Source: Stenotrophobium rhamnosiphilum (GTDB lineage Bacteria > Pseudomonadota > Gammaproteobacteria > Nevskiales > Nevskiaceae). From it: a stretch of DNA of 64,000 nucleotides. The DNA is taken from positions 124,001 to 188,000 of the forward strand of contig NZ_QANS01000001.1 in the NCBI RefSeq assembly GCF_003052265.1, written 5' to 3'. The first letter of the stretch is position 1. The number at the start of each line of letters is the position of its first letter. Below are positions 1 through 64,000 of this stretch, one piece after another. A model generated the notes under the pieces. The model searched no databases. It saw only the letters and a program-made list of their open reading frames with translations, and was not told the origin of the DNA. The translations under genes and the position numbers were made by a program.

Positions 1-411
1 GATCCGACCGGCTTGGACACATTCCCGCTCAAAGTATTGCTTGTGCGCTTCGCGCCAAAAGGCAAGTGATCCATCGCCTTCTCCCTCCACTGCGGCAAAC
101 TCCGCCGTGACTTCGTTGTAAGGCACGACCTCGACCACTTGCGTTTCGATAATGCACAGCGGCTTGCCAGACCAGTCTGTGACGATGCTGAGATCGCCCG
201 CCCTTGGGACATGTATTCCTTGGTCCTCGTACGATGCTAACGATCCCGCTGTAGCTCGCTTGATGCCGCGTAGCACCAGATTGCCCAGATCGTCGGCGAG
301 TTGTTTGTTGTCTCCGAAGACGCACACATCGTAGTAGCGGTCCGCGTCGGTTGTCCCAGTGACAAGAAGGAACTCGTTCCAGAATGTTTGAAGATGTGGA
401 GGGACTGGCAT
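1..411 (-). CDS. ASCH-domain protein (partial, runs off left edge)
   Basis: The minus strand is open from an ATG at 411 to the window edge, giving 137 residues with no stop. The reading matches the ASCH family (PUA-like fold, proposed RNA-binding or nucleotide-sensing): a GIKRATAGS segment, then PRAGDLSIVTDWSGKPLC, IIETQVVEVVPYNEVTAEF and EGEGDGSLAFWREAHKQYF. These are typical ASCH strand/helix motifs. It lies 13 bases past the attC at 425-503, as the next gene of a cassette array would. The stop and its own attC, if any, are left of the window. Family assignment is confident; the cellular role of free-standing ASCH proteins is not settled. Confidence 0.85.
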   Translation of the reverse strand, partial: MPVPPHLQTFWNEFLLVTGTTDADRYYDVCVFGDNKQLADDLGNLVLRGIKRATAGSLASYEDQGIHVPRAGDLSIVTDWSGKPLCIIETQVVEVVPYNEVTAEFAAVEGEGDGSLAFWREAHKQYFERECVQAGRI

Positions 412-424
412 GGAATGCTTTGCG

Positions 425-503
425 GCCTAACGCCTAAGCTCAGGGGCGCCACAAAAAATGCCACGCATTTTTTGTGACGTCCCACTGCAGCGCCTGGTTA
501 GGC
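425..503 (-). other. attC recombination site of an integron gene cassette
   Basis: A 79-bp imperfect palindrome bounded by consensus core sites: GCCTAAC at 425-431 and GTTAGGC at 497-503. Inside, the arms pair through GCTCAG on one side and GCTGCAG on the other, then CACAAAAAATGC with its complement. The single extra base lies in the arm next to 503, the expected L'' asymmetry if the site is read on the minus strand. That is the same direction as the two flanking genes. Size, core sites and asymmetry all fit an attC. Confidence 0.85.
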
Positions 504-548
504 GACGATCGCCGCCACTCTTAAAGCGCCTACTCATTGGTACGTGGA

Positions 549-995
549 TCACTTTAGCTCGCGCCATTGCTGAAGTATTGACGCAAGATCCTGCCGGACT
601 TGTCGCGCCGTCCATGCCGACCGAACGCCCCGGCGCCGTCGGCGCAGGTGCGCTTCGCCAAATGCGAATGCTTCCTTACAGAAGCCGCGCTTGTACAGCG
701 TCACCCAAAACAGCAACTGGTAGGCATCTAGCTGCACACTTCGCGCTCGATGGGCGTGGCATCTACCGCGGAGCGCCACAGGACTGGCAGCAATCAGTCG
801 CCTAAGAATTGCGTCAGCCTCCACATCCCGGCCAAGCATGTGAAGTGTGTTCGCGACGTTGTATTCGGCGACGAGGCAAGTAGGCGCTAGCTTCAACGCT
901 CGTCGAAAGAGCGGGAGGGCTGCAACATAACGGTGGGCCTCATGTTGAATATGGCCTTCTTCGATGAGTTCTTTGTGGTTCACTCGAACTGCCAT
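549..995 (-). CDS. Tetratricopeptide-repeat protein in a gene cassette
   Basis: 148 residues from an ATG at 995. The N-terminal half holds two TPR-like helix pairs: about residues 10-42, with EEGHIQHEAHRYVAALPLFR and ALKLAPTC, and about 43-76, with AEYNVANTLHMLGRDVEA and LRRLIAASP. The C-terminal half is basic (HLRRRRRGVR) and helical, with no recognised domain. TPR proteins are protein-binding scaffolds; no partner can be named. The gene fills the space between a GTTAGGC core half-site just upstream (1011-1017) and a full attC just downstream (425-503), which is the layout of an integron cassette. The Shine-Dalgarno is weak (GAGG abuts the ATG), common in cassette genes. Confidence 0.75.
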   Translation of the reverse strand: MAVRVNHKELIEEGHIQHEAHRYVAALPLFRRALKLAPTCLVAEYNVANTLHMLGRDVEADAILRRLIAASPVALRGRCHAHRARSVQLDAYQLLFWVTLYKRGFCKEAFAFGEAHLRRRRRGVRSAWTARQVRQDLASILQQWRELK

Positions 996-1010
996 CCTCG
1001 TTCTTTAGTC

Positions 1011-1017
1011 GCCTAAC
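1011..1017 (-). other. Core half-site (GTTAGGC on minus) upstream of the TPR cassette
   Basis: The minus strand reads GTTAGGC followed by GAC, identical to the R' end of the complete attC at 497-503. It lies 15 bases upstream of the TPR start codon. I could not find the matching RYYYAAC partner in the 160 bases beyond it, so this could be the end of a decayed attC or an attI-like site. It marks the upstream boundary of the TPR cassette. Confidence 0.5.
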
Positions 1018-1026
1018 AACAATTAG

Positions 1027-1147
1027 ATGGAACACGGAACGCCGTATAACTCGGCAGTCGTTCCATGTAACTCTGAGTGAGGAATAAAAATATCCATTTT
1101 CGTCATGACTTTATTTCTATGGCGAAAAATTAACATGGAACGGGACC
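1027..1147. repeat. Nested inverted repeats beside the cassette boundary
   Basis: ATGGAAC at 1027-1033 pairs with GTTCCAT at 1060-1066, and inside them GCCG pairs with CGGC. GTTCCATGTAAC (1060-1071) also pairs imperfectly with TTAACATGGAAC (1130-1141). The segment is AT-rich and lies between the FAD monooxygenase stop and the cassette core site. It could be a degenerate recombination site or a transcript-end hairpin; no T-run terminator is obvious. Confidence 0.35.
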
Positions 1148-1176
1148 TGACACATATATAGCAAGCTTGCCCGGCA

Positions 1177-2388
1177 CTAAATCCATTTCTGCTTCCCACC
1201 CGCCACAGTCTCAGCCATCTGTCGCCGCAACCACGGAACCATGTGTGCGATAGGTAGTGCCATGTCACGTAGAAATCCCGCGCCAACAATGTTTGATTGA
1301 AACATCGGAGTGAGGAGGCGGCTCATGATTTGATAAAAACGGATGGAGCCACTTCTCGATGCATGAAACTGTTCCCAAACGCTTTCCCAGTTATCGTTTG
1401 TAGCTACAGATTGAGCGATTGCGGATGCATCCAAGAGCGCCATGTTTGCGCCTTGCCCAAGTTGTGGACTCATTGCGTGTGCGGCGTCGCCAATGACGCC
1501 GATGCGGCCTGTGCCCCAGCGCGACATGATTACGTCGCGATAAGTGGCGGGTAACAGTTCGGACTGACTCTTGATGTTGTTGATCAGTGGCGAGAGTTCC
1601 GGCCACAGATTCGTGACTCGATATTTCCAGCCTTGAAGATCAAAACTTTCTGTTTGCCAATGCGACATTTCTGAAACAGGCAGGCTCCAGAACATGCTCA
1701 GCATTCGGGTCTCGGCATCACCCGGCACGTAGCCAGTCGGCAGCGCTCCCAACATCACAGATGAACTATCGTAGCGTTGTTGCAGGTGAGGCTTGTTCAG
1801 CGAAGCGAGATCGTCAGTCAGTGGGCGAATCAACCACATTGCGCCCCAAGGGTATTGCCGGTCGTAGCGAACCAGTGACTGTGGACGTAATTGGCTAGCG
1901 CTTCCATTCGCTACGAGAACTGCATCGAATGCTTCGCGGTGAATTTGTCCATCGCGTACAAACATAACGATGGCTTCATGAGTGCTCTGCTCAATTGCGC
2001 TGACTTCACAACCGAACCAACGCTGATGCGGAACTGCAGAGAGTGCTGTGTCGAGTACATGGCAAAGCGCTGCGCGATGAGCGCCAAGGCCGAACAATTC
2101 CTGATCAGAATTTAAGTGTGCGTACTCAACCTGCATGATCGCGCGGCCAGATTTTATCCAGCCATACAGCGCATCAATTCGATGGCCGTATTGCTGCATA
2201 TGCTCGAGACAGCCGAGTTCACGCAGTGCGCCGATGCCAGAAGGCTGCAACAGAATGCCAGCGCCCACCGTCGTTAAAGACTTGGCGCGCTCGATAATGG
2301 TGACGTTATGCCCTTGGCGACCGAGTAACGTCGCTGCGGAAAGTCCTGCGGTTCCAGCGCCGATGATCGCGATTCGTTGTTGCTTCAT
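1177..2388 (-). CDS. FAD-dependent monooxygenase (PHBH/UbiH-like)
   Basis: 403 residues, the usual length for flavoprotein hydroxylases of the p-hydroxybenzoate hydroxylase group. The FAD dinucleotide-binding GAGTAG lies at residues 10-15 and the second FAD motif at 300-312 (GDAAHAMSPQLGQG). The central DG motif is altered: VANGSAS near 159-165, where most members have ADG. These cytosolic enzymes use NAD(P)H and O2 to hydroxylate aromatic or polyketide rings; the substrate cannot be read from sequence. It is followed toward the left edge by the integron cassettes and preceded by two GFA genes on the same strand, separated by 40 bases. The start is an ATG at 2388. Confidence 0.85.
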   Translation of the reverse strand: MKQQRIAIIGAGTAGLSAATLLGRQGHNVTIIERAKSLTTVGAGILLQPSGIGALRELGCLEHMQQYGHRIDALYGWIKSGRAIMQVEYAHLNSDQELFGLGAHRAALCHVLDTALSAVPHQRWFGCEVSAIEQSTHEAIVMFVRDGQIHREAFDAVLVANGSASQLRPQSLVRYDRQYPWGAMWLIRPLTDDLASLNKPHLQQRYDSSSVMLGALPTGYVPGDAETRMLSMFWSLPVSEMSHWQTESFDLQGWKYRVTNLWPELSPLINNIKSQSELLPATYRDVIMSRWGTGRIGVIGDAAHAMSPQLGQGANMALLDASAIAQSVATNDNWESVWEQFHASRSGSIRFYQIMSRLLTPMFQSNIVGAGFLRDMALPIAHMVPWLRRQMAETVAGGKQKWI

Positions 2389-2428
2389 TCAGCAAAGCGT
2401 CCGGCAATCATTGGTTTGGATTTGCGAC

Positions 2429-2857
2429 TCACTGTGCTGGAGACGGTTTCGGTGGCAGCGGCTGTTGCTCCACTCGCTCCAGCGCTACATCAAGACACGC
2501 CCACGTCGGTGCACTTGAGGCCCAGATATTCATGTGAGGCTGGATGCTTGATGGCGCATCCAAGTTGCCTACGCGTACCACTCTGAATTGAGGGCGGCCC
2601 GAGGACTTCGCGAAGAGGTGCGTGCCGCAGCTTGGGCAAAACTGGCGAGTGATCTCGTTGCCGCTATCGGCGATCTTGATGTAATCGGAGAGCGTTCCGG
2701 AGATGGCGAGTGCTTCAGTTGGAACGAGAAGGTTGACGGTTCCATTCGAGGCAAGATGCTGACAGTCGCGACACCAGCAGATGCGTGTCGCCAGTGGTTC
2801 TGCCGTGAGCTTGAAACTCACTGCGCCACAAAGACAGTGGCCGGTTCTTTCAGTCAT
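2429..2857 (-). CDS. GFA-family zinc protein, copy 1
   Basis: 142 residues from an ATG at 2857, preceded by AAGGA. It has the full cysteine set of the GFA (glutathione-dependent formaldehyde-activating enzyme/CENP-V) fold: GHCLCGAVSF near the N terminus, CWCRDCQH around residue 28, and CPSCGTHLF around residue 75. These bind two structural zincs. The founding member was proposed to catalyse formation of S-hydroxymethylglutathione, but most family members have no proven activity. It is the first of three GFA genes within 4.3 kb, next to copy 2 with a 24-base gap. The C-terminal tail is proline-rich. Confidence 0.85.
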   Translation of the reverse strand: MTERTGHCLCGAVSFKLTAEPLATRICWCRDCQHLASNGTVNLLVPTEALAISGTLSDYIKIADSGNEITRQFCPSCGTHLFAKSSGRPQFRVVRVGNLDAPSSIQPHMNIWASSAPTWACLDVALERVEQQPLPPKPSPAQ

Positions 2858-2881
2858 TTTTCATTCCTTAACGTAGCCAAT

Positions 2882-3295
2882 CTATGGCTGTGTTTCAAAA
2901 ACAATCGCGCCTTCTGGAATTGAATACCAATCCTGTTTCTCACTAACCCAAACATGAATGGTCGGATTGATTACGCTTGTGTCAGCAAGAGTAGATGGCT
3001 TTAAGAAAATCTTGCTTGGGTCATTTGGGTTGAAGTGATACATGTGATTGCCGCAGGTGGTGCAGAGTTTGGCTGTGCTGATGTTTCCACTATCAGCAAC
3101 TCGGCTCCACTCCCGCATCTCGCCTTCAAACTTAATGGCGCTCGCATTGACCATCGCAGTAATGCTGAAGGCACTCGTCGATAGCTTTTGGCATTGCTTG
3201 CAGTGACAGGCAGCGACAACGATTGGCGCTTCCAATAGTTTGTACTTCACGCCGCCGCATTGGCATTCGCCAGAGATTGGATATTGCGCGCTCAA
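2882..3295 (-). CDS. GFA-family zinc protein, copy 2
   Basis: 137 residues. The start is a TTG at 3295 with AAGGAG seven bases upstream; no ATG fits the conserved N terminus. Zinc-ligand clusters are GECQCGGVKY, ACHCKQCQKL and CTTCGNHMY, in the GFA order. It differs clearly from copies 1 and 3, so this is not a recent tandem duplication. It is the same family as the neighbour at 2429-2857, and they could be co-transcribed. Biochemical role unknown beyond the family proposal of glutathione/aldehyde chemistry. Confidence 0.85.
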   Translation of the reverse strand: MSAQYPISGECQCGGVKYKLLEAPIVVAACHCKQCQKLSTSAFSITAMVNASAIKFEGEMREWSRVADSGNISTAKLCTTCGNHMYHFNPNDPSKIFLKPSTLADTSVINPTIHVWVSEKQDWYSIPEGAIVFETQP

Positions 3296-3317
3296 CTTAT
3301 GCTCCTTGTGCCTTTAC

Positions 3318-3659
3318 CTAGTCGGACTCTTGCTCATGCACCACTCCCCACGACTCGCACCAACCGCCATAAGGTTCTGCGAGAGCAGACACGGATTCCA
3401 GAATGGACGTGACCTGTTCGTAGCTGAGTTTGGCCTCAATGACGAATCGAACATCGCCCGGGTTGTCGCCTTCTGGCGCATTGATCTCGGCAGAAGGGTA
3501 GATCGCTTTTAGTTTTTTGATGAAGGCTTTTGATGGTGGCCATGCATCGAAGTCGACGCTGAAGTCGATGGTGTATTCAGCGTCGAAATCAAAGCCGCCT
3601 GCTTCGAGATCACGCAGCACTTCGCCGGTCGGATCATCAGGCCAGAAGCTTCTGTTCAT
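3318..3659 (-). CDS. RraB-like protein (ribonuclease E inhibitor B family)
   Basis: 113 residues, ATG at 3659. The segment IDFSVDFDAWPPSKAFIKKL and the end ALAEPYGGWCESWGVV match the RraB/DUF1260 family. E. coli RraB binds RNase E and modulates its action on selected mRNAs. Many distant members are simply annotated as ribonuclease E inhibitor-domain proteins without test, so the RNase E link here is inference. It lies 5 bases downstream of the aminotransferase stop and 22 bases upstream of GFA copy 2, on the same strand, suggesting one transcript. Confidence 0.75.
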   Translation of the reverse strand: MNRSFWPDDPTGEVLRDLEAGGFDFDAEYTIDFSVDFDAWPPSKAFIKKLKAIYPSAEINAPEGDNPGDVRFVIEAKLSYEQVTSILESVSALAEPYGGWCESWGVVHEQESD

Positions 3660-3664
3660 TGTGA

Positions 3665-4792
3665 TTATTTTAATTGCTCAATCACTGTCGTCAGTCGTTG
3701 CACAGCGGCGCCGACATCTTTTAATTTATCCAAGCCAAACAAGCCCACGCGGAACGTGCGGAAGTTTACGGACTCGCCACACATCAGTGGCACGCCAGCA
3801 GCAGATTGCATGCCGAGTGCGATGAACTTCTTTGCGTTGCTGATATCGGCATCTTCTGTGTACGACACCACAACGCCGGGGGATTCGAAGCCCGGTGCGG
3901 CGACGCTGGGGTAGCCGTTTTTAGCAAGCATCGCGCGGACTTCGCGGCCTAGCGTCCACTGCGCGTCGCGAACCTTTTCAAGTCCGATCGCCAGTGTTTC
4001 GTTCATCGCATCGCGTAGCTTTAACAAGCCATCTGTTGGCATTGTTGCGTGATACGCGTGGCCGCCGTCTTCAAAGGCTTGCATGATCTGCTGCCATTTT
4101 TTTAGATCAGCGGCGAAGCTGCTGCTGGTGGTTTCGGCAAGACGTTGACGTGCTGCGGCACTGAACATGATCAGTGCGGCGCAAGGTGTTGAGCTCCAGC
4201 CTTTCTGCGGTGCGCTGATGAGCACGTCGACGCCGCAAGCTTTCATGTCGACCCAGATGGCGCCGGAAGCAACGCAATCGAGAATGAACAAACCGCCGTG
4301 TTCATGTACGGCAGCAGCGACGCGCTTGAGATAGTCGTCGGGCAGGATGATGCCGGAGGCGGTTTCAACATGCGGTGCAAAAACCAAATCTGGTTTTTCG
4401 CGACGGATGGTTTCTTCAACTTCTTCAATCGCGGGTGGCGCGAAAGGTTGTTGCTCGCCGCTGGCAATCGCTTTGGCTTGCAGCACGGTTGTGAGAGCAG
4501 GGATGTTGCCGACGTCAAAAATTTGCGACCAGCGATAGCTGAACCAGCCGTTGCGAATCACAAGGCAATTCTTGCCCGTCGCAAACTGTCGCGCGACTGC
4601 TTCCATGCCGAATGAACCGCCGCCCGGGACAATTGCAATCGCGTCTGCGTTGTAGACCTCTTTCAGCATCGAGGAGACGTCACGCATCGCCTGCTGAAAC
4701 AGCTTCGACATGTGGTTGACGGAGCGGTCGGTGAAGACGACGGAGTATTCCTGCAGGCCTTCAGGGTCTACAGCGGGGAAGTTACGGGACAT
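3665..4792 (-). CDS. Class V PLP-dependent aminotransferase (alanine-glyoxylate type)
   Basis: 375 residues from the ATG at 4792, which has CGGAG ten bases upstream. An ATG at 4906 would add 38 residues encoded partly by the palindromic repeat at 4863-4944, so I reject it. Fold-type I features: PGGGSFGMEA near residue 57 binds the phosphate, HVETASG at 141-147 contacts the ring, LDCVASG holds the conserved Asp at 172, and Lys197 in SAPQKGW is the likely Schiff-base lysine. Relatives transfer an amino group between alanine, serine or similar donors and glyoxylate or pyruvate in the cytosol. Exact substrates are unknown. Confidence 0.85.
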   Translation of the reverse strand: MSRNFPAVDPEGLQEYSVVFTDRSVNHMSKLFQQAMRDVSSMLKEVYNADAIAIVPGGGSFGMEAVARQFATGKNCLVIRNGWFSYRWSQIFDVGNIPALTTVLQAKAIASGEQQPFAPPAIEEVEETIRREKPDLVFAPHVETASGIILPDDYLKRVAAAVHEHGGLFILDCVASGAIWVDMKACGVDVLISAPQKGWSSTPCAALIMFSAAARQRLAETTSSSFAADLKKWQQIMQAFEDGGHAYHATMPTDGLLKLRDAMNETLAIGLEKVRDAQWTLGREVRAMLAKNGYPSVAAPGFESPGVVVSYTEDADISNAKKFIALGMQSAAGVPLMCGESVNFRTFRVGLFGLDKLKDVGAAVQRLTTVIEQLK

Positions 4793-4862
4793 CAAAAGGC
4801 TCCGGGAATCTAAATTGGGGCGAAGTTTGCCTGATTTTTGTGACGGAGGATGGGGCTTCTTT

Positions 4863-4944
4863 GTAGGGTGGGTAGAACGCAGTGAAACCCACCGTTGTCG
4901 CGACATCAGAGACGGTGGGTTTCACTGCGTTCTACCCACCCTAC
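4863..4944. repeat. BIME/REP-like paired palindrome, subtype A
   Basis: 82 bp starting GTAGGGTGGGT and ending ACCCACCCTAC. Each half is a hairpin (GGTGGGT ... ACCCACC) carrying an outer GTAG, and the halves are inverted about a 15-base centre. A 5' GTAG plus a palindrome is the hallmark of REP units acted on by REP-associated tyrosine transposases (RAYT). Here the loops of the two halves are also complementary, so the whole unit can fold as one long hairpin. Confidence 0.75.
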
Positions 4945-4960
4945 GAATACAGTGCGTTTT

Positions 4961-5027
4961 GTAGGGTGCGCCGTGCGCACCAAGATTGGCGCTGCATTCG
5001 GCAACGCGTGCGCATAGCGCACCCTAC
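4961..5027. repeat. BIME/REP-like paired palindrome, subtype B
   Basis: 67 bp, starting GTAGGGTGCGC and ending GCGCACCCTAC, with GTGCGCAC-type inner arms. It follows the subtype A unit after only 16 bases, making a tandem of two different subtypes between the aminotransferase and the SMR gene. The outer GTAGGG/CCCTAC ends are shared with subtypes A and C. Confidence 0.7.
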
Positions 5028-5030
5028 AGG

Positions 5031-5363
5031 CTAGTGTGCGCTGACTTTCGAGAACAAATTCATCACTACGACGCCGGTGACGATCAGCGTCATTCCGACA
5101 ATCGCTGCGGGATCCAGCTTCTGCCCATAAATAATCCAGGCAATGGCCGCCACCAGCACAACGCCAAGTCCTGCCCAGATTGCATACGCAACGCCCACGG
5201 GGATGGATCGCAAGGCCAGCGACATAAAGTAGAAGGCGATGATGTATCCGGCGATGACAACTACGGATGGCCCAAGCTTGGTGAATTCATTGCTTGCTTT
5301 GAGTGCGGAGGTTGCGACTACCTCACCGATAATTGCAATGCCTAAGAATATCCAGTGATTCAT
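5031..5363 (-). CDS. Small multidrug resistance (SMR) efflux protein, EmrE/SugE type
   Basis: 110 residues from the ATG at 5363, which has GGAGAAGC upstream; a longer reading to 5471 adds non-membrane sequence and is unlikely. Four transmembrane helices cover almost the whole protein. The essential glutamate is present as Glu14 in [10 protein letters not shown], and the second helix has [29 protein letters not shown], the SMR signature. SMR dimers sit in the inner membrane and exchange protons for quaternary ammonium or other cationic compounds, or guanidinium in the Gdx branch. The A10/W-type residues fit EmrE/Qac better than Gdx, but I am not sure. The gene stops 3 bases from the subtype B repeat. 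Confidence 0.9.
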
Positions 5364-5488
5364 GATGCTTCTCCGCTCTAAATGGCCACTGCATTCTGAG
5401 CGCTTAGAGTTAGAAGAAACAGTCTTGTAACGATTGAATTGTTGTGAGCACCTATGCGCTTTGGATGGCATTCAGATGTTCGGATGCT

Positions 5489-5863
5489 TCACCAAAAATT
5501 ATCGTCTTTGCGCTCGGTCACGCTGCGGAGACAGTACTTCGCCATCTTGCGGATCAGGGCTTCTGGCAGCGGTTCGTTGTAGGGAACCTTGAGCATGCCT
5601 TTGGTGGTTTGCTGTTTGGCGAGTTCTTTACTGAACACGTCCATCGCCGACAAAACGGGTGCAAAGCTGAGATGCGCTTTGTTGCCGGAGAAGGCGAACA
5701 CGAAGCGCGGCTCTACGAAAAATGGCGTGTTCCATTTGAGCGTTTCCTCCGCTTTCGGCGCAACGCTTTTGAGGATCGCGTACAACTGACGCAAATGAGG
5801 CTGACCCTCTTTGGGAGCCGCTTTGATGTATTCAGCAATCGTAGTTGGACGTTTGATTGTCAT
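5489..5863 (-). CDS. DUF1801 (YdhG-like) protein
   Basis: 124 residues, ATG at 5863. The pattern IAEYIKAAPKEGQPHLRQLYAILKSVAPKAEETLKWNTPFF followed by AHLSFAP and the C-terminal MAKYCLRSV is that of DUF1801. This small alpha/beta fold includes Bacillus YdhG, described as a frataxin-like iron chaperone. Whether this member handles iron is not shown. It is probably cytosolic. It lies 22 bases downstream of the tautomerase stop on the same strand. Confidence 0.8.
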   Translation of the reverse strand: MTIKRPTTIAEYIKAAPKEGQPHLRQLYAILKSVAPKAEETLKWNTPFFVEPRFVFAFSGNKAHLSFAPVLSAMDVFSKELAKQQTTKGMLKVPYNEPLPEALIRKMAKYCLRSVTERKDDNFW

Positions 5864-5884
5864 CTCGGCCTCACACGCTCGTCG

Positions 5885-6280
5885 TTAAACTTCTACGGTA
5901 AATCCAAGCTCAACATCGCATCCTGCTTGGCCGCCACGAATTCCCCAGTTCTCTTTTGGAAGATCGCGCAAAAGAATTTTGACGTGGTTTGGCGGAATGC
6001 CAAGTGGTTCAAGATTGGTGACGATCGCTTTGTAGAGCGCGCGCTTTGCGTCGAGAGATCTGCCTGCGAAAGCATCAATGCTGACCAGCGTGAACAACTC
6101 TGGCTGCGTCAGTTTAGGTGAGCAGTACATCCGATGCGGTTCATGCACAACCAGGCGCACAGTTTTGTCCGTAGGTGGAATGCGAAATGCAGACACGAGC
6201 GCGGAGTGAACGGCCTCAATCATGGCGATTTCCTGCGCCTGATTATGGTTGCAACGGACTTCAATCAACGTAGCGGGCAT
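5885..6280 (-). CDS. Tautomerase-superfamily protein
   Basis: 131 residues. The ATG at 6280 gives Met-Pro-Ala-Thr, so Met removal would expose the catalytic Pro1 that defines this superfamily. A TTG at 6283 immediately before it would bury that proline and is rejected. AAGGAG lies ten bases upstream. The sequence continues IEVRCNHNQAQEIAMIEAVHSALVSAFRIP, then VVHEPHRMYCSP, and near the C terminus ILLRDLPKENWGIRGGQAGCD. This arrangement is that of the longer (about 130-residue, cis-CaaD/MIF-length) tautomerases rather than the 62-residue 4-oxalocrotonate form. Substrate unknown; cytosolic. Confidence 0.8.
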   Translation of the reverse strand: MPATLIEVRCNHNQAQEIAMIEAVHSALVSAFRIPPTDKTVRLVVHEPHRMYCSPKLTQPELFTLVSIDAFAGRSLDAKRALYKAIVTNLEPLGIPPNHVKILLRDLPKENWGIRGGQAGCDVELGFTVEV

Positions 6281-6307
6281 CAAAAATCTCCTTGTGCGCT
6301 AAACCTT

Positions 6308-6724
6308 TTACGGTGCGCTGTCGTCGCTTGGCGGCGCGTACTGCGCAAGCACCTGCGCTTCAGTGAGCATGGCGGTTTGGTTGGCGAAGGAATAATACGC
6401 GGGCTTGTTGTCGATGTAGATCTGGCTGGCGAGTTCAAAGTCGTTTGAATCAAATGCACCCGCAGGCACAAAGTACTCGCCCGTCGGCAACAGTTTGTAA
6501 TAAAGGTGCGTGCCGCATTGTTTGCAGAAAGCGCGCTCGGCCCATTCGGATGATGAAAAGACGGTGATCTGATCAGCGCCTTTGAATTCAACATTGGGCC
6601 CGCAATGAACACCCAGAAACGGCCCGCCACCCCATCGACGACAAAAGCCGCAATGGCATGCGCCAATCTCTTTTGTATCGGCTGACGTAAAGCTTACGGC
6701 GCCACACAAACAATGACCTTTCAT
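6308..6724 (-). CDS. GFA-family zinc protein, copy 3
   Basis: 138 residues, ATG at 6724. Zinc-binding clusters are GHCLCGAVSF (residues 3-12), ACHCGFCRRWGGGPF and CKQCGTHLYY. This copy has the compact N terminus and the WGGGPF segment seen in many GFA/CENP-V proteins. It is separated from copies 1 and 2 by the aminotransferase, SMR, DUF1801 and tautomerase genes. It lies 24 bases upstream of the tautomerase ATG, so the two may be co-expressed. Confidence 0.85.
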   Translation of the reverse strand: MKGHCLCGAVSFTSADTKEIGACHCGFCRRWGGGPFLGVHCGPNVEFKGADQITVFSSSEWAERAFCKQCGTHLYYKLLPTGEYFVPAGAFDSNDFELASQIYIDNKPAYYSFANQTAMLTEAQVLAQYAPPSDDSAP

Positions 6725-6813
6725 TTGCGTTATCTCGTTTTAGAAAATGGGACGGACTGTCTAGATTAATCCGCAGTCTCGTTAGATGGACACGGCCATC
6801 GTCAGAAAGTTTT

Positions 6814-6892
6814 GTAGGGCGGGAGTATCCCGCCGCTTGCCGCGTTGATTGCGTGATCTAAATTCGCGGAAGACGGGATGCTCCCGCCCTAT
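6814..6892. repeat. BIME/REP-like paired palindrome, subtype C
   Basis: 79 bp, starting GTAGGGCGGGAGTATCCCGCC and ending GGGATGCTCCCGCCCTAT. The two hairpins are GGCGGGA/TCCCGCC type and lie in inverted orientation. The right end has CTAT where other copies have CTAC. It lies between GFA copy 3 and a membrane-protein gene, 5 bases from that gene's stop. Confidence 0.7.
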
Positions 6893-6896
6893 GTGG

Positions 6897-7259
6897 TTAC
6901 TCAGTTGCGAAATAAACGTAGGTGATGAGCCCAGATATGAACGGAGAGAAATATAGAATTGAAAAGCCAAAAAATAGAACTAGCCCTTCGATCCCTCTCG
7001 TTTTAACTAAATAATAGGGCAGCGCAATTGGCCAAATCGCTAAAAAGTAAAAGGAAAAATCCAGCGTGCGATGAACTTTTTGTGTGGCGGCATCTACGCG
7101 TGCCCAACAGGCCACCAATGCTGCAAAAACAAATGTCCAAGTAACTGTTAGTCCGTCACTTGCCTCTACACCTTTTAAGGAAAGAACTACTGTGTAAGCG
7201 CTTAGCAGAAGGCTCAGGCCAAGAATTAATAACAGGTAAGTGTTCGCTTTAATTTTCAA
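6897..7259 (-). CDS. Small membrane protein of unknown function
   Basis: 120 residues from a TTG at 7259 whose bases overlap the TGA stop of the GIDE gene, with GAGGG seven bases upstream; this suggests translational coupling. A TTG at 7337 would also be in frame, but the added residues would overlap the GIDE C terminus for 82 bases, so I prefer the shorter form. Hydrophobic segments are TYLLLILGLSLLLSAYTVV, LTVTWTFVFAALVACW, FSFYFLAIWPIALPYYLV and GLVLFFGFSILYFS. Its position links it to the LemA-GIDE unit. Function not recognised. Base composition is lower in GC than its neighbours. Confidence 0.6.
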   Translation of the reverse strand: MKIKANTYLLLILGLSLLLSAYTVVLSLKGVEASDGLTVTWTFVFAALVACWARVDAATQKVHRTLDFSFYFLAIWPIALPYYLVKTRGIEGLVLFFGFSILYFSPFISGLITYVYFATE

Positions 7260-8173
7260 AACAAATCCCTCAACTGCAGCGCATAAGCACACAACCACCC
7301 ACACCCAATCGCTCCCAACAAATTCAGCAAAGCCCAAAAGCGATAACGCCTCGTCATGCTTTTCTGCGTGAGGGTGGAGAGAATAAAAGGACGGCGATCT
7401 GGTGGATTGCTGAGCACATGCAAATCCGGATCAAGGGATAGCTCAACGTGCTGTGCGCGCACGTGTTCGAGTGCGGCGCGGCGGGCGGCTTCCCACTCTT
7501 GCATGTCGATCTGGCCGTCGTTGTTGCTGTCGAAACGTTTAAGCAAGTTGTACTTATCGCGTTTCCATTCGCCCATGAGTTCGCTGACGTCGCGTGATTC
7601 GTTGAGATCGAGAATCGCGGTTTGTGTGCGGAACCAGCCGGTGGCGTAGAGCGGGGCGCCGATCAGGATTAATTTTTCGGTGTAGCGAAAGTCGCCAAAG
7701 CTGAGCCAGCCTGAGCCATCGGGCGGACGATGTGGGCGTCGCACCGGGCCGCTCCAACTGCGGCTCAGTGATGGGGTAACGCTGGCGTCGTCGGGATCAA
7801 CGATGCATTCGCCAGTGGGGTCGGCGAGCAAAAACAATTCGCCAGAGGTTTCTTCTTCAACCGTGCGCCAGTGATTATTTTTGCCGTTGCGGTCGCGCTC
7901 TTGCACGCGGAATGACCACCACGCGCACGGTGTGTCAGACAGTGGCGAGACAATTGGTGGGCCGGGCAATAGACGCGCATGGCCGTTCAGTTCTACATAG
8001 CCTTGTGCGGCAGAGCGGATCAAGGAAGATGGCGTGTCTTCCAGCAGGCGCGCGCGGTAGATGTACATGAAGCCAAGGCCGAGCAGCACGAGGCCGCCGA
8101 GCACCGTAATTAGCAACGCCAGTAGCAGGTGTCCGCTACTGGCGTTGAGTATGGCGTGCGTGAGTGCCGTCAA
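7256..8173 (-). CDS. GIDE-domain membrane protein with an EF-hand
   Basis: 305 residues starting at a TTG (8173) three bases after the lemA stop. A membrane helix occupies about residues 16-38 and another about 280-298, giving a cytosolic or periplasmic middle. Residues about 70-195 match the GIDE domain, named from the E3 ligase MUL1/GIDE but found without RING in bacteria: LSDTPCAWWSFRVQER, EETSGELFLLADPTG and FRYTEKLILIGAPLYATGWF. Residues 215-226 form a canonical EF-hand loop (DSNNDGQIDMQE), implying Ca2+ binding. LemA and GIDE genes are repeatedly neighbours in bacteria; the joint role is thought to be envelope-related but is unproven. Confidence 0.8.
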   Translation of the reverse strand: MTALTHAILNASSGHLLLALLITVLGGLVLLGLGFMYIYRARLLEDTPSSLIRSAAQGYVELNGHARLLPGPPIVSPLSDTPCAWWSFRVQERDRNGKNNHWRTVEEETSGELFLLADPTGECIVDPDDASVTPSLSRSWSGPVRRPHRPPDGSGWLSFGDFRYTEKLILIGAPLYATGWFRTQTAILDLNESRDVSELMGEWKRDKYNLLKRFDSNNDGQIDMQEWEAARRAALEHVRAQHVELSLDPDLHVLSNPPDRRPFILSTLTQKSMTRRYRFWALLNLLGAIGCGWLCAYALQLRDLF

Positions 8174-8176
8174 AGC

Positions 8177-8743
8177 TTAGCCGCGGAACAATGCGCCGAC
8201 GTCAACGTCACTCTTTTCTGCTGAGGTGAACTCCAGCAGCACGGCTGGTTTAAAACCAAAGAAGCGCGCAATGAAGACGTCTGGGAATTCTTCCAGTCGC
8301 ACGTTGTTGGCGTTGGCGGTTTCGTTGTAGAACTCGCGGCGGTCGCTGATGGCGTTTTCCAGTCCGGTGATGCGGCCCAGCAGGTGCTGGATGGATTGAT
8401 TGGCGCGCAGCTCAGGGTAGGCCTCAACCGTGGCGGTGATTTTGCCCAGACCTGCCGTGAGTGCAGTCTGCGCGGCACCAACACCTTTAACGTCGCCGTT
8501 CTGGCGGGCGCCGTCGGCGGCGGAGCGGGCGGCCATGACCTGAGACAGGGTTTCGCGCTCAAACTGCATGTATTGCTTGCAGGTTTCGACCAGCTTGGGC
8601 AGCTCGCTGTGGCGCTGCACCAGCAGGATGTCGATATTGCTCCAAGCCTTGCCGATGCCATGCTTGAGATTGACCAAACCGTTGTAAATAACGATGCCGT
8701 AGAGCACAGCCACTGCAATGGCGGCAAGCCAGATATACGTCAT
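8177..8743 (-). CDS. lemA: LemA-family protein
   Basis: 188 residues from the ATG at 8743, with AGGGGA six bases upstream; an ATG at 8749 is in frame but worse placed. One N-terminal membrane helix (YIWLAAIAVAVLYGIVIYNG, residues 3-22) is followed by a long helical bundle: LVNLKHGIGKAWSNIDILLVQRHSELPKLVETCKQYM, then FERETLSQVMAARSA, AYPELRANQSIQHLLGRI and FYNETANANN. These are diagnostic of LemA. LemA proteins are membrane-anchored with the bundle outside or in the cytosol depending on species; function is uncertain. It heads a unit with the GIDE protein. Confidence 0.9.
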   Translation of the reverse strand: MTYIWLAAIAVAVLYGIVIYNGLVNLKHGIGKAWSNIDILLVQRHSELPKLVETCKQYMQFERETLSQVMAARSAADGARQNGDVKGVGAAQTALTAGLGKITATVEAYPELRANQSIQHLLGRITGLENAISDRREFYNETANANNVRLEEFPDVFIARFFGFKPAVLLEFTSAEKSDVDVGALFRG

Positions 8744-8879
8744 AACCATCCCCTGAGTCCCTGAATCGATGCTTTTTTGATAGGCAAAGGATGAAGGAAA
8801 TGGAACCTGCGCGCTACCATAGCGTCTGAAGTGACTGAGTCCGCGTATCCCACGCGTCAAAATTGAACAAAGGTGTCCT

Positions 8880-9890
8880 GTGCGCAAGTCGTTTTTGTGG
8901 TTTGTACCGCTGATCTCCGCCCTCCTGCTGCTGTCTGGTTGCACCGGACTTGGCGCGATCAATTCGCTGACCTCGAATGAGGGTTATCACGTCACCAGCA
9001 ATCTCCAGTACGACCGCGTCACTGGCGAAGCCCTGGATGTGTACAACTTTCCTCAGGCGCAGAACGCGCCAGTCGTCGTATTTTTCTACGGCGGCCGCTG
9101 GACCACGGGCACCAAGGAAGAATACAAATTTGTTGGTCAGGCGCTGACTGCGCAGGGCTTCGTCGTGGTGATTGCGGACTACCGCAAATATCCGCAGGTG
9201 CGTTTCCCGGCTTTTGTGCAGGACGGTGCCAAGGCAGTGAAATGGACGCGTGAAAACGTTCAGAAATTTGGCGGCGATCCAAGCAAGATTTTCGTGATGG
9301 GCCATTCTTCCGGCGCGCACATCGCAGCGATGCTGGCGCTGAACGATAGCTATCTCAAAGCCGTGGGTGGCAACCGCAGCTGGCTCAAAGGCATGATCGG
9401 CCTGGCTGGTCCTTATGACTTTATGCCGCTGACGGCACCAGATATGCGTGACATGTTTGGTCCATCGGATCGTTATGAACAGTCGCAGCCGATTCTGTTT
9501 GTTGATGGCCAGAATCCGCCGATGTTGTTGTTGGCTGCAGAAGACGACGAAGTGGTGCTGATCAAGAACACGCGCAACCTTTCACGCGCCGTGGCCAAAG
9601 CAGGCGGCCCCGTTGAAACGCTGACTTATCCCAAAGTGAGCTGCCCGGCTTTTAACAGCCATAGCTGTATTTTGGCGACCATTTCTACACCGCTGCGTAA
9701 GCAGTCGGATGTGCTGGCAGGCATCAGCGAATTCATTAAGCGTCGCGCCAGCGGTGTGGGTGCGGTGGCACCGATTCTGCCGAATGCCGTGCAGACGATT
9801 CCGGAAAATCAGGCCATCCCTGTTAATCAGGCTCCTTTGATTGTGGAAGACATGCCGCCGGTTGGAGAACCAACGCCGGTGACTCCGTGA
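8880..9890 (+). CDS. Alpha/beta-hydrolase lipoprotein (esterase/lipase-like)
   Basis: 336 residues from a GTG at 8880 (AAAGGTGT upstream). The signal ends in a lipobox LLSGC with Cys21, so it should be lipidated. The hydrolase fold has an HGG-like oxyanion motif altered to FFYGGRW (69-74) and the nucleophile elbow GHSSG with Ser143, followed by EDDEV for the acid. It resembles the BD-FAE/carboxylesterase group acting on short-chain esters. The C-terminal 50 residues are proline-rich and probably disordered. The stop overlaps the next GTG by four bases, so it is coupled to the gamma-carbonic anhydrase gene. Confidence 0.85.
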   Translation: MRKSFLWFVPLISALLLLSGCTGLGAINSLTSNEGYHVTSNLQYDRVTGEALDVYNFPQAQNAPVVVFFYGGRWTTGTKEEYKFVGQALTAQGFVVVIADYRKYPQVRFPAFVQDGAKAVKWTRENVQKFGGDPSKIFVMGHSSGAHIAAMLALNDSYLKAVGGNRSWLKGMIGLAGPYDFMPLTAPDMRDMFGPSDRYEQSQPILFVDGQNPPMLLLAAEDDEVVLIKNTRNLSRAVAKAGGPVETLTYPKVSCPAFNSHSCILATISTPLRKQSDVLAGISEFIKRRASGVGAVAPILPNAVQTIPENQAIPVNQAPLIVEDMPPVGEPTPVTP

Positions 9891-10417
9891 TCCGATCGTT
9901 TCAGAACATCACGCCCAAGCTAGCACCGGGTGTTTATGTTGATGAATCGGCGCAGGTGATTGGCGATGTCACGCTGGGGGAAGATGCCTCAGTGTGGCCG
10001 CTGACGGTGGTGCGTGGTGACGTCAACAAGATCACTATCGGCGCGCGTACCAACATACAGGACAACTGCTGCCTCCACGTGACCCACGATGGTCCGTACA
10101 CACCCGGTGGCGTTGAGCTAATCATTGGCGAAGAAGTCACCGTGGGGCATGCGGTGATGTTGCACGCTTGCACTATTGGCGATCGTTGCTTGATCGGCAT
10201 GGGCGCCATCTTGTTGGATCGCGTGGTGTTGGAAGACGAATGTTTTGTCGCGGCGGGTTCGATCGTGTCGCCGGGCAAACGCCTCAAGGGCGGTTGGCTT
10301 TATCGCGGCACGCCAGCTGTGGCAGTGCGCGAGCTTACGGAAGCAGAACGCGATAATCTTCGTTATTCAGCGGCGCATTACGTGCGGCTAAAAAATAAAT
10401 ATCTCGCGAGCGCATGA
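9887..10417 (+). CDS. Gamma-carbonic anhydrase family protein (YrdA-like)
   Basis: 176 residues from a GTG overlapping the preceding stop (GTGA). Left-handed beta-helix hexapeptide repeats run through most of the protein (VIGDVTLGEDASVWPLTVVRGDV, then TIGARTNIQDNCCLHVTH, VGHAVMLHACTIGDRCLIGMGAILLDRV). The three metal-ligand histidines are present in CLHVTH and VGHAVMLHAC. Family members bind zinc or iron as trimers and some hydrate CO2; many bacterial ones are untested. It overlaps the HMG-CoA lyase gene by four bases. Confidence 0.9.
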   Translation: MIRSFQNITPKLAPGVYVDESAQVIGDVTLGEDASVWPLTVVRGDVNKITIGARTNIQDNCCLHVTHDGPYTPGGVELIIGEEVTVGHAVMLHACTIGDRCLIGMGAILLDRVVLEDECFVAAGSIVSPGKRLKGGWLYRGTPAVAVRELTEAERDNLRYSAAHYVRLKNKYLASA

Positions 10418-11301
10418 AGCCATACGTCAAAGTAGTTGAAGTCGGACCCCGTGACGGTCTGCAAAACGAAAAGCAATTAGTCCCCGCAGCAACCAAGATC
10501 GAATTGATCCAGCGCCTTGCTGATGCAGGACTGCCTGTTGTTGAAGCCACTAGCTTCGTCAGCCCCAAGTGGGTGCCGCAAATGGCGGACGCAGACGAAG
10601 TGCTCGCAGGCATTCGTCGCAAAGCAGGTGTGAGCTATCCAGTGCTGGTGCCGAACGTGCAGGGCCTTGAGCGCGCGTTTGCGGCAGGCGTTGAAGAGAT
10701 CGCTGTATTCACCGCGGCTTCCAGCGCATTCACGCAGAAAAATATTAATGCGACGGTTGAAGAATCGCTGGCGCGTCTTGCGCCAGTGATTGAGCAGGCC
10801 TTGGCCAAGAACGTCAAAGTCCGTGCTTATGTTTCCACCGCGCTCGGTTGCCCGTATCAGGGCGATGTGCCGGTATCAGAAGTAGTACGAGTCACCAAGG
10901 CTTTGGTGGATCAAGGCGTCTATGAAATCTCATTAGGTGACACGATCGGTGTCGGCACACCTAAGAAAGCGCGCGAAATGTTGCGCGCCTGCGCCGATGC
11001 GGTTGGCATGGACAAGCTCGCGGCCCACTTCCACGACACGCGAGGTCAGGCGCTGGCCAATGTGCTGGCTTGCCTTGAAGAAGGCGTCCGCGTGGTTGAT
11101 GCCTCAGTGTCCGGCCTAGGCGGTTGTCCCTACGCAAATGGTGCCAGCGGCAATCTGGCGACCGAAGATTTGATCTATATGCTTCACGGTATGGGATTTG
11201 AGACCGGCGTTAATCTGGATGCCTTGGTCGATACAGCCGTGTGGATGTCCGGTCAGCTTGATCGCTTACCTGCCAGTAAACTCGCTCGCGTCAAAAGATA
11301 G
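10414..11301 (+). CDS. Hydroxymethylglutaryl-CoA lyase
   Basis: 295 residues, ATG overlapping the previous stop. DRE-TIM barrel metalloenzyme: VEVGPRDGLQNEK at 9-21 (metal and substrate binding), EATSFVSPKWVPQMAD, FHDTRGQALAN with metal-ligand histidines, and the loop GLGGCPYANGASGN carrying the catalytic cysteine. It cleaves HMG-CoA to acetyl-CoA and acetoacetate, the last step of leucine degradation. The next two genes encode a CoA-transferase that can activate acetoacetate, so the three form a coherent pathway end. Length is standard. Confidence 0.95.
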   Translation: MKPYVKVVEVGPRDGLQNEKQLVPAATKIELIQRLADAGLPVVEATSFVSPKWVPQMADADEVLAGIRRKAGVSYPVLVPNVQGLERAFAAGVEEIAVFTAASSAFTQKNINATVEESLARLAPVIEQALAKNVKVRAYVSTALGCPYQGDVPVSEVVRVTKALVDQGVYEISLGDTIGVGTPKKAREMLRACADAVGMDKLAAHFHDTRGQALANVLACLEEGVRVVDASVSGLGGCPYANGASGNLATEDLIYMLHGMGFETGVNLDALVDTAVWMSGQLDRLPASKLARVKR

Positions 11302-11335
11302 GTAAAATCGCGGCCTCGTTAAAGGGGAGCACGCC

Positions 11336-12034
11336 GTGAATAAGATCTATCCCAGCGCCGCAGAGGCGTTGGCCGATGTTGTTGCAGATGGGCAAACGCT
11401 GGCTGTAGGTGGTTTCGGTCTCTGTGGTATTCCTGAAGCCTTGATCGCTGCGCTACGCGACAGCGGCAAAAAAAATCTCACCGTAATTTCCAACAACGCA
11501 GGCGTCGATGGCTTTGGCCTCGGCATGTTGTTGAATACGCGTCAGATCAAAAAAATGATTTCGTCCTACGTCGGCGAGAACAAAGAATTTGAACGCCAAT
11601 ATTTGGCAGGCGAGTTGGAACTCGAATTCACACCACAAGGCACGCTCGCAGAAAAACTGCGCGCTGGTGGTGCAGGCATCCCAGCGTTCTTCACCAAGAC
11701 GGGCTACGGCACCATCGTTGCTGAAGGCAAAGAAACGCGCGTGTTTGAGGGCGATCATTACGTGATGGAACGTAGCCTGCGTGCTGATATTTCATTAGTG
11801 AAAGCGTGGAAGGCCGATACCTCTGGCAATCTCGTTTTTCGCAAAACCGCACGCAACTTCAATCCGATGGTGGCTACGGCGGGTCGCATCACGATTGCGG
11901 AAGCAGAAGAGATTGTGCCGGTGGGTTCGCTTGATCCAGACAACATTCACACGCCGGGAATTTTCGTGCAGCGCTTGGTGCTGAATGCGAATCCGGAAAA
12001 ACGTATTGAACAGAAAACGATGAGGAAAGCGTAA
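11336..12034 (+). CDS. scoA: 3-oxoacid CoA-transferase, subunit A
   Basis: 232 residues from a GTG with AAAGGGGAG eight bases upstream. Contains the CoA-binding loop [14 protein letters not shown] near residues 23-36 and [12 protein letters not shown], both typical of the alpha subunit of succinyl-CoA:3-oxoacid CoA-transferase. With subunit B it transfers CoA from succinyl-CoA to acetoacetate in the cytosol. A 1-base overlap (TAATG) couples it to subunit B. Its place behind HMG-CoA lyase supports acetoacetate as substrate; acetate/butyrate-type transferases are a less likely alternative. Confidence 0.92.
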
Positions 12035-12663
12035 TGGCCTGGAACCGTGATGAGATGGCTCAACGCGCGGCAGGTGAATTGCGCGATGGCTTTTATGTGA
12101 ACTTGGGAATTGGTTTGCCGACGCTGGTCGCAAACTTTATTCCTGAAGGCATGGACGTGTGGTTGCAGAGCGAAAATGGTTTGCTCGGCATTGGTCCGTT
12201 TCCAGGTGAAGATGAAGTTGATGCTGATTTGATCAATGCCGGCAAACAAACCATCACCACAGTACCGGGCAGTGCCTTTTTCAGCAGCGCAGATTCCTTT
12301 GCGATGATTCGCGGCGGCCACGTCAATCTGTCGATTCTCGGCGCGATGCAGGTCACCGACACTGGCGACATCGCCAACTGGATGATCCCGGGCAAGATGG
12401 TCAAAGGCATGGGCGGTGCGATGGATCTGGTCGCAGGCGTCAAACGCGTCATCGTCCTTATGGAGCATACGGCCAAGGGTGGTGAGCATAAAATCCTCAC
12501 AAAGTGCACGCTGCCACTGACGGGCCTCAAGGTCGTCAACCGCATCATCACCGAGCTTTGTGTGTTGGATGTGACGCCGATGGGGCTTAAGCTAGTGGAG
12601 TTGGCACCGGGCGTAACGGCCCAAGAAGTGCGCGAAAAGACCGGCGCACCGGTCATCGCTTAA
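12034..12663 (+). CDS. scoB: 3-oxoacid CoA-transferase, subunit B
   Basis: 209 residues. The catalytic glutamate is Glu47 in [15 protein letters not shown], which forms the covalent CoA-thioester intermediate. [15 protein letters not shown] and [28 protein letters not shown] are further family signatures. It pairs with subunit A, overlapping by one base. Length matches free-standing bacterial beta subunits (about 210 residues). Confidence 0.93.
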
Positions 12664-12689
12664 AAATTCAGATATAGGGAAGAACAGGT

Positions 12690-13442
12690 ATGACCAAAAA
12701 ACTCGTGCTGCTGCGCCATGGCCAGAGCCAGTGGAATCTCGACAACCGTTTCACCGGTTGGGTGGATGTGGATATCACCGAGCAGGGCCGCGCTGAAGCG
12801 CAGAACGCCGGCAAGCTGATGCGCGATGAAGGCCTGATGTTTGATGTGGCCCACACCTCCGTTCTCAAGCGCGCCATCAACACGCAGCACACCGCACTGG
12901 CCGAAATGGATCAGCTGTGGATTCCGGTGAACAAGAGCTGGCGTTTGAATGAGCGTCACTACGGCGCACTGCAAGGTCTCGATAAATCCGAAACCACCGC
13001 CAAGTACGGCGAAGCGCAGGTCAAAGTGTGGCGTCGTTCGTATGACATTCCACCTCCGACAATGGATGAGAACGACGGCGGCCACCCACGCTTTGATCGT
13101 CGTTACAGCAAGCTCGATGCAACGGCATTGCCGGGCACCGAGTCACTCGCAACCACACTCGACCGCGTGTTGCCTTACTGGCACGACGCAATTGCCCCGC
13201 AGCTCAAAGCAGGTCAAACCGTTTTGGTAACAGCACACGGCAACTCACTGCGCGCGCTGTACAAGTACCTCAACAACATCGCTAACGATCAGATTGTTGA
13301 ACTCAACATTCCGACCGGCATTCCTTTGTTGTTTGAACTGCACGACAACCTGTCAGTGAAAAACTTCCGCTACCTCGGTGATCCAGAGGCTGCGAAGAAA
13401 GCTGCTGAGGCTGTGGCGAATCAGGCTAAGTCGGCTAAGTAA
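12690..13442 (+). CDS. gpmA: 2,3-bisphosphoglycerate-dependent phosphoglycerate mutase
   Basis: 250 residues, ATG at 12690 with AGGGAAG upstream. The phospho-acceptor histidine is His10 in [10 protein letters not shown]. Further histidine-phosphatase-fold motifs are [28 protein letters not shown], the second histidine in [11 protein letters not shown], and [12 protein letters not shown]. It interconverts 3- and 2-phosphoglycerate in glycolysis and gluconeogenesis. It is probably its own transcription unit, ended by the strong hairpin at 13458-13494. Confidence 0.96.
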
Positions 13443-13457
13443 GTTTTCGGTTTGTAA

Positions 13458-13494
13458 AAAAGCCGCGCAATCAGCAGATTGCGCGGCTTTTTTT
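13458..13494 (+). terminator. Rho-independent terminator after gpmA
   Basis: AAAGCCGCGCAATC pairs with GATTGCGCGGCTTT around an AGCA loop, followed by a run of T. A GC-rich 11-bp core and T-tract make this a strong intrinsic terminator. Confidence 0.9.
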
Positions 13495-13596
13495 ATGAAA
13501 GTTGTCTGTTTTTCGAGGGGCGAGGCTATAAAAATTTGGACGTTTTGTGAGCGGAGGGATAGCATCAAGGCATAAATATAAAAGGGAGGAGTCGAT

Positions 13597-14280
13597 ATGC
13601 TTAAGTTAATGCTGCGTGCAGGTTTGATGTTGGCGACATTAGGTGCGACAGGTGTGGTGCAGGCCGGTGGTTATCCCAATTCAGGAATGGTGATTGGCGC
13701 CGCACAGTTGGCGGATCAGAGCATTCTTGTGCTGCCATTGCCAAACCTGACTGCTGCTAATTCTCTGCTGGTGCAGTTGGGGCTACAGAAGATTTCGCAA
13801 CCGGCTATATACGTGGCTCCAGGGGCCAGCAAGGCAGTCGCCATTTCGCTTGATTGTGCGCAGACGGAATTAACGGGGAGTCCTCCCTATTCGCTCTTTC
13901 AGCAATTTGTAGCTTCGGGCAAGGGTTCTGATGGCGTGACATACGGCATTCACATGACCGGTTTTCAACTCGAGAGTGGTGGTTATTTCCCGGGTTATCC
14001 ATTCAGCTATCTGGTTCTCTCGCCCGCAATGCGCGTCAATCTCCCAGCAAGCGTTGTCAGTGCCGTTAGTCTTGTCGATCTGCAGTTGATGACTGTATAT
14101 GGAAGATTGGCGTATCTCGGAGCTGAGCAAATCGGGCAAAGTGCTTCAGTTAATGTAACGGTTTCGACCCATGTTGCCGCGACTCGTACAAAGACCAATA
14201 GCTGCGGAGTACTGTACGGTTCTTCCGATCCTTGGGTGCAGACTGGACTGTTCGCTTTGGTTGGCACTAGCCTTCCTTAG
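13597..14280 (+). CDS. Secreted protein of unknown function
   Basis: 227 residues, ATG at 13597 with AAAGGGAGGAG upstream, an excellent ribosome site. A Sec signal peptide is clear (MLKLMLRAGLMLATLGATG, cleavage likely after VQA near 23). The mature part is rich in small and hydrophobic residues in short strand-like stretches, with only two cysteines (CAQTELTG and NSCGVLYG), which could form a disulfide. No known domain recognised. It stands alone between two intrinsic terminators, so it is likely monocistronic. Periplasmic or extracellular by inference. Confidence 0.7.
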   Translation: MLKLMLRAGLMLATLGATGVVQAGGYPNSGMVIGAAQLADQSILVLPLPNLTAANSLLVQLGLQKISQPAIYVAPGASKAVAISLDCAQTELTGSPPYSLFQQFVASGKGSDGVTYGIHMTGFQLESGGYFPGYPFSYLVLSPAMRVNLPASVVSAVSLVDLQLMTVYGRLAYLGAEQIGQSASVNVTVSTHVAATRTKTNSCGVLYGSSDPWVQTGLFALVGTSLP

Positions 14281-14300
14281 CATCTTTATTTCAGTAATGA

Positions 14301-14335
14301 ACACCGCGTGATGAAGAATCACGCGGTGTTTTTTG
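14301..14335. terminator. Bidirectional terminator between secreted protein and msrA
   Basis: ACACCGCGTGAT pairs with the ATCACGCGGTGT arm around GAAGA, followed by six T. It lies between convergent genes: the stop of the plus-strand gene at 14280 and of msrA at 14338. Confidence 0.88.
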
Positions 14336-14337
14336 TT

Positions 14338-15027
14338 TCACCGAACTTCGACGTAAAGCTTCGGAAACTGCTCCTTCAAATTCGCAACCTTAGGCCGGTC
14401 ATGCATCACGATGTAAGGCTCGTAAGGATGGAGCCGCACGTAGTTCTGGTGATAATCCTCTGCTGTATAAAACTTGGTCAGTGGACTCAGCTGCGTGACG
14501 ATGGGTGTGCGAAATGTTTTGGCGGTATTGAGTTGTTGGATATACGCCGCTGCAATGCGTTGTTGATCAGGATCGCTAAACCAAATCGCTGAACGATATT
14601 GCGTGCCGGTGTCTGGGCCTTGGCGATTGAGTTGTGTGGGATCGTGCGCCACTGAGAAGAACACGCGTAGCAATTGTCCGAGTGAAATCTTCGCGGGGTC
14701 ATAAACCACTTGTACGGATTCGGCGTGGCCGGTATCTCCATCGCTGACCTTGTCATAGCGTGCATTTGCGGCGCTGCCGCCGGCGTAACCCGAGGTGGCG
14801 CTGATCACGCCATTCACATGGCGATACACAGCCTCCACGCCCCAGAAGCAACCGCCTGAAAGCACGATGCTGGCCTTGCCGGATGTCGCAGAAAGCGCTG
14901 CGTCAGTCGTGGGTTCTGCAACGGGAAGTGTGGCGGCTTGTGAGATACCGCAGGCAGATAGTGAAACTGCCGAAGCAATCAGAAGAAGGCGAGCACGACG
15001 TGCCAATGCAAAGGAAGAAAATCTCAT
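14338..15027 (-). CDS. msrA: Peptide methionine-S-sulfoxide reductase, lipoprotein form
   Basis: 229 residues from the ATG at 15027 (CGGAG nine bases upstream); a GTG at 15051 is in frame but less likely. The catalytic motif is SGGCFWGVEAVYRHVNGV, with the active cysteine. Further motifs are TSGYAGG, GDTGHAESVQVVYDP, and QGPDTGTQYRSAIW. The N terminus is a lipoprotein signal with lipobox LSAC and Cys26, so the enzyme should act in the periplasm, attached to a membrane. There it would reduce methionine-S-sulfoxide in envelope proteins. Most MsrA are cytosolic. Confidence 0.93.
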   Translation of the reverse strand: MRFSSFALARRARLLLIASAVSLSACGISQAATLPVAEPTTDAALSATSGKASIVLSGGCFWGVEAVYRHVNGVISATSGYAGGSAANARYDKVSDGDTGHAESVQVVYDPAKISLGQLLRVFFSVAHDPTQLNRQGPDTGTQYRSAIWFSDPDQQRIAAAYIQQLNTAKTFRTPIVTQLSPLTKFYTAEDYHQNYVRLHPYEPYIVMHDRPKVANLKEQFPKLYVEVR

Positions 15028-15139
15028 GGACAAACTCCGCAGGTAAATCACCAGTGCAATCTACGCCATCACGTCTGCATGATGGGGCTGTGCACTCATG
15101 ATTTGTACGCGCGGATATGAAATGCGGATGCTGAGGACG

Positions 15140-15664
15140 TTAACCGGGGCGTGTGACGACTTGTGGCGCGTCGTTGTTATCGATCAGGCCATGGCGCAAC
15201 AGCCAAGCGCGGCCATCTTCTGCATCGCGCTCAAACCATGCTTGTGCGCTACCGAGTAGAAAGGTGTAGCCCCAGGCATCCATATCGGTGAACAGCTGCG
15301 CTTGTGAGAAGCCATCAAGGCGCATAGCGAGCAGTGCTTGCAGATAGCACACACCAACTTCTTCGATGTCATCACCTTTGGCATCCGTATGCAGCGCCGT
15401 GCGGCGGGCTTCGTCCATGCAAATAAAGTGACAAGCTTCATGCAGGGCTGAATGCACGGGAGTGTCGGCACGCAGGTAAAGAATATTGCCAATCAAACCG
15501 GCTTCACGTTCACCCCAATAGCTACCGGGAATTTCGGCGCCATCTGCAACATCTGCAATCTGCAAGCCATAAGGCTGCAACAAGTTTTGCAGCGCCGCCG
15601 ACGGCAACGCCGAAATGGGCGTGACATCGGGATCAACAGCAGTGGTCGTTGGTTCGGAAATCAT
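15140..15664 (-). CDS. HExxH-motif protein of unknown function
   Basis: 174 residues, ATG at 15664. A potential zinc-protease motif HEACH lies at residues 75-79 in VHSALHEACHFICMDE, followed by two acidic runs (DAKGDDIEEVGVCYLQALL). The C-terminal part is helical (AWGYTFLLGSAQAWFERDAEDGRAWLLRHG). No signal peptide, so probably cytosolic. It resembles short conserved gammaproteobacterial proteins with a metallopeptidase-like motif, but I cannot name a family. HEACH is consistent with a zincin helix; peptidase activity is only a possibility. Confidence 0.7.
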   Translation of the reverse strand: MISEPTTTAVDPDVTPISALPSAALQNLLQPYGLQIADVADGAEIPGSYWGEREAGLIGNILYLRADTPVHSALHEACHFICMDEARRTALHTDAKGDDIEEVGVCYLQALLAMRLDGFSQAQLFTDMDAWGYTFLLGSAQAWFERDAEDGRAWLLRHGLIDNNDAPQVVTRPG

Positions 15665-15702
15665 TTGTAGAGTTTACCGCTTCAGCATGCGATCACTGAA
15701 GT

Positions 15703-15767
15703 GTAGGGTGCGCTGTGCGCACGCGTTCTCGCGCCATGAAGAACCGCGTGCGCACAGCGCACCCTAC
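15703..15767. repeat. BIME/REP-like paired palindrome, subtype B
   Basis: 65 bp, starting GTAGGGTGCGCTGTGCGCACGCG and ending CGCACAGCGCACCCTAC. Outer ends match subtype B at 4961-5027. It lies in the promoter space of the DUF2238 gene, about 40 bases upstream of its start codon. Confidence 0.75.
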
Positions 15768-15807
15768 GGTTATATTCTTCGACTAATACCAGACGGAATT
15801 GAAGCTT

Positions 15808-16458
15808 ATGAATACAACGCTGGATTCCCATGCGACCAAGAGTCGCTGGCCATTAGTGCTCACGGTGCTTTTTGCTATCGAATGGGTGCTGTTGGCTTTG
15901 CAGCCCTTGGATCGTCATGACTGGTTGCTGGAGAACGCTCTGGCCCTGCTGGTTTGCGCTTGGTTGATCGTGCGTCATCGCCGCGCGCCATTGTCGACGC
16001 TGTCTTATGTGTTGCTATTTTTGTTTGGCAGCTTGCATGAGGTGGGTGCGCATTACACCTATTCCGAAGTGCCGTACGAACAGTGGGCGCAGATGCTCGG
16101 TGGTTTTTCAGTGGATGCCACGTTTGGATTTGAACGCAATATGTTTGATCGCGTTGTGCACTTCCTGTTTGGATTTTTATTGTTTGTGCCGATTCAAGAA
16201 ATGTTGGACCAAGGCAAAGAGATTAATGGACGCGCACGTTGGTGGGTGCCGGTGTCGATTGTTGCTGCAGCGTCGATGACGTTTGAATTATTTGAGTGGG
16301 CCGCTGCGGAATTTTTTGGTGGTGATCTCGGTCAAGCGTATCTGGGCACGCAAGGCGATGTTTGGGATGCACACAAAGATATGTTTCTCGCCACCGTGGG
16401 CAGCTTGATCACGATGGTGTGGGTATGGCGATATCGGGCAAAGAGGAAGTCTGCTTAA
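15808..16458 (+). CDS. DUF2238 (YjdF-type) integral membrane protein
   Basis: 216 residues from the ATG at 15808; a TTG at 15799 is also in frame. About six hydrophobic segments are seen, beginning WPLVLTVLFAIEWVLLAL. Polar signature stretches are LFGSLHEVGAHYTYSEVPY, FERNMFDRVVHFLFGFLLF, FELFEWAAAEFFGGDLGQAYLGTQGDVWDAHKDMF. These conserved His/Glu/Asp residues define DUF2238. The family sits in the inner membrane; no function is established. It overlaps the ROK kinase start by one base (TAATG), so the two are translationally coupled. Confidence 0.85.
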   Translation: MNTTLDSHATKSRWPLVLTVLFAIEWVLLALQPLDRHDWLLENALALLVCAWLIVRHRRAPLSTLSYVLLFLFGSLHEVGAHYTYSEVPYEQWAQMLGGFSVDATFGFERNMFDRVVHFLFGFLLFVPIQEMLDQGKEINGRARWWVPVSIVAAASMTFELFEWAAAEFFGGDLGQAYLGTQGDVWDAHKDMFLATVGSLITMVWVWRYRAKRKSA

Positions 16459-17363
16459 TGAGAATTGGGATTGACCTAGGCGGCACCAAGATAGAAGGCA
16501 TTGTCATGGGCCCGGGCTCTGAGATTCTGCAGCGCGTGCGCGTCAATACGCCGCAAGGTGATTACACGGGTACGGTCGCGGCAGTCGTTACGCTTGTTCA
16601 TCGTCTCGAAGAGTTGGTGGGACAAAAAGATTTGAGAGTGGGGCTTGGGCATCCGGGTTCTGTGTCGCCAGTGAATGGCTTGATGCGAAATTCGAATTCC
16701 GTCTGCCTTAACGGCAAACCACTTCAGCGTGATCTTGAAGCGCTGCTAGGTCGCGGCATCCGCATGACGAATGATGCGAATTGTCTGGCGCTCTCGGAAG
16801 CCAGCGATGGCGCCGCTGCAGGCGCGCGTAGTGTGTTCGCGGTGATTCTCGGCACGGGTGTTGGCGGTGGCGTTGTTATCAATGGCGAGTTGCTGATGGG
16901 CGCCAATGGAATTGCGGGTGAGTGGAGTCACAACCCTTTGCCGTGGCCACGACCTGAAGTCAATGAGGCGACCGGCACTCAATGCTGGTGTGGAAAACAG
17001 AGTTGTATCGAGACATGGCTCTCGGGCGTTGGCCTTGCGGAAGATCATGCGCGAGTCACGCAAGAGAAAATTTCCGGCGAGGAAATTGTTGCGCGTGCAG
17101 AGGCGGGTGATGAACGTTGTAGCGCAACGCTCTCACGTTATGAAGATCGACTGTCACGATCACTCGCACAAATCATCAACGTGCTGGATCCCGAAGTCGT
17201 CGTGCTCGGCGGCGGTGTGTCGCGCGTGCAGAGACTTTATCGCTATGTCCCAGCGCTATGGGATGAGTGGATTTTCTCCGACATCATTACCACCAAGCTG
17301 GTGCCGGCAATGCATGGTGATAGCAGCGGCGTGCGTGGGGCAGCGTGGTTATGGCCTGAGTAA
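16458..17363 (+). CDS. ROK-family sugar kinase (fructokinase/N-acetylhexosamine kinase-like)
   Basis: 301 residues from the ATG at 16458, overlapping the previous stop; earlier in-frame starts lie inside DUF2238. ATP-binding DLGGTKIEG at 6-14, LGTGVGGGVVINGELLMGANGIAGEWSHNPLPWP, then the ROK zinc motif CWCGKQSCIETWLSG (three cysteines with the His of EWSHN). LDPEVVVLGGGVS is the adenosine site. This set matches E. coli Mak and NagK. It phosphorylates a free hexose at C6 in the cytosol; which sugar cannot be told, and no sugar transporter lies nearby. Confidence 0.88.
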   Translation: MRIGIDLGGTKIEGIVMGPGSEILQRVRVNTPQGDYTGTVAAVVTLVHRLEELVGQKDLRVGLGHPGSVSPVNGLMRNSNSVCLNGKPLQRDLEALLGRGIRMTNDANCLALSEASDGAAAGARSVFAVILGTGVGGGVVINGELLMGANGIAGEWSHNPLPWPRPEVNEATGTQCWCGKQSCIETWLSGVGLAEDHARVTQEKISGEEIVARAEAGDERCSATLSRYEDRLSRSLAQIINVLDPEVVVLGGGVSRVQRLYRYVPALWDEWIFSDIITTKLVPAMHGDSSGVRGAAWLWPE

Positions 17364-17367
17364 CAGC

Positions 17368-17440
17368 GTAGGGCGGGAGTATCCCGCCATCTTTTAGGCT
17401 GCTGATTGCAAACGCGGAAGGCGGGATGCTCCCGCCCTAC
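17368..17440. repeat. BIME/REP-like paired palindrome, subtype C
   Basis: 73 bp, starting GTAGGGCGGGAGTATCCCGCC and ending GGGATGCTCCCGCCCTAC. The end hairpins match the copy at 6814-6892, while the central spacer differs. It lies 4 bases after the ROK kinase stop, between convergent genes. Confidence 0.75.
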
Positions 17441-17452
17441 GAGATGGTTCGG

Positions 17453-17872
17453 TTATGTGGTTGCCGCTTGGATACGTGCGATAACTTTTTCGCGACGAGC
17501 TACGTCGCGTTCTCCTGACGTTGCTTCCACCAATGAAATCTCGAGCGCTGAGTCGTAGATTTCTTGTGAGAGCGCGTCAATGTTTTGCGCGTTACTGGCT
17601 AGCAGCTCGGCGCGCAGCATCAACAGAAAAGGTCGCCCCATTCGCTCGGCGTCTTGTTTATGTGATGTGCCAGCAATTACTTCTTGTACTTTGCGTCGCG
17701 CTTCGCGGTGTTGCTGGTTCGCGTCCCAGTACTTGTTGAGGCCCTCGATCACGCGAGCCGTGCCAGGCTCTCCTGCCTCAAGAACTTTTAAGACATCCTG
17801 CAAAATATCCTGCAGGAATTTTTTATGCAGTTGCAGAGCCTGCTCTATTGTCAGACTTTGATTGCCCGTCAT
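17453..17872 (-). CDS. Helical protein of unknown function
   Basis: 139 residues from the ATG at 17872, which has GGGAG six bases upstream; a TTG at 17884 is rejected. It is predicted almost all alpha-helical, with repeated charged heptad-like stretches (QLHKKFLQDILQDVLKVLEAGEPG, HREARRKVQEVIAGTSHKQ, ERDVARREKVIARIQAA). No signal peptide or membrane segment, so cytosolic. No family recognised; possibly a regulatory or partner-binding protein. It lies between a subtype C and a subtype A repeat. Confidence 0.6.
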   Translation of the reverse strand: MTGNQSLTIEQALQLHKKFLQDILQDVLKVLEAGEPGTARVIEGLNKYWDANQQHREARRKVQEVIAGTSHKQDAERMGRPFLLMLRAELLASNAQNIDALSQEIYDSALEISLVEATSGERDVARREKVIARIQAATT

Positions 17873-17985
17873 GGTCACTCCCAAGTTAATGCAATACCGC
17901 GTATGGGCCTTCTGATGAGGCTCATTACTGGCTTCTACATTAGCGGAATCAACGGCTTCTGCAAGCAGCCCAAAGAGGGGGGTGA

Positions 17986-18022
17986 GCAGGCTCGCTTCGC
18001 GAGCACTGCTCGCGGAGCCTGC
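17986..18022. repeat. GC-rich nested hairpin next to subtype A repeat
   Basis: GCAGGCTC pairs with GAGCCTGC, enclosing GCTCGC/GCGAGC and GAGCA/TGCTC palindromes. It lacks the GTAG ends of the BIME family but lies 29 bases before one. No T-tract, so a terminator is unlikely. It could be a different REP type. Confidence 0.4.
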
Positions 18023-18051
18023 GAACGCCGGGCCATGGATGGCCTGCAGTT

Positions 18052-18133
18052 GTAGGGTGGGTTAGCGGCTTCATCGCGTAACCCACCGTTTGCGCCATCG
18101 GTGGGTTACGGCCTGCGGCCTAACCCACCCTAC
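18052..18133. repeat. BIME/REP-like paired palindrome, subtype A (left of sirtuin gene)
   Basis: 82 bp: GTAGGGTGGGTTAGCG... to ...CTAACCCACCCTAC. Two hairpins in inverted orientation. It matches the copy at 18881-18962 at 78 of 82 positions, and all four differences read C here and T in the other copy. Confidence 0.8.
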
Positions 18134-18148
18134 GGTGAGGTTCGCGCG

Positions 18149-18865
18149 TTAGACGAACAATGTCGTCAGCGCTTCGCTTGCAGGCAACGCATAGCAGCGC
18201 TCGAACAGCGTCGACGCTTCAGTGCGTTCAGGATTAATTTCAATCATGCGTGCACCGGCGCGGCGGGCTAGCGGGATGAAATTGGCGGCCGGATAAACTG
18301 CGGCTGAAGTGCCTACGGAGATAAACAACTCTGCAGTTGCAATCAATTCTCCGGCCTTGGTGAAAACATCTTCATTAACGGCGTCTTCAAACCAAGTGAT
18401 ATCGGGACGAAGCCATGCATCGCAGTCCGGACAACGACGCGTACTGAATTGCCCTGTAGCGGCATCTTCTCGAATGCCGTGTTTCGCGCACCGCATTCTC
18501 CAGAGTGAACCGTGCAACTCAGCGTCGACGTGGACGCCTGCGCGTTGCAGCATGCCGTCGATGTTTTGGGTGATGACATGCAGGCGTGGATGCGCGGCCT
18601 GCAATTTGGCTAGAGCGTAATGACCTGCGTGTGGTTTGCAGGTCAGCACCGCTTCGCGACGGACTTCGTGAAAATCCAGCACGCCTTGCGGATCTGCATC
18701 GAAAGCGCGCTGGCAGGCAAAGTCTTGATAACGATACTGCGTCCAGATGCCGCCTGCGCCGCGGTAGGTGGGCACGCCGGACTCTGCGGACATGCCTGCG
18801 CCAACGAAGAACACGACCGAAGAAAACTCGGCAAGCTTGATCGTATTTGTAATGTGGGCATTCAT
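18149..18865 (-). CDS. cobB: Sir2-family NAD-dependent protein deacylase
   Basis: 238 residues, ATG at 18865. NAD-binding GAGMSAESGVPTYRG at 22-36, TQNIDGML around 99-106, and catalytic His in ELHGSLWRMRC. The zinc module is irregular: CAKH then CPDC, the first pair lacking its second cysteine, as in some CobB proteins. The SIRT5-like Tyr-x-x-Arg acyl pocket motif reads His-Glu-Val-Arg (FHEVRR), so the arginine is kept and the tyrosine lost. It removes lysine acyl groups using NAD in the cytosol. Near-identical repeats flank the gene. Confidence 0.92.
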   Translation of the reverse strand: MNAHITNTIKLAEFSSVVFFVGAGMSAESGVPTYRGAGGIWTQYRYQDFACQRAFDADPQGVLDFHEVRREAVLTCKPHAGHYALAKLQAAHPRLHVITQNIDGMLQRAGVHVDAELHGSLWRMRCAKHGIREDAATGQFSTRRCPDCDAWLRPDITWFEDAVNEDVFTKAGELIATAELFISVGTSAAVYPAANFIPLARRAGARMIEINPERTEASTLFERCYALPASEALTTLFV

Positions 18866-18880
18866 CGTGATTGCTGCAAC

Positions 18881-18962
18881 GTAGGGTGGGTTAGCGGCTT
18901 CATCGCGTAACCCACCGTTTGCGCTATTGGTGGGTTACGGCTTGCGGCCTAACTCACCCTAC
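18881..18962. repeat. BIME/REP-like paired palindrome, subtype A (right of sirtuin gene)
   Basis: 82 bp in the same orientation as 18052-18133. Its last base is the third base of the uvrA stop codon read on the other strand, so it abuts uvrA exactly. Together the two copies bracket the sirtuin gene as direct repeats. Confidence 0.8.
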
Positions 18963-21784
18963 TATGCTTTCAAGAGTGGCTTGAGGAAGCGCGCCGTATG
19001 CGAGCGCTTCACCTTCGCAACTTCTTCTGGCGTTCCTGCTGCAACAATTTCGCCGCCACCATTACCGCCTTCAGGGCCAAGATCGATGATCCAGTCGGCG
19101 CGTTTAATCACATCGAGATTGTGTTCGATGATAACGACGGTGTTGCCGTGATCACGCAGACGCTCCAGCACTTTGAGCAACTGCGCAACGTCGTGGAAGT
19201 GCAGGCCGGTGGTGGGTTCGTCGAGGATGTAGAGCGTTTGGCCGGTATCGCGTCGGCTGAGTTCTTTGGCGAGTTTGATGCGCTGTGCTTCGCCGCCAGA
19301 GAGTGTGGTCGCGTTCTGGCCGAGTGTGATGTAGCTCAGGCCAACGTCCATCAGCGTTTCTAGTTTGCGACGCAGTGCAGGCACGGCTTTGAAGAATTCG
19401 AGGCCGTCTTCAACCGTGAGGTTAAGCACTTCGTTGATGCTCTTGCCTTTGTAGCGAATTTCCAGCGTCTCGCGGTTGTAGCGTTTGCCTTTGCAGGTGT
19501 CGCAGGTGACGTAGACGTCAGGCAGAAAGTGCATCTCTACCTTGATCACGCCATCGCCTTCGCAGGTTTCGCAGCGGCCGCCTTTAACGTTGAAGCTGAA
19601 ACGTCCGGCTTCATAGCCACGTGCGCGTGCTTCAGGAACGCCTGCGAACAATTCGCGAATCGGTGTGAACAAACCGGTGTACGTTGCCGGGTTGCTGCGC
19701 GGTGTGCGGCCAATCGGCGATTGATCGATGTCGATGACTTTATCGAGATGATCGAGGCCTTCAATCGAATCGCAAGCCGCGTGTTGCGTGCCAGCGCCGT
19801 TGAGCATGCGTGCAGCGTAGCCGTAAAGCGTGTCGTTGATCAGCGTTGATTTGCCGGAGCCAGAGACGCCGGTCACGCAAGTGATGAGGCCGCAAGGAAT
19901 CTCAGCGGTGACGCGCTTGAGATTGTTGCCGCGTGCGCCGCGCAAGATCACATCTTTACCGGGCTGACGCGGGGTGCGGATTTTTGGCACTTCGATTTTG
20001 GTTGCGCCTGAGAGGTAATGACCCGTGACAGATTCTGGTGCGCTTTCAATTTGCTTTGGCGTGCCTTGTGCAACGATGCGGCCGCCGTGCACGCCAGCGC
20101 CGGGGCCGATGTCGATGACGTAGTCAGCGCTGCGAATGGCATCTTCGTCATGCTCCACCACAATCACGGTGTTGCCGAGATCGCGCAGGCGGAACAAGGT
20201 TTCAAGAAGGCGTTCGTTATCGCGCTGATGAAGGCCGATGCTCGGCTCGTCGAGCACATACATCACGCCGACCAAGCCCGCGCCAATTTGTGAAGCGAGA
20301 CGAATACGCTGCGATTCACCACCGGACAAAGTTTCGGCGCTGCGTGCGAGCGTGAGGTAATCGAGGCCGACGTTATTCAAGAAGCCCAGACGTGCGCCGA
20401 TTTCCTTGATGATCTTTTCTGCGATTTCTTGCTTGTGCCCGGGCAACTTCATTTGTTTAAAGAAGGCTTCGGACTCGCGTACGGATTGCTGTGTCAGCGA
20501 TGGCAGATTGCGACCCGCCACAAACACATTGCGTGCGGCGCGATTCAAACGTTCGCCTTTGCACTCGGGGCAAGATTGGTTTGCGAGATATTTCGACAGT
20601 TCTTCGCGCACCGCATCAGATTCAGTTTCGCGATAGCGACGTTCGAGATTGGGAATGATGCCTTCGAACTTATGTGAACGCGTGCTGATCTTGCCGTGCT
20701 CATCTGGATAATCAAACGGCAGTTTGTTTTCGCCGCTGCCGTACAGAAGAACTTGACGTGTTTTTTCTGACAGCGTTTCAAACGGCTCATCCGGATCAAA
20801 CTTGTAGTGCTTGGCGAGTGAGCTGACGAAGTGCCAGTAGTAAGGATTGCGTTTGTCCCAGCCGCGGATTGCGCCTGCGGAGAGCGAGAGTTCTGGATGC
20901 GCAACAACGCGATCTTCTGCAAACACCTGCATTGCGCCAAGGCCATCGCACTTGGGGCAAGCGCCGGTTGGATTGTTGAACGAGAACAGACGCGGTTCGA
21001 GTTCTTCTAACGAGTAGCCGCAATGTGGGCAGGACATACGTGAGGAGAAGGTGAAAGTTTCGTCGCCTGCGCCATGCGGCACGACGATGGCGAGGCCATC
21101 GGACAAACGCAGTGCGGTTTCGAAAGATTCTGTGAGGCGTTGTTTCACATCGGCGCGAACCTTGAAGCGATCAACCACGATTTCGATATCGTGTTTGAGC
21201 TTGCGGTTGAGTTCTGGCACTTCGTCCAGCTCATAAACTTTGCCGTTGACGCGTGCACGCACAAAACCCTGTGCGCGCATCTGATCAAACCATTCAGCAT
21301 GTTCACCTTTGCGACCGCGTACGACGGGTGCGAGCAGCATCCACGCGCTGTTCTCGGGCAGCGCCATGACCTGATCGACCATCTGGCTGACGGACTGCGC
21401 TTCCAGCGTGACGTCATGATCCGGGCAGCGCGGCGTGCCGACGCGGGCGAACAGCAAACGCAAATAATCGTAAATCTCGGTGACGGTGCCAACGGTTGAG
21501 CGCGGGTTGTGACTGGTTGATTTTTGCTCAATCGAGATGGCGGGCGAGAGGCCTTCGATGCTGTCCACATCGGGCTTCTGCATCATGCTCAAGAACTGGC
21601 GTGCGTAGGCAGACAGCGACTCCACGTAGCGGCGCTGGCCCTCAGCGTAGAGGGTGTCAAAGGCGAGGGAGGATTTGCCTGAGCCCGAGAGGCCGGTGAT
21701 CACAATGAGCTTGTCGCGCGGCAAGTCCAGCGAGATGTTCTTGAGGTTGTGCGTACGCGCACCGCGGATGCTGATCTTATCCAT
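18962..21784 (-). CDS. uvrA: Excinuclease ABC subunit A
   Basis: 940 residues from the ATG at 21784, which gives the conserved [21 protein letters not shown]; an ATG at 21850 adds unrelated residues. Two ABC ATPase modules each have a Walker [21 protein letters not shown] near 30 and [13 protein letters not shown] in the second half. Signatures are [12 protein letters not shown] and [12 protein letters not shown]. Zinc fingers are visible ([25 protein letters not shown] ... CDTCKGKRY). UvrA dimers find bulky DNA lesions and load UvrB in nucleotide excision repair. It diverges from an MFS gene; no E. coli-type LexA box (CTGT-N8-ACAG) is visible between them. Confidence 0.97.
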
Positions 21785-21903
21785 TCTCGACGCCATTAAA
21801 ACAAACGAATCGACTACTATACGCAAGCCATAGGGCAATACCCATACCAACCGACCAGACCGCGCAGAATCGTTGCCGGCACCTTATAGAACGCAAAATA
21901 CTG

Positions 21904-23076
21904 ATGAACTCCCTGGAATGGCGTGCAACCCTAACTCTCGGCGCGATCTACGCGTTGCGAATGCTGGGCGTCTTCATGATCTTGCCGGTGTTCGAGCTCT
22001 ATGCGCACGATCTTTCCGGACACCCAAGCCCACAAACCATCGCCTTTGCCCTGACCGTTTCAGGCTTAACGCAGGCTTTATTCCAAATTCCGCTGGGTCG
22101 TTTGTCTGACCGCATTGGTCGTCGCCCGGTGATTGCCATCGGCATGACGGTTTTCGCAGTCGGCAGCCTCGTGGCGGGTTTGTCGGATCGCATTGAAATC
22201 ATTGCTTTGGGCCGTGCGCTTCAGGGCGCGGGCGCAATTTCATCCGCTGTAACCGCACTGCTCTCAGATGTAACCCGTGTCGAGGTTCGTACCACCGCGA
22301 TGGCGGTGATGGGCGCGGGCATGGGCTTTGCCTTTGTATTGGCGCTGATCCTTGGGCCGGTTGCAGATGGCCTGATTGGCGTGCCGGGTATTTTCCAGAT
22401 GACGGCGGTGTTGGCGCTGTTGTCGCTGCCGCTAATTTGGTGGGCCGCTCCCAATCCCGAGGTCACGGCCACGCGGACGAATCGCGCCGGTGGTTTTGGC
22501 GGGGCGTTTCAAGACAAAGAACTGTTGCGCCTGAATGGCGGCATCATGATTCTGCATGCCATCGTGCCTTGCGTATTCATGGCGGTGCCTTCGCTGATCG
22601 AACAGCAGTTTGGCTGGCCCGCGCCGCAGCATTGGAAGATTTACTTGCCGGTGTTGGTCGGTACGCTGATTTTTGCTTTGCCGCTGATGCGTCAAGCAGA
22701 TCGCGGATCGGCACGCGAGCTGATGTTGGGCGCGATCATTACCTTGGGTCTCGGCTTGTTTATCGCTGGAAACTGGTCTGGCCCCGTTGGCTTGATCGGT
22801 GGCCTCGCACTGTTTTTCCTCGCTTTTAACCTGCTAGAAGGGCTGCTGCCTTCGCGGGTTTCGAGACAGGCCCCGCCAGATCAAAAGGGCGCGGCTCTTG
22901 GCGTTTACGCCACCGCACAGTTTCTGGGTCAGCCGCTGGGCGGCGCATTAGGCGGTTGGACGCTGGCGCACCACGGCGCTGCCGCTGTGCTTGCCGTCGC
23001 AGCAGCCCTGCCGGTAATCTGGCTCGTCATCGCATACGGGATGCAATCATCGCTTCCTGCACAAATTGAAAATTGA
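21904..23076 (+). CDS. MFS transporter (YajR-like)
   Basis: 390 residues, about twelve membrane segments. The MFS loop 2-3 motif is GRLSDRIGRRPVIAIGM, preceded by LTQALFQIPLG. Length lies just under YajR, without its C-terminal domain. This MFS gene between uvrA and ssb is a widespread arrangement in beta- and gammaproteobacteria, suggesting ancestral linkage rather than a repair role. Substrate unknown; proton-coupled export across the inner membrane is likely. A terminator lies just downstream. Confidence 0.9.
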   Translation: MNSLEWRATLTLGAIYALRMLGVFMILPVFELYAHDLSGHPSPQTIAFALTVSGLTQALFQIPLGRLSDRIGRRPVIAIGMTVFAVGSLVAGLSDRIEIIALGRALQGAGAISSAVTALLSDVTRVEVRTTAMAVMGAGMGFAFVLALILGPVADGLIGVPGIFQMTAVLALLSLPLIWWAAPNPEVTATRTNRAGGFGGAFQDKELLRLNGGIMILHAIVPCVFMAVPSLIEQQFGWPAPQHWKIYLPVLVGTLIFALPLMRQADRGSARELMLGAIITLGLGLFIAGNWSGPVGLIGGLALFFLAFNLLEGLLPSRVSRQAPPDQKGAALGVYATAQFLGQPLGGALGGWTLAHHGAAAVLAVAAALPVIWLVIAYGMQSSLPAQIEN

Positions 23077-23088
23077 GCGTTTCTTATA

Positions 23089-23120
23089 TTGAGCGGGAGT
23101 GAAAACGCTCAATTTTATTT
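23089..23120 (+). terminator. Rho-independent terminator between MFS gene and ssb
   Basis: TTGAGCG pairs with CGCTCAA around a 10-base loop, followed by TTTTATTT. It suggests ssb uses its own promoter in the following 70 bases, which are AT-rich. Confidence 0.7.
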
Positions 23121-23191
23121 GTTTGTCGCATTTTTCGAATCGTCAGCTACAAACAGCTGACTTGAAAATGCTCTAGTAAGGAGAAGAGGCA

Positions 23192-23701
23192 ATGGCACGC
23201 GGCGTAAATAAAGTCATTTTGATTGGCAACCTCGGCAAAGATCTGGAGACGCGTTATTTCCCAAATGGAGATGCCGTAGCCAATGCCACGATTGCGACCA
23301 GCGAGTCATGGACCGACAAAGCTTCTGGTGAAAAGAAAGAACACACCGAATGGCACAACGTAGTTTTCCGTCGTAAGCTGGCGGAAATTGCTGCGCAGTA
23401 CCTGAAGAAAGGTAGCAAGGTGTATGTCGAAGGCTCACTGCGCACGCGCAAGTGGCAGGACAAAGACACCGGCAAGGATCGCTTCACCACCGAAATCATT
23501 GTTAACGACATGCAGATGTTGGATGGTCGCCCAGGCGGCGGCACCGGCAGCATGGATGGCGGCGGCGCTGCACCAAGCGGCAATGGCGGCGGCGGTGGTT
23601 ACTCACGCGGCGGTTCGTCATCACGCCCGCAGTCGTCAGCTCCTCCGCAGCAGTCGGCTCCGCCTGATCATGGTTTTGAAGATGACGATATTCCCTTCTA
23701 A
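23192..23701 (+). CDS. ssb: Single-stranded DNA-binding protein
   Basis: 169 residues, ATG with AAGGAGAAGAGG upstream. The OB fold covers residues 1-110 ([64 protein letters not shown]). A glycine-rich, then Pro/Ser/Gln linker follows. The C-terminal acidic tip FEDDDIPF recruits repair and replication partners. It binds ssDNA as a tetramer. It is closed by the terminator at 23720-23750. Confidence 0.97.
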
Positions 23702-23719
23702 GAATTCATCGCTTCAAAT

Positions 23720-23750
23720 AAAAAAACCGCGCATCTGCGCGGTTTTTTAT
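23720..23750. terminator. Bidirectional terminator between ssb and GMC oxidoreductase
   Basis: AAAACCGCGCA pairs with TGCGCGGTTTT around a two-base loop, with an A-run on one side and a T-run on the other. It can end transcripts of both convergent genes. Confidence 0.88.
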
Positions 23751-23755
23751 TTTGG

Positions 23756-25381
23756 CTAGTTGGTGTTTGCGAGCCTGTCTTCGCGAATCATCTGCGCTGC
23801 CTTCTCGGCGATCATCAGCGTTGGCGCATTGGTATTGCCGGAGGTGATGGTCGGCATGATTGAGGCGTCGGCAACACGCAGGCCTTGGACACCGCGTACA
23901 CGCAAGCGCGTGTCGACGACGGCGCTGGCATCATCTGCGCGGCCCATCTTGCAGGTGCCAACCGGATGAAAAATCGTGGTGCCGACAAGGCCAGCTGCGA
24001 CAGCTAACGCTTCATCACTGTCGTAGTGCGGGCCGGGCAGATATTCCTTCGGCTTATATGGCGCTAGCGCGGGCATGCTGACGATGTGTCGTGTCAGGCG
24101 CAGTGCGTCGGCTGCGATCTTGCGGTCTACATCGGTGGAGAGATAGCGCGGCGCAATCTGCGGTGCATCGGCGGCTTCGCGCGAAACGATCGTGGCGCTG
24201 CCTCGCGATGTTGGTCGCAGTGCACAGACACTCGCGGTGAATGCCGGGAAGCGATGCAGCGGATCGCCGAATTTGTCGAGCGACAACGGTTGCACGTGAT
24301 ATTCAAGATTCGGCGTCGTTTGCGTCGGATCCGATCGGGTGAAAGCGCCGAGCTGACTGGGCGCCATGCTCAGCGGCCCGCGACGACGGTAAAGATATTC
24401 CAGTCCCATCCGCATTTGGCCGAAGCGACTGTTGGCCAGCTGATTCAGTGAGCGAATGCCTTCAATTTGGTAAATCGAGCGCAGCTGCAAATGGTCTTGC
24501 AGGTTGGCGCCGACGCCGGGCAGATCGCTGCGTAGTGGGATGCCGAGCGTTGCGAGTTGATCTGCGTTACCAATTCCGGAGCGCTGCAAAATTGCTGGAG
24601 AGCCGATTGAACCGGCGGCCAATACCGTTTCGATGCGTGCCGACGCTTGGAAGGTCTCACCGCCCAGTGAAAATTTCACGCCACTGACGCGCGTGCCGTT
24701 AAAACTCAGTTGGTCAATCAGCGCGCCGGTGACGATGCGCAAATTGGGGCGTTTCAGCGCGGGTCGTAGAAAGGCTTTGACGGCATTCCAGCGGACGCCG
24801 CGCCGCTGAGTGACTTCAAATTTTCCAGAGCCGTTGTTGTCGCCTGTATTGAAATCCGCAGTGCGTGGAATGCCGGCCTGCTCTGCGGCGTCGGCAAAGC
24901 GATCAAGGATGTCCCAGCGCAATCGCTGTTGTTCAACGCGCAGTTCGCCGCCACTGCCATGAAAGTCGTCACCGCCACGCCAGTGATCTTCGCTGCGCTT
25001 GAACAGCGGCAGTACCTGATCCCAGCGCCATGAATCGTCGCCACTGAGTTGCGCCCACTCATCGTAGTCGCGCGTCTGGCCGCGCATGTAGATCATCGCG
25101 TTGATGGATGAGCTGCCGCCGAGCACGCGACCGCGTGCGTAGAGAATCGAACGCCCACCCAAGCCCTGTTCAGCCTCGGTGCGATAACACCAGTCGGTGC
25201 GCGGATTGCCGATGCAATAAAGGTAGCCGACTGGAATGTGGATCCAGATCCAGTTGTCCTTGCCGCCTGCTTCGAGCAACAACACCGAAACATCCGGGTC
25301 CTGCGATAGTCGATTGGCCAGTGCGCAGCCGGCCGTGCCACCGCCGACGATGATGTAGTCGTAGCTGCCGAATTCTTTCAT
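23756..25381 (-). CDS. GMC-family FAD oxidoreductase (choline/alcohol dehydrogenase-like)
   Basis: 541 residues, ATG at 25381. FAD motif YDYIIVGGGTAGCALANRL at 7-25, then LLEAGG. GMC signature 1: ARGRVLGGSSSINAMIYMRGQ (near 84-104). Signature 2: AGSIGSPAILQRSGIG (near 260). The C-terminal active-site region has IFHPVGTCKMG with the catalytic histidine, then RVADASIMPTITSGNTNAPTLMIAEK. It resembles AlkJ-type alcohol dehydrogenases that oxidise aliphatic alcohols in the membrane-associated cytosol and feed electrons to the respiratory chain. Substrate is uncertain. Confidence 0.92.
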   Translation of the reverse strand: MKEFGSYDYIIVGGGTAGCALANRLSQDPDVSVLLLEAGGKDNWIWIHIPVGYLYCIGNPRTDWCYRTEAEQGLGGRSILYARGRVLGGSSSINAMIYMRGQTRDYDEWAQLSGDDSWRWDQVLPLFKRSEDHWRGGDDFHGSGGELRVEQQRLRWDILDRFADAAEQAGIPRTADFNTGDNNGSGKFEVTQRRGVRWNAVKAFLRPALKRPNLRIVTGALIDQLSFNGTRVSGVKFSLGGETFQASARIETVLAAGSIGSPAILQRSGIGNADQLATLGIPLRSDLPGVGANLQDHLQLRSIYQIEGIRSLNQLANSRFGQMRMGLEYLYRRRGPLSMAPSQLGAFTRSDPTQTTPNLEYHVQPLSLDKFGDPLHRFPAFTASVCALRPTSRGSATIVSREAADAPQIAPRYLSTDVDRKIAADALRLTRHIVSMPALAPYKPKEYLPGPHYDSDEALAVAAGLVGTTIFHPVGTCKMGRADDASAVVDTRLRVRGVQGLRVADASIMPTITSGNTNAPTLMIAEKAAQMIREDRLANTN

Positions 25382-25403
25382 TCAGTAGGGGCGGGTCGAA
25401 TCT

Positions 25404-25640
25404 TCAACCCGCTAAGAACGATGAGCCTGATTCTTTCTTCACCCACTCTTCATCGCTTTTAACCAGCTCATCCGTGCGTTTGGCGAGCTTGATGGCAATG
25501 GCGACTGATTTCTCTACGAGTGCATCTTCGTTTGCTGCGCCCAACTCTTGCTTCTGGATGAGGCCAGAAAAGATTGTTGCAGCCATTTGCGCAACAACCG
25601 ATTCGCTGTGCTGCAGATGCATGAACTCTTCTTTGGCCAC
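25404..25640 (-). CDS. Small helical protein of unknown function
   Basis: 78 residues from a GTG at 25640 with AAGGAAA upstream; an ATG at 25622 is possible. Helical, charged, no signal peptide: HSESVVAQMAATIFSGLIQKQE, then VEKSVAIAIKLAKRTDELVKSDEEWVKK. No family recognised. It lies between the kdpE-like gene and the GMC oxidoreductase on one strand, 25 bases after the former. Confidence 0.55.
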   Translation of the reverse strand: MAKEEFMHLQHSESVVAQMAATIFSGLIQKQELGAANEDALVEKSVAIAIKLAKRTDELVKSDEEWVKKESGSSFLAG

Positions 25641-25665
25641 GATGGATTTCCTTGGAGCTTAGTTG

Positions 25666-26364
25666 TTAAACCGCGTGATCCAACATGCGATAGCCCACGC
25701 CTGGTTCATTGGCGATGTAATGCGGCTTGGCCGGATCGTCGTTGAGTTTGGCACGAAGCTGGCCGACGTAGACGCGCAGGTATTGCGTGTCGTGTTCGTG
25801 TTCTGGGCCCCACAGGGTATGCAGGATGTAGCTGTGCGTGAGCACGCGTCCGGCGTTGTGGGTGAGTAGGTGCAGGATTTCGAATTCTTTCTTCGATAGC
25901 TTTACGGCTTTGCCGGCGGCGGTGACTTCGCGGCGGCTGACGTCGATGGTGAGATCGCCGCAGCGTAGTACGGGCTGCGAAGCTTGATGGCCGTTGTGCG
26001 CGCGCAGTACGGCGCGGATGCGGGCGGAGAGTTCGGCAGCGCCAAAAGGTTTGGCGACGTAGTCGTTAGCGCCTGCATCAAGTGCGGCGACTTTTTCATC
26101 CTCGTCTTCACGCACCGACAAAATCATGACCGGCACATTGCTGCGTGAGCGCAGATCTTTCAGCACTTGTTTGCCGTCGAGATCCGGCAGGCCGAGATCC
26201 AGCAGGACAAGTTGCGGCGGGTGCTGAGCGAACTGGCTCAGGCCTTCGCGGCCACTGGCGGCTTCAATGACTTCATACCCCTGCGTTTCCAGCGCAATGC
26301 GCAGAAAGCGGCGGATCTGGGCTTCGTCGTCGACGATGAGAATGCGGATTTGGGAGGATTTCAT
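25666..26364 (-). CDS. kdpE: KdpE-like response regulator
   Basis: 232 residues from the ATG at 26364, which overlaps the sensor gene's stop (ATGA). The receiver domain has phospho-acceptor Asp56 (LVLLDLGLPDLDGK) and acidic pocket VDDE at 11-14. The C-terminal winged helix is OmpR/PhoB type (VKLSKKEFEILHLLTHNAGRVLTHSYIL ... YLRVYVGQLRAKL). KdpE activates the kdpFABC potassium pump genes under K+ limitation, but no such genes lie in this window. The assignment rests on similarity to KdpE and pairing with a KdpD-like kinase. Confidence 0.85.
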   Translation of the reverse strand: MKSSQIRILIVDDEAQIRRFLRIALETQGYEVIEAASGREGLSQFAQHPPQLVLLDLGLPDLDGKQVLKDLRSRSNVPVMILSVREDEDEKVAALDAGANDYVAKPFGAAELSARIRAVLRAHNGHQASQPVLRCGDLTIDVSRREVTAAGKAVKLSKKEFEILHLLTHNAGRVLTHSYILHTLWGPEHEHDTQYLRVYVGQLRAKLNDDPAKPHYIANEPGVGYRMLDHAV

Positions 26365-27923
26365 ACGGACTCTGCGGCTGTGAGCGGTAGGGTAAGAATC
26401 ATGCGGGTGCCCGTGGTGGCGCCTGCTTGGACAACGATATTGCCACCAAGTGCCAACATCAGACCACGACAAATTGCCAAGCCCATGCCGGTGCCAGCGG
26501 GCGAGGTGTCGCCGCGCTGCACGCGATGGAACATGTCGAAGACCTGTTCGCGCTGGGCGGGCGGAATGCCGGGGCCGTGATCTTCAATCGTAATAATTGC
26601 TTGACCTGGGGCTTGCCGCGCTTCGGCGCGGATGGTGAGCGTGATGGGTTTGCTGGCGGGTGCGTACTTGGCGGCGTTGTCGAGCAGATTGAAGAACACG
26701 CGTTCAAGCAGCACGGCGTCGGTCCAGACTTGCGGCAGCGCATCGCTGATATCGAGCGTGACGCGATGCTCGGGATAAGCATTGCTTAGTGAGCGAATCG
26801 CGGGACCGACAATCTCACGCAAGTCTACCCACGCTGCACGCGGTTTGAGTGCGCCGTAGCCGATGCGCGTCATATCCAACAGGTTTTGTACAAAGCGATT
26901 GAGGCGGCTGGATTCGTCGATGACGGTGTCGAGCAGATCATGTCGCTGACTGTCGCGCAGCTCGCTGCCGAGATCACGCAATGTTGTCGCAGCACCGATG
27001 ATGCTGGCGAGTGGTGTGCGCAGGTCATGTGAGACCGACGACAACAAGGCTTCACGCAAGCGCTCAGTTTCTTTGAGCAGTTGCGCTTGTTCCATGTGCG
27101 CAGCGAGGTTGATGCGCTCCAAGGCGATCACGGCTTGGTCGCGCATCGCCAGCAACAAATAAGTGAGATTTTGGCTGAGCGTGGCACGTGGCGTCGACAG
27201 TTTGATGCCCAACACACCGAGGGTTTGTTTACTGCCCGCGAGCGGTACAAAGCTCCAGCCACTCTCTGCACGGATGATGTCGCGGTTGGTGAAGCAGTGT
27301 TTTGCTGCTTGAGCGTCGGCCTTTGAGAGTGCAGAGCTAGCCGAGCTTTCGAGATGATCTGCGCTGTTTGCGAACAGCATGATGGTGTTGCAATTCAGTG
27401 TTGCAGAAACGTGTTGGCAAACTAGCTCAGCCAATTTTTCGCGATTGATGGCGCTGGCGATGCCGCGAGTGAAATCGTAGAGCTGATGATTCTGTCGCGC
27501 GGTTTCTTGAATGACGCTGAGTTGACTGCGCACCTGCGAAGCCAGCGTGCCCGTGATCATCGCTGCGACCATGAATGCGCCGAGGTCTAACCAATCTTGC
27601 GAGCTGGCGAGATGGAAAGTGTGCAGCGGCAGCGAGAAGCTATACGAGTAAGCCGCGTAGCTGAGCACGCCACATAACAGCGAAGGGCCAAGGCCGAGTC
27701 GCATCGCCACGATTAACACGCCGGTGAGATAAATCAGCGTAAGACTGCCGACGCTCAGCCAGATATCCAGTGCATTGGAGAGGGCGGTGCTGACGACTAC
27801 GGCGCTGATGGCGACGATGTAAGGCCAGACGCGCGATAAAAAATATGCGGCCCAATGCGGTGCAGCCGTGCTTTCTGGCTCGTTTGAAATATGCGCTGGT
27901 GCAGTATTTGTTTCGCTATTCAC
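26361..27923 (-). CDS. KdpD-like sensor kinase lacking the N-terminal sensory half
   Basis: 520 residues from a GTG at 27923. Order: four membrane helices of a DUF4118 domain (about 30-130; RVWPYIVAISAVVVSTAL through MVAAMITGTLASQV), a GAF-like domain (about 150-265), and a HisKA helix with His299 in SSVSHDLRTPLASIIGAATTLRDL. The HATPase follows, with NLLDNAAKYAP, DHGPGIPP and GTGMGLAICRGL. E. coli KdpD is about 890 residues; the cytosolic KdpD and USP-like domains before the membrane helices are missing here. So its input signal may differ. It is paired with the kdpE-like gene. Confidence 0.85.
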   Translation of the reverse strand: MNSETNTAPAHISNEPESTAAPHWAAYFLSRVWPYIVAISAVVVSTALSNALDIWLSVGSLTLIYLTGVLIVAMRLGLGPSLLCGVLSYAAYSYSFSLPLHTFHLASSQDWLDLGAFMVAAMITGTLASQVRSQLSVIQETARQNHQLYDFTRGIASAINREKLAELVCQHVSATLNCNTIMLFANSADHLESSASSALSKADAQAAKHCFTNRDIIRAESGWSFVPLAGSKQTLGVLGIKLSTPRATLSQNLTYLLLAMRDQAVIALERINLAAHMEQAQLLKETERLREALLSSVSHDLRTPLASIIGAATTLRDLGSELRDSQRHDLLDTVIDESSRLNRFVQNLLDMTRIGYGALKPRAAWVDLREIVGPAIRSLSNAYPEHRVTLDISDALPQVWTDAVLLERVFFNLLDNAAKYAPASKPITLTIRAEARQAPGQAIITIEDHGPGIPPAQREQVFDMFHRVQRGDTSPAGTGMGLAICRGLMLALGGNIVVQAGATTGTRMILTLPLTAAESV

Positions 27924-27962
27924 TGCGGCACTTTACCGCGACTGAGGCTTATAAATCCCCCA

Positions 27963-27993
27963 TAAAAAAAGGCGACCCTAGGGCCGCCCTTTA
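27963..27993 (-). terminator. Terminator after exbD
   Basis: On the minus strand AAAGGGCGGCCCTAGGGTCGCCTTTTTTTATG forms an imperfect hairpin (GGCGGCCC with GGGTCGCC) followed by seven T. It ends the tonB-exbB-exbD transcript before the sensor kinase gene. Confidence 0.65.
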
Positions 27994-28016
27994 ACTGTGC
28001 TTAGTTTTACGTATGT

Positions 28017-28442
28017 TTACTTTTTGCCTTTAACGGGCGTGGTGATAAAGCCCATCTTGTTGATGCCAGCGTTTTGCGCGTCGGCCATGATCTCGGCCAG
28101 TACTTGGTACTGCGTGATCTTGTCGGCGCGGAGCTGCAATTCAGGCTGCGGCTTTTGCGTCGCGGCTTGCTCGATACGGGCTTTCCAATCTTCCTTGCTG
28201 ATGGCGATATCGTTCCAGTACAGATTGCCGTCAGCAGTGAGCGCCAGCGTGATGATGTTGGGCTCTTCTGGATTCTTCACCGTCGATGCTTGCGGCAGGT
28301 CGATAGGAATCTTGTGCGTCATCAGCGGTGCCGTGATCATGAAGATGATCAGCAGCACCAGCATCACGTCGACCAACGGCGTGACGTTGATCTCCGACAT
28401 GGGCTGGTTGTTGTTCTGGCCTCCGCCAGCGCTGAACGCCAT
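28017..28442 (-). CDS. exbD: Biopolymer transport protein ExbD
   Basis: 141 residues; its ATG overlaps the exbB stop (TAATG). One membrane helix follows a short cytosolic N terminus: MSEINVTPLVDVMLVLLIIFMITAPLMTHKI, which carries the essential proton-path aspartate in PLVDVML. The periplasmic domain continues to GFITTPVKGKK. With ExbB it turns the proton gradient into motion of TonB. Gene order tonB-exbB-exbD is classical. Confidence 0.94.
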   Translation of the reverse strand: MAFSAGGGQNNNQPMSEINVTPLVDVMLVLLIIFMITAPLMTHKIPIDLPQASTVKNPEEPNIITLALTADGNLYWNDIAISKEDWKARIEQAATQKPQPELQLRADKITQYQVLAEIMADAQNAGINKMGFITTPVKGKK

Positions 28443-29161
28443 TAGCGTTTCTCCGTCTCTTCGGCTGCGGCGCCCGCACCGATTTCAAAGAACTGCTCAA
28501 GGTCATGCGCAAAGCTGTCGAACTTGCCAGCGATGACGCGGTTGTTACGTACGAGGAAGTTGTAACCAAGTACTGCAGGAACGGCAACGGCCAGACCAAT
28601 CGCGGTCATGATCAGTGCTTCACCAACTGGGCCAGCAACGGCGTCGAGTGAGGCTTCGCCGGTCATGCCGATTTTGATCAGCGCGTGGTAAATGCCCCAC
28701 ACCGTGCCGAACAAACCAACGAAAGGTGCGGTGTTGCCGGTGGTGGCAAGAACCGTGAGACCCACTTCAAGGCGGGCGTTTTCGCGATTCACCGACTGCG
28801 TGAGTGCGCGCACCACGAATTCGCCACGGCTCATGCTGGCGCCGAGACGACCACCAGAGTGACGATCATGTTGGATCGCTGCGTTGGCGGCGTCGAGTGC
28901 AATCTTGGAGAAGGGTTCGGTTGGAGATTCTTTCTCAAGCAATGCCACGCCTTCGCGCAGTGAAGGAGCATCCCAGAAAGCTTGCACGACGCGGTCGGCT
29001 TCAGCTTTCACCCCATAAGCGCGGATGCTTTTGGTGATGATGTAGTACCAGCTCGCAACGGACATCAGCAGCAACAGCGCCAGAACGATCAAAGCGATCA
29101 GATCTGCGTTTTGCAGCAAGTGGCCGAAGCCCATTTGGGTCAATGCGGAGGTGGAATGCAT
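28442..29161 (-). CDS. exbB: MotA/TolQ/ExbB proton channel protein
   Basis: 239 residues, ATG at 29161. Three membrane helices: DLIALIVLALLLLMSVASWYYII (20-42), GLTVLATTGNTAPFVGLFGTVWGIYHAL (about 132-160), and GEALIMTAIGLAVAVPAVLGYNFLV (about 180-205). The central motif GNTAPFVGLFGTVWG is ExbB-type. It forms the pentameric inner-membrane channel around ExbD. It is linked to tonB by a 5-base gap. Confidence 0.94.
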   Translation of the reverse strand: MHSTSALTQMGFGHLLQNADLIALIVLALLLLMSVASWYYIITKSIRAYGVKAEADRVVQAFWDAPSLREGVALLEKESPTEPFSKIALDAANAAIQHDRHSGGRLGASMSRGEFVVRALTQSVNRENARLEVGLTVLATTGNTAPFVGLFGTVWGIYHALIKIGMTGEASLDAVAGPVGEALIMTAIGLAVAVPAVLGYNFLVRNNRVIAGKFDSFAHDLEQFFEIGAGAAAEETEKR

Positions 29162-29166
29162 GAGAC

Positions 29167-29811
29167 TTATCCTTCGTTAAGGTTAAATACAAAATCTTGG
29201 AGACCCTGGCTTCTCACCGGGACGCCGTTGAATATCTGCGGTACGAATATGTACTTCATCGCAGCATTACGTGCTGCGTTGTCGAGATCAAAATTGCCGC
29301 TGGACTTGGTGACCTTGGCTTCAATCGGGATGCCCTTCTCATCAACCGTGATGAGAATAGTCACTTTACCTTCGATGCCATCACGCATTGCTTTGCGCGG
29401 ATAAACCGGCTTCACCATCACCTTGGCAATCAGATAAGTGGCGTTGCTCGGCTTTGGCGGCGGAGCAGGCGGTGGTGGCGGTGCCGGAGGAGCAGGTGGA
29501 GGTGGCGGGATTGGCGCCTGCACTGGTACTTCCGTAACAACCTTGGGCTGCTCAACAGGAATCGGCGGCGGCGGTTTTTTAACCGGTGGCGGCGGAATCG
29601 GTGGCGGCGGCTTAGGCGGCTCGGGCTCTGGTGGAGGAGGCTCGTCGATTGGCCTGATCATCGAGACCTGCATGACGACCGGAATAGGTTCTGGCTCCGG
29701 CGCAGGCGCATACGCGAAGTACCCGATCGCTGCAGCATGAAGCCCAACGATGAAGCCCATGACGACCTTGTCCGCGGTACTCCAGCTAGGTTCTATGTCG
29801 TTGGCGCTCAT
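29167..29811 (-). CDS. tonB: TonB energy transducer
   Basis: 214 residues, ATG at 29811. An N-terminal anchor helix (VVMGFIVGLHAAAIGYFAY, 16-34) with the His that couples to ExbB/D is followed by a long Pro/Glu/Lys-rich spacer (about 36-122). The C-terminal TonB domain follows (YPRKAMRDGIEGKVTILITVDEKG, then DNAARNAAMKYIFVP). It spans the periplasm to energise outer-membrane receptors for iron complexes, B12 or other ligands. No receptor gene is nearby. The low-complexity coding also gives long antisense open frames, which I treat as artefacts. Confidence 0.94.
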   Translation of the reverse strand: MSANDIEPSWSTADKVVMGFIVGLHAAAIGYFAYAPAPEPEPIPVVMQVSMIRPIDEPPPPEPEPPKPPPPIPPPPVKKPPPPIPVEQPKVVTEVPVQAPIPPPPPAPPAPPPPPAPPPKPSNATYLIAKVMVKPVYPRKAMRDGIEGKVTILITVDEKGIPIEAKVTKSSGNFDLDNAARNAAMKYIFVPQIFNGVPVRSQGLQDFVFNLNEG

Positions 29812-29861
29812 CTAATGGACGGTAGAAATATGAAGAAGAATTGGCTGGCGCAGAGGTTTTA

Positions 29862-29880
29862 GTGCTCATTTTTTGAGCAC
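29862..29880. repeat. Short palindrome upstream of tonB
   Basis: GTGCTCA, five T, TGAGCAC. A 7-bp stem about 50 bases upstream of the tonB start codon, in its probable leader or promoter. It could be an operator or leader hairpin. It is not a clear Fur box. Confidence 0.4.
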
Positions 29881-29904
29881 CGGCCGGAGGCGGGCTGGAT
29901 AGTT

Positions 29905-29923
29905 AACGAGAACTATACTCGTT
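29905..29923. promoter_or_regulatory. Possible operator between tonB and quinone oxidoreductase genes
   Basis: AACGAG - seven bases - CTCGTT, a 19-bp dyad in the centre of the 250-bp divergent region. Its spacing suits a dimeric regulator, and it could control tonB. It does not resemble the Fur consensus beyond being a 19-bp AT-leaning dyad. No other function is seen in 29812-30061. Confidence 0.35.
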
Positions 29924-30061
29924 TGGAGGTCATTATTGTGCATTGCGATTAAGCCGCAATGTTTGGGTCGACTAAAAGAATCTAAAAATAGAACTGGCAG
30001 GAATCACTTAAGATTCGGGCCCACATTTCCTTCCATCGCTGTGACAAAGAACGAGATCTAA

Positions 30062-31036
30062 ATGAAAGCGATTGTTTGCAAAGTCTTTGGTCCTCCAGAA
30101 GCCTTGGTTCTGGAAGAGGTTCCAAGCCGTCCTATAAGCCCCAGCGAAGTGCGCGTGGCAGTGAAGGCTGCGGGCATTAATTTCCCCGACACGCTGATCA
30201 TCCAAGGCAAGTACCAGATGAAGGCTGAGCCACCATTTATTCCGGGCGCGGAAGTGGCCGGTACGGTGACTGAAGTTGGCGCCAAGGTTCAGCACGTCAA
30301 AGTGGGCGATGAAGTTGCAGCGATTGTGCCGGTGGGTGGCTATGCCGAAGAAGTGGTTGCTGCGGGCGATGTGGTGATTCGTCTGCCCAAAGGCATGACG
30401 CACGCGCAGGCTGCAGGTTTCCCGTTGGTTTACGGCACCTCGATGCATGCGCTAAAGCAGCGCGGTCAGCTCAAGGCTGGCGAAACTTTGCTGGTGTTGG
30501 GCGCAGCGGGCGGCGTCGGACTTTCTGCGGTGCAGATCGGCAAATTAATGGGCGCGCGCGTGATTGCTGCGGCCAGCTCGCCAGAAAAATTAGCGCTGTG
30601 CCGTGAGCATGGTGCGGATGAAGTCATCGACTACTCCAAAGAAAGCCTCAAAGAAGCGGTCAAGAAGCTGACCAAGGGGCAGGGCGCTGATGTTATTTAT
30701 GATCCGGTAGGTGGTGATCTGGCGCAGGAGTGTTTCTCCAGCATCGCTTGGAACGGTCGTTATCTGGTGATTGGTTTTGCCTCGGGCACGATTCCAGAAG
30801 TCGCGGTGAATCGTCTGTTGCTCAAAGGCGCTTCAGCCGTCGGCGTGTTCTGGGGCGCGTTTATTGCGCGCGAACCCAAAGTCAGTGCTGAAAATTTCCA
30901 GCAACTCTTTGCCTGGTTCTTGGAGGGCAAAATGACACCGCATGTGTCTCAACAATATCCACTCGCGGATGCTCCTAAAGCATTGCGAGACATGCTGGAG
31001 CGTAAAGCGACTGGCAAACTCATTCTGGTTCCATAA
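30062..31036 (+). CDS. Zinc-free NADPH:quinone oxidoreductase family protein
   Basis: 324 residues, ATG at 30062. Medium-chain dehydrogenase/reductase fold without zinc-ligand cysteines. N-terminal catalytic domain has AAGINFPDTLIIQGKYQ and PFIPGAEVAGTVTEVG; the Rossmann domain has VLGAAGGVGLSAVQIGKLMGARVIAAASS (about 144-172). It reduces quinones or enones with NADPH in the cytosol. It resembles QorA-type and acryloyl-CoA-reductase-like proteins; substrate unsettled. The LMW-PTP gene follows immediately. Confidence 0.92.
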   Translation: MKAIVCKVFGPPEALVLEEVPSRPISPSEVRVAVKAAGINFPDTLIIQGKYQMKAEPPFIPGAEVAGTVTEVGAKVQHVKVGDEVAAIVPVGGYAEEVVAAGDVVIRLPKGMTHAQAAGFPLVYGTSMHALKQRGQLKAGETLLVLGAAGGVGLSAVQIGKLMGARVIAAASSPEKLALCREHGADEVIDYSKESLKEAVKKLTKGQGADVIYDPVGGDLAQECFSSIAWNGRYLVIGFASGTIPEVAVNRLLLKGASAVGVFWGAFIAREPKVSAENFQQLFAWFLEGKMTPHVSQQYPLADAPKALRDMLERKATGKLILVP

Positions 31037-31474
31037 GTGTTTAAAAACATCATCGTCGTTTGTACCGGCAACATCTGTCGCAGCCCGATCGCGGAGTACA
31101 TGCTGCGCGAGAAATTGGCCGGTCGTGGATTCAATATCAGCTCCGCCGGTGTCGGTGCGATGGTCAACTGGCCGGCCGATCCACCGGCCTGTTTGGTGGC
31201 CACAGCCAATGGTTTGGACATGAGCGCGCACCGCGCGCGGCAGCTGACAGTTGAGCTGCTGACCGCCAATGACCTAGTGCTGACGCTGGATCAGTCGCAT
31301 AGCAATTGGATCAATTCGCGCCACCCGCAGTTCCGTGGTCGCGTTCATAAGATATTGAAATGGCGAGAAAATAAGGATGTTGAAGATCCTTATCAGGGCC
31401 CGCCATCGGCTTTTCAAACGGCTTATCAGGATATCGAATTGGGCATTTCAGACTGGCTGAAAAAGTTGGGATGA
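31037..31474 (+). CDS. Low-molecular-weight protein-tyrosine phosphatase
   Basis: 145 residues from a GTG that begins directly after the preceding stop codon. The P-loop VCTGNICRSP has Cys9 and Arg15, and the general-acid Asp lies in VEDPYQG. Wzb/Etp-like phosphatases dephosphorylate tyrosine kinases that control capsule or exopolysaccharide export, but no such kinase or polysaccharide genes are nearby. It is probably co-transcribed with the quinone oxidoreductase. Confidence 0.92.
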   Translation: MFKNIIVVCTGNICRSPIAEYMLREKLAGRGFNISSAGVGAMVNWPADPPACLVATANGLDMSAHRARQLTVELLTANDLVLTLDQSHSNWINSRHPQFRGRVHKILKWRENKDVEDPYQGPPSAFQTAYQDIELGISDWLKKLG

Positions 31475-31483
31475 CCCATCAGC

Positions 31484-31489
31484 TATAAT
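31484..31489 (+). promoter_or_regulatory. Probable -10 element of the miaB-lnt operon
   Basis: A perfect TATAAT lies 27 bases upstream of the miaB ATG. The upstream region holds no clear TTGACA at 16-18 bases (TGGCTG is too far, TTGGGA too near), so the -35 is uncertain. Confidence 0.45.
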
Positions 31490-31515
31490 CGTGGGCCGTT
31501 TTGTCCTGCGCTTTA

Positions 31516-32856
31516 ATGTCTACCCTGCCGCCCAAAAAGCTGTTCCTCATTACCTACGGCTGCCAAATGAACGAGTACGACTCGTCCAAGATGGCCGATG
31601 TGCTCAAGCAATCGCACGGGTATGAACGAACGCAAGTCCCTGAAGAAGCGGACATCCTCCTGCTGAACACCTGCTCGGTGCGCGAAAAGGCGCAGGAGAA
31701 AGTGTTCTCTGAACTTGGCCGTTGGCGCGATTGGAAAACCGAGCGTCCGGGTCGCATCATCGGTGTCGGTGGCTGCGTTGCGAGTCAGGAAGGCGAGACC
31801 ATCACCGCACGAGCACCGCATGTGGACTTGGTGTTCGGCCCGCAAACGCTGCATCGCTTGCCTGCGCTGTTGGAAGAAACCCGCGCCAGCCATAAGCCAG
31901 CGGTGGACATCAGCTTCCCCGAAATCGAAAAATTTGATCGCATGCCGGAGCCACGCGCTGAAGGCGTGACGGCGTTCGTCAGCATCATGGAAGGCTGCTC
32001 CAAGTACTGCACTTTCTGCGTCGTGCCTTATACGCGCGGGCATGAAGTGAGCCGTCCGCTGGATGATGTGCTGGTGGAATGTGCACAGCTTGCGGCGCAA
32101 GGCGTGCGTGAAATCACGCTGCTCGGCCAGAACGTCAACGCTTATCGCGGACCGATGACAGGCACTGCCGATCTTTGCGATCTGGCACTGCTGATTAATT
32201 ATCTGGCGCGTATTCCGGGCGTCGAACGCATTCGTTACACCACTTCGCACCCGAACGAATTTAGCGACGCGCTGATTGATGCGTTTGCGGATGAACCGAA
32301 GTTGGCCAATTACTTGCATCTACCTGTGCAGTCCGGCTCGGACCGCATTCTCGGCATGATGAAACGCAATTACACCAAGGCGCAGTATTTGGACAAGATT
32401 CGTCGCGTGCGCGCGGCGCGTCCGGATATTGCGCTGTCGTCGGACTTCATCGTTGGTTTTCCGTCAGAGACGGAAGATGACTTTATGGAGACGATGGATC
32501 TGATCGCTCAAGCGCGTTTCGATAGCGCCTATAGCTTTGTCTACAGCCCGCGCCCTGGCACGCCTGCAGCGAATCTGCGTGACAACGTCACGCTGGAAGA
32601 AAAAAATCGCCGCCTCCATATTCTGCAAGCACGCATTCGTCAGATTGATGATGAGTTCAAGCAGAATCTGGTCGGCACCACGCAGCAAATTCTCGTCGAG
32701 AAACCATCGGTACGTGGGCAGGGCCGCATTGCGGGCCGCACTTCGACCAATCGCATGGTGAACTTCGAAGGCCCTGAGTCGCTGATCGGTCAACTGGTGA
32801 ATGTACACATCACCGAGACGCAGCCGAACTCATTGCGCGGACGTTTGCTCTCATGA
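31516..32856 (+). CDS. miaB: tRNA-2-methylthio-N6-dimethylallyladenosine synthase
   Basis: 446 residues from the ATG at 31516; a TTG at 31501 is in frame but unneeded. The UPF0004 domain has Cys16 in [10 protein letters not shown] and the NTCSVRE cysteine. The radical-SAM CxxxCxxC is [20 protein letters not shown] (near 150-170), with LLGQNVNAY after it. A C-terminal TRAM domain ends the protein. It adds the methylthio group to i6A37 in tRNAs reading UNN codons. It is first of five genes joined by overlaps (miaB-phoH-ybeY-corC-lnt). Confidence 0.97.
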
Positions 32857-33851
32857 GTTCGCCAACTCGAACTACGCAGGCGCGTATTGATTTGGTGTTA
32901 GAGCCAGATGACGCGCCGCGCTTAGCCAATCTCAATGGTCCGTTTGATGCCAACCTGCGTCAGGTTGAATTACGTCTGGGCATTGAGGTGCGCAATCGCG
33001 GCAACCGCTATCAATTGGTTGGCGCGCGTCGTGATGTCACGCGTGGTGAATCGGTACTGACGGCACTGTTCAATCAGGCTGCTGAAGATACGATCACCAG
33101 CGAATCGGTACATCTGGCACTGATTGAGTTCGGCGATCAGATTGATGACGCGATGGCGGTTGAAGAAGAAGCGCCGCACGGTGAAATCGTTATTCGCACC
33201 AAGCGCGGCGTGGTGCGCGGGCGCAGTCTGCATCAGAAGCAATATCTGAAAAGCATCGCGACGCACGATCTCAACTTTGGTATCGGCCCCGCCGGTACTG
33301 GTAAAACTTATTTGGCCGTTGCCAGTGCGGTGAACGCGCTGGAGCGTGATCGCGTGCGCCGCATTGTGCTGGTGCGCCCTGCGGTGGAAGCGGGCGAGAA
33401 GCTGGGCTTTTTGCCGGGCGATATGGCAGACAAGATCAATCCTTATCTGCGTCCTTTATATGACGCGCTGTACGAAATGCTCGGCTTCGAAAAAGTCGCA
33501 CGTCTCGTTGAGAAGAGCGTGATTGAAGTTGCGCCACTCGCGTTCATGCGCGGCCGCACGCTTAATGAATCCTTCATCATTCTCGACGAAGCTCAGAACA
33601 CGACCGTTGAGCAGATGAAGATGTTCCTGACGCGTATTGGTTTTGGCAGCGTTGCAGTGGTGACGGGTGACGTCACTCAGATCGACTTGCCGCGCCATGA
33701 AAAGAGCGGACTCAAGCACACGATGAAAGTGCTGGAAGGTGTGCCGGGCATTGCCTTCAGTCACTTCAAGAAAGAAGACGTGGTGCGTCATCCGCTGGTG
33801 CAGGCAATTGTTGAAGCTTACGAAATACACGAGGCGCAAGCTGGGCAATGA
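32853..33851 (+). CDS. phoH: PhoH-family ATPase
   Basis: 332 residues, start overlapping the miaB stop (ATGA). Walker A GPAGTGKT at 145-152, Walker B in [11 protein letters not shown], and downstream [12 protein letters not shown]. This is the YbeZ branch with an N-terminal extension of about 120 residues. YbeZ associates with YbeY and ribosome maturation and is an RNA-linked ATPase. Position between miaB and ybeY is the standard one. Confidence 0.95.
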
Positions 33852-34276
33852 GTGAGATCGTCATTCAACGCTGCGTTCCTGCTGCCGGTATTCCTGCGGC
33901 AACGAGCTTGCGATTGTGGGCGCAGTCAGCCCTGCGTAAGAAAGGCGCGCTGACGATTCGCATTGTTGATGAAGAAGAAAGTGAAACGCTGAACAGTCGC
34001 TATCGTCACAAACAGAAGCCGACTAACGTGCTGTCGTTTGGTTACGACGAAAGCGGCGTGTTGGGAGATTTGGTGATCTGCGCGCCAGTGGTTGCGCGCG
34101 AAGCCAGCGAACAAAATAAAACCGTGCGTGCCCATTGGGCGCATATGGTGGTTCATGGTTGCCTGCATTTGCAGGGCCATGATCACGAGAATCAAAACGA
34201 CGCGGAAACCATGGAAAAATTGGAAATCCGCATTTTAGGGAAATTAGGATTTAACAATCCTTATCAGGAAACATGA
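33848..34276 (+). CDS. ybeY: Endoribonuclease YbeY
   Basis: 142 residues, start overlapping the phoH stop. The zinc motif is [13 protein letters not shown], the YbeY HGxLHLxGxDH signature with three histidines. [20 protein letters not shown] is the second family motif. It takes part in 16S rRNA 3'-end maturation and 70S quality control. The overlap with corC (ATGA) continues the operon. Confidence 0.96.
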
Positions 34277-35142
34277 ACGACGACCCCAGTAGTACCAACT
34301 CGCACCACAACGACACGGCCTTGAGTCGTTGGTGGCATCGCATCACGCATCGTTTCGCGGGCGCACCGCGCACGCGCGAAGATTTGCTGGAGGTACTGGA
34401 CGAGGCGCGCGACGCCAACCTGATGGATGCCGACGCGCTGAATATGTTTCAGGGCGTACTGGAAACCGCAGATACACAAGTTCGCGACATCATGGTGCCG
34501 CGCGCACAGATGGTCGTTGTTGAACGCGACTGGACGCTGGATCAGTTGTTGCCGGTGGTAGTTGAGTCAGGCCACTCACGCTTTCCCGTGATTGGTGATT
34601 CCAAAGACGAAGTTGTGGGCATTTTGCTCGCCAAAGATTTGCTTAAGTACGCTTCAGGTGTGCCCGGCGCAAATCCTGAAACGTTTGATCTGGGCAGCAT
34701 GCTGCGTCCCGCGGTTTATGTGCCTGAGAGCAAGCGCGTGAATGTGCTGCTGAAAGATTTCCGCAAAGGCCGCAATCACATGGCGTTTGTTGTGGACGAG
34801 TACAGCGGCATCGCTGGCTTGGTCACGATTGAAGATGTGTTGGAACAGATCGTTGGCGACATCGACGATGAGTACGATGAAGTCGAAGGCGCGCATATCC
34901 TTAAGCAGGACGAGCGTCGTTATTTGGTTAACGGCCTGACGCCGATTGAAGAGTTCAACACTTACTTCAGCACTGAATTTTCAGACGAAGAATTCGACAC
35001 CGTTGGCGGCTTGGTGATGAACCGCTTCGGTCACATGCCTAAGCGCGGCGAGAGCGTGCGTATTGAGCGTTACAACTTCAATGTGCAGCGCGCCGATAGT
35101 CGTCGTGTGCACATGTTGCAGGTAACCATCTCGCCGAGCTGA
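34273..35142 (+). CDS. corC: HlyC/CorC family CBS-domain protein (YbeX)
   Basis: 289 residues, start overlapping the ybeY stop. It has two CBS domains (about 65-185; [75 protein letters not shown]). The transporter-associated CorC_HlyC domain follows ([19 protein letters not shown] to the end). It lacks membrane helices, as YbeX does. It was linked to Mg/Co efflux and, more recently in E. coli, to ribosome metabolism with YbeY/YbeZ. It is a member of the miaB-lnt operon. Confidence 0.94.
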
Positions 35143-35176
35143 ACACGGCTGGCCTCATTTGGCGGATAGCAAACCC

Positions 35177-36688
35177 ATGGCATTTTTGCAGTCGCTGAAA
35201 TCCTGCGCACGTCGCTTCGATAAAACCACGGCCCTGTTGCTTGGCGTGCTCACGACGCTGGGCTTTGCGCCGTTTGGTTTGTGGCCCATCAGCTTGCTTG
35301 CGTTGGCCGCGCTGTTCGCGCTGCTGCAAGGAACAACGATTCGACGCAGCGCTCTGTTGGGCTGGCTGTTCGCCATCGGCCATTTCCTCAGTGGCATTTA
35401 CTGGATTTACATCAGCACGCATATCTACGGCGGCGCGCCCGCGTGGTTGGGCGTGTTGCTGTTGCTGACTTTGTCTGCGGCTTATATGGCGCCTTGGTTT
35501 GCGTTGGCGATGGGCCTCGCAACATGGTTGCGACTTTGGCAGCGCGCTGTGGGCTGGCTCGCATTACCCGCACTTTTCTTGTTGGCTGAGCTCGCGCGCG
35601 GCACGCTCGTTTTTGATGGCTTCTCTTGGTTGAGCTTGGGCGATATTTCGCTCGATACGCCGTTGCAGCGCTTGGCACCCATCATCGGCGTGCATGGTAT
35701 TTCTGCAGTGCTGCTTGTGTTGGCCTACGCGCTGTTCAAATTATTGGTGGGCTCGCGTTCGCAGCGTGTAGTCGCAGCGGTTGTGTTGTTATCTAGTGCG
35801 ACAACATTTTTGTTGCCGGGGCCTGAGCAATGGACGCAGGCCTCTGGCGCGCCGCTGAAGGCCGCCATTATTCAAGGCAATGTTTCGCAAGATTTGAAAT
35901 GGCTGCCGGAGATGGATCTACCGACACTGTTGCGATATCGCGGAATGACGCTCGAAGCGCGCGATGCGGATCTCATCGTTTGGCCAGAAGCGCCGTTAAC
36001 GCAAACCTACAATCTGCTCAAAGATGAGTACCTCGATCCGCTGAGCGAGCAACTCGCGCAGAACGGTACGACGCTGCTCGCCGGCATGCTGATTGAAGAG
36101 CCGCCTGGCTCGATGCACTACTTCAACAGCGTGATCGGGTTGGGCGCGGTGCAAGGACGTTACGACAAACATCATTTGGTGCCGTTCGGAGAATATTTTC
36201 CCGTGCCGACTTGGCTGCGTCCGATGTTGGATGTACTCGGTACGCCGTATTCAGACCTTAGCTCATCGGCTGCGGATCGCCCGCCGTTTGTTGTGAAAGG
36301 GCAGCGTCTCGGTGTTGTGATCTGTTTTGAAGATGTCTTTGCCAATGAATTTCGCCGCAGCACGGATAATGCCGCGCTGATTGTCAGTGTCACCAACGAC
36401 GCGTGGTTCGGGCGCTCGATCGCTGCGGATCATCATTTGGCGATGGCGCGCATGCGCTCGCTGGAAACGGGTCGCGTGACTTTGCGTGCCTCAAATACCG
36501 GTGTCTCGGCTTTGATCGGACCCGACGGCAGCCTGCAAGCGCGGGCCGGGTTCTTTACACAAGAAACCTTGCGCGTAAATGCGCAGCCTCGCAGCGGACG
36601 TACCCCCTATGTGCGTTGGGGTGATGGCCCCTTGTGGTTTGCGGGCGCCTTGCTGGTCTTGCTCGCCCTGTTTCGCCGCCGAGTTTGA
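35177..36688 (+). CDS. lnt: Apolipoprotein N-acyltransferase
   Basis: 503 residues from the ATG at 35177; a TTG at 35159 is also in frame. Six to eight N-terminal membrane helices are followed by a periplasmic nitrilase domain. Catalytic triad: Glu in LIVWPEAPLTQ, Lys in YDKHHLVPFGEYFP, Cys in GVVICFEDVFANEFR. A final helix (PLWFAGALLVLLALF) anchors the C terminus. It adds the third acyl chain to lipoproteins in the inner membrane. The predicted lipoproteins in this window (hydrolase, MsrA, BamD, beta-helix protein) would be substrates. Last gene of the operon. Confidence 0.96.
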   Translation: MAFLQSLKSCARRFDKTTALLLGVLTTLGFAPFGLWPISLLALAALFALLQGTTIRRSALLGWLFAIGHFLSGIYWIYISTHIYGGAPAWLGVLLLLTLSAAYMAPWFALAMGLATWLRLWQRAVGWLALPALFLLAELARGTLVFDGFSWLSLGDISLDTPLQRLAPIIGVHGISAVLLVLAYALFKLLVGSRSQRVVAAVVLLSSATTFLLPGPEQWTQASGAPLKAAIIQGNVSQDLKWLPEMDLPTLLRYRGMTLEARDADLIVWPEAPLTQTYNLLKDEYLDPLSEQLAQNGTTLLAGMLIEEPPGSMHYFNSVIGLGAVQGRYDKHHLVPFGEYFPVPTWLRPMLDVLGTPYSDLSSSAADRPPFVVKGQRLGVVICFEDVFANEFRRSTDNAALIVSVTNDAWFGRSIAADHHLAMARMRSLETGRVTLRASNTGVSALIGPDGSLQARAGFFTQETLRVNAQPRSGRTPYVRWGDGPLWFAGALLVLLALFRRRV

Positions 36689-36868
36689 GCAAAATTTGAC
36701 CGCTCGATGAGCGGACTTATCAAATAAAAGCCTTACGGATAGCGAAGCCAATAGTTATACTTACGGGGATAGGCAGGCGGATCATGACGGGGAGTCATGT
36801 CCATCCACCGAAGCACCGGATGGCGCCGCCTCGAATTTCATTAATCTCCTTTCAAGGGGCATCGTTCA
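36689..36868 (+). promoter_or_regulatory. Leader region of the bc1 operon
   Basis: 180 bases without a gene. TATACT at 36756-36761 is a possible -10 with weak TTACGG 17 bases upstream. Downstream are short dyads (ATGAC/GTCAT; CATCC/GGATG) within the probable leader. CCGCTC/GAGCGG near 36701-36715 lies after lnt but lacks a T-run. Confidence 0.35.
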
Positions 36869-37465
36869 ATGAGTAATGAAGGCGTGGATGCCGGGCGTCG
36901 CCGGTTCCTGACGCTGACCACGGTAGCCGTGGGCGGCGTGGGTACAGCGGCAGCAGCTTGGCCATTTTTGGCTTCGCTGCGTCCTAGCGAGCGGGCAAAG
37001 GCGCTAGGTGCGCCAATTACCGTCGATATCAGCAAAGTCGAAATCGGTCAGAGACTGACTGTGGCTTGGCGCGGTAAGCCGGTTTGGATTATCCGCCGTA
37101 CACCAGAGATGCTGGCCAGCCTGCCTAAGGTTGACGCCAATCTGCGTGACCCTAACTCCAATGAGTCGGAACAACCGGCTTATGCCAAGAACGAAGTCCG
37201 TGCACTGAAGCCTGAATGGCTGGTCATGGTGGGTTCTTGCACTCACCTCGGTTGCTCGCCGACCTTCCGCCCGGATCATCCGGCACCGGACGTCGATAGC
37301 AACTGGCAGGGCGGTTTTTATTGCCCTTGCCACGGTTCCAAGTTCGACTTGTCGGGCCGCGTCTATAGCGGTGTACCTGCTCCGACCAACTTGGTCGTGC
37401 CGCCGTACAAGTACATCAATGACACCACCCTCACCATTGGTGAAGATCACCAGGGAGCGGCGTAA
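36869..37465 (+). CDS. petA: Ubiquinol-cytochrome c reductase, Rieske iron-sulfur subunit
   Basis: 198 residues. A twin-arginine signal/anchor ([25 protein letters not shown], 10-34) is not removed in this family. The [2Fe-2S] ligands are in CTHLGC and CPCHGSKFD. The subunit moves electrons from ubiquinol to cytochrome c1. It overlaps petB by one base (TAATG), starting a three-gene bc1 operon. The TAT motif implies folding and cluster insertion before export. Confidence 0.96.
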
Positions 37466-38706
37466 TGGCTATCGTCCCCAATCCGCATAAGACGACGGGC
37501 GTGCTCGGCTGGATCGATGACCGTTTCCCGCTGACCAAGCTGTGGAAAGATCATCTCACCGAGTACTACGCACCGAAGAACTTTAACTTCTGGTACTACT
37601 TTGGTTCGTTGGCACTTCTTGTGCTCGTCAACCAATTGCTCACCGGTATTTTCCTGACGATGCACTACAAGCCTGACGCTGCTCAGGCTTGGGATAGCGT
37701 TGAATACATCATGCGCGACGTGCCATGGGGTAACGTGATTCGTTACCTGCACTCGACGGGTGCTTCGGCGTTCTTCATCGTCGTGTTCCTGCATATGTAT
37801 CGCGGGCTCTTATATGGTTCGTATCGCAAACCGCGCGAACTGATCTGGGTCTTCGGCATGCTGATCTTCTTCGTGCTGATGGCCGAAGCGTTCTGCGGTT
37901 ATGTACTGCCTTGGGGCCAGATGTCTTACTGGGGCGCTCAGGTAATCATCTCGCTGTTCGGTGCTATTCCTAAGATCGGTCCGGATATCGTGGTTTGGGT
38001 TCAGGGCGACTACATCCCTTCGGATGCAACGCTCAACCGCCTGTTCTCCTTCCACGTCATCATGCTGCCATTCATCCTGGTCGGTCTGGTGGTTGCTCAC
38101 TTGATTGCACTGCATGAAGTGGGTTCTAACAACCCAGACGGCGTTGAGATCAAGAAGCACAAAGATCCAGTCACCAAGATCCCACTCGACGGCATTGGCT
38201 TCCACCCGTATTACACGGTGAAAGATCTGGTCGGCATTGGCGTGTTCTTGATGATCTTCCTCGGCGTTGTGCTGTTCGCTCCAGATGGCGGCGGTTACTT
38301 CATCGAGAAGCCGAACTTTATTCCTGCTAATCCGCTGGTCACGCCTGAGCACATCACTCCGGCTTGGTACTTCGGTACGTTCTACGCGATTCTGCGTGCG
38401 ATTCCGGACAAGCTGATGGGTGTTATCGGCATGTTTGGTGCGGTGTTGATTCTGTTCGCACTGCCTTGGCTCGACCGTTCACCAGTCAAGTCGATTCGTT
38501 ACAAGGGCCCGATCTTCAAGATTGCGCTGGCACTGTTCACGGTTGCCTTCGTTGTCCTCTGCTACCTCGGCCTGCAGCCTCCATCACCGATGGGCACGCT
38601 GCTGTCACGTATCGGCACGTTTATTTACTTCGCCTTCTTTATCTTGATGCCGTGGTATTCGGCGATCGACAAAACTAAGCCAGAACCAGAGCGGGTGACG
38701 GGATGA
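37465..38706 (+). CDS. petB: Cytochrome b (bc1 complex)
   Basis: 413 residues with eight membrane helices. Heme-ligand histidines are in MTMHYKPD-following RYLHSTGASAFFIVVFLHMYRGL and FSFHVIMLPFILVGLVVAHLIALH. The Qo-site PDWY-type motif appears as PAWYFGTFYAILRAIPDKLMG, having Ala rather than Glu/Asp before Trp in the usual PEWY position (TPAWYF). It houses hemes bL and bH. It overlaps petC by four bases. Confidence 0.96.
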   Translation: MAIVPNPHKTTGVLGWIDDRFPLTKLWKDHLTEYYAPKNFNFWYYFGSLALLVLVNQLLTGIFLTMHYKPDAAQAWDSVEYIMRDVPWGNVIRYLHSTGASAFFIVVFLHMYRGLLYGSYRKPRELIWVFGMLIFFVLMAEAFCGYVLPWGQMSYWGAQVIISLFGAIPKIGPDIVVWVQGDYIPSDATLNRLFSFHVIMLPFILVGLVVAHLIALHEVGSNNPDGVEIKKHKDPVTKIPLDGIGFHPYYTVKDLVGIGVFLMIFLGVVLFAPDGGGYFIEKPNFIPANPLVTPEHITPAWYFGTFYAILRAIPDKLMGVIGMFGAVLILFALPWLDRSPVKSIRYKGPIFKIALALFTVAFVVLCYLGLQPPSPMGTLLSRIGTFIYFAFFILMPWYSAIDKTKPEPERVTG

Positions 38707-39437
38707 AGCGCCTATTTATTGCCCTCGCGGGTCTGACTCTGTCGGCTTCGGCGTTTGCTAATAGCGGCCATCCGTTGCCGTTTGCCTTTACGCCAGACAC
38801 CGCCAATCTGCCTTCCGTGCAGCGCGGCGCTCGTGACTACATGGCCTATTGCTCGGGCTGTCACTCGATGAAGCATCTGCGCTACTCGCGCATTGCTCAG
38901 GACCTCGGCATTCCCGAAGATCTGGTCAAGAAGAACCTGATGTTCACCACCGACAAGATCGGCGATCACATCATTTCGTCGATGCCAGTTGTGCAAGCGC
39001 AACAGTGGTTTGGCCAGGCTCCACCTGACCTCACCGTTGAAACTCGCGCTCGTGGCGCTGACTGGGTTTATAGCTACCTCAACAGCTTCTACGTTGATGA
39101 GTCACGTCCTGTTGGCGTGAACAACCTCGTACTGCCGGGCGCTTCAATGCCGCACGTGTTGTGGGAGTTGCAGGGCTGGCAGGTGAAGTCGGAAGCCAAG
39201 GCTGAAGCTTCACATGGTGAAGCGCACGGCACCGGCCTTGAACTGGCTCAGCCAGGCAAGCTGTCGCCTGAGGAATACAAGAAGTTCACCGCTGACCTGA
39301 CCAACTTTATGGTCTATGCAGCAGAACCAGGCCGCGCACAGCGCGTTGCGCTTGGTCCTAAGGTCATTCTGTATTTGTTGGTGCTGACCTGGCTCTTCTA
39401 CGCACTCAAGAAAGAGTTCTGGAAAGACATTCACTAA
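38703..39437 (+). CDS. petC: Cytochrome c1
   Basis: 244 residues. Signal peptide (RLFIALAGLTLSASAFA) then heme motif CSGCH at 50-54 (DYMAYCSGCHSMKHLRYSR) and the Met ligand region in the C-terminal half (GASMPHVLWELQGWQ). A C-terminal helix (KVILYLLVLTWLFYAL) anchors it in the inner membrane facing the periplasm. It passes electrons to soluble cytochrome c. A His/Ala/Glu-rich insert (KAEASHGEAHGTG) lies before the last domain. It ends the operon before the hairpin at 39457-39497. Confidence 0.96.
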   Translation: MKRLFIALAGLTLSASAFANSGHPLPFAFTPDTANLPSVQRGARDYMAYCSGCHSMKHLRYSRIAQDLGIPEDLVKKNLMFTTDKIGDHIISSMPVVQAQQWFGQAPPDLTVETRARGADWVYSYLNSFYVDESRPVGVNNLVLPGASMPHVLWELQGWQVKSEAKAEASHGEAHGTGLELAQPGKLSPEEYKKFTADLTNFMVYAAEPGRAQRVALGPKVILYLLVLTWLFYALKKEFWKDIH

Positions 39438-39456
39438 GTCTTTCCTGCGTTACCCA

Positions 39457-39497
39457 AACGCCGTTCATGGTAAGTTGTTACCTTGAACGGCGTTTTT
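39457..39497 (+). terminator. Rho-independent terminator after petC
   Basis: AAACGCCGTTCA pairs with TGAACGGCGTTT; the loop itself contains a GGTAA/TTACC stem. TTTTT follows. sspA begins 18 bases later, so transcription of sspAB from the bc1 promoter is probably partial. Confidence 0.88.
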
Positions 39498-39514
39498 ATT
39501 TCTGAAGCGGGTCT

Positions 39515-40147
39515 ATGTCACTACGCGCACGCAGTAAGTTTGTCCCTGAAAACAAACCCGCAGTGCGCGCGGGCGTTACCTTATTTTGTGAGCGCGATAC
39601 TTTGCAGAGCCATTGGGCGCGCTTGGTATTGGCAGAAAAAGAAGTCGATGGTGCGCGCCTTGAGTGGACGACACCGGGCAAGCCTAGTGAAGATTTGCTG
39701 GTGCTTAACCCGCAGCTGACGCTGCCAACGCTGACGGATCGCGATACCGTGATTCACCCGGCGCGCGTCATTGTTGAATACCTCGATGAACGCTATCCGG
39801 CGCCGCGTTTGATGCCAGCAGATCCTGCGGCCAAAGCGCGCGTACGTATGGCGTTGATGCGCATCGAGCATGATTTGTTTCCCTTGGTCGAACTGCTGCT
39901 GTCCGGCAAGGGCGATGTCAAAAATGCGCGCAAAACGCTGACTGAACACCTCACCACCAGTGCGCGCATGGTTCCGATGCGTGGTTGGTTTCTCGGTTTG
40001 GATTACAACCTTGTCGATACTGCTTGGGCCGTGCTGTTTCATCGCCTGCCCGGTCTCGGTATTAAACTTTCACCAGAAGCTGCGGGCATTGTTCGCTATG
40101 CCGAACGTTTGTTTGCACGCCCGGCTTTCCAAAAAACTATCAAATGA
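39515..40147 (+). CDS. sspA: Stringent starvation protein A (GST-fold)
   Basis: 210 residues. N-terminal thioredoxin-like domain (GVTLFCERDTLQSHWARLVLAEKEV; NPQLTLPTLTDRD) and C-terminal helical domain (WFLGLDYNLVDTAWAVLFHRLPGLGI). Like E. coli SspA it lacks a proper glutathione-binding cysteine and should bind RNA polymerase sigma70 rather than glutathione. The N terminus has about 18 extra residues (MSLRARSKFVPENKPAVR). It overlaps sspB by four bases, the conserved pair. Confidence 0.9.
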   Translation: MSLRARSKFVPENKPAVRAGVTLFCERDTLQSHWARLVLAEKEVDGARLEWTTPGKPSEDLLVLNPQLTLPTLTDRDTVIHPARVIVEYLDERYPAPRLMPADPAAKARVRMALMRIEHDLFPLVELLLSGKGDVKNARKTLTEHLTTSARMVPMRGWFLGLDYNLVDTAWAVLFHRLPGLGIKLSPEAAGIVRYAERLFARPAFQKTIK

Positions 40148-40566
40148 ATTCTCGTCCCACTTCACGCTCGCGCCGCCCATATCTGATCCGCGCGGTTTAT
40201 GACTGGGCGACTGATAACGGCTGCACGCCGCATATGCTGGTCGCCGCTGATTACCCCGGTGTCGTCGTGCCGCTCGAGTTTGTGCAGGAAGGCCGCATCA
40301 CGCTCAATATCGCACCGATGGCTGTGCAGGGACTCAATCTCGAAATCGAACCGTTCTGGTTTTCAGCGCGCTTCAGTGGCCGATCATTTGAAGTCTCCGT
40401 ACCGAGCGGCGCAGTGCTTGCCGTATTCGCGCGCGAGAACGGTGAAGGCATTGTCTTTGGCGAAGTAGAAACCGCCAATCCAGACGATGCTGTGTCGCCT
40501 ACCGAACCTCCAAAGCCGCCGACCAAGCCCGCAGGTGGCAGGTCGCATCTCAAGCTAGTGAAATAG
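40144..40566 (+). CDS. sspB: ClpXP specificity-enhancing factor SspB
   Basis: 140 residues. The SspB fold is shown by RPYLIRAVYDWATDNGCTPHMLV (10-32), IAPMAVQGLNLE and FSARFSGRSFEVSVPSGAVLAVFARENGEG. A flexible proline-rich tail leads to the ClpX-binding C-terminal segment SHLKLVK. It delivers ssrA-tagged proteins to ClpXP. It overlaps sspA (ATGA). Confidence 0.95.
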   Translation: MNSRPTSRSRRPYLIRAVYDWATDNGCTPHMLVAADYPGVVVPLEFVQEGRITLNIAPMAVQGLNLEIEPFWFSARFSGRSFEVSVPSGAVLAVFARENGEGIVFGEVETANPDDAVSPTEPPKPPTKPAGGRSHLKLVK

Positions 40567-40567
40567 C

Positions 40568-40590
40568 TGACGCGATTCAAATCGCGTCAA
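40568..40590 (+). terminator. Possible hairpin after sspB
   Basis: TGACGCGATT pairs with AATCGCGTCA around a short centre. There is no T-run, so it may act in mRNA stability or as a weak terminator. Confidence 0.4.
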
Positions 40591-40653
40591 CCGATCATGT
40601 TTTGGCGCGTTTTCTCTTCATAAGCCGCTTCAGCGGCATGAGGAGAGACCAAA

Positions 40654-41706
40654 ATGCTGCAGCAGCTCACGCGGCCTGTAAAAAACACCATCAAATCTCT
40701 GGTCCAGAAGAGTGGCTACCAAATCACCAAGGTAGATACGCTCGATATTGAACCACTGATCGGCTCATCGTTTACCCCAAGCGCGGTTCCAGCGGGTGCC
40801 CGTGAATATCTGCGCGGCGATCACCCACGCTTGCAGGACCTGCGTCGTCGTTACGCTGCGCTGAACCATCCGGTTGCCGCACACAGCCATTGGACGACCA
40901 GCTTTGTTAACGACAATGTCGAGCTGCTGAATTTCCGTGGTGACAACGCTTACCTCTGGCAGGTGCGTCAGTCGCGTGGTGATGCGGAAATGCGCTATTT
41001 CGCCAACACGCTCTATATCGAACGGATTGATCATCGCCGCTTGTTGCCGGCGCTGGTCGAAGACGGCGCTTTCGGTTGCCACACTTTCCAGTACCAAGGT
41101 CGCCACGGCATGAGCCGCGATCTGCTGGATTCAATCAATGAGATTTATTTTCTTGATCGTCAGATTGGTTTGTTTGATCGACCTGATCTGCGCGTGCTTG
41201 ATATCGGCGCAGGCTATGGCCGTCTTGCGCACCGCATGTGCGAAGCGCTGCCCAATCTGAAGTCCTATGTTTGCGTAGACGCAGTGCCAGAGTCGACGTT
41301 TCTCGCTGAGTATTACCTCAAGCATCGCGGTTTGCCTGAGTCGCGGGCCAGTGCGGTTGCGCTTGATGAATTACACAAGCTGGAAGCAATGCCGCAGTTT
41401 GATGTTGCCGTAAACATTCACAGCTTTACTGAATGTAATTACGAAGCTATTCGCTGGTGGCTCAATATGGTCAGCAAGCTGAATATTCGCTGGCTGCTGA
41501 TTGCACCGAATAAAGGTCCACTCGGCGCTGAACATGATTTGTTCAGCATTGAATCGGATCGCAGCAGAAAAGATTTCATGAATTTGCTGGAGGAGGCAGG
41601 CTACAAGCAGGAACTACGTGCGCCTAAGTTTGACGATCCGCATCTGCAGATCGGCATTCCTCGGTTCGCGGATACCTATTACCACTTGTTCCAGAAAGTA
41701 GCCTGA
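40654..41706 (+). CDS. Putative sugar O-methyltransferase
   Basis: 350 residues, ATG with GAGGAGAG upstream. The C-terminal half is a class I SAM methyltransferase: VLDIGAGYGRLAHRMCEALP (about 179-198), acidic VCVDAVPES, and FDVAVNIHSFTECNYEAIRWWL. The N-terminal 150 residues resemble the putative sugar O-methyltransferase family (LNHPVAAHSHWTTSFVNDNVELLNFRGDN, FANTLYIERIDHR). Such enzymes cap or decorate surface polysaccharides; no other glycan genes lie nearby, so the target is unknown. No membrane segment. Confidence 0.8.
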   Translation: MLQQLTRPVKNTIKSLVQKSGYQITKVDTLDIEPLIGSSFTPSAVPAGAREYLRGDHPRLQDLRRRYAALNHPVAAHSHWTTSFVNDNVELLNFRGDNAYLWQVRQSRGDAEMRYFANTLYIERIDHRRLLPALVEDGAFGCHTFQYQGRHGMSRDLLDSINEIYFLDRQIGLFDRPDLRVLDIGAGYGRLAHRMCEALPNLKSYVCVDAVPESTFLAEYYLKHRGLPESRASAVALDELHKLEAMPQFDVAVNIHSFTECNYEAIRWWLNMVSKLNIRWLLIAPNKGPLGAEHDLFSIESDRSRKDFMNLLEEAGYKQELRAPKFDDPHLQIGIPRFADTYYHLFQKVA

Positions 41707-41718
41707 GGAAGGGGCACG

Positions 41719-41748
41719 CCGCCCTGATTAATTCAGGGCGGTAGTGTT
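41719..41748. terminator. Terminator between methyltransferase and GlcD-like genes
   Basis: CCGCCCTGA pairs with TCAGGGCGG around ATTAA, followed by GTAGTGTTTT. It overlaps the stop codon of the convergent GlcD-like gene (41733-41735). Confidence 0.6.
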
Positions 41749-43121
41749 TTGCCCGGATTCAAAATAGATTGCGGGTCGAAGACCTGCTTGAGTTGGCGCA
41801 TCAGCGCCAAAGTGTCAGCGTCGATTTCCCAGCCGACATAATCACGCTTGTCGATACCGACGCCGTGTTCGCCAGAGATGGTGCCTTCTAGCGACAGCAC
41901 GAGTTTGAATACATCGTGCAGGCAAGCTTCAATCGCTTTCATTTGCATCGCGTCACTTGGATCGGCCAAGAGATTGACGTGAATATTGCCGTTGCCCGCA
42001 TGGCCAAAGTTGACGATGCGAATGCTGTGACGGCGCGACAGCTCACCAAGACCATCGATGAGTTCCGGCAGTCGCGTCACCGGTACGGCGACATCTTCAT
42101 TCACTTTTTTTGGCGCGAGTTTTCGCAGGGCAGGCGATAGCGCTTTGCGGCTAGACCAAAGTGCTTCTGCTTCGGCAGATGATGCCGCTGTGCGCAGCTC
42201 AATCAGACCATCGCCACGCGCGGCATCTGAGATTGCACGCACTGCGGATTCAATCGAATCGGGTGCGCCGTCTGCTTCAATCAGTAGCAGGGCGCCTGTT
42301 CCTTGTGGAACCCCGCTGTCCTGATGCTGCTGCGCGAGCATCACCGCATCGCCATCCATGAACTCTAAAGCGCTTGGAATCTGCGGCTGACCCATGAGAC
42401 GTGCAACAGCTTCCGCCGCAGACTTCACATCGCGATACGCCGCACGCAACGTGCGTGTGACTTCAGGCTTAGGCAGTAACTTGAGCGTTGCTTCTGTGAT
42501 GACAGCCAAGGTGCCTTCGCTGCCAATCAGCAAGCGCGTGAGGTCGTAACCGACAACGCCTTTGGTGGTGTAGCAGCCAGTCTTGATTGAGGTGCCAGTG
42601 CCGGTGATCGCGCGCAGGCCGAGTACGTTGTCACGCGCTGTGCCGTACTTCACTGCGCGTGGTCCGCCAGATGAGCAGGCGAGGTTGCCGCCCACGCTGG
42701 AAAAACCCGCGCTGGTTGGATCGGGCGCCCAGAACAAACCATGCTTAGCCGCTGCGGCTTGGATATCGCCATTGAGCGCGCCTGCTTCGCATTCAATCAT
42801 GCGATCGCCGGGCGAGATGCGCAGGATGCGATTCATGCGCTCCAGCGTCAGTACGATGCCGCCAGCGATAGGCACAGATGCGCCAGTGGTATTGGTGCCA
42901 CGACCACGCGCTGTCAGCGGAATGCGGTGTTCAGTGCAAACGCGCAGTAGTGCCGCGATCTCGTCGTGGTTCGCAGCAAACGCCACGGCTTGCGGCATTG
43001 CGACGCGACGGCTGTTGTCGTAGCCATAGGCTAGACAATCCGCGGGGTCGGTAAGAAAACGATCGGTGCCGAAAATTTCGCGACAAGCTTTGAGCTCCGT
43101 AGACGAAAGTGACTCAGTCAT
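41733..43121 (-). CDS. FAD-linked 2-hydroxyacid dehydrogenase (GlcD/D-lactate dehydrogenase-like)
   Basis: 462 residues from the ATG at 43121, overlapping the yraN stop by eight bases; an ATG at 43163 lies inside yraN and is rejected. The PP-loop FAD-binding domain has RGRGTNTTGASVPIAGGIVLTLERMNRI and DPTSAGFSSVGGNLACSSGG. The C-terminal FAD-oxidase domain has VAVPVTRLPELIDGLG, NFGHAGNGNIHVNLL and SGEHGVGIDKRDYV. It oxidises a D-2-hydroxyacid (lactate, glycolate or similar) in the cytosol or at the membrane. GlcE/GlcF are absent, favouring a self-sufficient lactate-type enzyme. Confidence 0.88.
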   Translation of the reverse strand: MTESLSSTELKACREIFGTDRFLTDPADCLAYGYDNSRRVAMPQAVAFAANHDEIAALLRVCTEHRIPLTARGRGTNTTGASVPIAGGIVLTLERMNRILRISPGDRMIECEAGALNGDIQAAAAKHGLFWAPDPTSAGFSSVGGNLACSSGGPRAVKYGTARDNVLGLRAITGTGTSIKTGCYTTKGVVGYDLTRLLIGSEGTLAVITEATLKLLPKPEVTRTLRAAYRDVKSAAEAVARLMGQPQIPSALEFMDGDAVMLAQQHQDSGVPQGTGALLLIEADGAPDSIESAVRAISDAARGDGLIELRTAASSAEAEALWSSRKALSPALRKLAPKKVNEDVAVPVTRLPELIDGLGELSRRHSIRIVNFGHAGNGNIHVNLLADPSDAMQMKAIEACLHDVFKLVLSLEGTISGEHGVGIDKRDYVGWEIDADTLALMRQLKQVFDPQSILNPGKTLPP

Positions 43122-43458
43122 TGCTATCAAACGCCGCTTTGATCCATTCGATCTTGTCCGCACGATCCAGCGTCAGCACATCAAAGCGCACCGGTGCATC
43201 AAGAAATTGTGGATGTTCGACTAAGAATCGTTGCGTCGACTGAATGATGCGTTCGCGTTTGCGTGCATCGACTGAAGCCGCTGCACCGCCGAATGCTTCG
43301 CTGCTTCGTTTGCGCACTTCGGCAATTACCAACGTTTCGCCTTCACGCATAACCAAATCAAGTTCGCCGCCACGGCAACGCCAGTTGCGTGCAATGGTCT
43401 TCAGACCTTTGCCTTGCAGATGTCGCAGCGCCAGATCTTCGGCAGCAGCACCGTTCAT
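43114..43458 (-). CDS. yraN: YraN family (UPF0102) nuclease-like protein
   Basis: 114 residues, ATG overlapping the lpoA stop (ATGA). The restriction-endonuclease-like core is NGAAAEDLALRHLQGKGLKTIARNWRCRGGELDLVMREGETLVIAEVRKRSS, with the D-ExK-type residues GELDLV and AEVRKR. Metal-dependent nuclease activity has been proposed; role unknown. The lpoA-yraN pair is conserved in gammaproteobacteria. Confidence 0.93.
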   Translation of the reverse strand: MNGAAAEDLALRHLQGKGLKTIARNWRCRGGELDLVMREGETLVIAEVRKRSSEAFGGAAASVDARKRERIIQSTQRFLVEHPQFLDAPVRFDVLTLDRADKIEWIKAAFDSND

Positions 43459-44948
43459 TGTGCTGATGAAGATGCGTCCGAAGCGCGGATGCCGCCGTCG
43501 CGGAACTGCGCGCAGTTGAGCGTGCGGTTAATCGCGCCGTTCGATCTCATCACCAAGCCGCCGCTGGCCGCAGGAATCACAGCGCCTGTTTGAATCTTGC
43601 CGCTTTGCATCAAGCCGACCAGGTTGTAGGCGTCATAGCCGAGTGCGAACAAACGTGGCTGCGTTTTGATCGCAGGCAAATCAGCTGCGTCGGCACGAAC
43701 GCCAGCCCAAGTGCTATCCGCCTGCAGCATCATCGGCATGTCGCAGAAACTCACGCTGCTGAGTTCGCTATCGCCGCTTCCGCTATAGATCATTGATGTG
43801 GCGTAGATCGATAAACCTGTGCCGCGATAGAAGCGGAACTGCGGCCAGATCATGTGGGCGTCGCTTGCGCGTGCCGGCATGAATATGAAGTCAAAGTCGC
43901 CGCGAGGGCGCAGTTCGACAGCCTTTTTATTGGTAACAGGTGGTGGAGCAACTCCGTCGTTGCGAACTGGTACGGGTTCCAGCTTCATCAGACCTTGAAT
44001 GCTTTTGCTGAAATCCACGGTGCCGACTTTGTAGCGTGCTGATCTACGCACACCGCCGCCGAGTTCGCGTAGTCGTTTCTCAAAAGCGGCGAACACACGA
44101 TCACCCCATTCCGTTTGTGGAACGAGTGCGACGGCAAATTTTTTGCCTTGTGCAACAGCATGTTCTGCAGCCGCGCGCGCTTCGTCTTCTGGTGCAAGAC
44201 CAAATTGGAAAAAGTTAGACGGTACGCGCGTGGCTTCATCCAGATAATTGAGCGCCAACACGGGCACCTGTATTTGGCCGAGCGCGGCAATTGCGGCAAT
44301 CGATTCTTTGCGCAGTGGGCCGACTACAAAACTAGCGCCTTCACGCAGCGCTTGTTGATAGGCCGCCAATGCACTTTCGTTGCTGTTGCCTGAATCGTAT
44401 AGGCGCACAGGCAGGTGATTCGAATTCTTCAGCGCCGCAGCCATAAAGCCATCACGCACGGCTTCTGCGGTAGGCGCCAAAGCGCCAGTCAGCGGTAGAA
44501 TCAGGGCGAGGCCATTGCCAGCGGGCAGGGAAGGTAAGGCGGGGGCTGGTGTAGGTGCAGCAATTGGCGCAGTGGCTGGCGTCGCATCGGTCGGCGCGGT
44601 GCTCTGTGCAATTGCGCGAACGGCGTTCAGTCGCGCCATTTGCGTGGTATCAAGAGAGCCGCTGGGGATTTGCGTGCAGAGAAGTTCAGCGCGTGCAAAA
44701 TCGCCCGATTTCAGCGCAGCTTCTGCGGCTGATAATAAGAACTCAGCAGTGAAGGGCGCGGAAGAGGTTTTGGCCGCTTCCTCAAATGCGCGTGAGGCTT
44801 CAGCGTAATGCCCGTCATAGGAAGCCTTACGGGCGCTATCCACATGCGCTGCGTACGGCGGCGGCTCCGCGTGAATGGCCGTAGAAAATGCCAGCAACAG
44901 GGTGCCAGCGAGTAAGAGCAAGCGACGTGGGCGAAGATCAATGTTCAT
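43455..44948 (-). CDS. lpoA: Penicillin-binding protein activator LpoA-like, no lipobox
   Basis: 497 residues. An N-terminal helical TPR-like domain (about 30-115) is followed by an Ala/Pro/Thr-rich linker (about 115-143) and a large periplasmic-binding-protein-like domain (GLALILPLTGALAPTAEAVRDGFMAA onward). In E. coli, LpoA activates PBP1A from the outer membrane. Here the signal ends RLLLLAGTLLLAFSTAIHAEP, a signal-peptidase-I site with no cysteine at the cleavage point, so it may be a soluble periplasmic protein. It diverges from rsmI, a conserved layout. Confidence 0.9.
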   Translation of the reverse strand: MNIDLRPRRLLLLAGTLLLAFSTAIHAEPPPYAAHVDSARKASYDGHYAEASRAFEEAAKTSSAPFTAEFLLSAAEAALKSGDFARAELLCTQIPSGSLDTTQMARLNAVRAIAQSTAPTDATPATAPIAAPTPAPALPSLPAGNGLALILPLTGALAPTAEAVRDGFMAAALKNSNHLPVRLYDSGNSNESALAAYQQALREGASFVVGPLRKESIAAIAALGQIQVPVLALNYLDEATRVPSNFFQFGLAPEDEARAAAEHAVAQGKKFAVALVPQTEWGDRVFAAFEKRLRELGGGVRRSARYKVGTVDFSKSIQGLMKLEPVPVRNDGVAPPPVTNKKAVELRPRGDFDFIFMPARASDAHMIWPQFRFYRGTGLSIYATSMIYSGSGDSELSSVSFCDMPMMLQADSTWAGVRADAADLPAIKTQPRLFALGYDAYNLVGLMQSGKIQTGAVIPAASGGLVMRSNGAINRTLNCAQFRDGGIRASDASSSAQ

Positions 44949-45003
44949 ACGCGGTAAAGTATGACATGGCCTCTGTTCCCGCTACCCCCTTCTGGCTTTC
45001 TCC

Positions 45004-45873
45004 ATGACCGCACCCGCCGTTGTTGCAGGACATCTTTACGTTGTGGCTACACCCATCGGCAATTTGGGTGATTTGTCCCCGCGCGCGCAGGCAGTTTTGG
45101 GCGGTGTGGACCGCATTTGTGCCGAGGACACCCGAACCACGGGCTCGATGCTGGCGCAGTTCAATATCCGCAAGCCCATGGTGGCCTTGCATGATCACAA
45201 CGAAGATCAGAGCGCGTCGACCTTGGTGCAGGCGCTCAAGAATGGGCAATCGTTGGCGCTGGTCTCGGATGCGGGAACTCCGCTGATCTCCGACCCCGGC
45301 TTTGCGCTGGTGCGCGCCGCGCGTGCTGCGGGCGTCACTGTTATCACGATCCCGGGCCCTTGCGCGGCTGTTGCGGCTTTATCGATTTCGGGTATCGCGA
45401 CTGACAGCTTTACCTTCATTGGATTCCTGCCGCCCAAGGCGCAGGCTCGCGCGGTGCGCTTGAAAGCATTGGCGGCTGAAACTCGTACGCTGATGTTTTA
45501 TGAATCCAGTCACCGCATCGGTGAATCTGTAGATGCGATTGCCGAAGTGTTTCCTACGCGTCAGCTTTGCCTTGCGCGTGAGCTGACTAAATTATTTGAG
45601 CAGAGCATTACTGCAACGGCGACAGAAGTTGCCGCATGGCTCAAGCAAGACAGCAACCGCAGTCGAGGTGAATTCGTCTTGGTGTTGGAAGGTGCTGAGG
45701 CTAGCGATGCACATGCCGATGATGCAGAGGCCACACGTATTTTGCGTGTGCTGATGCAGGAGCTTGGCGCATCACAGGCTGCAAAACTTGCAGCTGAAAT
45801 TACCGGTCGTCGCAAGAATGAACTGTATGCGCTTGCTACACGCCTAGGCGCTGATAGCGGCGACGAAGCTTAG
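45004..45873 (+). CDS. rsmI: 16S rRNA (cytidine1402-2'-O)-methyltransferase
   Basis: 289 residues, ATG at 45004. Tetrapyrrole-methylase fold: LYVVATPIGNLGDLSPRAQAVLGGVDRICAEDTRTTGSML (N-terminal signature), LVSDAGTPLISDPGFALVRAA, PGPCAAVAALSISG, FIGFLPPK and MFYESSHRIGESV. With RsmH it makes m4Cm1402 in the 30S decoding centre. It is monocistronic, ended by the very strong hairpin that follows. It diverges from lpoA over about 55 bases. Confidence 0.96.
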   Translation: MTAPAVVAGHLYVVATPIGNLGDLSPRAQAVLGGVDRICAEDTRTTGSMLAQFNIRKPMVALHDHNEDQSASTLVQALKNGQSLALVSDAGTPLISDPGFALVRAARAAGVTVITIPGPCAAVAALSISGIATDSFTFIGFLPPKAQARAVRLKALAAETRTLMFYESSHRIGESVDAIAEVFPTRQLCLARELTKLFEQSITATATEVAAWLKQDSNRSRGEFVLVLEGAEASDAHADDAEATRILRVLMQELGASQAAKLAAEITGRRKNELYALATRLGADSGDEA

Positions 45874-45887
45874 CCGGCACAAAAAAA

Positions 45888-45936
45888 TGCGCCGCCTCGT
45901 AGCGTTGTATTGCTACGAGGCGGCGCAGGTTGATTT
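45888..45936. terminator. Strong terminator between rsmI and the beta-helix gene
   Basis: TGCGCCGCCTCGTAGC pairs perfectly with GCTACGAGGCGGCGCA (16 bp) around eight bases. T-rich sequence follows on the plus strand and seven T on the minus strand beyond the A-run. It can serve both convergent genes. Confidence 0.9.
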
Positions 45937-48927
45937 TTAATTAGCGCAGCTAGTCGAGCCTGGGTACTTGCTCTCGTCTGCTTTCACTACGCTACCAATC
46001 CACTGTTCCAACAGATCATGACCTTCAATGTGCACGACGCTGCGTGCGATTGGGGGCATGCGTGCTGCAGGTAGCGTTGCTTCTGGACCCGTGCGGAATG
46101 CGAGCACTGAGTCAGCAACGTTGCCTGGATGAATGTCATACGTACGACCGCCGCGACCTTCAGTGCCAGTTGCCGTAGGACGTTTGCAAATGCCGTAGCT
46201 CAAATCCACCGCACGCAGTGAGTCGAGGTAATAGCCGGTGCTTGCCGCAAAGCCGTGCGAGTTGTGGCAATGCTCGCAGTTCACTTCGAGGTAGGCACGG
46301 GCGCGGGCTTCGATATCGGCGTCAGAGCCTGCGGCGAATCCAGCATCGCCCGGCTTGTTGTACGCAGGCGCGTGTTCCAGCTTGCTTGCGATCTGTGTGG
46401 TCGGATCAACGCCGAGATCAGACGGGCAACCTGTGACCAGCCCCTTGTCGCAGAGGTACTTGATCTGGTTCTTGCCGAAGATGTCGTGATGGCTTTGATC
46501 GGTGACGAGGGTCGACTCCGATTTGAAAGCACGATTGAGGAAACGCACTTTCGGTCCAATCGGTGAGGCGCCAGCTTCCTTGTTGTCGTTGGAGTGGCAG
46601 CTCTGGCATTGGCCCGCATTCGGAATCAGATAGTTGCTAGTGCTACCGACTTCAGCGAGGCCAGAGTCAACGTTGTGCTGATTCCATGACACGGATGCAG
46701 TGCCGCCGCCCATCGCAAGTTTGGCAACGCGCTTGCCGTTCTCAGTCGTCCAGATGTACGGCAGACCATCCCAACGTACCTGGCCCTTGGAAGTAACACG
46801 CTTGATCAGCAAGCGAGTTTCAATCGCTACTTCCGTATTGGCCGTTTCGTTTCTAAACGAGAAGGTCTTGGCGATGATCGTGCCCGTCGGGAAGATCAAG
46901 GTTGCGTTGACGCCATCGGTCTTGGCGTCTTTGTAGATCGCTTTCTGGCCTGACGGAATAAATGCGACGCGATACTTCACGGCGTAATCCGAGAACAGTT
47001 TGGTGTTGAGCGCAAATGGCACGCCACCGCTGTTAGGTGCGCTGGTTGGATCTTCTGCATTATCGAACAGACGATATTGATCCAGCGTTGGGCAGTTAAC
47101 CGGTGCGGCGGCAAAGTTGACGCCAGAGCCTCCGGCTTTGCACAGCTTGTCGATTTTTTCCTGAGTAGGTGCCGGGTCAAAGGCACCGCTACGCTTGAAT
47201 GGTGGAATCACCACTTCAGGCAGCTTCGGCAGATTCTTGCCGTAGCGTGCCACGCAATTGTGTGGAGACATGTCGAAATCAGATGCGATCAATGGCAACG
47301 CAGCCGGATCAAGATTATTTTCGATGACCAGCTCCAAGCCCTTGGTGCCGTGGAAGTTGGCAAAGGGCAGAGCGCCGCTGGCGAACTCATTGTCGCTATC
47401 GATGCAAGAGAACCATTGTGGCTTGATGCGTGGTGCATCTGGCTTGCTGGTATCGAACTTGTAAGCGTTGTAGTGGCAGGACGGATCAGGCGTCTGATTG
47501 CTCATCAGCGGTTTGCCAATATCATTCTTGGGTACTGGGTTGCCGTCGATGTCTTTCGGATACGGGCAATCCTTATTGTAAGTATCAAGCAGTCCATCCC
47601 ACAGAATGTGCGCGCCGTGTGGGCCGACTGGCACCGTCAGGCCGGCTTGCAGGCAAGTTGGCAAGTTCAACAAGCAGCCGGCCTGGTTTTTCACGCCGAT
47701 CAGAATAGGCAGCAGCTTGGTCAGGTCCTGATCAATCAATGCCGTGGTGGTTGGCAAAGGCAGACCATTGCCATTGTTGACGAACTTGTTTTTCCAGATG
47801 TGTACGCCTTCGGTGTACCAGTCTATGCGATGCTCGCTCGGACGATCACCAGAAGGGAACAGCTCGTAGCTGGTGTGAATGATGCCGCCAGTGTTGTTGT
47901 CGATGAACTGGTTGTTGTAAATGTCGATGCGATCGTAGGCCAGCGTAATCATGCCGCTGCCCGGCGGCACCTTGCCGACGATGCCGCCGGAGGTGAAGTT
48001 GTAGGTATTGTTCTTGCGCGAGATGTTGTCGTGCATGGTGGTGCGGTCACCATACTGACCAAGGCCGTCAAGATCGTAGATCAGGAAGCCGCCGGTGTTG
48101 CACTCAGCAAGGTTGCCGAGATATTCGCCGCTTTGTACGTTTTCAATTTCGAAACCAAAAACGTTATAGGCCACACGGCTTTTGCGGATGATCGCAGTCG
48201 TCGTTTGTCCAACGTAAATGCCCGCATCGGACGCACCGATGGACTCCGATTCATCAATCAGGATGTTGCGCGACGAAACCGGATAGATGCCGTAACGACC
48301 GGTCTTGTTGCTCACGGTGTAGTCGGGCGAAGTGGTGCCGCCGAGTAGTACGTTTTCCGGAACATTAGGATCGCGAACGGCGGGGCTGGTGCAAGCAACA
48401 TTCAAACGCTTTGCTGAATTCGCAGCGTAGTTGGACGCAGTGATCGGATCGGGACTCATGCGTCCACCGCCAGAAGACCAGATCGCACGTACGCGGGTCA
48501 CGGTGCCGTGATCGACCGAACGCATTTCAACGCCATTGCCGCCGGTGTCGAGCACCGTCAGGTCTTCTACCCAGAAGCCGTGAACGTTGACGGCAAGAAT
48601 GCCTTCAGGCGCGTTGTTGTTCTTGAACGACAACACGGTCTTGTCTTTGCCGCAGCCTTTGACCCTGATGTCTTCAGTGTTGATCAGCTGTAGCGAAGAG
48701 GTCAGTTCAAAGTAACCGCAATCAAACTGAATGACGTCGCCTGGTGCGGCCTGCACCATGGCGGCCACCATATCGGTAGTTGCATTGGCACCTGGCTTGA
48801 TCAGAAAGGTGCGACCACCACCTGAGCTGCCGTTAGAGTTGTCAGTCGGGCTACTGCTGCTACAAGCGGCGAGTAGGCCTAGGCTCAGGGAGCCAATGAG
48901 GAGAGAGCGGAGTAATGGCAGGCGCAT
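45937..48927 (-). CDS. Fusion lipoprotein: parallel beta-helix plus SO_2930-type diheme cytochrome c
   Basis: 996 residues from the ATG at 48927. A lipobox (SLGLLAACSS) follows a signal helix, so it should be a lipoprotein. Residues about 45-480 hold right-handed beta-helix repeats (ILAVNVHGFWVEDLTVLDTGGNGVEM, NILIDESESIGASDAGIYVGQT, AVAYNVFGFEIENVQ, then NNQFIDNNTGGII). Residues about 600-996 carry two heme motifs, CQSCH at 774-778 and CEHCH at 884-888, with downstream MPPIARSVVH. Each half matches a family, TIGR03805 (beta-helix) and TIGR03806/HNE_0200 (diheme), usually encoded by neighbouring genes. Here they form one polypeptide. Envelope electron transfer linked to carbohydrate or polymer binding is inference. 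The Shine-Dalgarno is poor. Confidence 0.85.
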   Translation of the reverse strand: MRLPLLRSLLIGSLSLGLLAACSSSSPTDNSNGSSGGGRTFLIKPGANATTDMVAAMVQAAPGDVIQFDCGYFELTSSLQLINTEDIRVKGCGKDKTVLSFKNNNAPEGILAVNVHGFWVEDLTVLDTGGNGVEMRSVDHGTVTRVRAIWSSGGGRMSPDPITASNYAANSAKRLNVACTSPAVRDPNVPENVLLGGTTSPDYTVSNKTGRYGIYPVSSRNILIDESESIGASDAGIYVGQTTTAIIRKSRVAYNVFGFEIENVQSGEYLGNLAECNTGGFLIYDLDGLGQYGDRTTMHDNISRKNNTYNFTSGGIVGKVPPGSGMITLAYDRIDIYNNQFIDNNTGGIIHTSYELFPSGDRPSEHRIDWYTEGVHIWKNKFVNNGNGLPLPTTTALIDQDLTKLLPILIGVKNQAGCLLNLPTCLQAGLTVPVGPHGAHILWDGLLDTYNKDCPYPKDIDGNPVPKNDIGKPLMSNQTPDPSCHYNAYKFDTSKPDAPRIKPQWFSCIDSDNEFASGALPFANFHGTKGLELVIENNLDPAALPLIASDFDMSPHNCVARYGKNLPKLPEVVIPPFKRSGAFDPAPTQEKIDKLCKAGGSGVNFAAAPVNCPTLDQYRLFDNAEDPTSAPNSGGVPFALNTKLFSDYAVKYRVAFIPSGQKAIYKDAKTDGVNATLIFPTGTIIAKTFSFRNETANTEVAIETRLLIKRVTSKGQVRWDGLPYIWTTENGKRVAKLAMGGGTASVSWNQHNVDSGLAEVGSTSNYLIPNAGQCQSCHSNDNKEAGASPIGPKVRFLNRAFKSESTLVTDQSHHDIFGKNQIKYLCDKGLVTGCPSDLGVDPTTQIASKLEHAPAYNKPGDAGFAAGSDADIEARARAYLEVNCEHCHNSHGFAASTGYYLDSLRAVDLSYGICKRPTATGTEGRGGRTYDIHPGNVADSVLAFRTGPEATLPAARMPPIARSVVHIEGHDLLEQWIGSVVKADESKYPGSTSCAN

Positions 48928-49042
48928 ATGATTTTTGATTCTAAGGAGTACAGCAAAAGAATATAAAAATAATGGGCTTAGGCGCGATAGTATTTTGGGC
49001 TCTGTGCTGGCTCGGCCGAATGTGTTCTCGGGGCTCCGCCGA

Positions 49043-49783
49043 TCAAAAATCAAGATCCAGTGATCCGCAAAGCCAATCAATCATCGGCGCGGCTGTGGCG
49101 AAGTGTTTGAGTACGATTTTGGGGAAATCGGGCGAACAAACCTGTTCTTCGCTCAAAGTAGCTGTGCAGACGTAATCCTTGCGTTTCAGGTCGGCGATCA
49201 GCTCATGCGCAGGGTCATAGCCTGCTGGCGGGCGCGACAGGCTGTCGCCGTCTAGCGAATAGAGCTTGCTGAATGCCGCGCTGCGCGTGACTTTCTTCCA
49301 ACTGGCAGGGTTATTCACCATATAGCTGCGAATGCGTTTGAGCGTCTCTGGCTGGCCATGCCAGACGCCGCCGCCGATGAAACATTCGCCGGGCTGCAGG
49401 TGCAGATAAAACAGTGGCGCATCGAGGCGACCCGGCGAGGCATTGCTGCCATCGCTGCCGCGCGCGACCGCTTTGGTTGCTTGGTGGAAGAACGTCATGC
49501 CGACGTGAGTTTTGTACGGCGTCTTGTCGCCAGAGAAACGGGTGTCGCGATAAATGCGGAACAGCGAGCCGCCAACGGCTTTGGGACTGGCGACGAATTG
49601 CTCGCTGACGGTTTCTTTCAGTGGCGCGTCCAGCGCTGCGATAAAGCGCAGGCACGGCTCTTTCAGTTCCGCTTCATAGCGCGTCTTGTTCTCAGTGAAC
49701 CACTCGCGATTGTTGTTGCGCTTGAGATCCTTGAGGAATTTGAACAGTGTGGGCGTGAATGGCGCGGTAGGCTTTGACGGCAT
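49043..49783 (-). CDS. DUF2461 family protein
   Basis: 246 residues from the ATG at 49783 (a GTG at 49792 is in frame). The DUF2461/TIGR02453 pattern is clear: FLKDLKRNNNREWFTENKTRYEAELKEPCLRFIAALD at the N terminus, then FRIYRDTRFSGDKTPYKTHVGMTFFH, and FYLHLQPGECFIGGGVWHG. The family is widespread with no established function; a lack of signal peptide suggests cytosolic. It ends 116 bases upstream of the beta-helix/cytochrome start, on the same strand. Confidence 0.85.
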   Translation of the reverse strand: MPSKPTAPFTPTLFKFLKDLKRNNNREWFTENKTRYEAELKEPCLRFIAALDAPLKETVSEQFVASPKAVGGSLFRIYRDTRFSGDKTPYKTHVGMTFFHQATKAVARGSDGSNASPGRLDAPLFYLHLQPGECFIGGGVWHGQPETLKRIRSYMVNNPASWKKVTRSAAFSKLYSLDGDSLSRPPAGYDPAHELIADLKRKDYVCTATLSEEQVCSPDFPKIVLKHFATAAPMIDWLCGSLDLDF

Positions 49784-49872
49784 GGCGGTCACCGAGGAAT
49801 GATGAGAGTTAAATCTAACTCAGCCTGATGATAGGCGCAGCTACCTGATTCGGTAGCCGCAATGGAGGCCTC

Positions 49873-50649
49873 ATGGAACGCATCACCGACAGCAACACTT
49901 ATTCCCTACGTAGTTCGGTATCGAATCAAGAGTGGGAGGCGCGCGTCAATCTGGCTGCGGCTTATCGATTGGTTGCGCATTTCAAGTGGGACGATCTGGT
50001 GTTTACGCACATCTCGGCGCGCGTGCCTGGACCTGATCATCATTTTCTGATCAATCCATACGGCATGCTGTTTGAAGAAATCACCGCGTCTTCGCTGGTC
50101 AAAATTGATCTCAACGGAAACAAAGTGGCGGAGTCGCCTTACGAGATTAATCCCGCAGGCTTCACCATTCACAGTGCGATTCATGCTGCGCGTGAAGATG
50201 CGATGTGCGTCATGCATACGCACTCGCTCAACGGCGTTGCGGTGTCTGCGCAGAAGGGTGGCTTGCTGCCGATCTCGCAGCAGTCGGTAATCGTTCTGGC
50301 TTCACTCGGTTATCACGATTACGAAGGCATTGCACTCAACGAAGACGAAAAGCCACGCTTGGTGCGTGATCTCGGCACAAAGATGAATCTGATGCTACGC
50401 AACCACGGCTTGCTCACTGTTGGCGCTACGCCAGCCGACGCGTTTTTAGGTATGTACGTGATGGAAGCGGCCTGCACGATTCAAGTGCGAGCACAGGCGG
50501 GCGGCGGCGAGTTGATTCAAGTGGCCAAGCCCATTCTCGACGGCATTCAAGCTGCGGCTGAGAAGGTGACGCGTGGCTTGGGTGGAAAGCTCGCGTGGCC
50601 AGGTTTACTGCGCAAATTGGATCGAATTGATCCCTCGTATCGCGATTAA
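49873..50649 (+). CDS. Class II aldolase/adducin family protein
   Basis: 258 residues, ATG with GGAGG upstream. The metal-binding histidines are in CVMHTHSLNG (HTH) and in LMLRNHGLLTVG (RNHG), the aldolase/adducin pattern; the Glu is in the helix before (NPAGFTIHSAIHAAR). Family members cleave sugar-phosphates or decarboxylate, or act as aldolase-like proteins of unknown use. A substrate cannot be named. It is convergent with pilR. Confidence 0.88.
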   Translation: MERITDSNTYSLRSSVSNQEWEARVNLAAAYRLVAHFKWDDLVFTHISARVPGPDHHFLINPYGMLFEEITASSLVKIDLNGNKVAESPYEINPAGFTIHSAIHAAREDAMCVMHTHSLNGVAVSAQKGGLLPISQQSVIVLASLGYHDYEGIALNEDEKPRLVRDLGTKMNLMLRNHGLLTVGATPADAFLGMYVMEAACTIQVRAQAGGGELIQVAKPILDGIQAAAEKVTRGLGGKLAWPGLLRKLDRIDPSYRD

Positions 50650-50658
50650 ACGTGTGGC

Positions 50659-51993
50659 TTATTCGATGCCGAGTTTCTTGATGCGATAACGCAGCGAGCG
50701 GAACGACATGCCGAGCAGTTCTGCAGCGCGGGTTTTGTTGTAGCGCGCTTTTTCAAGCGCTTCGCGAATGGCGCGCTTTTCAATTTCTTCGATGTGATCG
50801 CCCAGTGCGGCGTTTTCATTCGCAACCGCAGAAGAAAATTGCACCGGCGCAGAAGGACGCAACTGAAGATCGCTGGCGCTGATCACTTTGCCATCGCACA
50901 TGGTGATGGCGCGCTCAAGAATATTTTCGAGTTCACGCACATTGCCCGGGAAGTTGTACTCGCGCAGCTGGCGCTGTGCTTGCGCTTCCAGTTTCGGTGG
51001 TGCGCTAAGACCGTTGTCGCGAGCCAGGCGGGTGAGGATGTGTTCAGACAGCAGCGGAATGTCGTCTGCGCGATCTCGTAGCGGTGGCGTGCGGACTTCA
51101 ATCACGTTCAAGCGATAGTAAAGATCTTGGCGGAATGCGCCCTGATTGACCAAGTCATTCAGATTTTTATGCGTGGCAGAAATGATGCGTACATTTACTG
51201 GCACTTCGGTTTCCGCACCGACCGGGCGCACCGAACGTTCCTGCACTGCGCGTAGCAATTTCACCTGCATGTGCAAAGGTAGATCCGCTACTTCGTCCAA
51301 AAACAAAGTGCCGCCTTCTGCGCTCTGGAAAAGTCCCTGCTTATCGCGGACTGCGCCAGTAAAGCTGCCTTTAACGTGGCCAAAGAATTCGCTTTCCATC
51401 AGCTCGGTTGGAATCGCGCCGCAGTTGACTGGCATGAACGGTGATTGTCCGCGCGGGCCTTGCTTGTGAATCAACTGCGCGACGCGCTCTTTACCGGTGC
51501 CGGATTCGCCTGCGATATGCACGGGTGCTTGTGAACGCGCGAGGCGTTCGATCATCGCGCGCAGATTGCGAATGCTCTCGTGCGTGCCCAGCAGTTCTTG
51601 ATCGGCAGTATCTGTCGTGTCGTTTTTGCGCAGCTTGAGCGCGCTATCAACCAATTTGCGCAGCGTTGCGAGATCGACGGGTTTGGATACGAAATCGAAT
51701 GCGCCTGCTTTGAGGCTTTCCACTGCAGCCTGTGCATTGCCGTAAGCCGTAATCATTGCCACCGGCATGCAGGGGATTTCGCGTTGGATGTGTTGGATCA
51801 ACGACAGGCCATTACCATCTGGCAGGCGCATGTCGGTAATGCAGAAATCAAACTTGCGCTCAGCCAGCAGCGCGTGCGCCTCAGCCAGAGTGGCGGCGGA
51901 TTGTGTCTTTAAGCCCATGCGCGTGAGAGTGATTTCCACCAGCTCGCGGATGTCAGCTTCGTCGTCAACAATTAGGGCTGAAGCTTTGGTCAT
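50659..51993 (-). CDS. pilR: PilR-like sigma-54-dependent response regulator
   Basis: 444 residues, ATG overlapping the sensor stop (ATGA). The receiver has Asp54 in FCITDMRLPDG. The AAA+ domain has Walker A GESGTGKE, the sigma-54 loop SFTGAVRDK, and GGTLFLDEVADLP. A Fis-type helix-turn-helix (RYNKTRAAELLGMSFRSLRYRIKKLGIE) ends it. With PilS it switches on pilA, the type IV pilin gene, using sigma-54. No pil structural genes are in the window, so pilin control is inferred from family resemblance and the pilS neighbour. Confidence 0.9.
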   Translation of the reverse strand: MTKASALIVDDEADIRELVEITLTRMGLKTQSAATLAEAHALLAERKFDFCITDMRLPDGNGLSLIQHIQREIPCMPVAMITAYGNAQAAVESLKAGAFDFVSKPVDLATLRKLVDSALKLRKNDTTDTADQELLGTHESIRNLRAMIERLARSQAPVHIAGESGTGKERVAQLIHKQGPRGQSPFMPVNCGAIPTELMESEFFGHVKGSFTGAVRDKQGLFQSAEGGTLFLDEVADLPLHMQVKLLRAVQERSVRPVGAETEVPVNVRIISATHKNLNDLVNQGAFRQDLYYRLNVIEVRTPPLRDRADDIPLLSEHILTRLARDNGLSAPPKLEAQAQRQLREYNFPGNVRELENILERAITMCDGKVISASDLQLRPSAPVQFSSAVANENAALGDHIEEIEKRAIREALEKARYNKTRAAELLGMSFRSLRYRIKKLGIE

Positions 51994-53573
51994 GAATGCT
52001 TATCTTGCGAGAACAGAATACGGAAACAAGTGCCTTCCGGCTGCGGAACGTGTACGAGTTTGGCCTGATTGTATTCGCAGAGACTACGCGATAGATAAAG
52101 TCCGAGTCCGGTGCCATGGGCTGCGGTGGTGAAGAAGGGCTCAAAAACCTGTTCCACCAGCTCTTCTGGAATGCCAGGGCCGTTGTCCCGAACCTCTAGC
52201 CAAACTGCGCCACCGCGCGCAGGTCCGGCGTTAACGAACACCAGAACATTGTATTCACGCGCATGTTCGAAAGAATTGTCCCAGAGATTGAATAGCACTT
52301 GCTGCAGATGATCGGGATCAAATTCCACCATCAGGCTGGTCGGAATATCTGCGAGTTCAATCGGGCGCTGCTGTAGCGGATGGCCTTCCTGATACAGATT
52401 TGCGGTGCGGACCAGCCAGCTTCTGAGTGGCAGCGTGGCAATCTCGCGCGTTTCGCGGCGCGAGATGCTGAGAACGTCGCGAATGATTTTTTCGATGCGC
52501 GCGCCATGGCGTTGGATCATGCCGAGCAGGCGTTGATTTTCACCCTGTAACTCGCTGGATTCCGCGAGCAGTTGTCCAGCGTGACTGATCGCTGAAAGTG
52601 GATTGCGAATTTCGTGGGCGATACTGGCGGACAGTCGGCCCAGTGCTGCGAGTTTCATCTGCTGCGCTTGTTCACGTAATGCGCCAGCGTCTTCCAACAG
52701 GATCAGCACCGGTGCGTCGTCGCCCCAGCCAAGGCGCGTGAAACGTGGGATGACATCCACCATGCCTGCGCTGAGTACTGTCGGCGTAGGTGCTGCGCCG
52801 ACCATCCAGTCACGCAGTGCGATATCGAGCTCTGGTGCGCCAGTTGCGAGTGCATGGCCGTTGGTGAGATTGGTGTGGAGTAGACGCCCAGCAGCGGTGT
52901 TGGAGCTGCGTAGTCGACGTTGCGCATTCACGACCAATACGCCGGTGTGCATGTTCTCAATGATGCTGTCGTTGAGGCGCGACATGTTGGCCAAGTCGCT
53001 ACCGACACGTTCGGCCAAAGCTTCACTGCGGCGCGCGCGCACGGCAACGGTGTTGGCGGACATCATCGTGGCGAAGAACATCAGGCCTAGGAAGCCGGTG
53101 ACGGTGAATTCTGAGGCGACAAAGCCAATGCTGGATTGGCGCAGCAACTCCTCGCTGAACATCACCAGCGTGGCGCCAGCGGCCTGTAGCAAGGCAATGC
53201 GCGGGGTTTGCAGGATCGCTGTCGCGATACCGGGCGTGATCAGCAAGATGCCCATGCCATTCGGCACGCCGCCGCTGGCGTAAACCAGAAGGCCAAGCGC
53301 AATCGCGTCGATGGCAAATTGGATCTGCGCCTGTGTGGTCAGGCTAGGGCGACGTGCAAACAGCGGCAGCAGCAAGGCCAGTGCGACGATGGCGTAGGCG
53401 TCGCAGGTGTAACGGAACAGTTTCGACAGGGTCTGTTCGAAAATAACGCCGCTAAACCCGGTTTCGTAAGCAATCAGTAGCGCGCTGATCAGGACGAGTC
53501 GATAAAGCGACAGCAGGCGCAGCAAGCGCCAATCGGCGTGAGTGCTATCTCGTTGGCTCGCCGCGACAGACAT
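51990..53573 (-). CDS. pilS: PilS-like sensor histidine kinase
   Basis: 527 residues, ATG at 53573. About six N-terminal membrane helices (LLSLYRLVLISALLIAYETG onward), then a PAS-like segment (LNDSIIENMHTGVLVVNAQRRL), the HisKA helix with LGRLSASIAHEIRNPLSAISHAGQLLAES, and the HATPase NLWDNSFEHA...GPGIP...HGTGLGLYLSRSLCE. In Pseudomonas, PilS senses pilin in the inner membrane. It forms a pair with pilR and lies 60 bases downstream of the PP0621 gene. Confidence 0.9.
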   Translation of the reverse strand: MSVAASQRDSTHADWRLLRLLSLYRLVLISALLIAYETGFSGVIFEQTLSKLFRYTCDAYAIVALALLLPLFARRPSLTTQAQIQFAIDAIALGLLVYASGGVPNGMGILLITPGIATAILQTPRIALLQAAGATLVMFSEELLRQSSIGFVASEFTVTGFLGLMFFATMMSANTVAVRARRSEALAERVGSDLANMSRLNDSIIENMHTGVLVVNAQRRLRSSNTAAGRLLHTNLTNGHALATGAPELDIALRDWMVGAAPTPTVLSAGMVDVIPRFTRLGWGDDAPVLILLEDAGALREQAQQMKLAALGRLSASIAHEIRNPLSAISHAGQLLAESSELQGENQRLLGMIQRHGARIEKIIRDVLSISRRETREIATLPLRSWLVRTANLYQEGHPLQQRPIELADIPTSLMVEFDPDHLQQVLFNLWDNSFEHAREYNVLVFVNAGPARGGAVWLEVRDNGPGIPEELVEQVFEPFFTTAAHGTGLGLYLSRSLCEYNQAKLVHVPQPEGTCFRILFSQDKHS

Positions 53574-53637
53574 GCTTACGCGCTACAACTTAGTGCAGAC
53601 GTGTCAATGCGCAGATCTGTGGACGCACCATAAAAGC

Positions 53638-53838
53638 TCATCCTGAGCAGCGGCCGCAAAGTCCAGTCTTCGAAAGTGACTCGGCGGGCAGGTGTGTGCC
53701 GCATTTTTCGCAGCGCGCCATGGCCTCATAACGCTGGGGCGGAGGCGGTTGTGCGCGCTCTACGTGGATGCGCACGCCGCGGAACAGACGCCAGACAATC
53801 CAGATGGCGGCGGCAATCAGTAGTAAGCGGAATATCAT
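53638..53838 (-). CDS. PP0621-family small membrane protein
   Basis: 66 residues from the ATG at 53838; longer in-frame readings (to 53913) add unrelated sequence. One N-terminal helix (IFRLLLIAAAIWIVWRLF) precedes a proline-rich link and a four-cysteine zinc ribbon (ARCEKCGTHLP ... GLCGRCSG). This matches the PP0621 family, commonly next to pilS in gammaproteobacteria. Function unknown. Confidence 0.75.
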   Translation of the reverse strand: MIFRLLLIAAAIWIVWRLFRGVRIHVERAQPPPPQRYEAMARCEKCGTHLPAESLSKTGLCGRCSG

Positions 53839-54091
53839 GAGTTTTTTCGGTGCAAGTGGTATGTATTTTGCTAATTGTAGGCGGCCATTGCGTCTCTGTC
53901 GCTGGCCGTTCACAGCCTTTACTATGGACGTCTCAGTTGTTATTTTTTATATACTAATACTTCTGTAACTAATAAAAAGTAACGACCCAATTTAATTGAG
54001 CTACTCCTTGCGGGTGGGGATGATTTTGCTTATCCCTTGTACCTTGGAGGAGAATCCACCCCCTCGCAAAAGACCGAATCAGGAAGTCCGA

Positions 54092-55258
54092 ATGAATCTA
54101 CACGAGTATCAAGCCAAAGAAATCTTCACGCGCTATGGCATTCCAGTGCCAGTAGGCGCACTTGCAGCCAGCCCAGAACAGGCTCGCGCTGCTGCTAAAC
54201 AGGTTGGCGGCGAGAAATTCGTAGTCAAGGCGCAGGTGCATGCTGGCGGCCGCGGTAAGGTTGGCGGCGTGAAGTTGGTGGAAGGTTTTGACGCTGTCGA
54301 AGAAGCTGCCAAGGCAATGCTCGGCAAGAAGCTGGTCACCATCCAGACCGACGCACACGGCCTGCCCGTGAACAGCGTTTGGGTTGAAAAGCCCTCAGCG
54401 ATTGCGCGCGAGCTGTATGTCTCCGCCGTTGTTGACCGCACGCTGGAGCGCGTGGTGTTTATGGCCTCCGCTGCTGGCGGTATGGACATCGAAGAAGTGG
54501 CGCACAACACGCCAGAAAAAATTAAGCATGTGTCAGTGCACCCAGCAGCCGGTCTGCAGCCTTATCAGGCGCGCGAACTCGGCTTCTTCATGGACCTGAC
54601 CAAAGAACAAGTCGACCAGTTCACCAAGATCATGCTCGGCCTGTCGAAGATGATCACCGATCTCGACTGCAGCCTCGTCGAAATCAATCCGTTGATCGTG
54701 ACCAAAGAAGGCAATGTGTTTGCCCTCGACGCCAAGCTCAACTTTGATGACAACGCACTGTTCCGTCAGAAAGAGATCGCCAACATGCGCGATCCTTCAC
54801 AGGAAGACGAGCGCGAGCGCGAAGCCAGCAAGTTCGATCTCAACTACGTCACCCTCGAAGGCAATATCGGTTGTATGGTCAACGGCGCAGGTCTGGCCAT
54901 GGCAACGATGGATATCGTCAAATTGCACGGTGGCCAGCCAGCCAACTTCCTCGACGTTGGTGGCGGCACCACGGCTGAGAAGGTGACGGAAGCGTTCAAG
55001 CTCATCACCAAATCGCCGGAAGTGAAGGCGATCTTCATCAACATCTTCGGCGGTATCGTCCGTTGCGACTTGATTGCCGAAGGCATCATTCAGGCTTGCA
55101 AACAGACCGATCTGAAAATTCCAGTTGTGGCGCGCCTGCAAGGCACGAACATGGAGAAGGGCCGTGAACTGCTCGAAAAGAGCGGCCTCAAAATCACGCC
55201 CGTTTCCGATCTCACCGAGGCGGCTAAGACCGTCGTTGCAGCAGCCCAAGGAAAGTAA
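54092..55258 (+). CDS. sucC: Succinyl-CoA synthetase, beta subunit
   Basis: 388 residues from the ATG at 54092 (AGGAAG upstream), giving the canonical [23 protein letters not shown]-grasp domain with [19 protein letters not shown], and the C-terminal CoA-ligase domain with [18 protein letters not shown] and [19 protein letters not shown]. In the TCA cycle it makes ATP or GTP from succinyl-CoA. sucD follows three bases after. The upstream 250 bases are AT-rich around 53940-53985 and hold the probable promoter; I could not fix its boxes. Confidence 0.97.
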
Positions 55259-55261
55259 GTC

Positions 55262-56134
55262 ATGTCGATTCTGATCAACAAAAACACCAAAGTTATTTGC
55301 CAAGGCTTCACCGGCAAACAGGGCACGTTCCACTCTGAACAAGCGATTGCGTACGGCACCAAGCTCGTTGGCGGCGTTACCCCAGGCCGCGGCGGTTCTA
55401 CGCATCTCGGTCTGCCTGTGTTCCACACCTGCCACGATGCAGTGAAGGCAACCGGCGCTGATGCTTCGATGATCTACGTACCTGCGCCTTACGCAGCCGA
55501 CGCGATTCTTGAAGCGGCTGATGCTGGCATCAAGATCATCGTCTGCATCACCGAAGGTATTCCGGTGAATGACATGGTCAAAGTGAAAGCTACGCTCGCA
55601 GAAAAAGACTGCGTGCTGATCGGTCCTAACTGCCCAGGCATCATCACCCCGGGCGAATGCAAAATCGGCATCATGCCGGGCCACATCCACAAGCCAGGTC
55701 GTATTGGCGTGGTGTCGCGCTCAGGCACGCTCACGTATGAAACTGTTCACCAGACCACGCAGAACGGCCTCGGCCAGAGCACCTGCGTCGGCATCGGCGG
55801 CGACCCGGTTCGCGGCATGGGCTTCATCGACGTCATCAAGATGTTCGAAGCTGATCCACAGACCGACGGCATCATCATGGTTGGCGAAATCGGCGGCTCT
55901 TCCGAAGAAGAAGCTGCTGAGTACATCAAGAAGCATGTGAAGAAGCCTGTTGTTGCTTACATCGCTGGCGTTACCGCGCCTCCCGGCAAGCGCATGGGCC
56001 ATGCAGGCGCCATCATTGCTGGCGGCAAGGGCACGGCAGACGAAAAGTTTGCAGCGCTTGAAGCGGCTGGCGTGACAACGGTTCGTTCGCCTGCTGATCT
56101 GGGCGCTGCGATGCTTGCGCTGCTCAGCAAGTAA
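55262..56134 (+). CDS. sucD: Succinyl-CoA synthetase, alpha subunit
   Basis: 290 residues. The CoA-binding Rossmann N terminus has [29 protein letters not shown], and the phosphohistidine is His247 in [33 protein letters not shown] is another signature. Forms the heterotetramer with SucC. nadE begins 11 bases later, possibly on the same transcript. Confidence 0.97.
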
Positions 56135-56145
56135 AAGCACTGTTG

Positions 56146-57759
56146 ATGCAGCAGTCTCTTACGGTCGCCGCCGCCCAGCTTAATCTCTGGGTTGGCGACG
56201 TCGAAGGTAATGTTCGCAAGATAATCGAGGCGGCACGCAAAGCTCGCGATGAGCTTGGTGCCGACCTCGTTGCTTGTCCTGAACTCTCACTCATTGGTTA
56301 TCCCCCAGACGATCTGCTGCTCCGCAGCGCTGTGCCGCGCCTGATTGAACAGGGCGTTAGTCGTTTGTTGGATGAAGTGAAGGGCATCACGCTGGTATTC
56401 GGTTTGCCCGAGTACGAGCACGGTCAAATTTATAACGCGGCTTATGTGATTCGCGATGGCCACATCATCACGCGATATCGCAAACAACAATTACCCAATT
56501 ACGGCGTGTTCGATGAACGCCGTCATTTCAAGCGCGGGCACGATGCCTGCGTGTTTGAAGTCGAAGGCCACAAGATTGGCCTGACGATCTGCGAAGACAT
56601 CTGGTTTCCAGAACCAGCTGCGCAAGCACGAGCTGCTGGCGCCGAGGTGATCCTCAATATCAACGCTTCGCCATTCAACATCGGCAAATCTGCTGAGCGT
56701 CGTCGCGCGCTGGATCTGCGCGTTGCGGAAAATCGTTTGCCAGTGATTTACGTCAACTGCGTTGGTGGCCAAGACGATATCGTTTTTGATGGCGACTCTT
56801 GTGCTGTGAATGCAGATGGTTCTGTCGCATTTTCTGCAGCAGAGTTTGAAGAAGGTGTGTTCCCGATCACTTTGCAAGCTGGGCAATTCACCGGTGAGTT
56901 GCGCAAAGAGCAAAGTGAAGAGGCGGTAACGTACCGAGCGCTGGTGCAAGGCGTGCGCGATTACGTGAATCGCAATGGATTCCCCGGTGCGCTGATTGGT
57001 ATGTCGGGCGGTATCGACTCCGCACTGGTCGCGGCGATTGCAGTGGATGCACTTGGCGCTGATCGCGTTTGGGGCGTGTCGATGCCTTCGCGCTATACGC
57101 TGGATATGTCGAACGACGATGCGCGCATTCAAGCGGAACTCATGGGCATCAAGTATTCGATGTTGCCGATTGAGCCCGCATTCGAAACGTTTACGCAGAT
57201 GTTGGCTGGTGAATTCATCGGACGCGCTGTTGATCTCACCGAAGAAAATTTGCAGTCACGCAGCCGCGGCATGCTGCTGATGGCGCTGTCGAACAAGTTT
57301 GGACATGTCGTGTTGCCAACCGGCAATAAGAGCGAAATGGCAGTGGGCTATGCCACGCTCTATGGCGATATGTGCGGCGGTTATGCGCCGATCAAAGATG
57401 TGTACAAGACTTTGGTTTATCGCTTGTGCCGTTATCGCAATACGGTTTCTGAAGTGATTCCGGAACGTGTGATCACGCGCCCACCGTCGGCAGAGTTGCG
57501 TCCGGATCAAAAAGATTCGGATTCATTGCCGCCGTACGAATTGTTGGATCCGATTCTGCAGGCTTATGTTGAAGCGCAGTTGTCGATTCCAGAAATCATC
57601 AAGAAAGGATTTGCTGAAGCTGATGTGCGACGCGTTGCAGGACTCGTGCGTCGCTCAGAATATAAACGCCGCCAAGCAGCACCGGGCCCTAAGGTCACCG
57701 GCTGCGCGTTCGGGCGTGAACGCCGATATCCGCTAACGGCGGTTTACGGCGATATTTAA
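56146..57759 (+). CDS. nadE: Glutamine-dependent NAD+ synthase
   Basis: 537 residues from the ATG at 56146 (a TTG precedes it). N-terminal nitrilase-type glutaminase domain (LVACPELSLIGYPPDDLL with Glu; YRKQQLPNYGVFDE with Lys; IGLTICEDIWFPE with Cys). The C-terminal NAD synthetase domain has the PP-loop GMSGGIDSALVAAI and PTGNKSEMAVGYATLYGDM. It amidates nicotinic acid adenine dinucleotide using ammonia from glutamine. Length is right for the short two-domain form. Confidence 0.96.
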   Translation: MQQSLTVAAAQLNLWVGDVEGNVRKIIEAARKARDELGADLVACPELSLIGYPPDDLLLRSAVPRLIEQGVSRLLDEVKGITLVFGLPEYEHGQIYNAAYVIRDGHIITRYRKQQLPNYGVFDERRHFKRGHDACVFEVEGHKIGLTICEDIWFPEPAAQARAAGAEVILNINASPFNIGKSAERRRALDLRVAENRLPVIYVNCVGGQDDIVFDGDSCAVNADGSVAFSAAEFEEGVFPITLQAGQFTGELRKEQSEEAVTYRALVQGVRDYVNRNGFPGALIGMSGGIDSALVAAIAVDALGADRVWGVSMPSRYTLDMSNDDARIQAELMGIKYSMLPIEPAFETFTQMLAGEFIGRAVDLTEENLQSRSRGMLLMALSNKFGHVVLPTGNKSEMAVGYATLYGDMCGGYAPIKDVYKTLVYRLCRYRNTVSEVIPERVITRPPSAELRPDQKDSDSLPPYELLDPILQAYVEAQLSIPEIIKKGFAEADVRRVAGLVRRSEYKRRQAAPGPKVTGCAFGRERRYPLTAVYGDI

Positions 57760-57790
57760 ACTGCCACGCCGTTAAGGCGTGGTGTTTGGT
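57758..57790. terminator. Bidirectional terminator between nadE and bamD
   Basis: CCACGCC pairs with GGCGTGG around GTTAA, flanked by A- and T-rich tracts. It overlaps the bamD stop codon (57772-57774). Confidence 0.6.
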
Positions 57791-59124
57791 TTGCTGTCAG
57801 CAGGAACATCCGCAGCTTTCTCGGCTGGCTTCTTGCTCTCGCCATCGTCATAGGGCTCCATTGTGATCGAGAAGCCGCTGCCGCGAATGGCGCCATCTGA
57901 CGATGGGGTCTGATCACTTGCACCAGCAGCGGCAGGCGTTGCCTTTGCGCTGGGCTGCGTCGGAATAACCACTGTCGCGCCTTCAAGCTCTTCGTTGCCA
58001 GGTGTAAACAATTGCTGGAGCCACTCCATCGCAGTCTTTGGCTTCTTGGCTTCAGGCTTAGCGCTAGTTTCCGAGCTGGCCTTGTCTTCAACGGGAACCA
58101 CCTTGATCGTGGGCATAGGCTTCGGCGGCGGCGGATCCATTTGCTCGATGATCGGAACGGCCTTCGGCTTCGCTTTGGACGCTGGTTCGGGCAGTTCTTT
58201 TTCTGGCCCTGCAACGGGTTTGATTGAGAATGCCTTGGTGGTTCTTTCAATCAGGCCTGGCTTTTTAGGTGCGACGGGGTAATCCGTCTGCGGTGTTGAC
58301 GTACCAAGCTGCGCTACGAGCAGTTTGTGCACGGTATCCGCCTGCTCGTTCTGGCCCATCTTGCGATAGGACTGTTCGAGCACTTCCATGGCGCCGATGG
58401 TGGCTGGCGCGCCGGGGTACTGCACCAAGATCTGTTCTGCGCGCTTGGCGGCGGCAATGAATGCGCCGCGTTTTACGTAGAAATGCACAACATGCAGATC
58501 GTGCTGAGCAATGCGATTGCGCAGATCGATCATGTGCTGGCGTGCGTCACCGGCGTAGGGGCTGGTCGGATATTTTTGCGCGAGCAGCGAGAAATCGTCG
58601 AAAGAGCGACGCAGGTAGCTAACGTCTTCTTTGGTGCTATCAAGGCCAAACGTGCCGGACAAACCTTCGTCACGCGTCGTGTTGACCAGACCTTTGATGT
58701 ACTGAATGTAGTCCGCAGCTGGGTGGCGCGGATGTTCTTTAAGGAATTTGTCTGCTGCGCTCAGCGATTCATCAGGCTGATAGCTGCGGTAAAGCGCATA
58801 CACGCGCTCGAGGTCGGCCTGTGTCGCGTACTCGGTAAAAGGGAAGCGCGCGGCGATCTGATCGTAACGACTAATTGCGGTGGCGAAGTCAGAAGCATCG
58901 AGTGCGAGGCGCGCTTGCCTATACAATCCGTCCGCGTCGAGCTTGCGCTCTTTGGCGGACAGGTCGCTGACGCTGTCAGGCCGGAAAGGATTTGCCGGGG
59001 TTAAGGGCTTATCCTTAGCGGACTTTTCCTTGTCCGGTGAGTCCTTGGCGGGCGTCGATGAGCACGCTGCGGCAGCGAGAGCCAACGCGGTGAATGCCGC
59101 GCGGAACAGGTTGGATGATTTCAT
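57772..59124 (-). CDS. bamD: Outer-membrane assembly lipoprotein BamD with a long C-terminal tail
   Basis: 450 residues; E. coli BamD is about 245. A lipobox (LALAAAAC, Cys21) tethers it to the outer membrane. Five TPR repeats fill about 62-275 (LDADGLYRQARLALDASDFATAISRYDQIAARFPFTEYATQADL, YIKGLVNTTRDE, and TSPYAGDARQHM). The last 175 residues are Pro/Lys/Ala/Glu-rich low complexity with one helical stretch (AKKPKTAMEWLQQLFTPGNEE), absent in usual BamD. It binds BamA and recruits unfolded outer-membrane proteins. It diverges from rluD. Confidence 0.92.
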   Translation of the reverse strand: MKSSNLFRAAFTALALAAAACSSTPAKDSPDKEKSAKDKPLTPANPFRPDSVSDLSAKERKLDADGLYRQARLALDASDFATAISRYDQIAARFPFTEYATQADLERVYALYRSYQPDESLSAADKFLKEHPRHPAADYIQYIKGLVNTTRDEGLSGTFGLDSTKEDVSYLRRSFDDFSLLAQKYPTSPYAGDARQHMIDLRNRIAQHDLHVVHFYVKRGAFIAAAKRAEQILVQYPGAPATIGAMEVLEQSYRKMGQNEQADTVHKLLVAQLGTSTPQTDYPVAPKKPGLIERTTKAFSIKPVAGPEKELPEPASKAKPKAVPIIEQMDPPPPKPMPTIKVVPVEDKASSETSAKPEAKKPKTAMEWLQQLFTPGNEELEGATVVIPTQPSAKATPAAAGASDQTPSSDGAIRGSGFSITMEPYDDGESKKPAEKAADVPADSKPNTTP

Positions 59125-59161
59125 GTTTTCGAAACGATTTTATGAGGCGCGAGTATAGCTG

Positions 59162-60178
59162 ATGGCTAAAGCAACAAAGACCGACACAACGAGTGAAGAA
59201 GAAGACCTCCACCATAGCGCAGAGGTTCCGCACGAGTTGACGGAACAGCGTCTGGATGTGGTCTGCGCCAAGCTGTTCAACGACTGGTCACGGGCGCGTT
59301 TACAGACTTGGATCGGCGATGGCCGTGTCAGAGTCAATGGCATCGTGATCGATAAGCCAAGGACCGTGGTTCTTGCTGGCGATACCTTGGAGCTGGAGGC
59401 AGTGCCGGAGGCTGATCTGACGGTTCATCCCGAGAAAATCGCGCTGGACGTGGTTTATCACGACAAAGCGATTGCAGTGATCAATAAACCAGCAGGTCTG
59501 ACTGTGCATCCGGGCGCGGGCATTTCCTCGGGCACGCTGCAAAACGCGCTGCTGCATCGTTTTCCACAGACCAACGTTGTGCCACGCGCAGGTTTGGTGC
59601 ACCGCCTCGACAAAGACACCTCTGGCTTGCTGGTGATCGCACTGACGCTGACGGCGCAGACACGCTTGTCTGCGGCGATTTCCGAGCACGCTTTCCGTCG
59701 CGAATACGACGCTGTGGTGCATGGCGATATGGTTTCCGGCGGCAGTGTGGATGCGCCGATTGGCCGCCATCCGCGTGACCGCGTTCGCATGGCGGTGGTT
59801 CCCCGAGGTGGGCGTGAAGCGTTGTCGCACTATCGCGTGCAAGAGCGCTACAGCTCGCACACGCATCTGCGCGTCAAACTCGAAACCGGCCGCACGCACC
59901 AGATTCGCGTGCACATGTCGCATATCCGCCATCCCATCATCGGCGACTCGATGTACGGCGGCGATGTGATTCGTGGTCGCGGCATGGACCCAGAACTGCG
60001 CGATGTGTTGAAAAGCTTCCCGCGTCAGGCGCTGCATGCGCGTGAACTGGAGCTGGACCACCCCATCAGCGGCAAAACCATGGGCTGGCTGGCTGAGCCG
60101 CCGAAAGATATTCAGGACTTGCTCGTCGCGCTGCGCAAGCACACCGCGCGGGATGCTGCTGCTTCGCCTAAACGCTGA
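59162..60178 (+). CDS. rluD: 23S rRNA pseudouridine synthase RluD
   Basis: 338 residues. N-terminal S4 RNA-binding domain (LTEQRLDVVCAKLFNDWSRARLQTWIGDGRVRVNG), then the RluA-type catalytic motif GLVHRLDKDTSGLLVIA with the active aspartate, and LETGRTHQIRVHMSHIRHPIIGDSMYGG. It makes pseudouridines 1911, 1915 and 1917 in helix 69. Divergent from bamD and ahead of pgeF, a conserved trio. Confidence 0.96.
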   Translation: MAKATKTDTTSEEEDLHHSAEVPHELTEQRLDVVCAKLFNDWSRARLQTWIGDGRVRVNGIVIDKPRTVVLAGDTLELEAVPEADLTVHPEKIALDVVYHDKAIAVINKPAGLTVHPGAGISSGTLQNALLHRFPQTNVVPRAGLVHRLDKDTSGLLVIALTLTAQTRLSAAISEHAFRREYDAVVHGDMVSGGSVDAPIGRHPRDRVRMAVVPRGGREALSHYRVQERYSSHTHLRVKLETGRTHQIRVHMSHIRHPIIGDSMYGGDVIRGRGMDPELRDVLKSFPRQALHARELELDHPISGKTMGWLAEPPKDIQDLLVALRKHTARDAAASPKR

Positions 60179-60264
60179 GTCGTTTTAATATATAAGTTTA
60201 AATATATTTAATTTATAAAATATAACAACTAGGCGCGCCCAATGTTCAGAGTGGGAATGATTTG
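60179..60264. other. AT-rich gap between rluD and pgeF
   Basis: About 50 bases (60183-60230) are nearly pure A and T (ATATATAAGTTTAAATATAT-like) in an otherwise GC-richer region. No T-run hairpin is seen. It could hold a promoter for pgeF; I cannot fix the boxes. Confidence 0.4.
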
Positions 60265-61017
60265 ATGAGTGCTGCGGGCGTGCCGCTATCGTTTCTGCGG
60301 CCAGATTGGCCGGTGCCCGCTCGGGTGCGATCGGCCGTGACGCTGCGCGCGGGTGGCGTTAGCCCGCAGCCTTACGACGCGCTGAATCTTGGCGTCCACG
60401 TGGGCGATGATCTTGCCAACGTCATGCAAAACCGTGCGCTGTTGCGTTCGGCTTTAGCGCTGCCGAGTGAGCCTGTGTGGTTAAAACAGGTTCACGGCAC
60501 GCAGGTCGCGCAGCTGCCTGCTTTGCCGGACACTTTGGAGGCCGACGCCTCATGTAGTGCGAGCGCGGGCGTGGTTTGCGCCATTCTCACAGCAGATTGT
60601 TTGCCCGTATTGTTTTGCGATGACAGTGGTAGCGTTGTTGCTGCTGCACATGCGGGTTGGCGCGGTCTGCTGACAGGTGTGCTCGAAAACACTGTGCAAG
60701 CGATGAATCTCCCGGCGTCACGCGTCCAAGCTTGGCTTGGTCCGTCGATAGGTCCTCAAGCCTTCGAAGTTGGAAGTGAAGTGCGTGACGCGTTTATCGC
60801 GCATGACGCGGTAGCGGCGCAGGCTTTTGTTGCAGGTGCGCCGGGCAAATATTTTGCTGATCTTTATTTGCTGGCGCGGCAGCGTTTACAAAGCCACAGC
60901 CTCACTCGCGTTTACGGTGGCGGCTTGTGCACGTTCAGCGACGCGCAAAGTTTTTATTCTTACCGTCGCCAAAGTGTGACGGGACGCTTGGCGAGCTTAA
61001 TCTGGCTTCAAGACTAG
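60265..61017 (+). CDS. pgeF: Peptidoglycan editing factor PgeF (YfiH, purine/multicopper-like fold)
   Basis: 250 residues from the ATG at 60265 (a TTG precedes it). Family motifs: SAVTLRAGGVSPQPYDALNLGVHVGDD, VWLKQVHGTQV, ILTADCLPVLFCD, AAAHAGWRGLLTGVLENTV and WLGPSIGPQAFEVG, with metal-ligand His/Cys residues (KQVHG, TADC, HAGW). In E. coli it removes misincorporated serine-containing precursors from peptidoglycan synthesis. Related proteins also have purine-nucleoside-phosphorylase/laccase-like activity. It follows rluD as usual. Confidence 0.94.
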   Translation: MSAAGVPLSFLRPDWPVPARVRSAVTLRAGGVSPQPYDALNLGVHVGDDLANVMQNRALLRSALALPSEPVWLKQVHGTQVAQLPALPDTLEADASCSASAGVVCAILTADCLPVLFCDDSGSVVAAAHAGWRGLLTGVLENTVQAMNLPASRVQAWLGPSIGPQAFEVGSEVRDAFIAHDAVAAQAFVAGAPGKYFADLYLLARQRLQSHSLTRVYGGGLCTFSDAQSFYSYRRQSVTGRLASLIWLQD

Positions 61018-61088
61018 CGAGTGTTGCAGCCCAGTATCGCCCTCTGATACAAGTCGTTCCCCCTTAATCTGTCGAGGATGGTCCATCG

Positions 61089-62462
61089 ATGAATCTGAAA
61101 TGTAATGGTCGATGGATGGTTGGTGTCGTAGCCGCATGCTTCGCGCTGACAGCCGTCGCCAAAACCACACCGGAAAAAGCAGTGCGCCTTGGCGTTGATC
61201 TGACTCCCACCGGTGCTCAGGCTTCAGCAAATGAAAACGGCAGCATTCCACCATGGACGGGTGGCCAGACTGCTGTGCCAGCAAATTTCGCGGGCGCTGG
61301 TGCGCGGTATGTTGATCCATATCCAGAAGATAAACCGCTGTTCACCATCACTGCGGCGAACTTGGCTGAATACCGCGCTCGCCTAACGGCTGGGCAAATC
61401 GCGTTGTTCGCAAAATATCCCGACACATACAAGATCAATGTCTATCCGTCGCGACGCAGCTTTGCGAATCCGCCAGCGGTTTATGAAGCCACACGCAACA
61501 ATGCTTTGAGCGCAGAGCTGACAAATAAAGGCGAAACGCTCAGCGGTGCAATCACCGGCATTCCATTTCCGATTCCGGAGAATGGACAAGAAGCGATTTG
61601 GAATCATCGCCTGCGCTATCGCGATCTATCGACGCGGCGTTGGGACAATCAGTTCACCGTGTCATCCGCTGGCGAATATAACGCCGTGAAGATGCGAGTG
61701 GACACGCTTTTCAATTACGGCCAGCAGGGCATTAAACCTGATGCGCTGGACAATATTCTTTTCTATTCCACGCAGCTCGTCACGGAGCCCAAAGCGCTTG
61801 CGGGTACGCTGTTGTTGATTCACGAAACCATGGATGGCGCCAAGGAATTACGTAAAGCTTGGGAATACGGCCCGACCCAAATTCGCACCGTGATGCGCCG
61901 CAGTTCGCTCGTCACGTATGACAATTTCGGCACTGCTGTTGATGGTCTTTCGACTATCGATCAGAGCGATATGTTTAATGGCCCTCTGGATCGTTATGAC
62001 TGGAAGCTTGAAAACAAGCGCGAAATCTATGTGCCAGTCAACTCGTACAAAGTGCACAGCGACCAGTACAAATACCCGGACATCATTCGCAAGAATCACG
62101 TCAATCAAGATTTGACTAGATATGAACTGCGTCGCGTTTGGGTCGTGGATGCGCGTGTTAAGAAAGGCGGCGTGAGCCATCTTTACAAACGGCGCACGTT
62201 TTATCTGGATGAAGATAGCTGGCAGATCGTGTTGGTCGATGTCTATGACGCGCAAGACCAACTCTGGCGTGTGCAGGAAGGGCACAGCATCGTGGCCTAT
62301 GACAAGGCGTATCAAATGCCGGTGATGGAAACGATCTACGATTTGTTCAATGGCCGATATCTGGTGCGTGGCCTGAATAATGAAGAGGTCGAAACGACCG
62401 GTCAGAGCTTTGAAGTGCGTGATTTTGAGCCCGCCCGCGCTCGACGTGCCTCACGAAAATGA
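61089..62462 (+). CDS. DUF1329 family exported protein
   Basis: 457 residues, ATG at 61089. A Sec signal (MVGVVAACFALTAVAK) then repeated DUF1329 motifs: NENGSIPPWTGG, YPSRRSFANPPAVYEAT, WNHRLRYRD and WEYGPTQIRTVMRR, NREIYVPVNSYKVHSDQY-type segment, RTFYLDEDSWQIVLVDVYD. DUF1329 proteins are periplasmic or outer-membrane-associated, often with DUF1302 channels and RND transporters; role not established. Here it heads a plus-strand run with the YCF48-like and RND genes, separated from the next by 201 bases. Confidence 0.88.
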   Translation: MNLKCNGRWMVGVVAACFALTAVAKTTPEKAVRLGVDLTPTGAQASANENGSIPPWTGGQTAVPANFAGAGARYVDPYPEDKPLFTITAANLAEYRARLTAGQIALFAKYPDTYKINVYPSRRSFANPPAVYEATRNNALSAELTNKGETLSGAITGIPFPIPENGQEAIWNHRLRYRDLSTRRWDNQFTVSSAGEYNAVKMRVDTLFNYGQQGIKPDALDNILFYSTQLVTEPKALAGTLLLIHETMDGAKELRKAWEYGPTQIRTVMRRSSLVTYDNFGTAVDGLSTIDQSDMFNGPLDRYDWKLENKREIYVPVNSYKVHSDQYKYPDIIRKNHVNQDLTRYELRRVWVVDARVKKGGVSHLYKRRTFYLDEDSWQIVLVDVYDAQDQLWRVQEGHSIVAYDKAYQMPVMETIYDLFNGRYLVRGLNNEEVETTGQSFEVRDFEPARARRASRK

Positions 62463-62663
62463 CGGCAGAATGACCGCAGGTAGGGTACTTGTATAGGCAA
62501 GCAGATAGGGTATGCGCATTACATTAGGGCAGGCTATGATGAAAACCTGCCCACACGCGAGCAGTACCCCGCGTCTTTGAGCGAAAATTTGTAAGCTTTA
62601 AATTAGTTTAAAAATCAGTGCCACGGTAAAGACCGGGGCGTACTTTTCTGGGGGAGTCAGAAG
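62463..62663 (+). promoter_or_regulatory. 201-base gap upstream of the YCF48-like gene
   Basis: No gene. A GGGGGAG ribosome site lies just before the ATG at 62664. AAGCTTTAAATTAGTTTAAAAATCAGTG-type AT-rich sequence (62593-62618) is a candidate promoter. I see no terminator, so read-through from DUF1329 is possible. Confidence 0.3.
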
Positions 62664-63800
62664 ATGACCATGAAACATAAAAAGAAATTGCTTGTAGCTG
62701 GCGCTGCCGCTGCAATGTTGGCAACCGCAGGTTGGGTATTGGCTGAGGACGCTGCCGCGCCCGCTGCAGATGCCCCGGTTGCTGACGAAGCTGCTGCTGC
62801 ACCTGCTGACGATGCCGCTGCCCCTGCAGAAGAGACGGCTGCAGCTGAAGCCGAAGCTCCGGTAGTCGCGGCCAAGCCGCGTCCTTCCGAGATCATGCCG
62901 CTCGCTTCACGCAGCCCAATGTTGGGCTTGGTGAATACCGGCAAGCATTTGGTCGCTGTGGGTGACCGAGGCCAGATTCTGGTTTCTAACAATGGCCGTA
63001 ACTGGGCTCAGGTGCCGACGCCTGTGCGTTCGCCGTTGACCGCCGTGACTTTTGTCGATGACAAAAACGGCTGGGCGGTTGGCCACGATGCCACCATCCT
63101 GCACACCGCTGACGGTGGCAAGAGTTGGGAACTGCAGAACTTCAACGCAGAACTTGAAAAGCCGTACCTGAGCGTGCGCTTCCTTGACGCTAACACCGGT
63201 TTCGCCATTGGCGCTTACGGCATGGCCAGCAAAACCAGCGACGGCGGCAAGACCTGGACCGATCTCGACGCTCCAGCAATCCGCGCCGACGAGCTTCACC
63301 TCAATGACATCATCAAGCTTGGCAACGGCAATCTGCTGGTTGCAGGCGAGCAGGGCACCATTGGTGTTTCAGCCGACAACGGCAACACTTGGGAAAAAGT
63401 GAATTCACCTTACGAAGCTTCGCTGTTCGGCGCTCTGCCGGTCGGTGAGAAAGGTGCACTTGTATACGGTCTGCGCGGCAACGTTTTCATCAATAACGAT
63501 GTGCGTTCCGGCAGTTGGACCAAGATTGATACCAAAACAGTCGACACTTTCTTTGGTGGCACGACTACCGCTGACGGCAAGCTGATTCTGGTTGGTCTGT
63601 CCGGCACGATTTTGGTTGTTGATGCAGCAACCAAAGATGCTCGTTCTGTGAAGATCCGCAAGGACGAAGTGACGGCCAGCGGTCGTCGTATCACCGACGT
63701 TGTGACCAGCACCCTGAGTGGCGTGATCCCATTCAAGGAAGGCGTCCTCGTCGCTGGCGACGAAGGCATTCAGACGCTCGCGAGCCTGCAGGCTCAGTAA
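62664..63800 (+). CDS. YCF48-like/BNR-repeat beta-propeller exported protein
   Basis: 378 residues. An N-terminal Sec signal (KKLLVAGAAAAMLATAGWVLA) is followed by an Ala/Asp/Glu-rich linker (about 28-72). The rest is a beta-propeller of YCF48/BNR repeats: ILVSNNGRNWAQV, ILHTADGGKSWELQ, ASKTSDGGKTWTDL, GVSADNGNTWEKV. YCF48 is a photosystem II assembly factor in cyanobacteria, but in proteobacteria these propellers accompany RND transporters. It lies 33 bases upstream of the RND gene with a GGGG-rich site between, so the two are one unit. Confidence 0.85.
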   Translation: MTMKHKKKLLVAGAAAAMLATAGWVLAEDAAAPAADAPVADEAAAAPADDAAAPAEETAAAEAEAPVVAAKPRPSEIMPLASRSPMLGLVNTGKHLVAVGDRGQILVSNNGRNWAQVPTPVRSPLTAVTFVDDKNGWAVGHDATILHTADGGKSWELQNFNAELEKPYLSVRFLDANTGFAIGAYGMASKTSDGGKTWTDLDAPAIRADELHLNDIIKLGNGNLLVAGEQGTIGVSADNGNTWEKVNSPYEASLFGALPVGEKGALVYGLRGNVFINNDVRSGSWTKIDTKTVDTFFGGTTTADGKLILVGLSGTILVVDAATKDARSVKIRKDEVTASGRRITDVVTSTLSGVIPFKEGVLVAGDEGIQTLASLQAQ

Positions 63801-63833
63801 GAAAACAGCGCGAATAAGAAGGGGAGTTTAAAA

Positions 63834-64000
63834 ATGAGTGAAAACAACGACGCTGCGCACATGAGCCGCACGACGAAGATGCTGCGAGCCATTGAGCCGC
63901 TGATCTACGCAAAGCGCTGGCTGACGATGTCCATTCTGTTGGTCATCACCGCATTCCTGTTTGTACATATGCTGTTGATCCGTACGGATGCTGGTTTCGA
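63834..64000 (+). CDS. RND-family (MMPL-type) transporter, N terminus only
   Basis: 55 residues are visible before the window ends, from an ATG at 63834 with AAGGGGAG upstream: a cytosolic N terminus (SRTTKMLRAIEPLIYAKRWL) then one membrane helix (LTMSILLVITAFLFVHMLLI) and RTDAGF. This is the start shape of RND/MMPL permeases paired with DUF1329 and YCF48-like genes. The assignment depends on neighbours as much as on the fragment. Such permeases export hydrophobic molecules. Confidence 0.6.
   Translation, partial: MSENNDAAHMSRTTKMLRAIEPLIYAKRWLTMSILLVITAFLFVHMLLIRTDAGF

Follow-up and report, generated by a model that had tools for sequence, protein, structure and literature searches.

The closest described relatives of the protein examined here are a beta-helix protein and a diheme cytochrome encoded by two genes, corresponding to the NCBIfam models TIGR03805 (beta_helix_1) and TIGR03806 (chp_HNE_0200, the SO2930 family diheme cytochrome). 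The descriptions of these models reportedly already mention a possible fusion. Other known proteins share one of the two domains, namely the fusions of a glucose/sorbosone dehydrogenase (GSDH, PF07995) to TIGR03806, and NosD, which is a periplasmic beta-helix. SO_2930, the namesake of the TIGR03806 family, has been listed, beside SO_2931, among the Shewanella oneidensis cytochromes predicted to be at the outer membrane or extracellular (PMC4837345), and SO_2931 is an outer-membrane multiheme cytochrome (PMC12175506). No functional study of TIGR03805 or TIGR03806 proteins, of SO_2930, or of beta-helix proteins from alkane degraders was found in the open literature.

The window, a stretch of 64,000 nucleotides from Stenotrophobium rhamnosiphilum, encodes both domains in a single polypeptide. 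The gene lies on the minus strand (45937..48927), starts with ATG at 48927, ends with a stop codon at 45937 and has no internal stops. The translation, the family matches and 33 long-fused loci indicated that it encodes a 996-amino-acid lipoprotein in which a beta-helix is fused to a diheme cytochrome, and the intact frame and lipobox bear out the sequence-only reading of one 996-residue lipoprotein. The signal peptide (residues 1-22; 48862..48927, minus strand) contains the lipobox LLAAC at residues 18-22 (LAAC in its four-residue form), Cys22 is conserved at a level of at least 90% across 39 fused homologues, and the residue at +2 is Ser rather than Asp. This LLAAC-S arrangement predicts sorting to the outer membrane and does not specify the membrane face, so that the earlier description of the protein as surface-anchored goes beyond what the signal predicts. 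Both TIGR03805 and TIGR03806 are single-copy in the window's genome. A strong hairpin of 16-17 pairs (45888..45927), terminator-like for the minus strand, on which its T-run lies, is located directly 3' of the fusion gene, between it and a methyltransferase gene at 45004-45873.

Two genes joined by a frameshift or assembly artefact were ruled out. An equivalent product of about 1000 amino acids is encoded by 33 named loci, and also across the order, and its recurrence in these loci excludes sequencing error or chance. Identity to the window protein ranged from 40 to 78% among the 30-odd long-fused homologues that were aligned.

Family membership was assessed by profile and by sequence. TIGR03805 scored 224 bits against a cut-off of 141.5, in two stretches, the better of which covers residues 206-392. 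TIGR03806 aligned at residues 611-979 over model positions 1-313 of 314, with both CXXCH sites of the family present (residues 774-778 and 884-888), yet scored 256.9 bits, below the cut-off of 313.3. The diheme domain has insertions and falls under the cut-off, so by NCBI's rule it is a relative and not a member of the family. The proposed assignment of the two halves therefore stood for TIGR03805, whereas for TIGR03806 it stood as full-length homology but not as membership at the curated cut-off. Pfam gave solely sub-threshold matches, to NosD and Beta_helix. Membership of NosD was rejected (TIGR04247, 18 bits versus 300; PF05048, 23.1 bits versus 23.6), as were the SoxX, MtrC and cytochrome c3 families, for each of which the protein scored under the cut-off. 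Neither phmmer nor a profile search found a relative of solved structure, the best profile hit being a phage appendage at E 0.04. The polysaccharide lyase and epimerase beta-helix enzymes were likewise set aside: neither sequence nor profile searches matched any of them with a solved structure, and the likeness is at the level of fold only.

A full-length AlphaFold model, for which the input alignment held the 39 fused homologues, had a mean pLDDT of 87.2 and a pTM of 0.86, and placed the strands of the beta-helix first, followed by a cap to about residue 606, a part rich in beta-strands and finally both heme sites. The right-handed beta-helix domain spans about residues 40-383 (47779..48810, minus strand) by NCBIfam match, AlphaFold secondary structure and Foldseek; residues 40-350 were mostly above pLDDT 90, and the predicted fold is that of a right-handed beta-helix. 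Its strands stop at about residue 383 in the model, well before the end near residue 480 proposed from the sequence. The motif GASDAGIYVGQ (residues 231-241; 48205..48237, minus strand) is invariant in the 39 fused homologues and marks a candidate site for catalysis or binding in this domain. In the alignment and the model, the cap or linker at about residues 384-606 (47110..47778, minus strand) is separate from the beta-helix and mostly irregular or helical; it is long in the long-fused clade and contains invariant Cys508, Cys558 and Cys596.

The diheme domain begins with the beta-strand-rich part (residues 607-770; 46618..47109, minus strand), in which an 83-row alignment revealed invariant Asp647, Lys651, Arg653, Lys687, Glu703, Arg705, Trp719 and Trp726. 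The heme 1 site, CQSCH (residues 774-778; 46594..46608, minus strand), and the heme 2 site, CEHCH (residues 884-888; 46264..46278, minus strand), lie exactly where they had been read from the sequence. Both CXXCH motifs are invariant in the 83 diheme domains, and chance heme motifs were thus ruled out. Met957 (46057..46059, minus strand), invariant in 83/83 domains, is by its spacing a candidate sixth ligand of heme 2. For heme 1, no invariant Met or His that could serve as the sixth ligand was found among the 83 domains; its domain has invariant Asp, Lys, Arg, Glu and Trp residues, and the heme may have either an unusual ligand or an open site. Modeled alone from the 83 rows, the diheme domain reached a pLDDT of 94.1 and a pTM of 0.92, and Foldseek found no PDB fold match to it with E below 0.001.

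To describe how the two domains are arranged elsewhere, a class sample of 369 genomes, taken evenly from across the class, and 80 named loci, the best by similarity to the window protein, were used. TIGR03806 was present in 39 of the 369 genomes, and its domain occurred in three main arrangements: fused to a beta-helix, next to a beta-helix gene, or fused to PF07995. Fused and split forms both occurred among the 80 best loci: 33 encode a long fusion, which in one MAG is present as two overlapping frames, 4 encode a short fusion, 42 have the two genes side by side, and 1 has a beta-helix gene for which no partner was detected. The 42 pairs agree with the statement that the halves are neighboring genes elsewhere, and the proposal that they act jointly is very likely, given adjacent genes elsewhere. 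Within the window's order, TIGR03805 was over its cut-off in 53/85 genomes, in frames nearly all about 940-1230 amino acids long, a length that suggests fusions. As the fused form is the norm in the order, fusion is no surprise there, and the earlier view of it as something unusual did not hold; both models are also typed 'subfamily_domain' by NCBIfam. One Salinisphaerales MAG carries two long-fused copies in tandem (L073, 9890-16093).

In a tree of 88 diheme domains, all long fusions fell on one side of one branch with weak support (58), and the joint set of the long fusions and three stand-alone cytochromes of locus L064 was marked at 97. The nearest neighbor of the window protein was that of L086, a Nevskiaceae MAG. 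Sisters of the long-fused clade were the short fusions L102 and L103 (97 and 98), and the fusions of L104 (Binatota) and L129 (Planctomycetota) were placed apart from it, so the fusion probably arose more than once. Diheme domains linked to GSDH, an architecture found in 19/88 rows, formed a deep branch separate from the beta-helix-linked ones. Such PF07995-TIGR03806 fusions were seen at L039, L042-L048, L050-L059 and L067, eight of them domain-scanned and the others assigned by architecture and tree position, and some add F5/8 type C, Calx-beta or dockerin domains. The L064 cytochromes (G347:C105, 76-4278) are three tandem diheme proteins without a beta-helix, in a genome with an AlkB-type gene.

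Alcanivorax, Marinobacter, Hydrocarboniphaga, Solimonas, Zhongshania and their relatives carry the long form. Genomes were searched with an AlkB-type alkane monooxygenase of the window's own genome, and matches with E below 1e-60 were counted; the query has the motifs HELGH, EHYG and HSDHH, and the assignment to AlkB is based on motifs and similarity, no NCBIfam model having named these proteins. A match was present in 31/33 long-fused and 11/44 split-type genomes (Fisher p 4e-10, ignoring relatedness), all from loci selected by similarity, and the base rate in the class sample was 21/369. Within that sample, 4/5 long-fused genomes were positive, counting that of the window, which encodes three AlkB-type proteins, one of them as a rubredoxin fusion. 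Across the order, TIGR03805 was found in 52/73 genomes with AlkB and 1/12 without, uncorrected, like the other co-occurrence statistics, for relatedness and genome completeness.

A second protein was associated with the long form, an M19-like lipoprotein of approximately 820 amino acids with a divergent Peptidase_M19 domain. It was detected (E below 1e-30) in 23/25 long-fused and 0/25 split-type genomes. In 10/10 Alcanivorax/Marinobacter-type loci, its gene lies directly upstream of the fusion gene on the same strand, the mechanically called frames being separated by -104 to +37 nt. These results indicated that the M19-like lipoprotein gene is likely the partner of the long fusion. The exceptions were two long-fused genomes without AlkB and two without the M19-like gene. 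In the window's genome, M19-like homologues are located elsewhere and not beside the fusion gene; no conserved neighborhood around the window copy was seen among the relatives fetched, and the earlier remark that no redox partner is adjacent is correct within the window. Two of these homologues lie in one cluster of the window's genome, locus L165 (G000:C16:350001-370000, 596-14034, minus strand), which contains an AraC-type regulator, two M19-like lipoproteins, a DUF6351 tannase-like protein, a Pfam-less membrane protein, DUF1329 and DUF1302. The Pfam-less membrane protein is shared with the fusion neighborhood of genome G229; a 485-amino-acid homologue of it, likewise Pfam-less, is encoded with an M19-like fragment and a 121-amino-acid protein just upstream of the fusion at L060 (2-5794, minus strand).

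We tentatively favor, with somewhat less than even confidence, an outer-membrane redox lipoprotein that works with the M19-like metallohydrolase lipoprotein in bacteria using alkanes or comparable hydrophobic carbon sources. In the GSDH fusions, the diheme module comes after a domain of dehydrogenase type (C-terminal to PF07995 in 8/8 two-domain proteins scanned), and by this analogy its most plausible role is that of a built-in acceptor of electrons. If so, the beta-helix, with its invariant GASDAGIYVGQ and neighboring residues, would be the substrate-handling part. It would bind, and perhaps oxidize, the substrate; the C-terminal diheme domain would take electrons from the beta-helix side and pass them to a soluble cytochrome c and on to the respiratory chain, and the fusion would hold electron donor and acceptor together. 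The domains, their conservation, the gene adjacency and the co-occurrence were observed directly; heme loading, the direction of electrons, the identity of the substrate and a connection with growth on hydrophobic compounds are all inferred. The GSDH-fused and beta-helix-linked diheme domains lie on separate deep branches, so function need not transfer between them, and the beta-helix yielded neither a cofactor site nor any known dehydrogenase motif and may only bind. The window's own locus, which has no adjacent partner gene, also counts against this reading.

A polysaccharide role had been suggested by the sequence-only reading; spelled out, the beta-helix would bind or cut a polysaccharide of the cell surface or matrix, and the hemes would oxidize or sense it. 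The closest PDB folds to the beta-helix by Foldseek are indeed polysaccharide lyases and epimerases (RbmB, AlgE4, PL6 lyases and chondroitinase B), yet most right-handed beta-helices would be expected to match in this way, the TM-score to target is at most about 0.56 with best identities of about 10-13%, and no recurrent carbohydrate gene cluster lies beside the fused genes in the neighborhoods compared. The suggestion of polysaccharide binding thus draws on a generic likeness, and we regard this role as unlikely. Metal handling similar to that of NosD, in which the beta-helix would bind a metal such as copper or iron and the hemes, at the outer membrane, would shift that metal between oxidation states to serve uptake or the maturation of enzymes, appears equally improbable. 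It is consistent with the weak similarity to NosD (18 bits to TIGR04247 in the window protein and 36-44 bits in the short fusions; 23.1 bits to PF05048 against 23.6) and with the iron requirement of AlkB enzymes, but every NosD score is under its curated cut-off, and the long form has its strongest partner in the M19-like protein, not in a metal transporter. TonB-dependent receptor genes directly adjoin several split beta-helix/diheme pairs (L034, L116, L120, L124 and L125); the receptors are nearest to siderophore receptors, which would favor metal handling, but pass no curated receptor cut-off. A conduit or adhesin, with the beta-helix as spacer or adhesive stalk and the hemes wiring the outer membrane to periplasmic cytochromes, is quite unlikely: the grouping of SO_2930 with predicted outer-membrane or extracellular S. 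oneidensis cytochromes (PMC4837345) fits it, but the strict conservation of GASDAGIYVGQ and surrounding residues suggests a site and not a spacer, and most of the genomes in which the long form is found also encode an alkane hydroxylase that uses oxygen.

What is new is the link of the long form to AlkB-type enzymes and the M19-like lipoprotein; the fusion itself is ordinary in its lineage. With this link, function can be tested in named organisms (Alcanivorax and Marinobacter), on a likely operon and under a defined growth condition. The diheme domain, with a high-confidence model, no PDB match and a place in PQQ-type dehydrogenase fusions, lends itself well to structural study. The favored outer-membrane redox reading can be taken further, to a previously unrecognized two-protein redox system of alkane degraders, made up of the long lipoprotein and its M19-like partner, in which a beta-helix, and not a beta-propeller, would feed a diheme domain of a fold absent from the PDB, a proposal that we consider somewhat unlikely. 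Compared with the TIGR03805/TIGR03806 pair, the window protein has the same two domains in the same beta-helix-then-diheme order, and many of the paired proteins also have a lipoprotein-type signal. It differs in being one polypeptide with an enlarged cap (384-606), in a heme-to-heme spacing of 110 versus about 80 residues, in scoring under the TIGR03806 cut-off and in having an M19-like partner of its own. The short fusions L102 and L103 (Gammaproteobacteria), L104 and L129 share its domains and their order; L102-L104 are shorter, at about 790-860 amino acids, L129 is longer and cut at a contig end, L102 and L104 pass both NCBIfam cut-offs, and L104 and L129 are outside the long-fused clade. 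NosD (TIGR04247, PF05048) shares the beta-helix but has no heme domain. The GSDH fusions carry the same diheme module, also C-terminal of a catalytic-type domain, but there that domain is a PQQ-type dehydrogenase and not a beta-helix.
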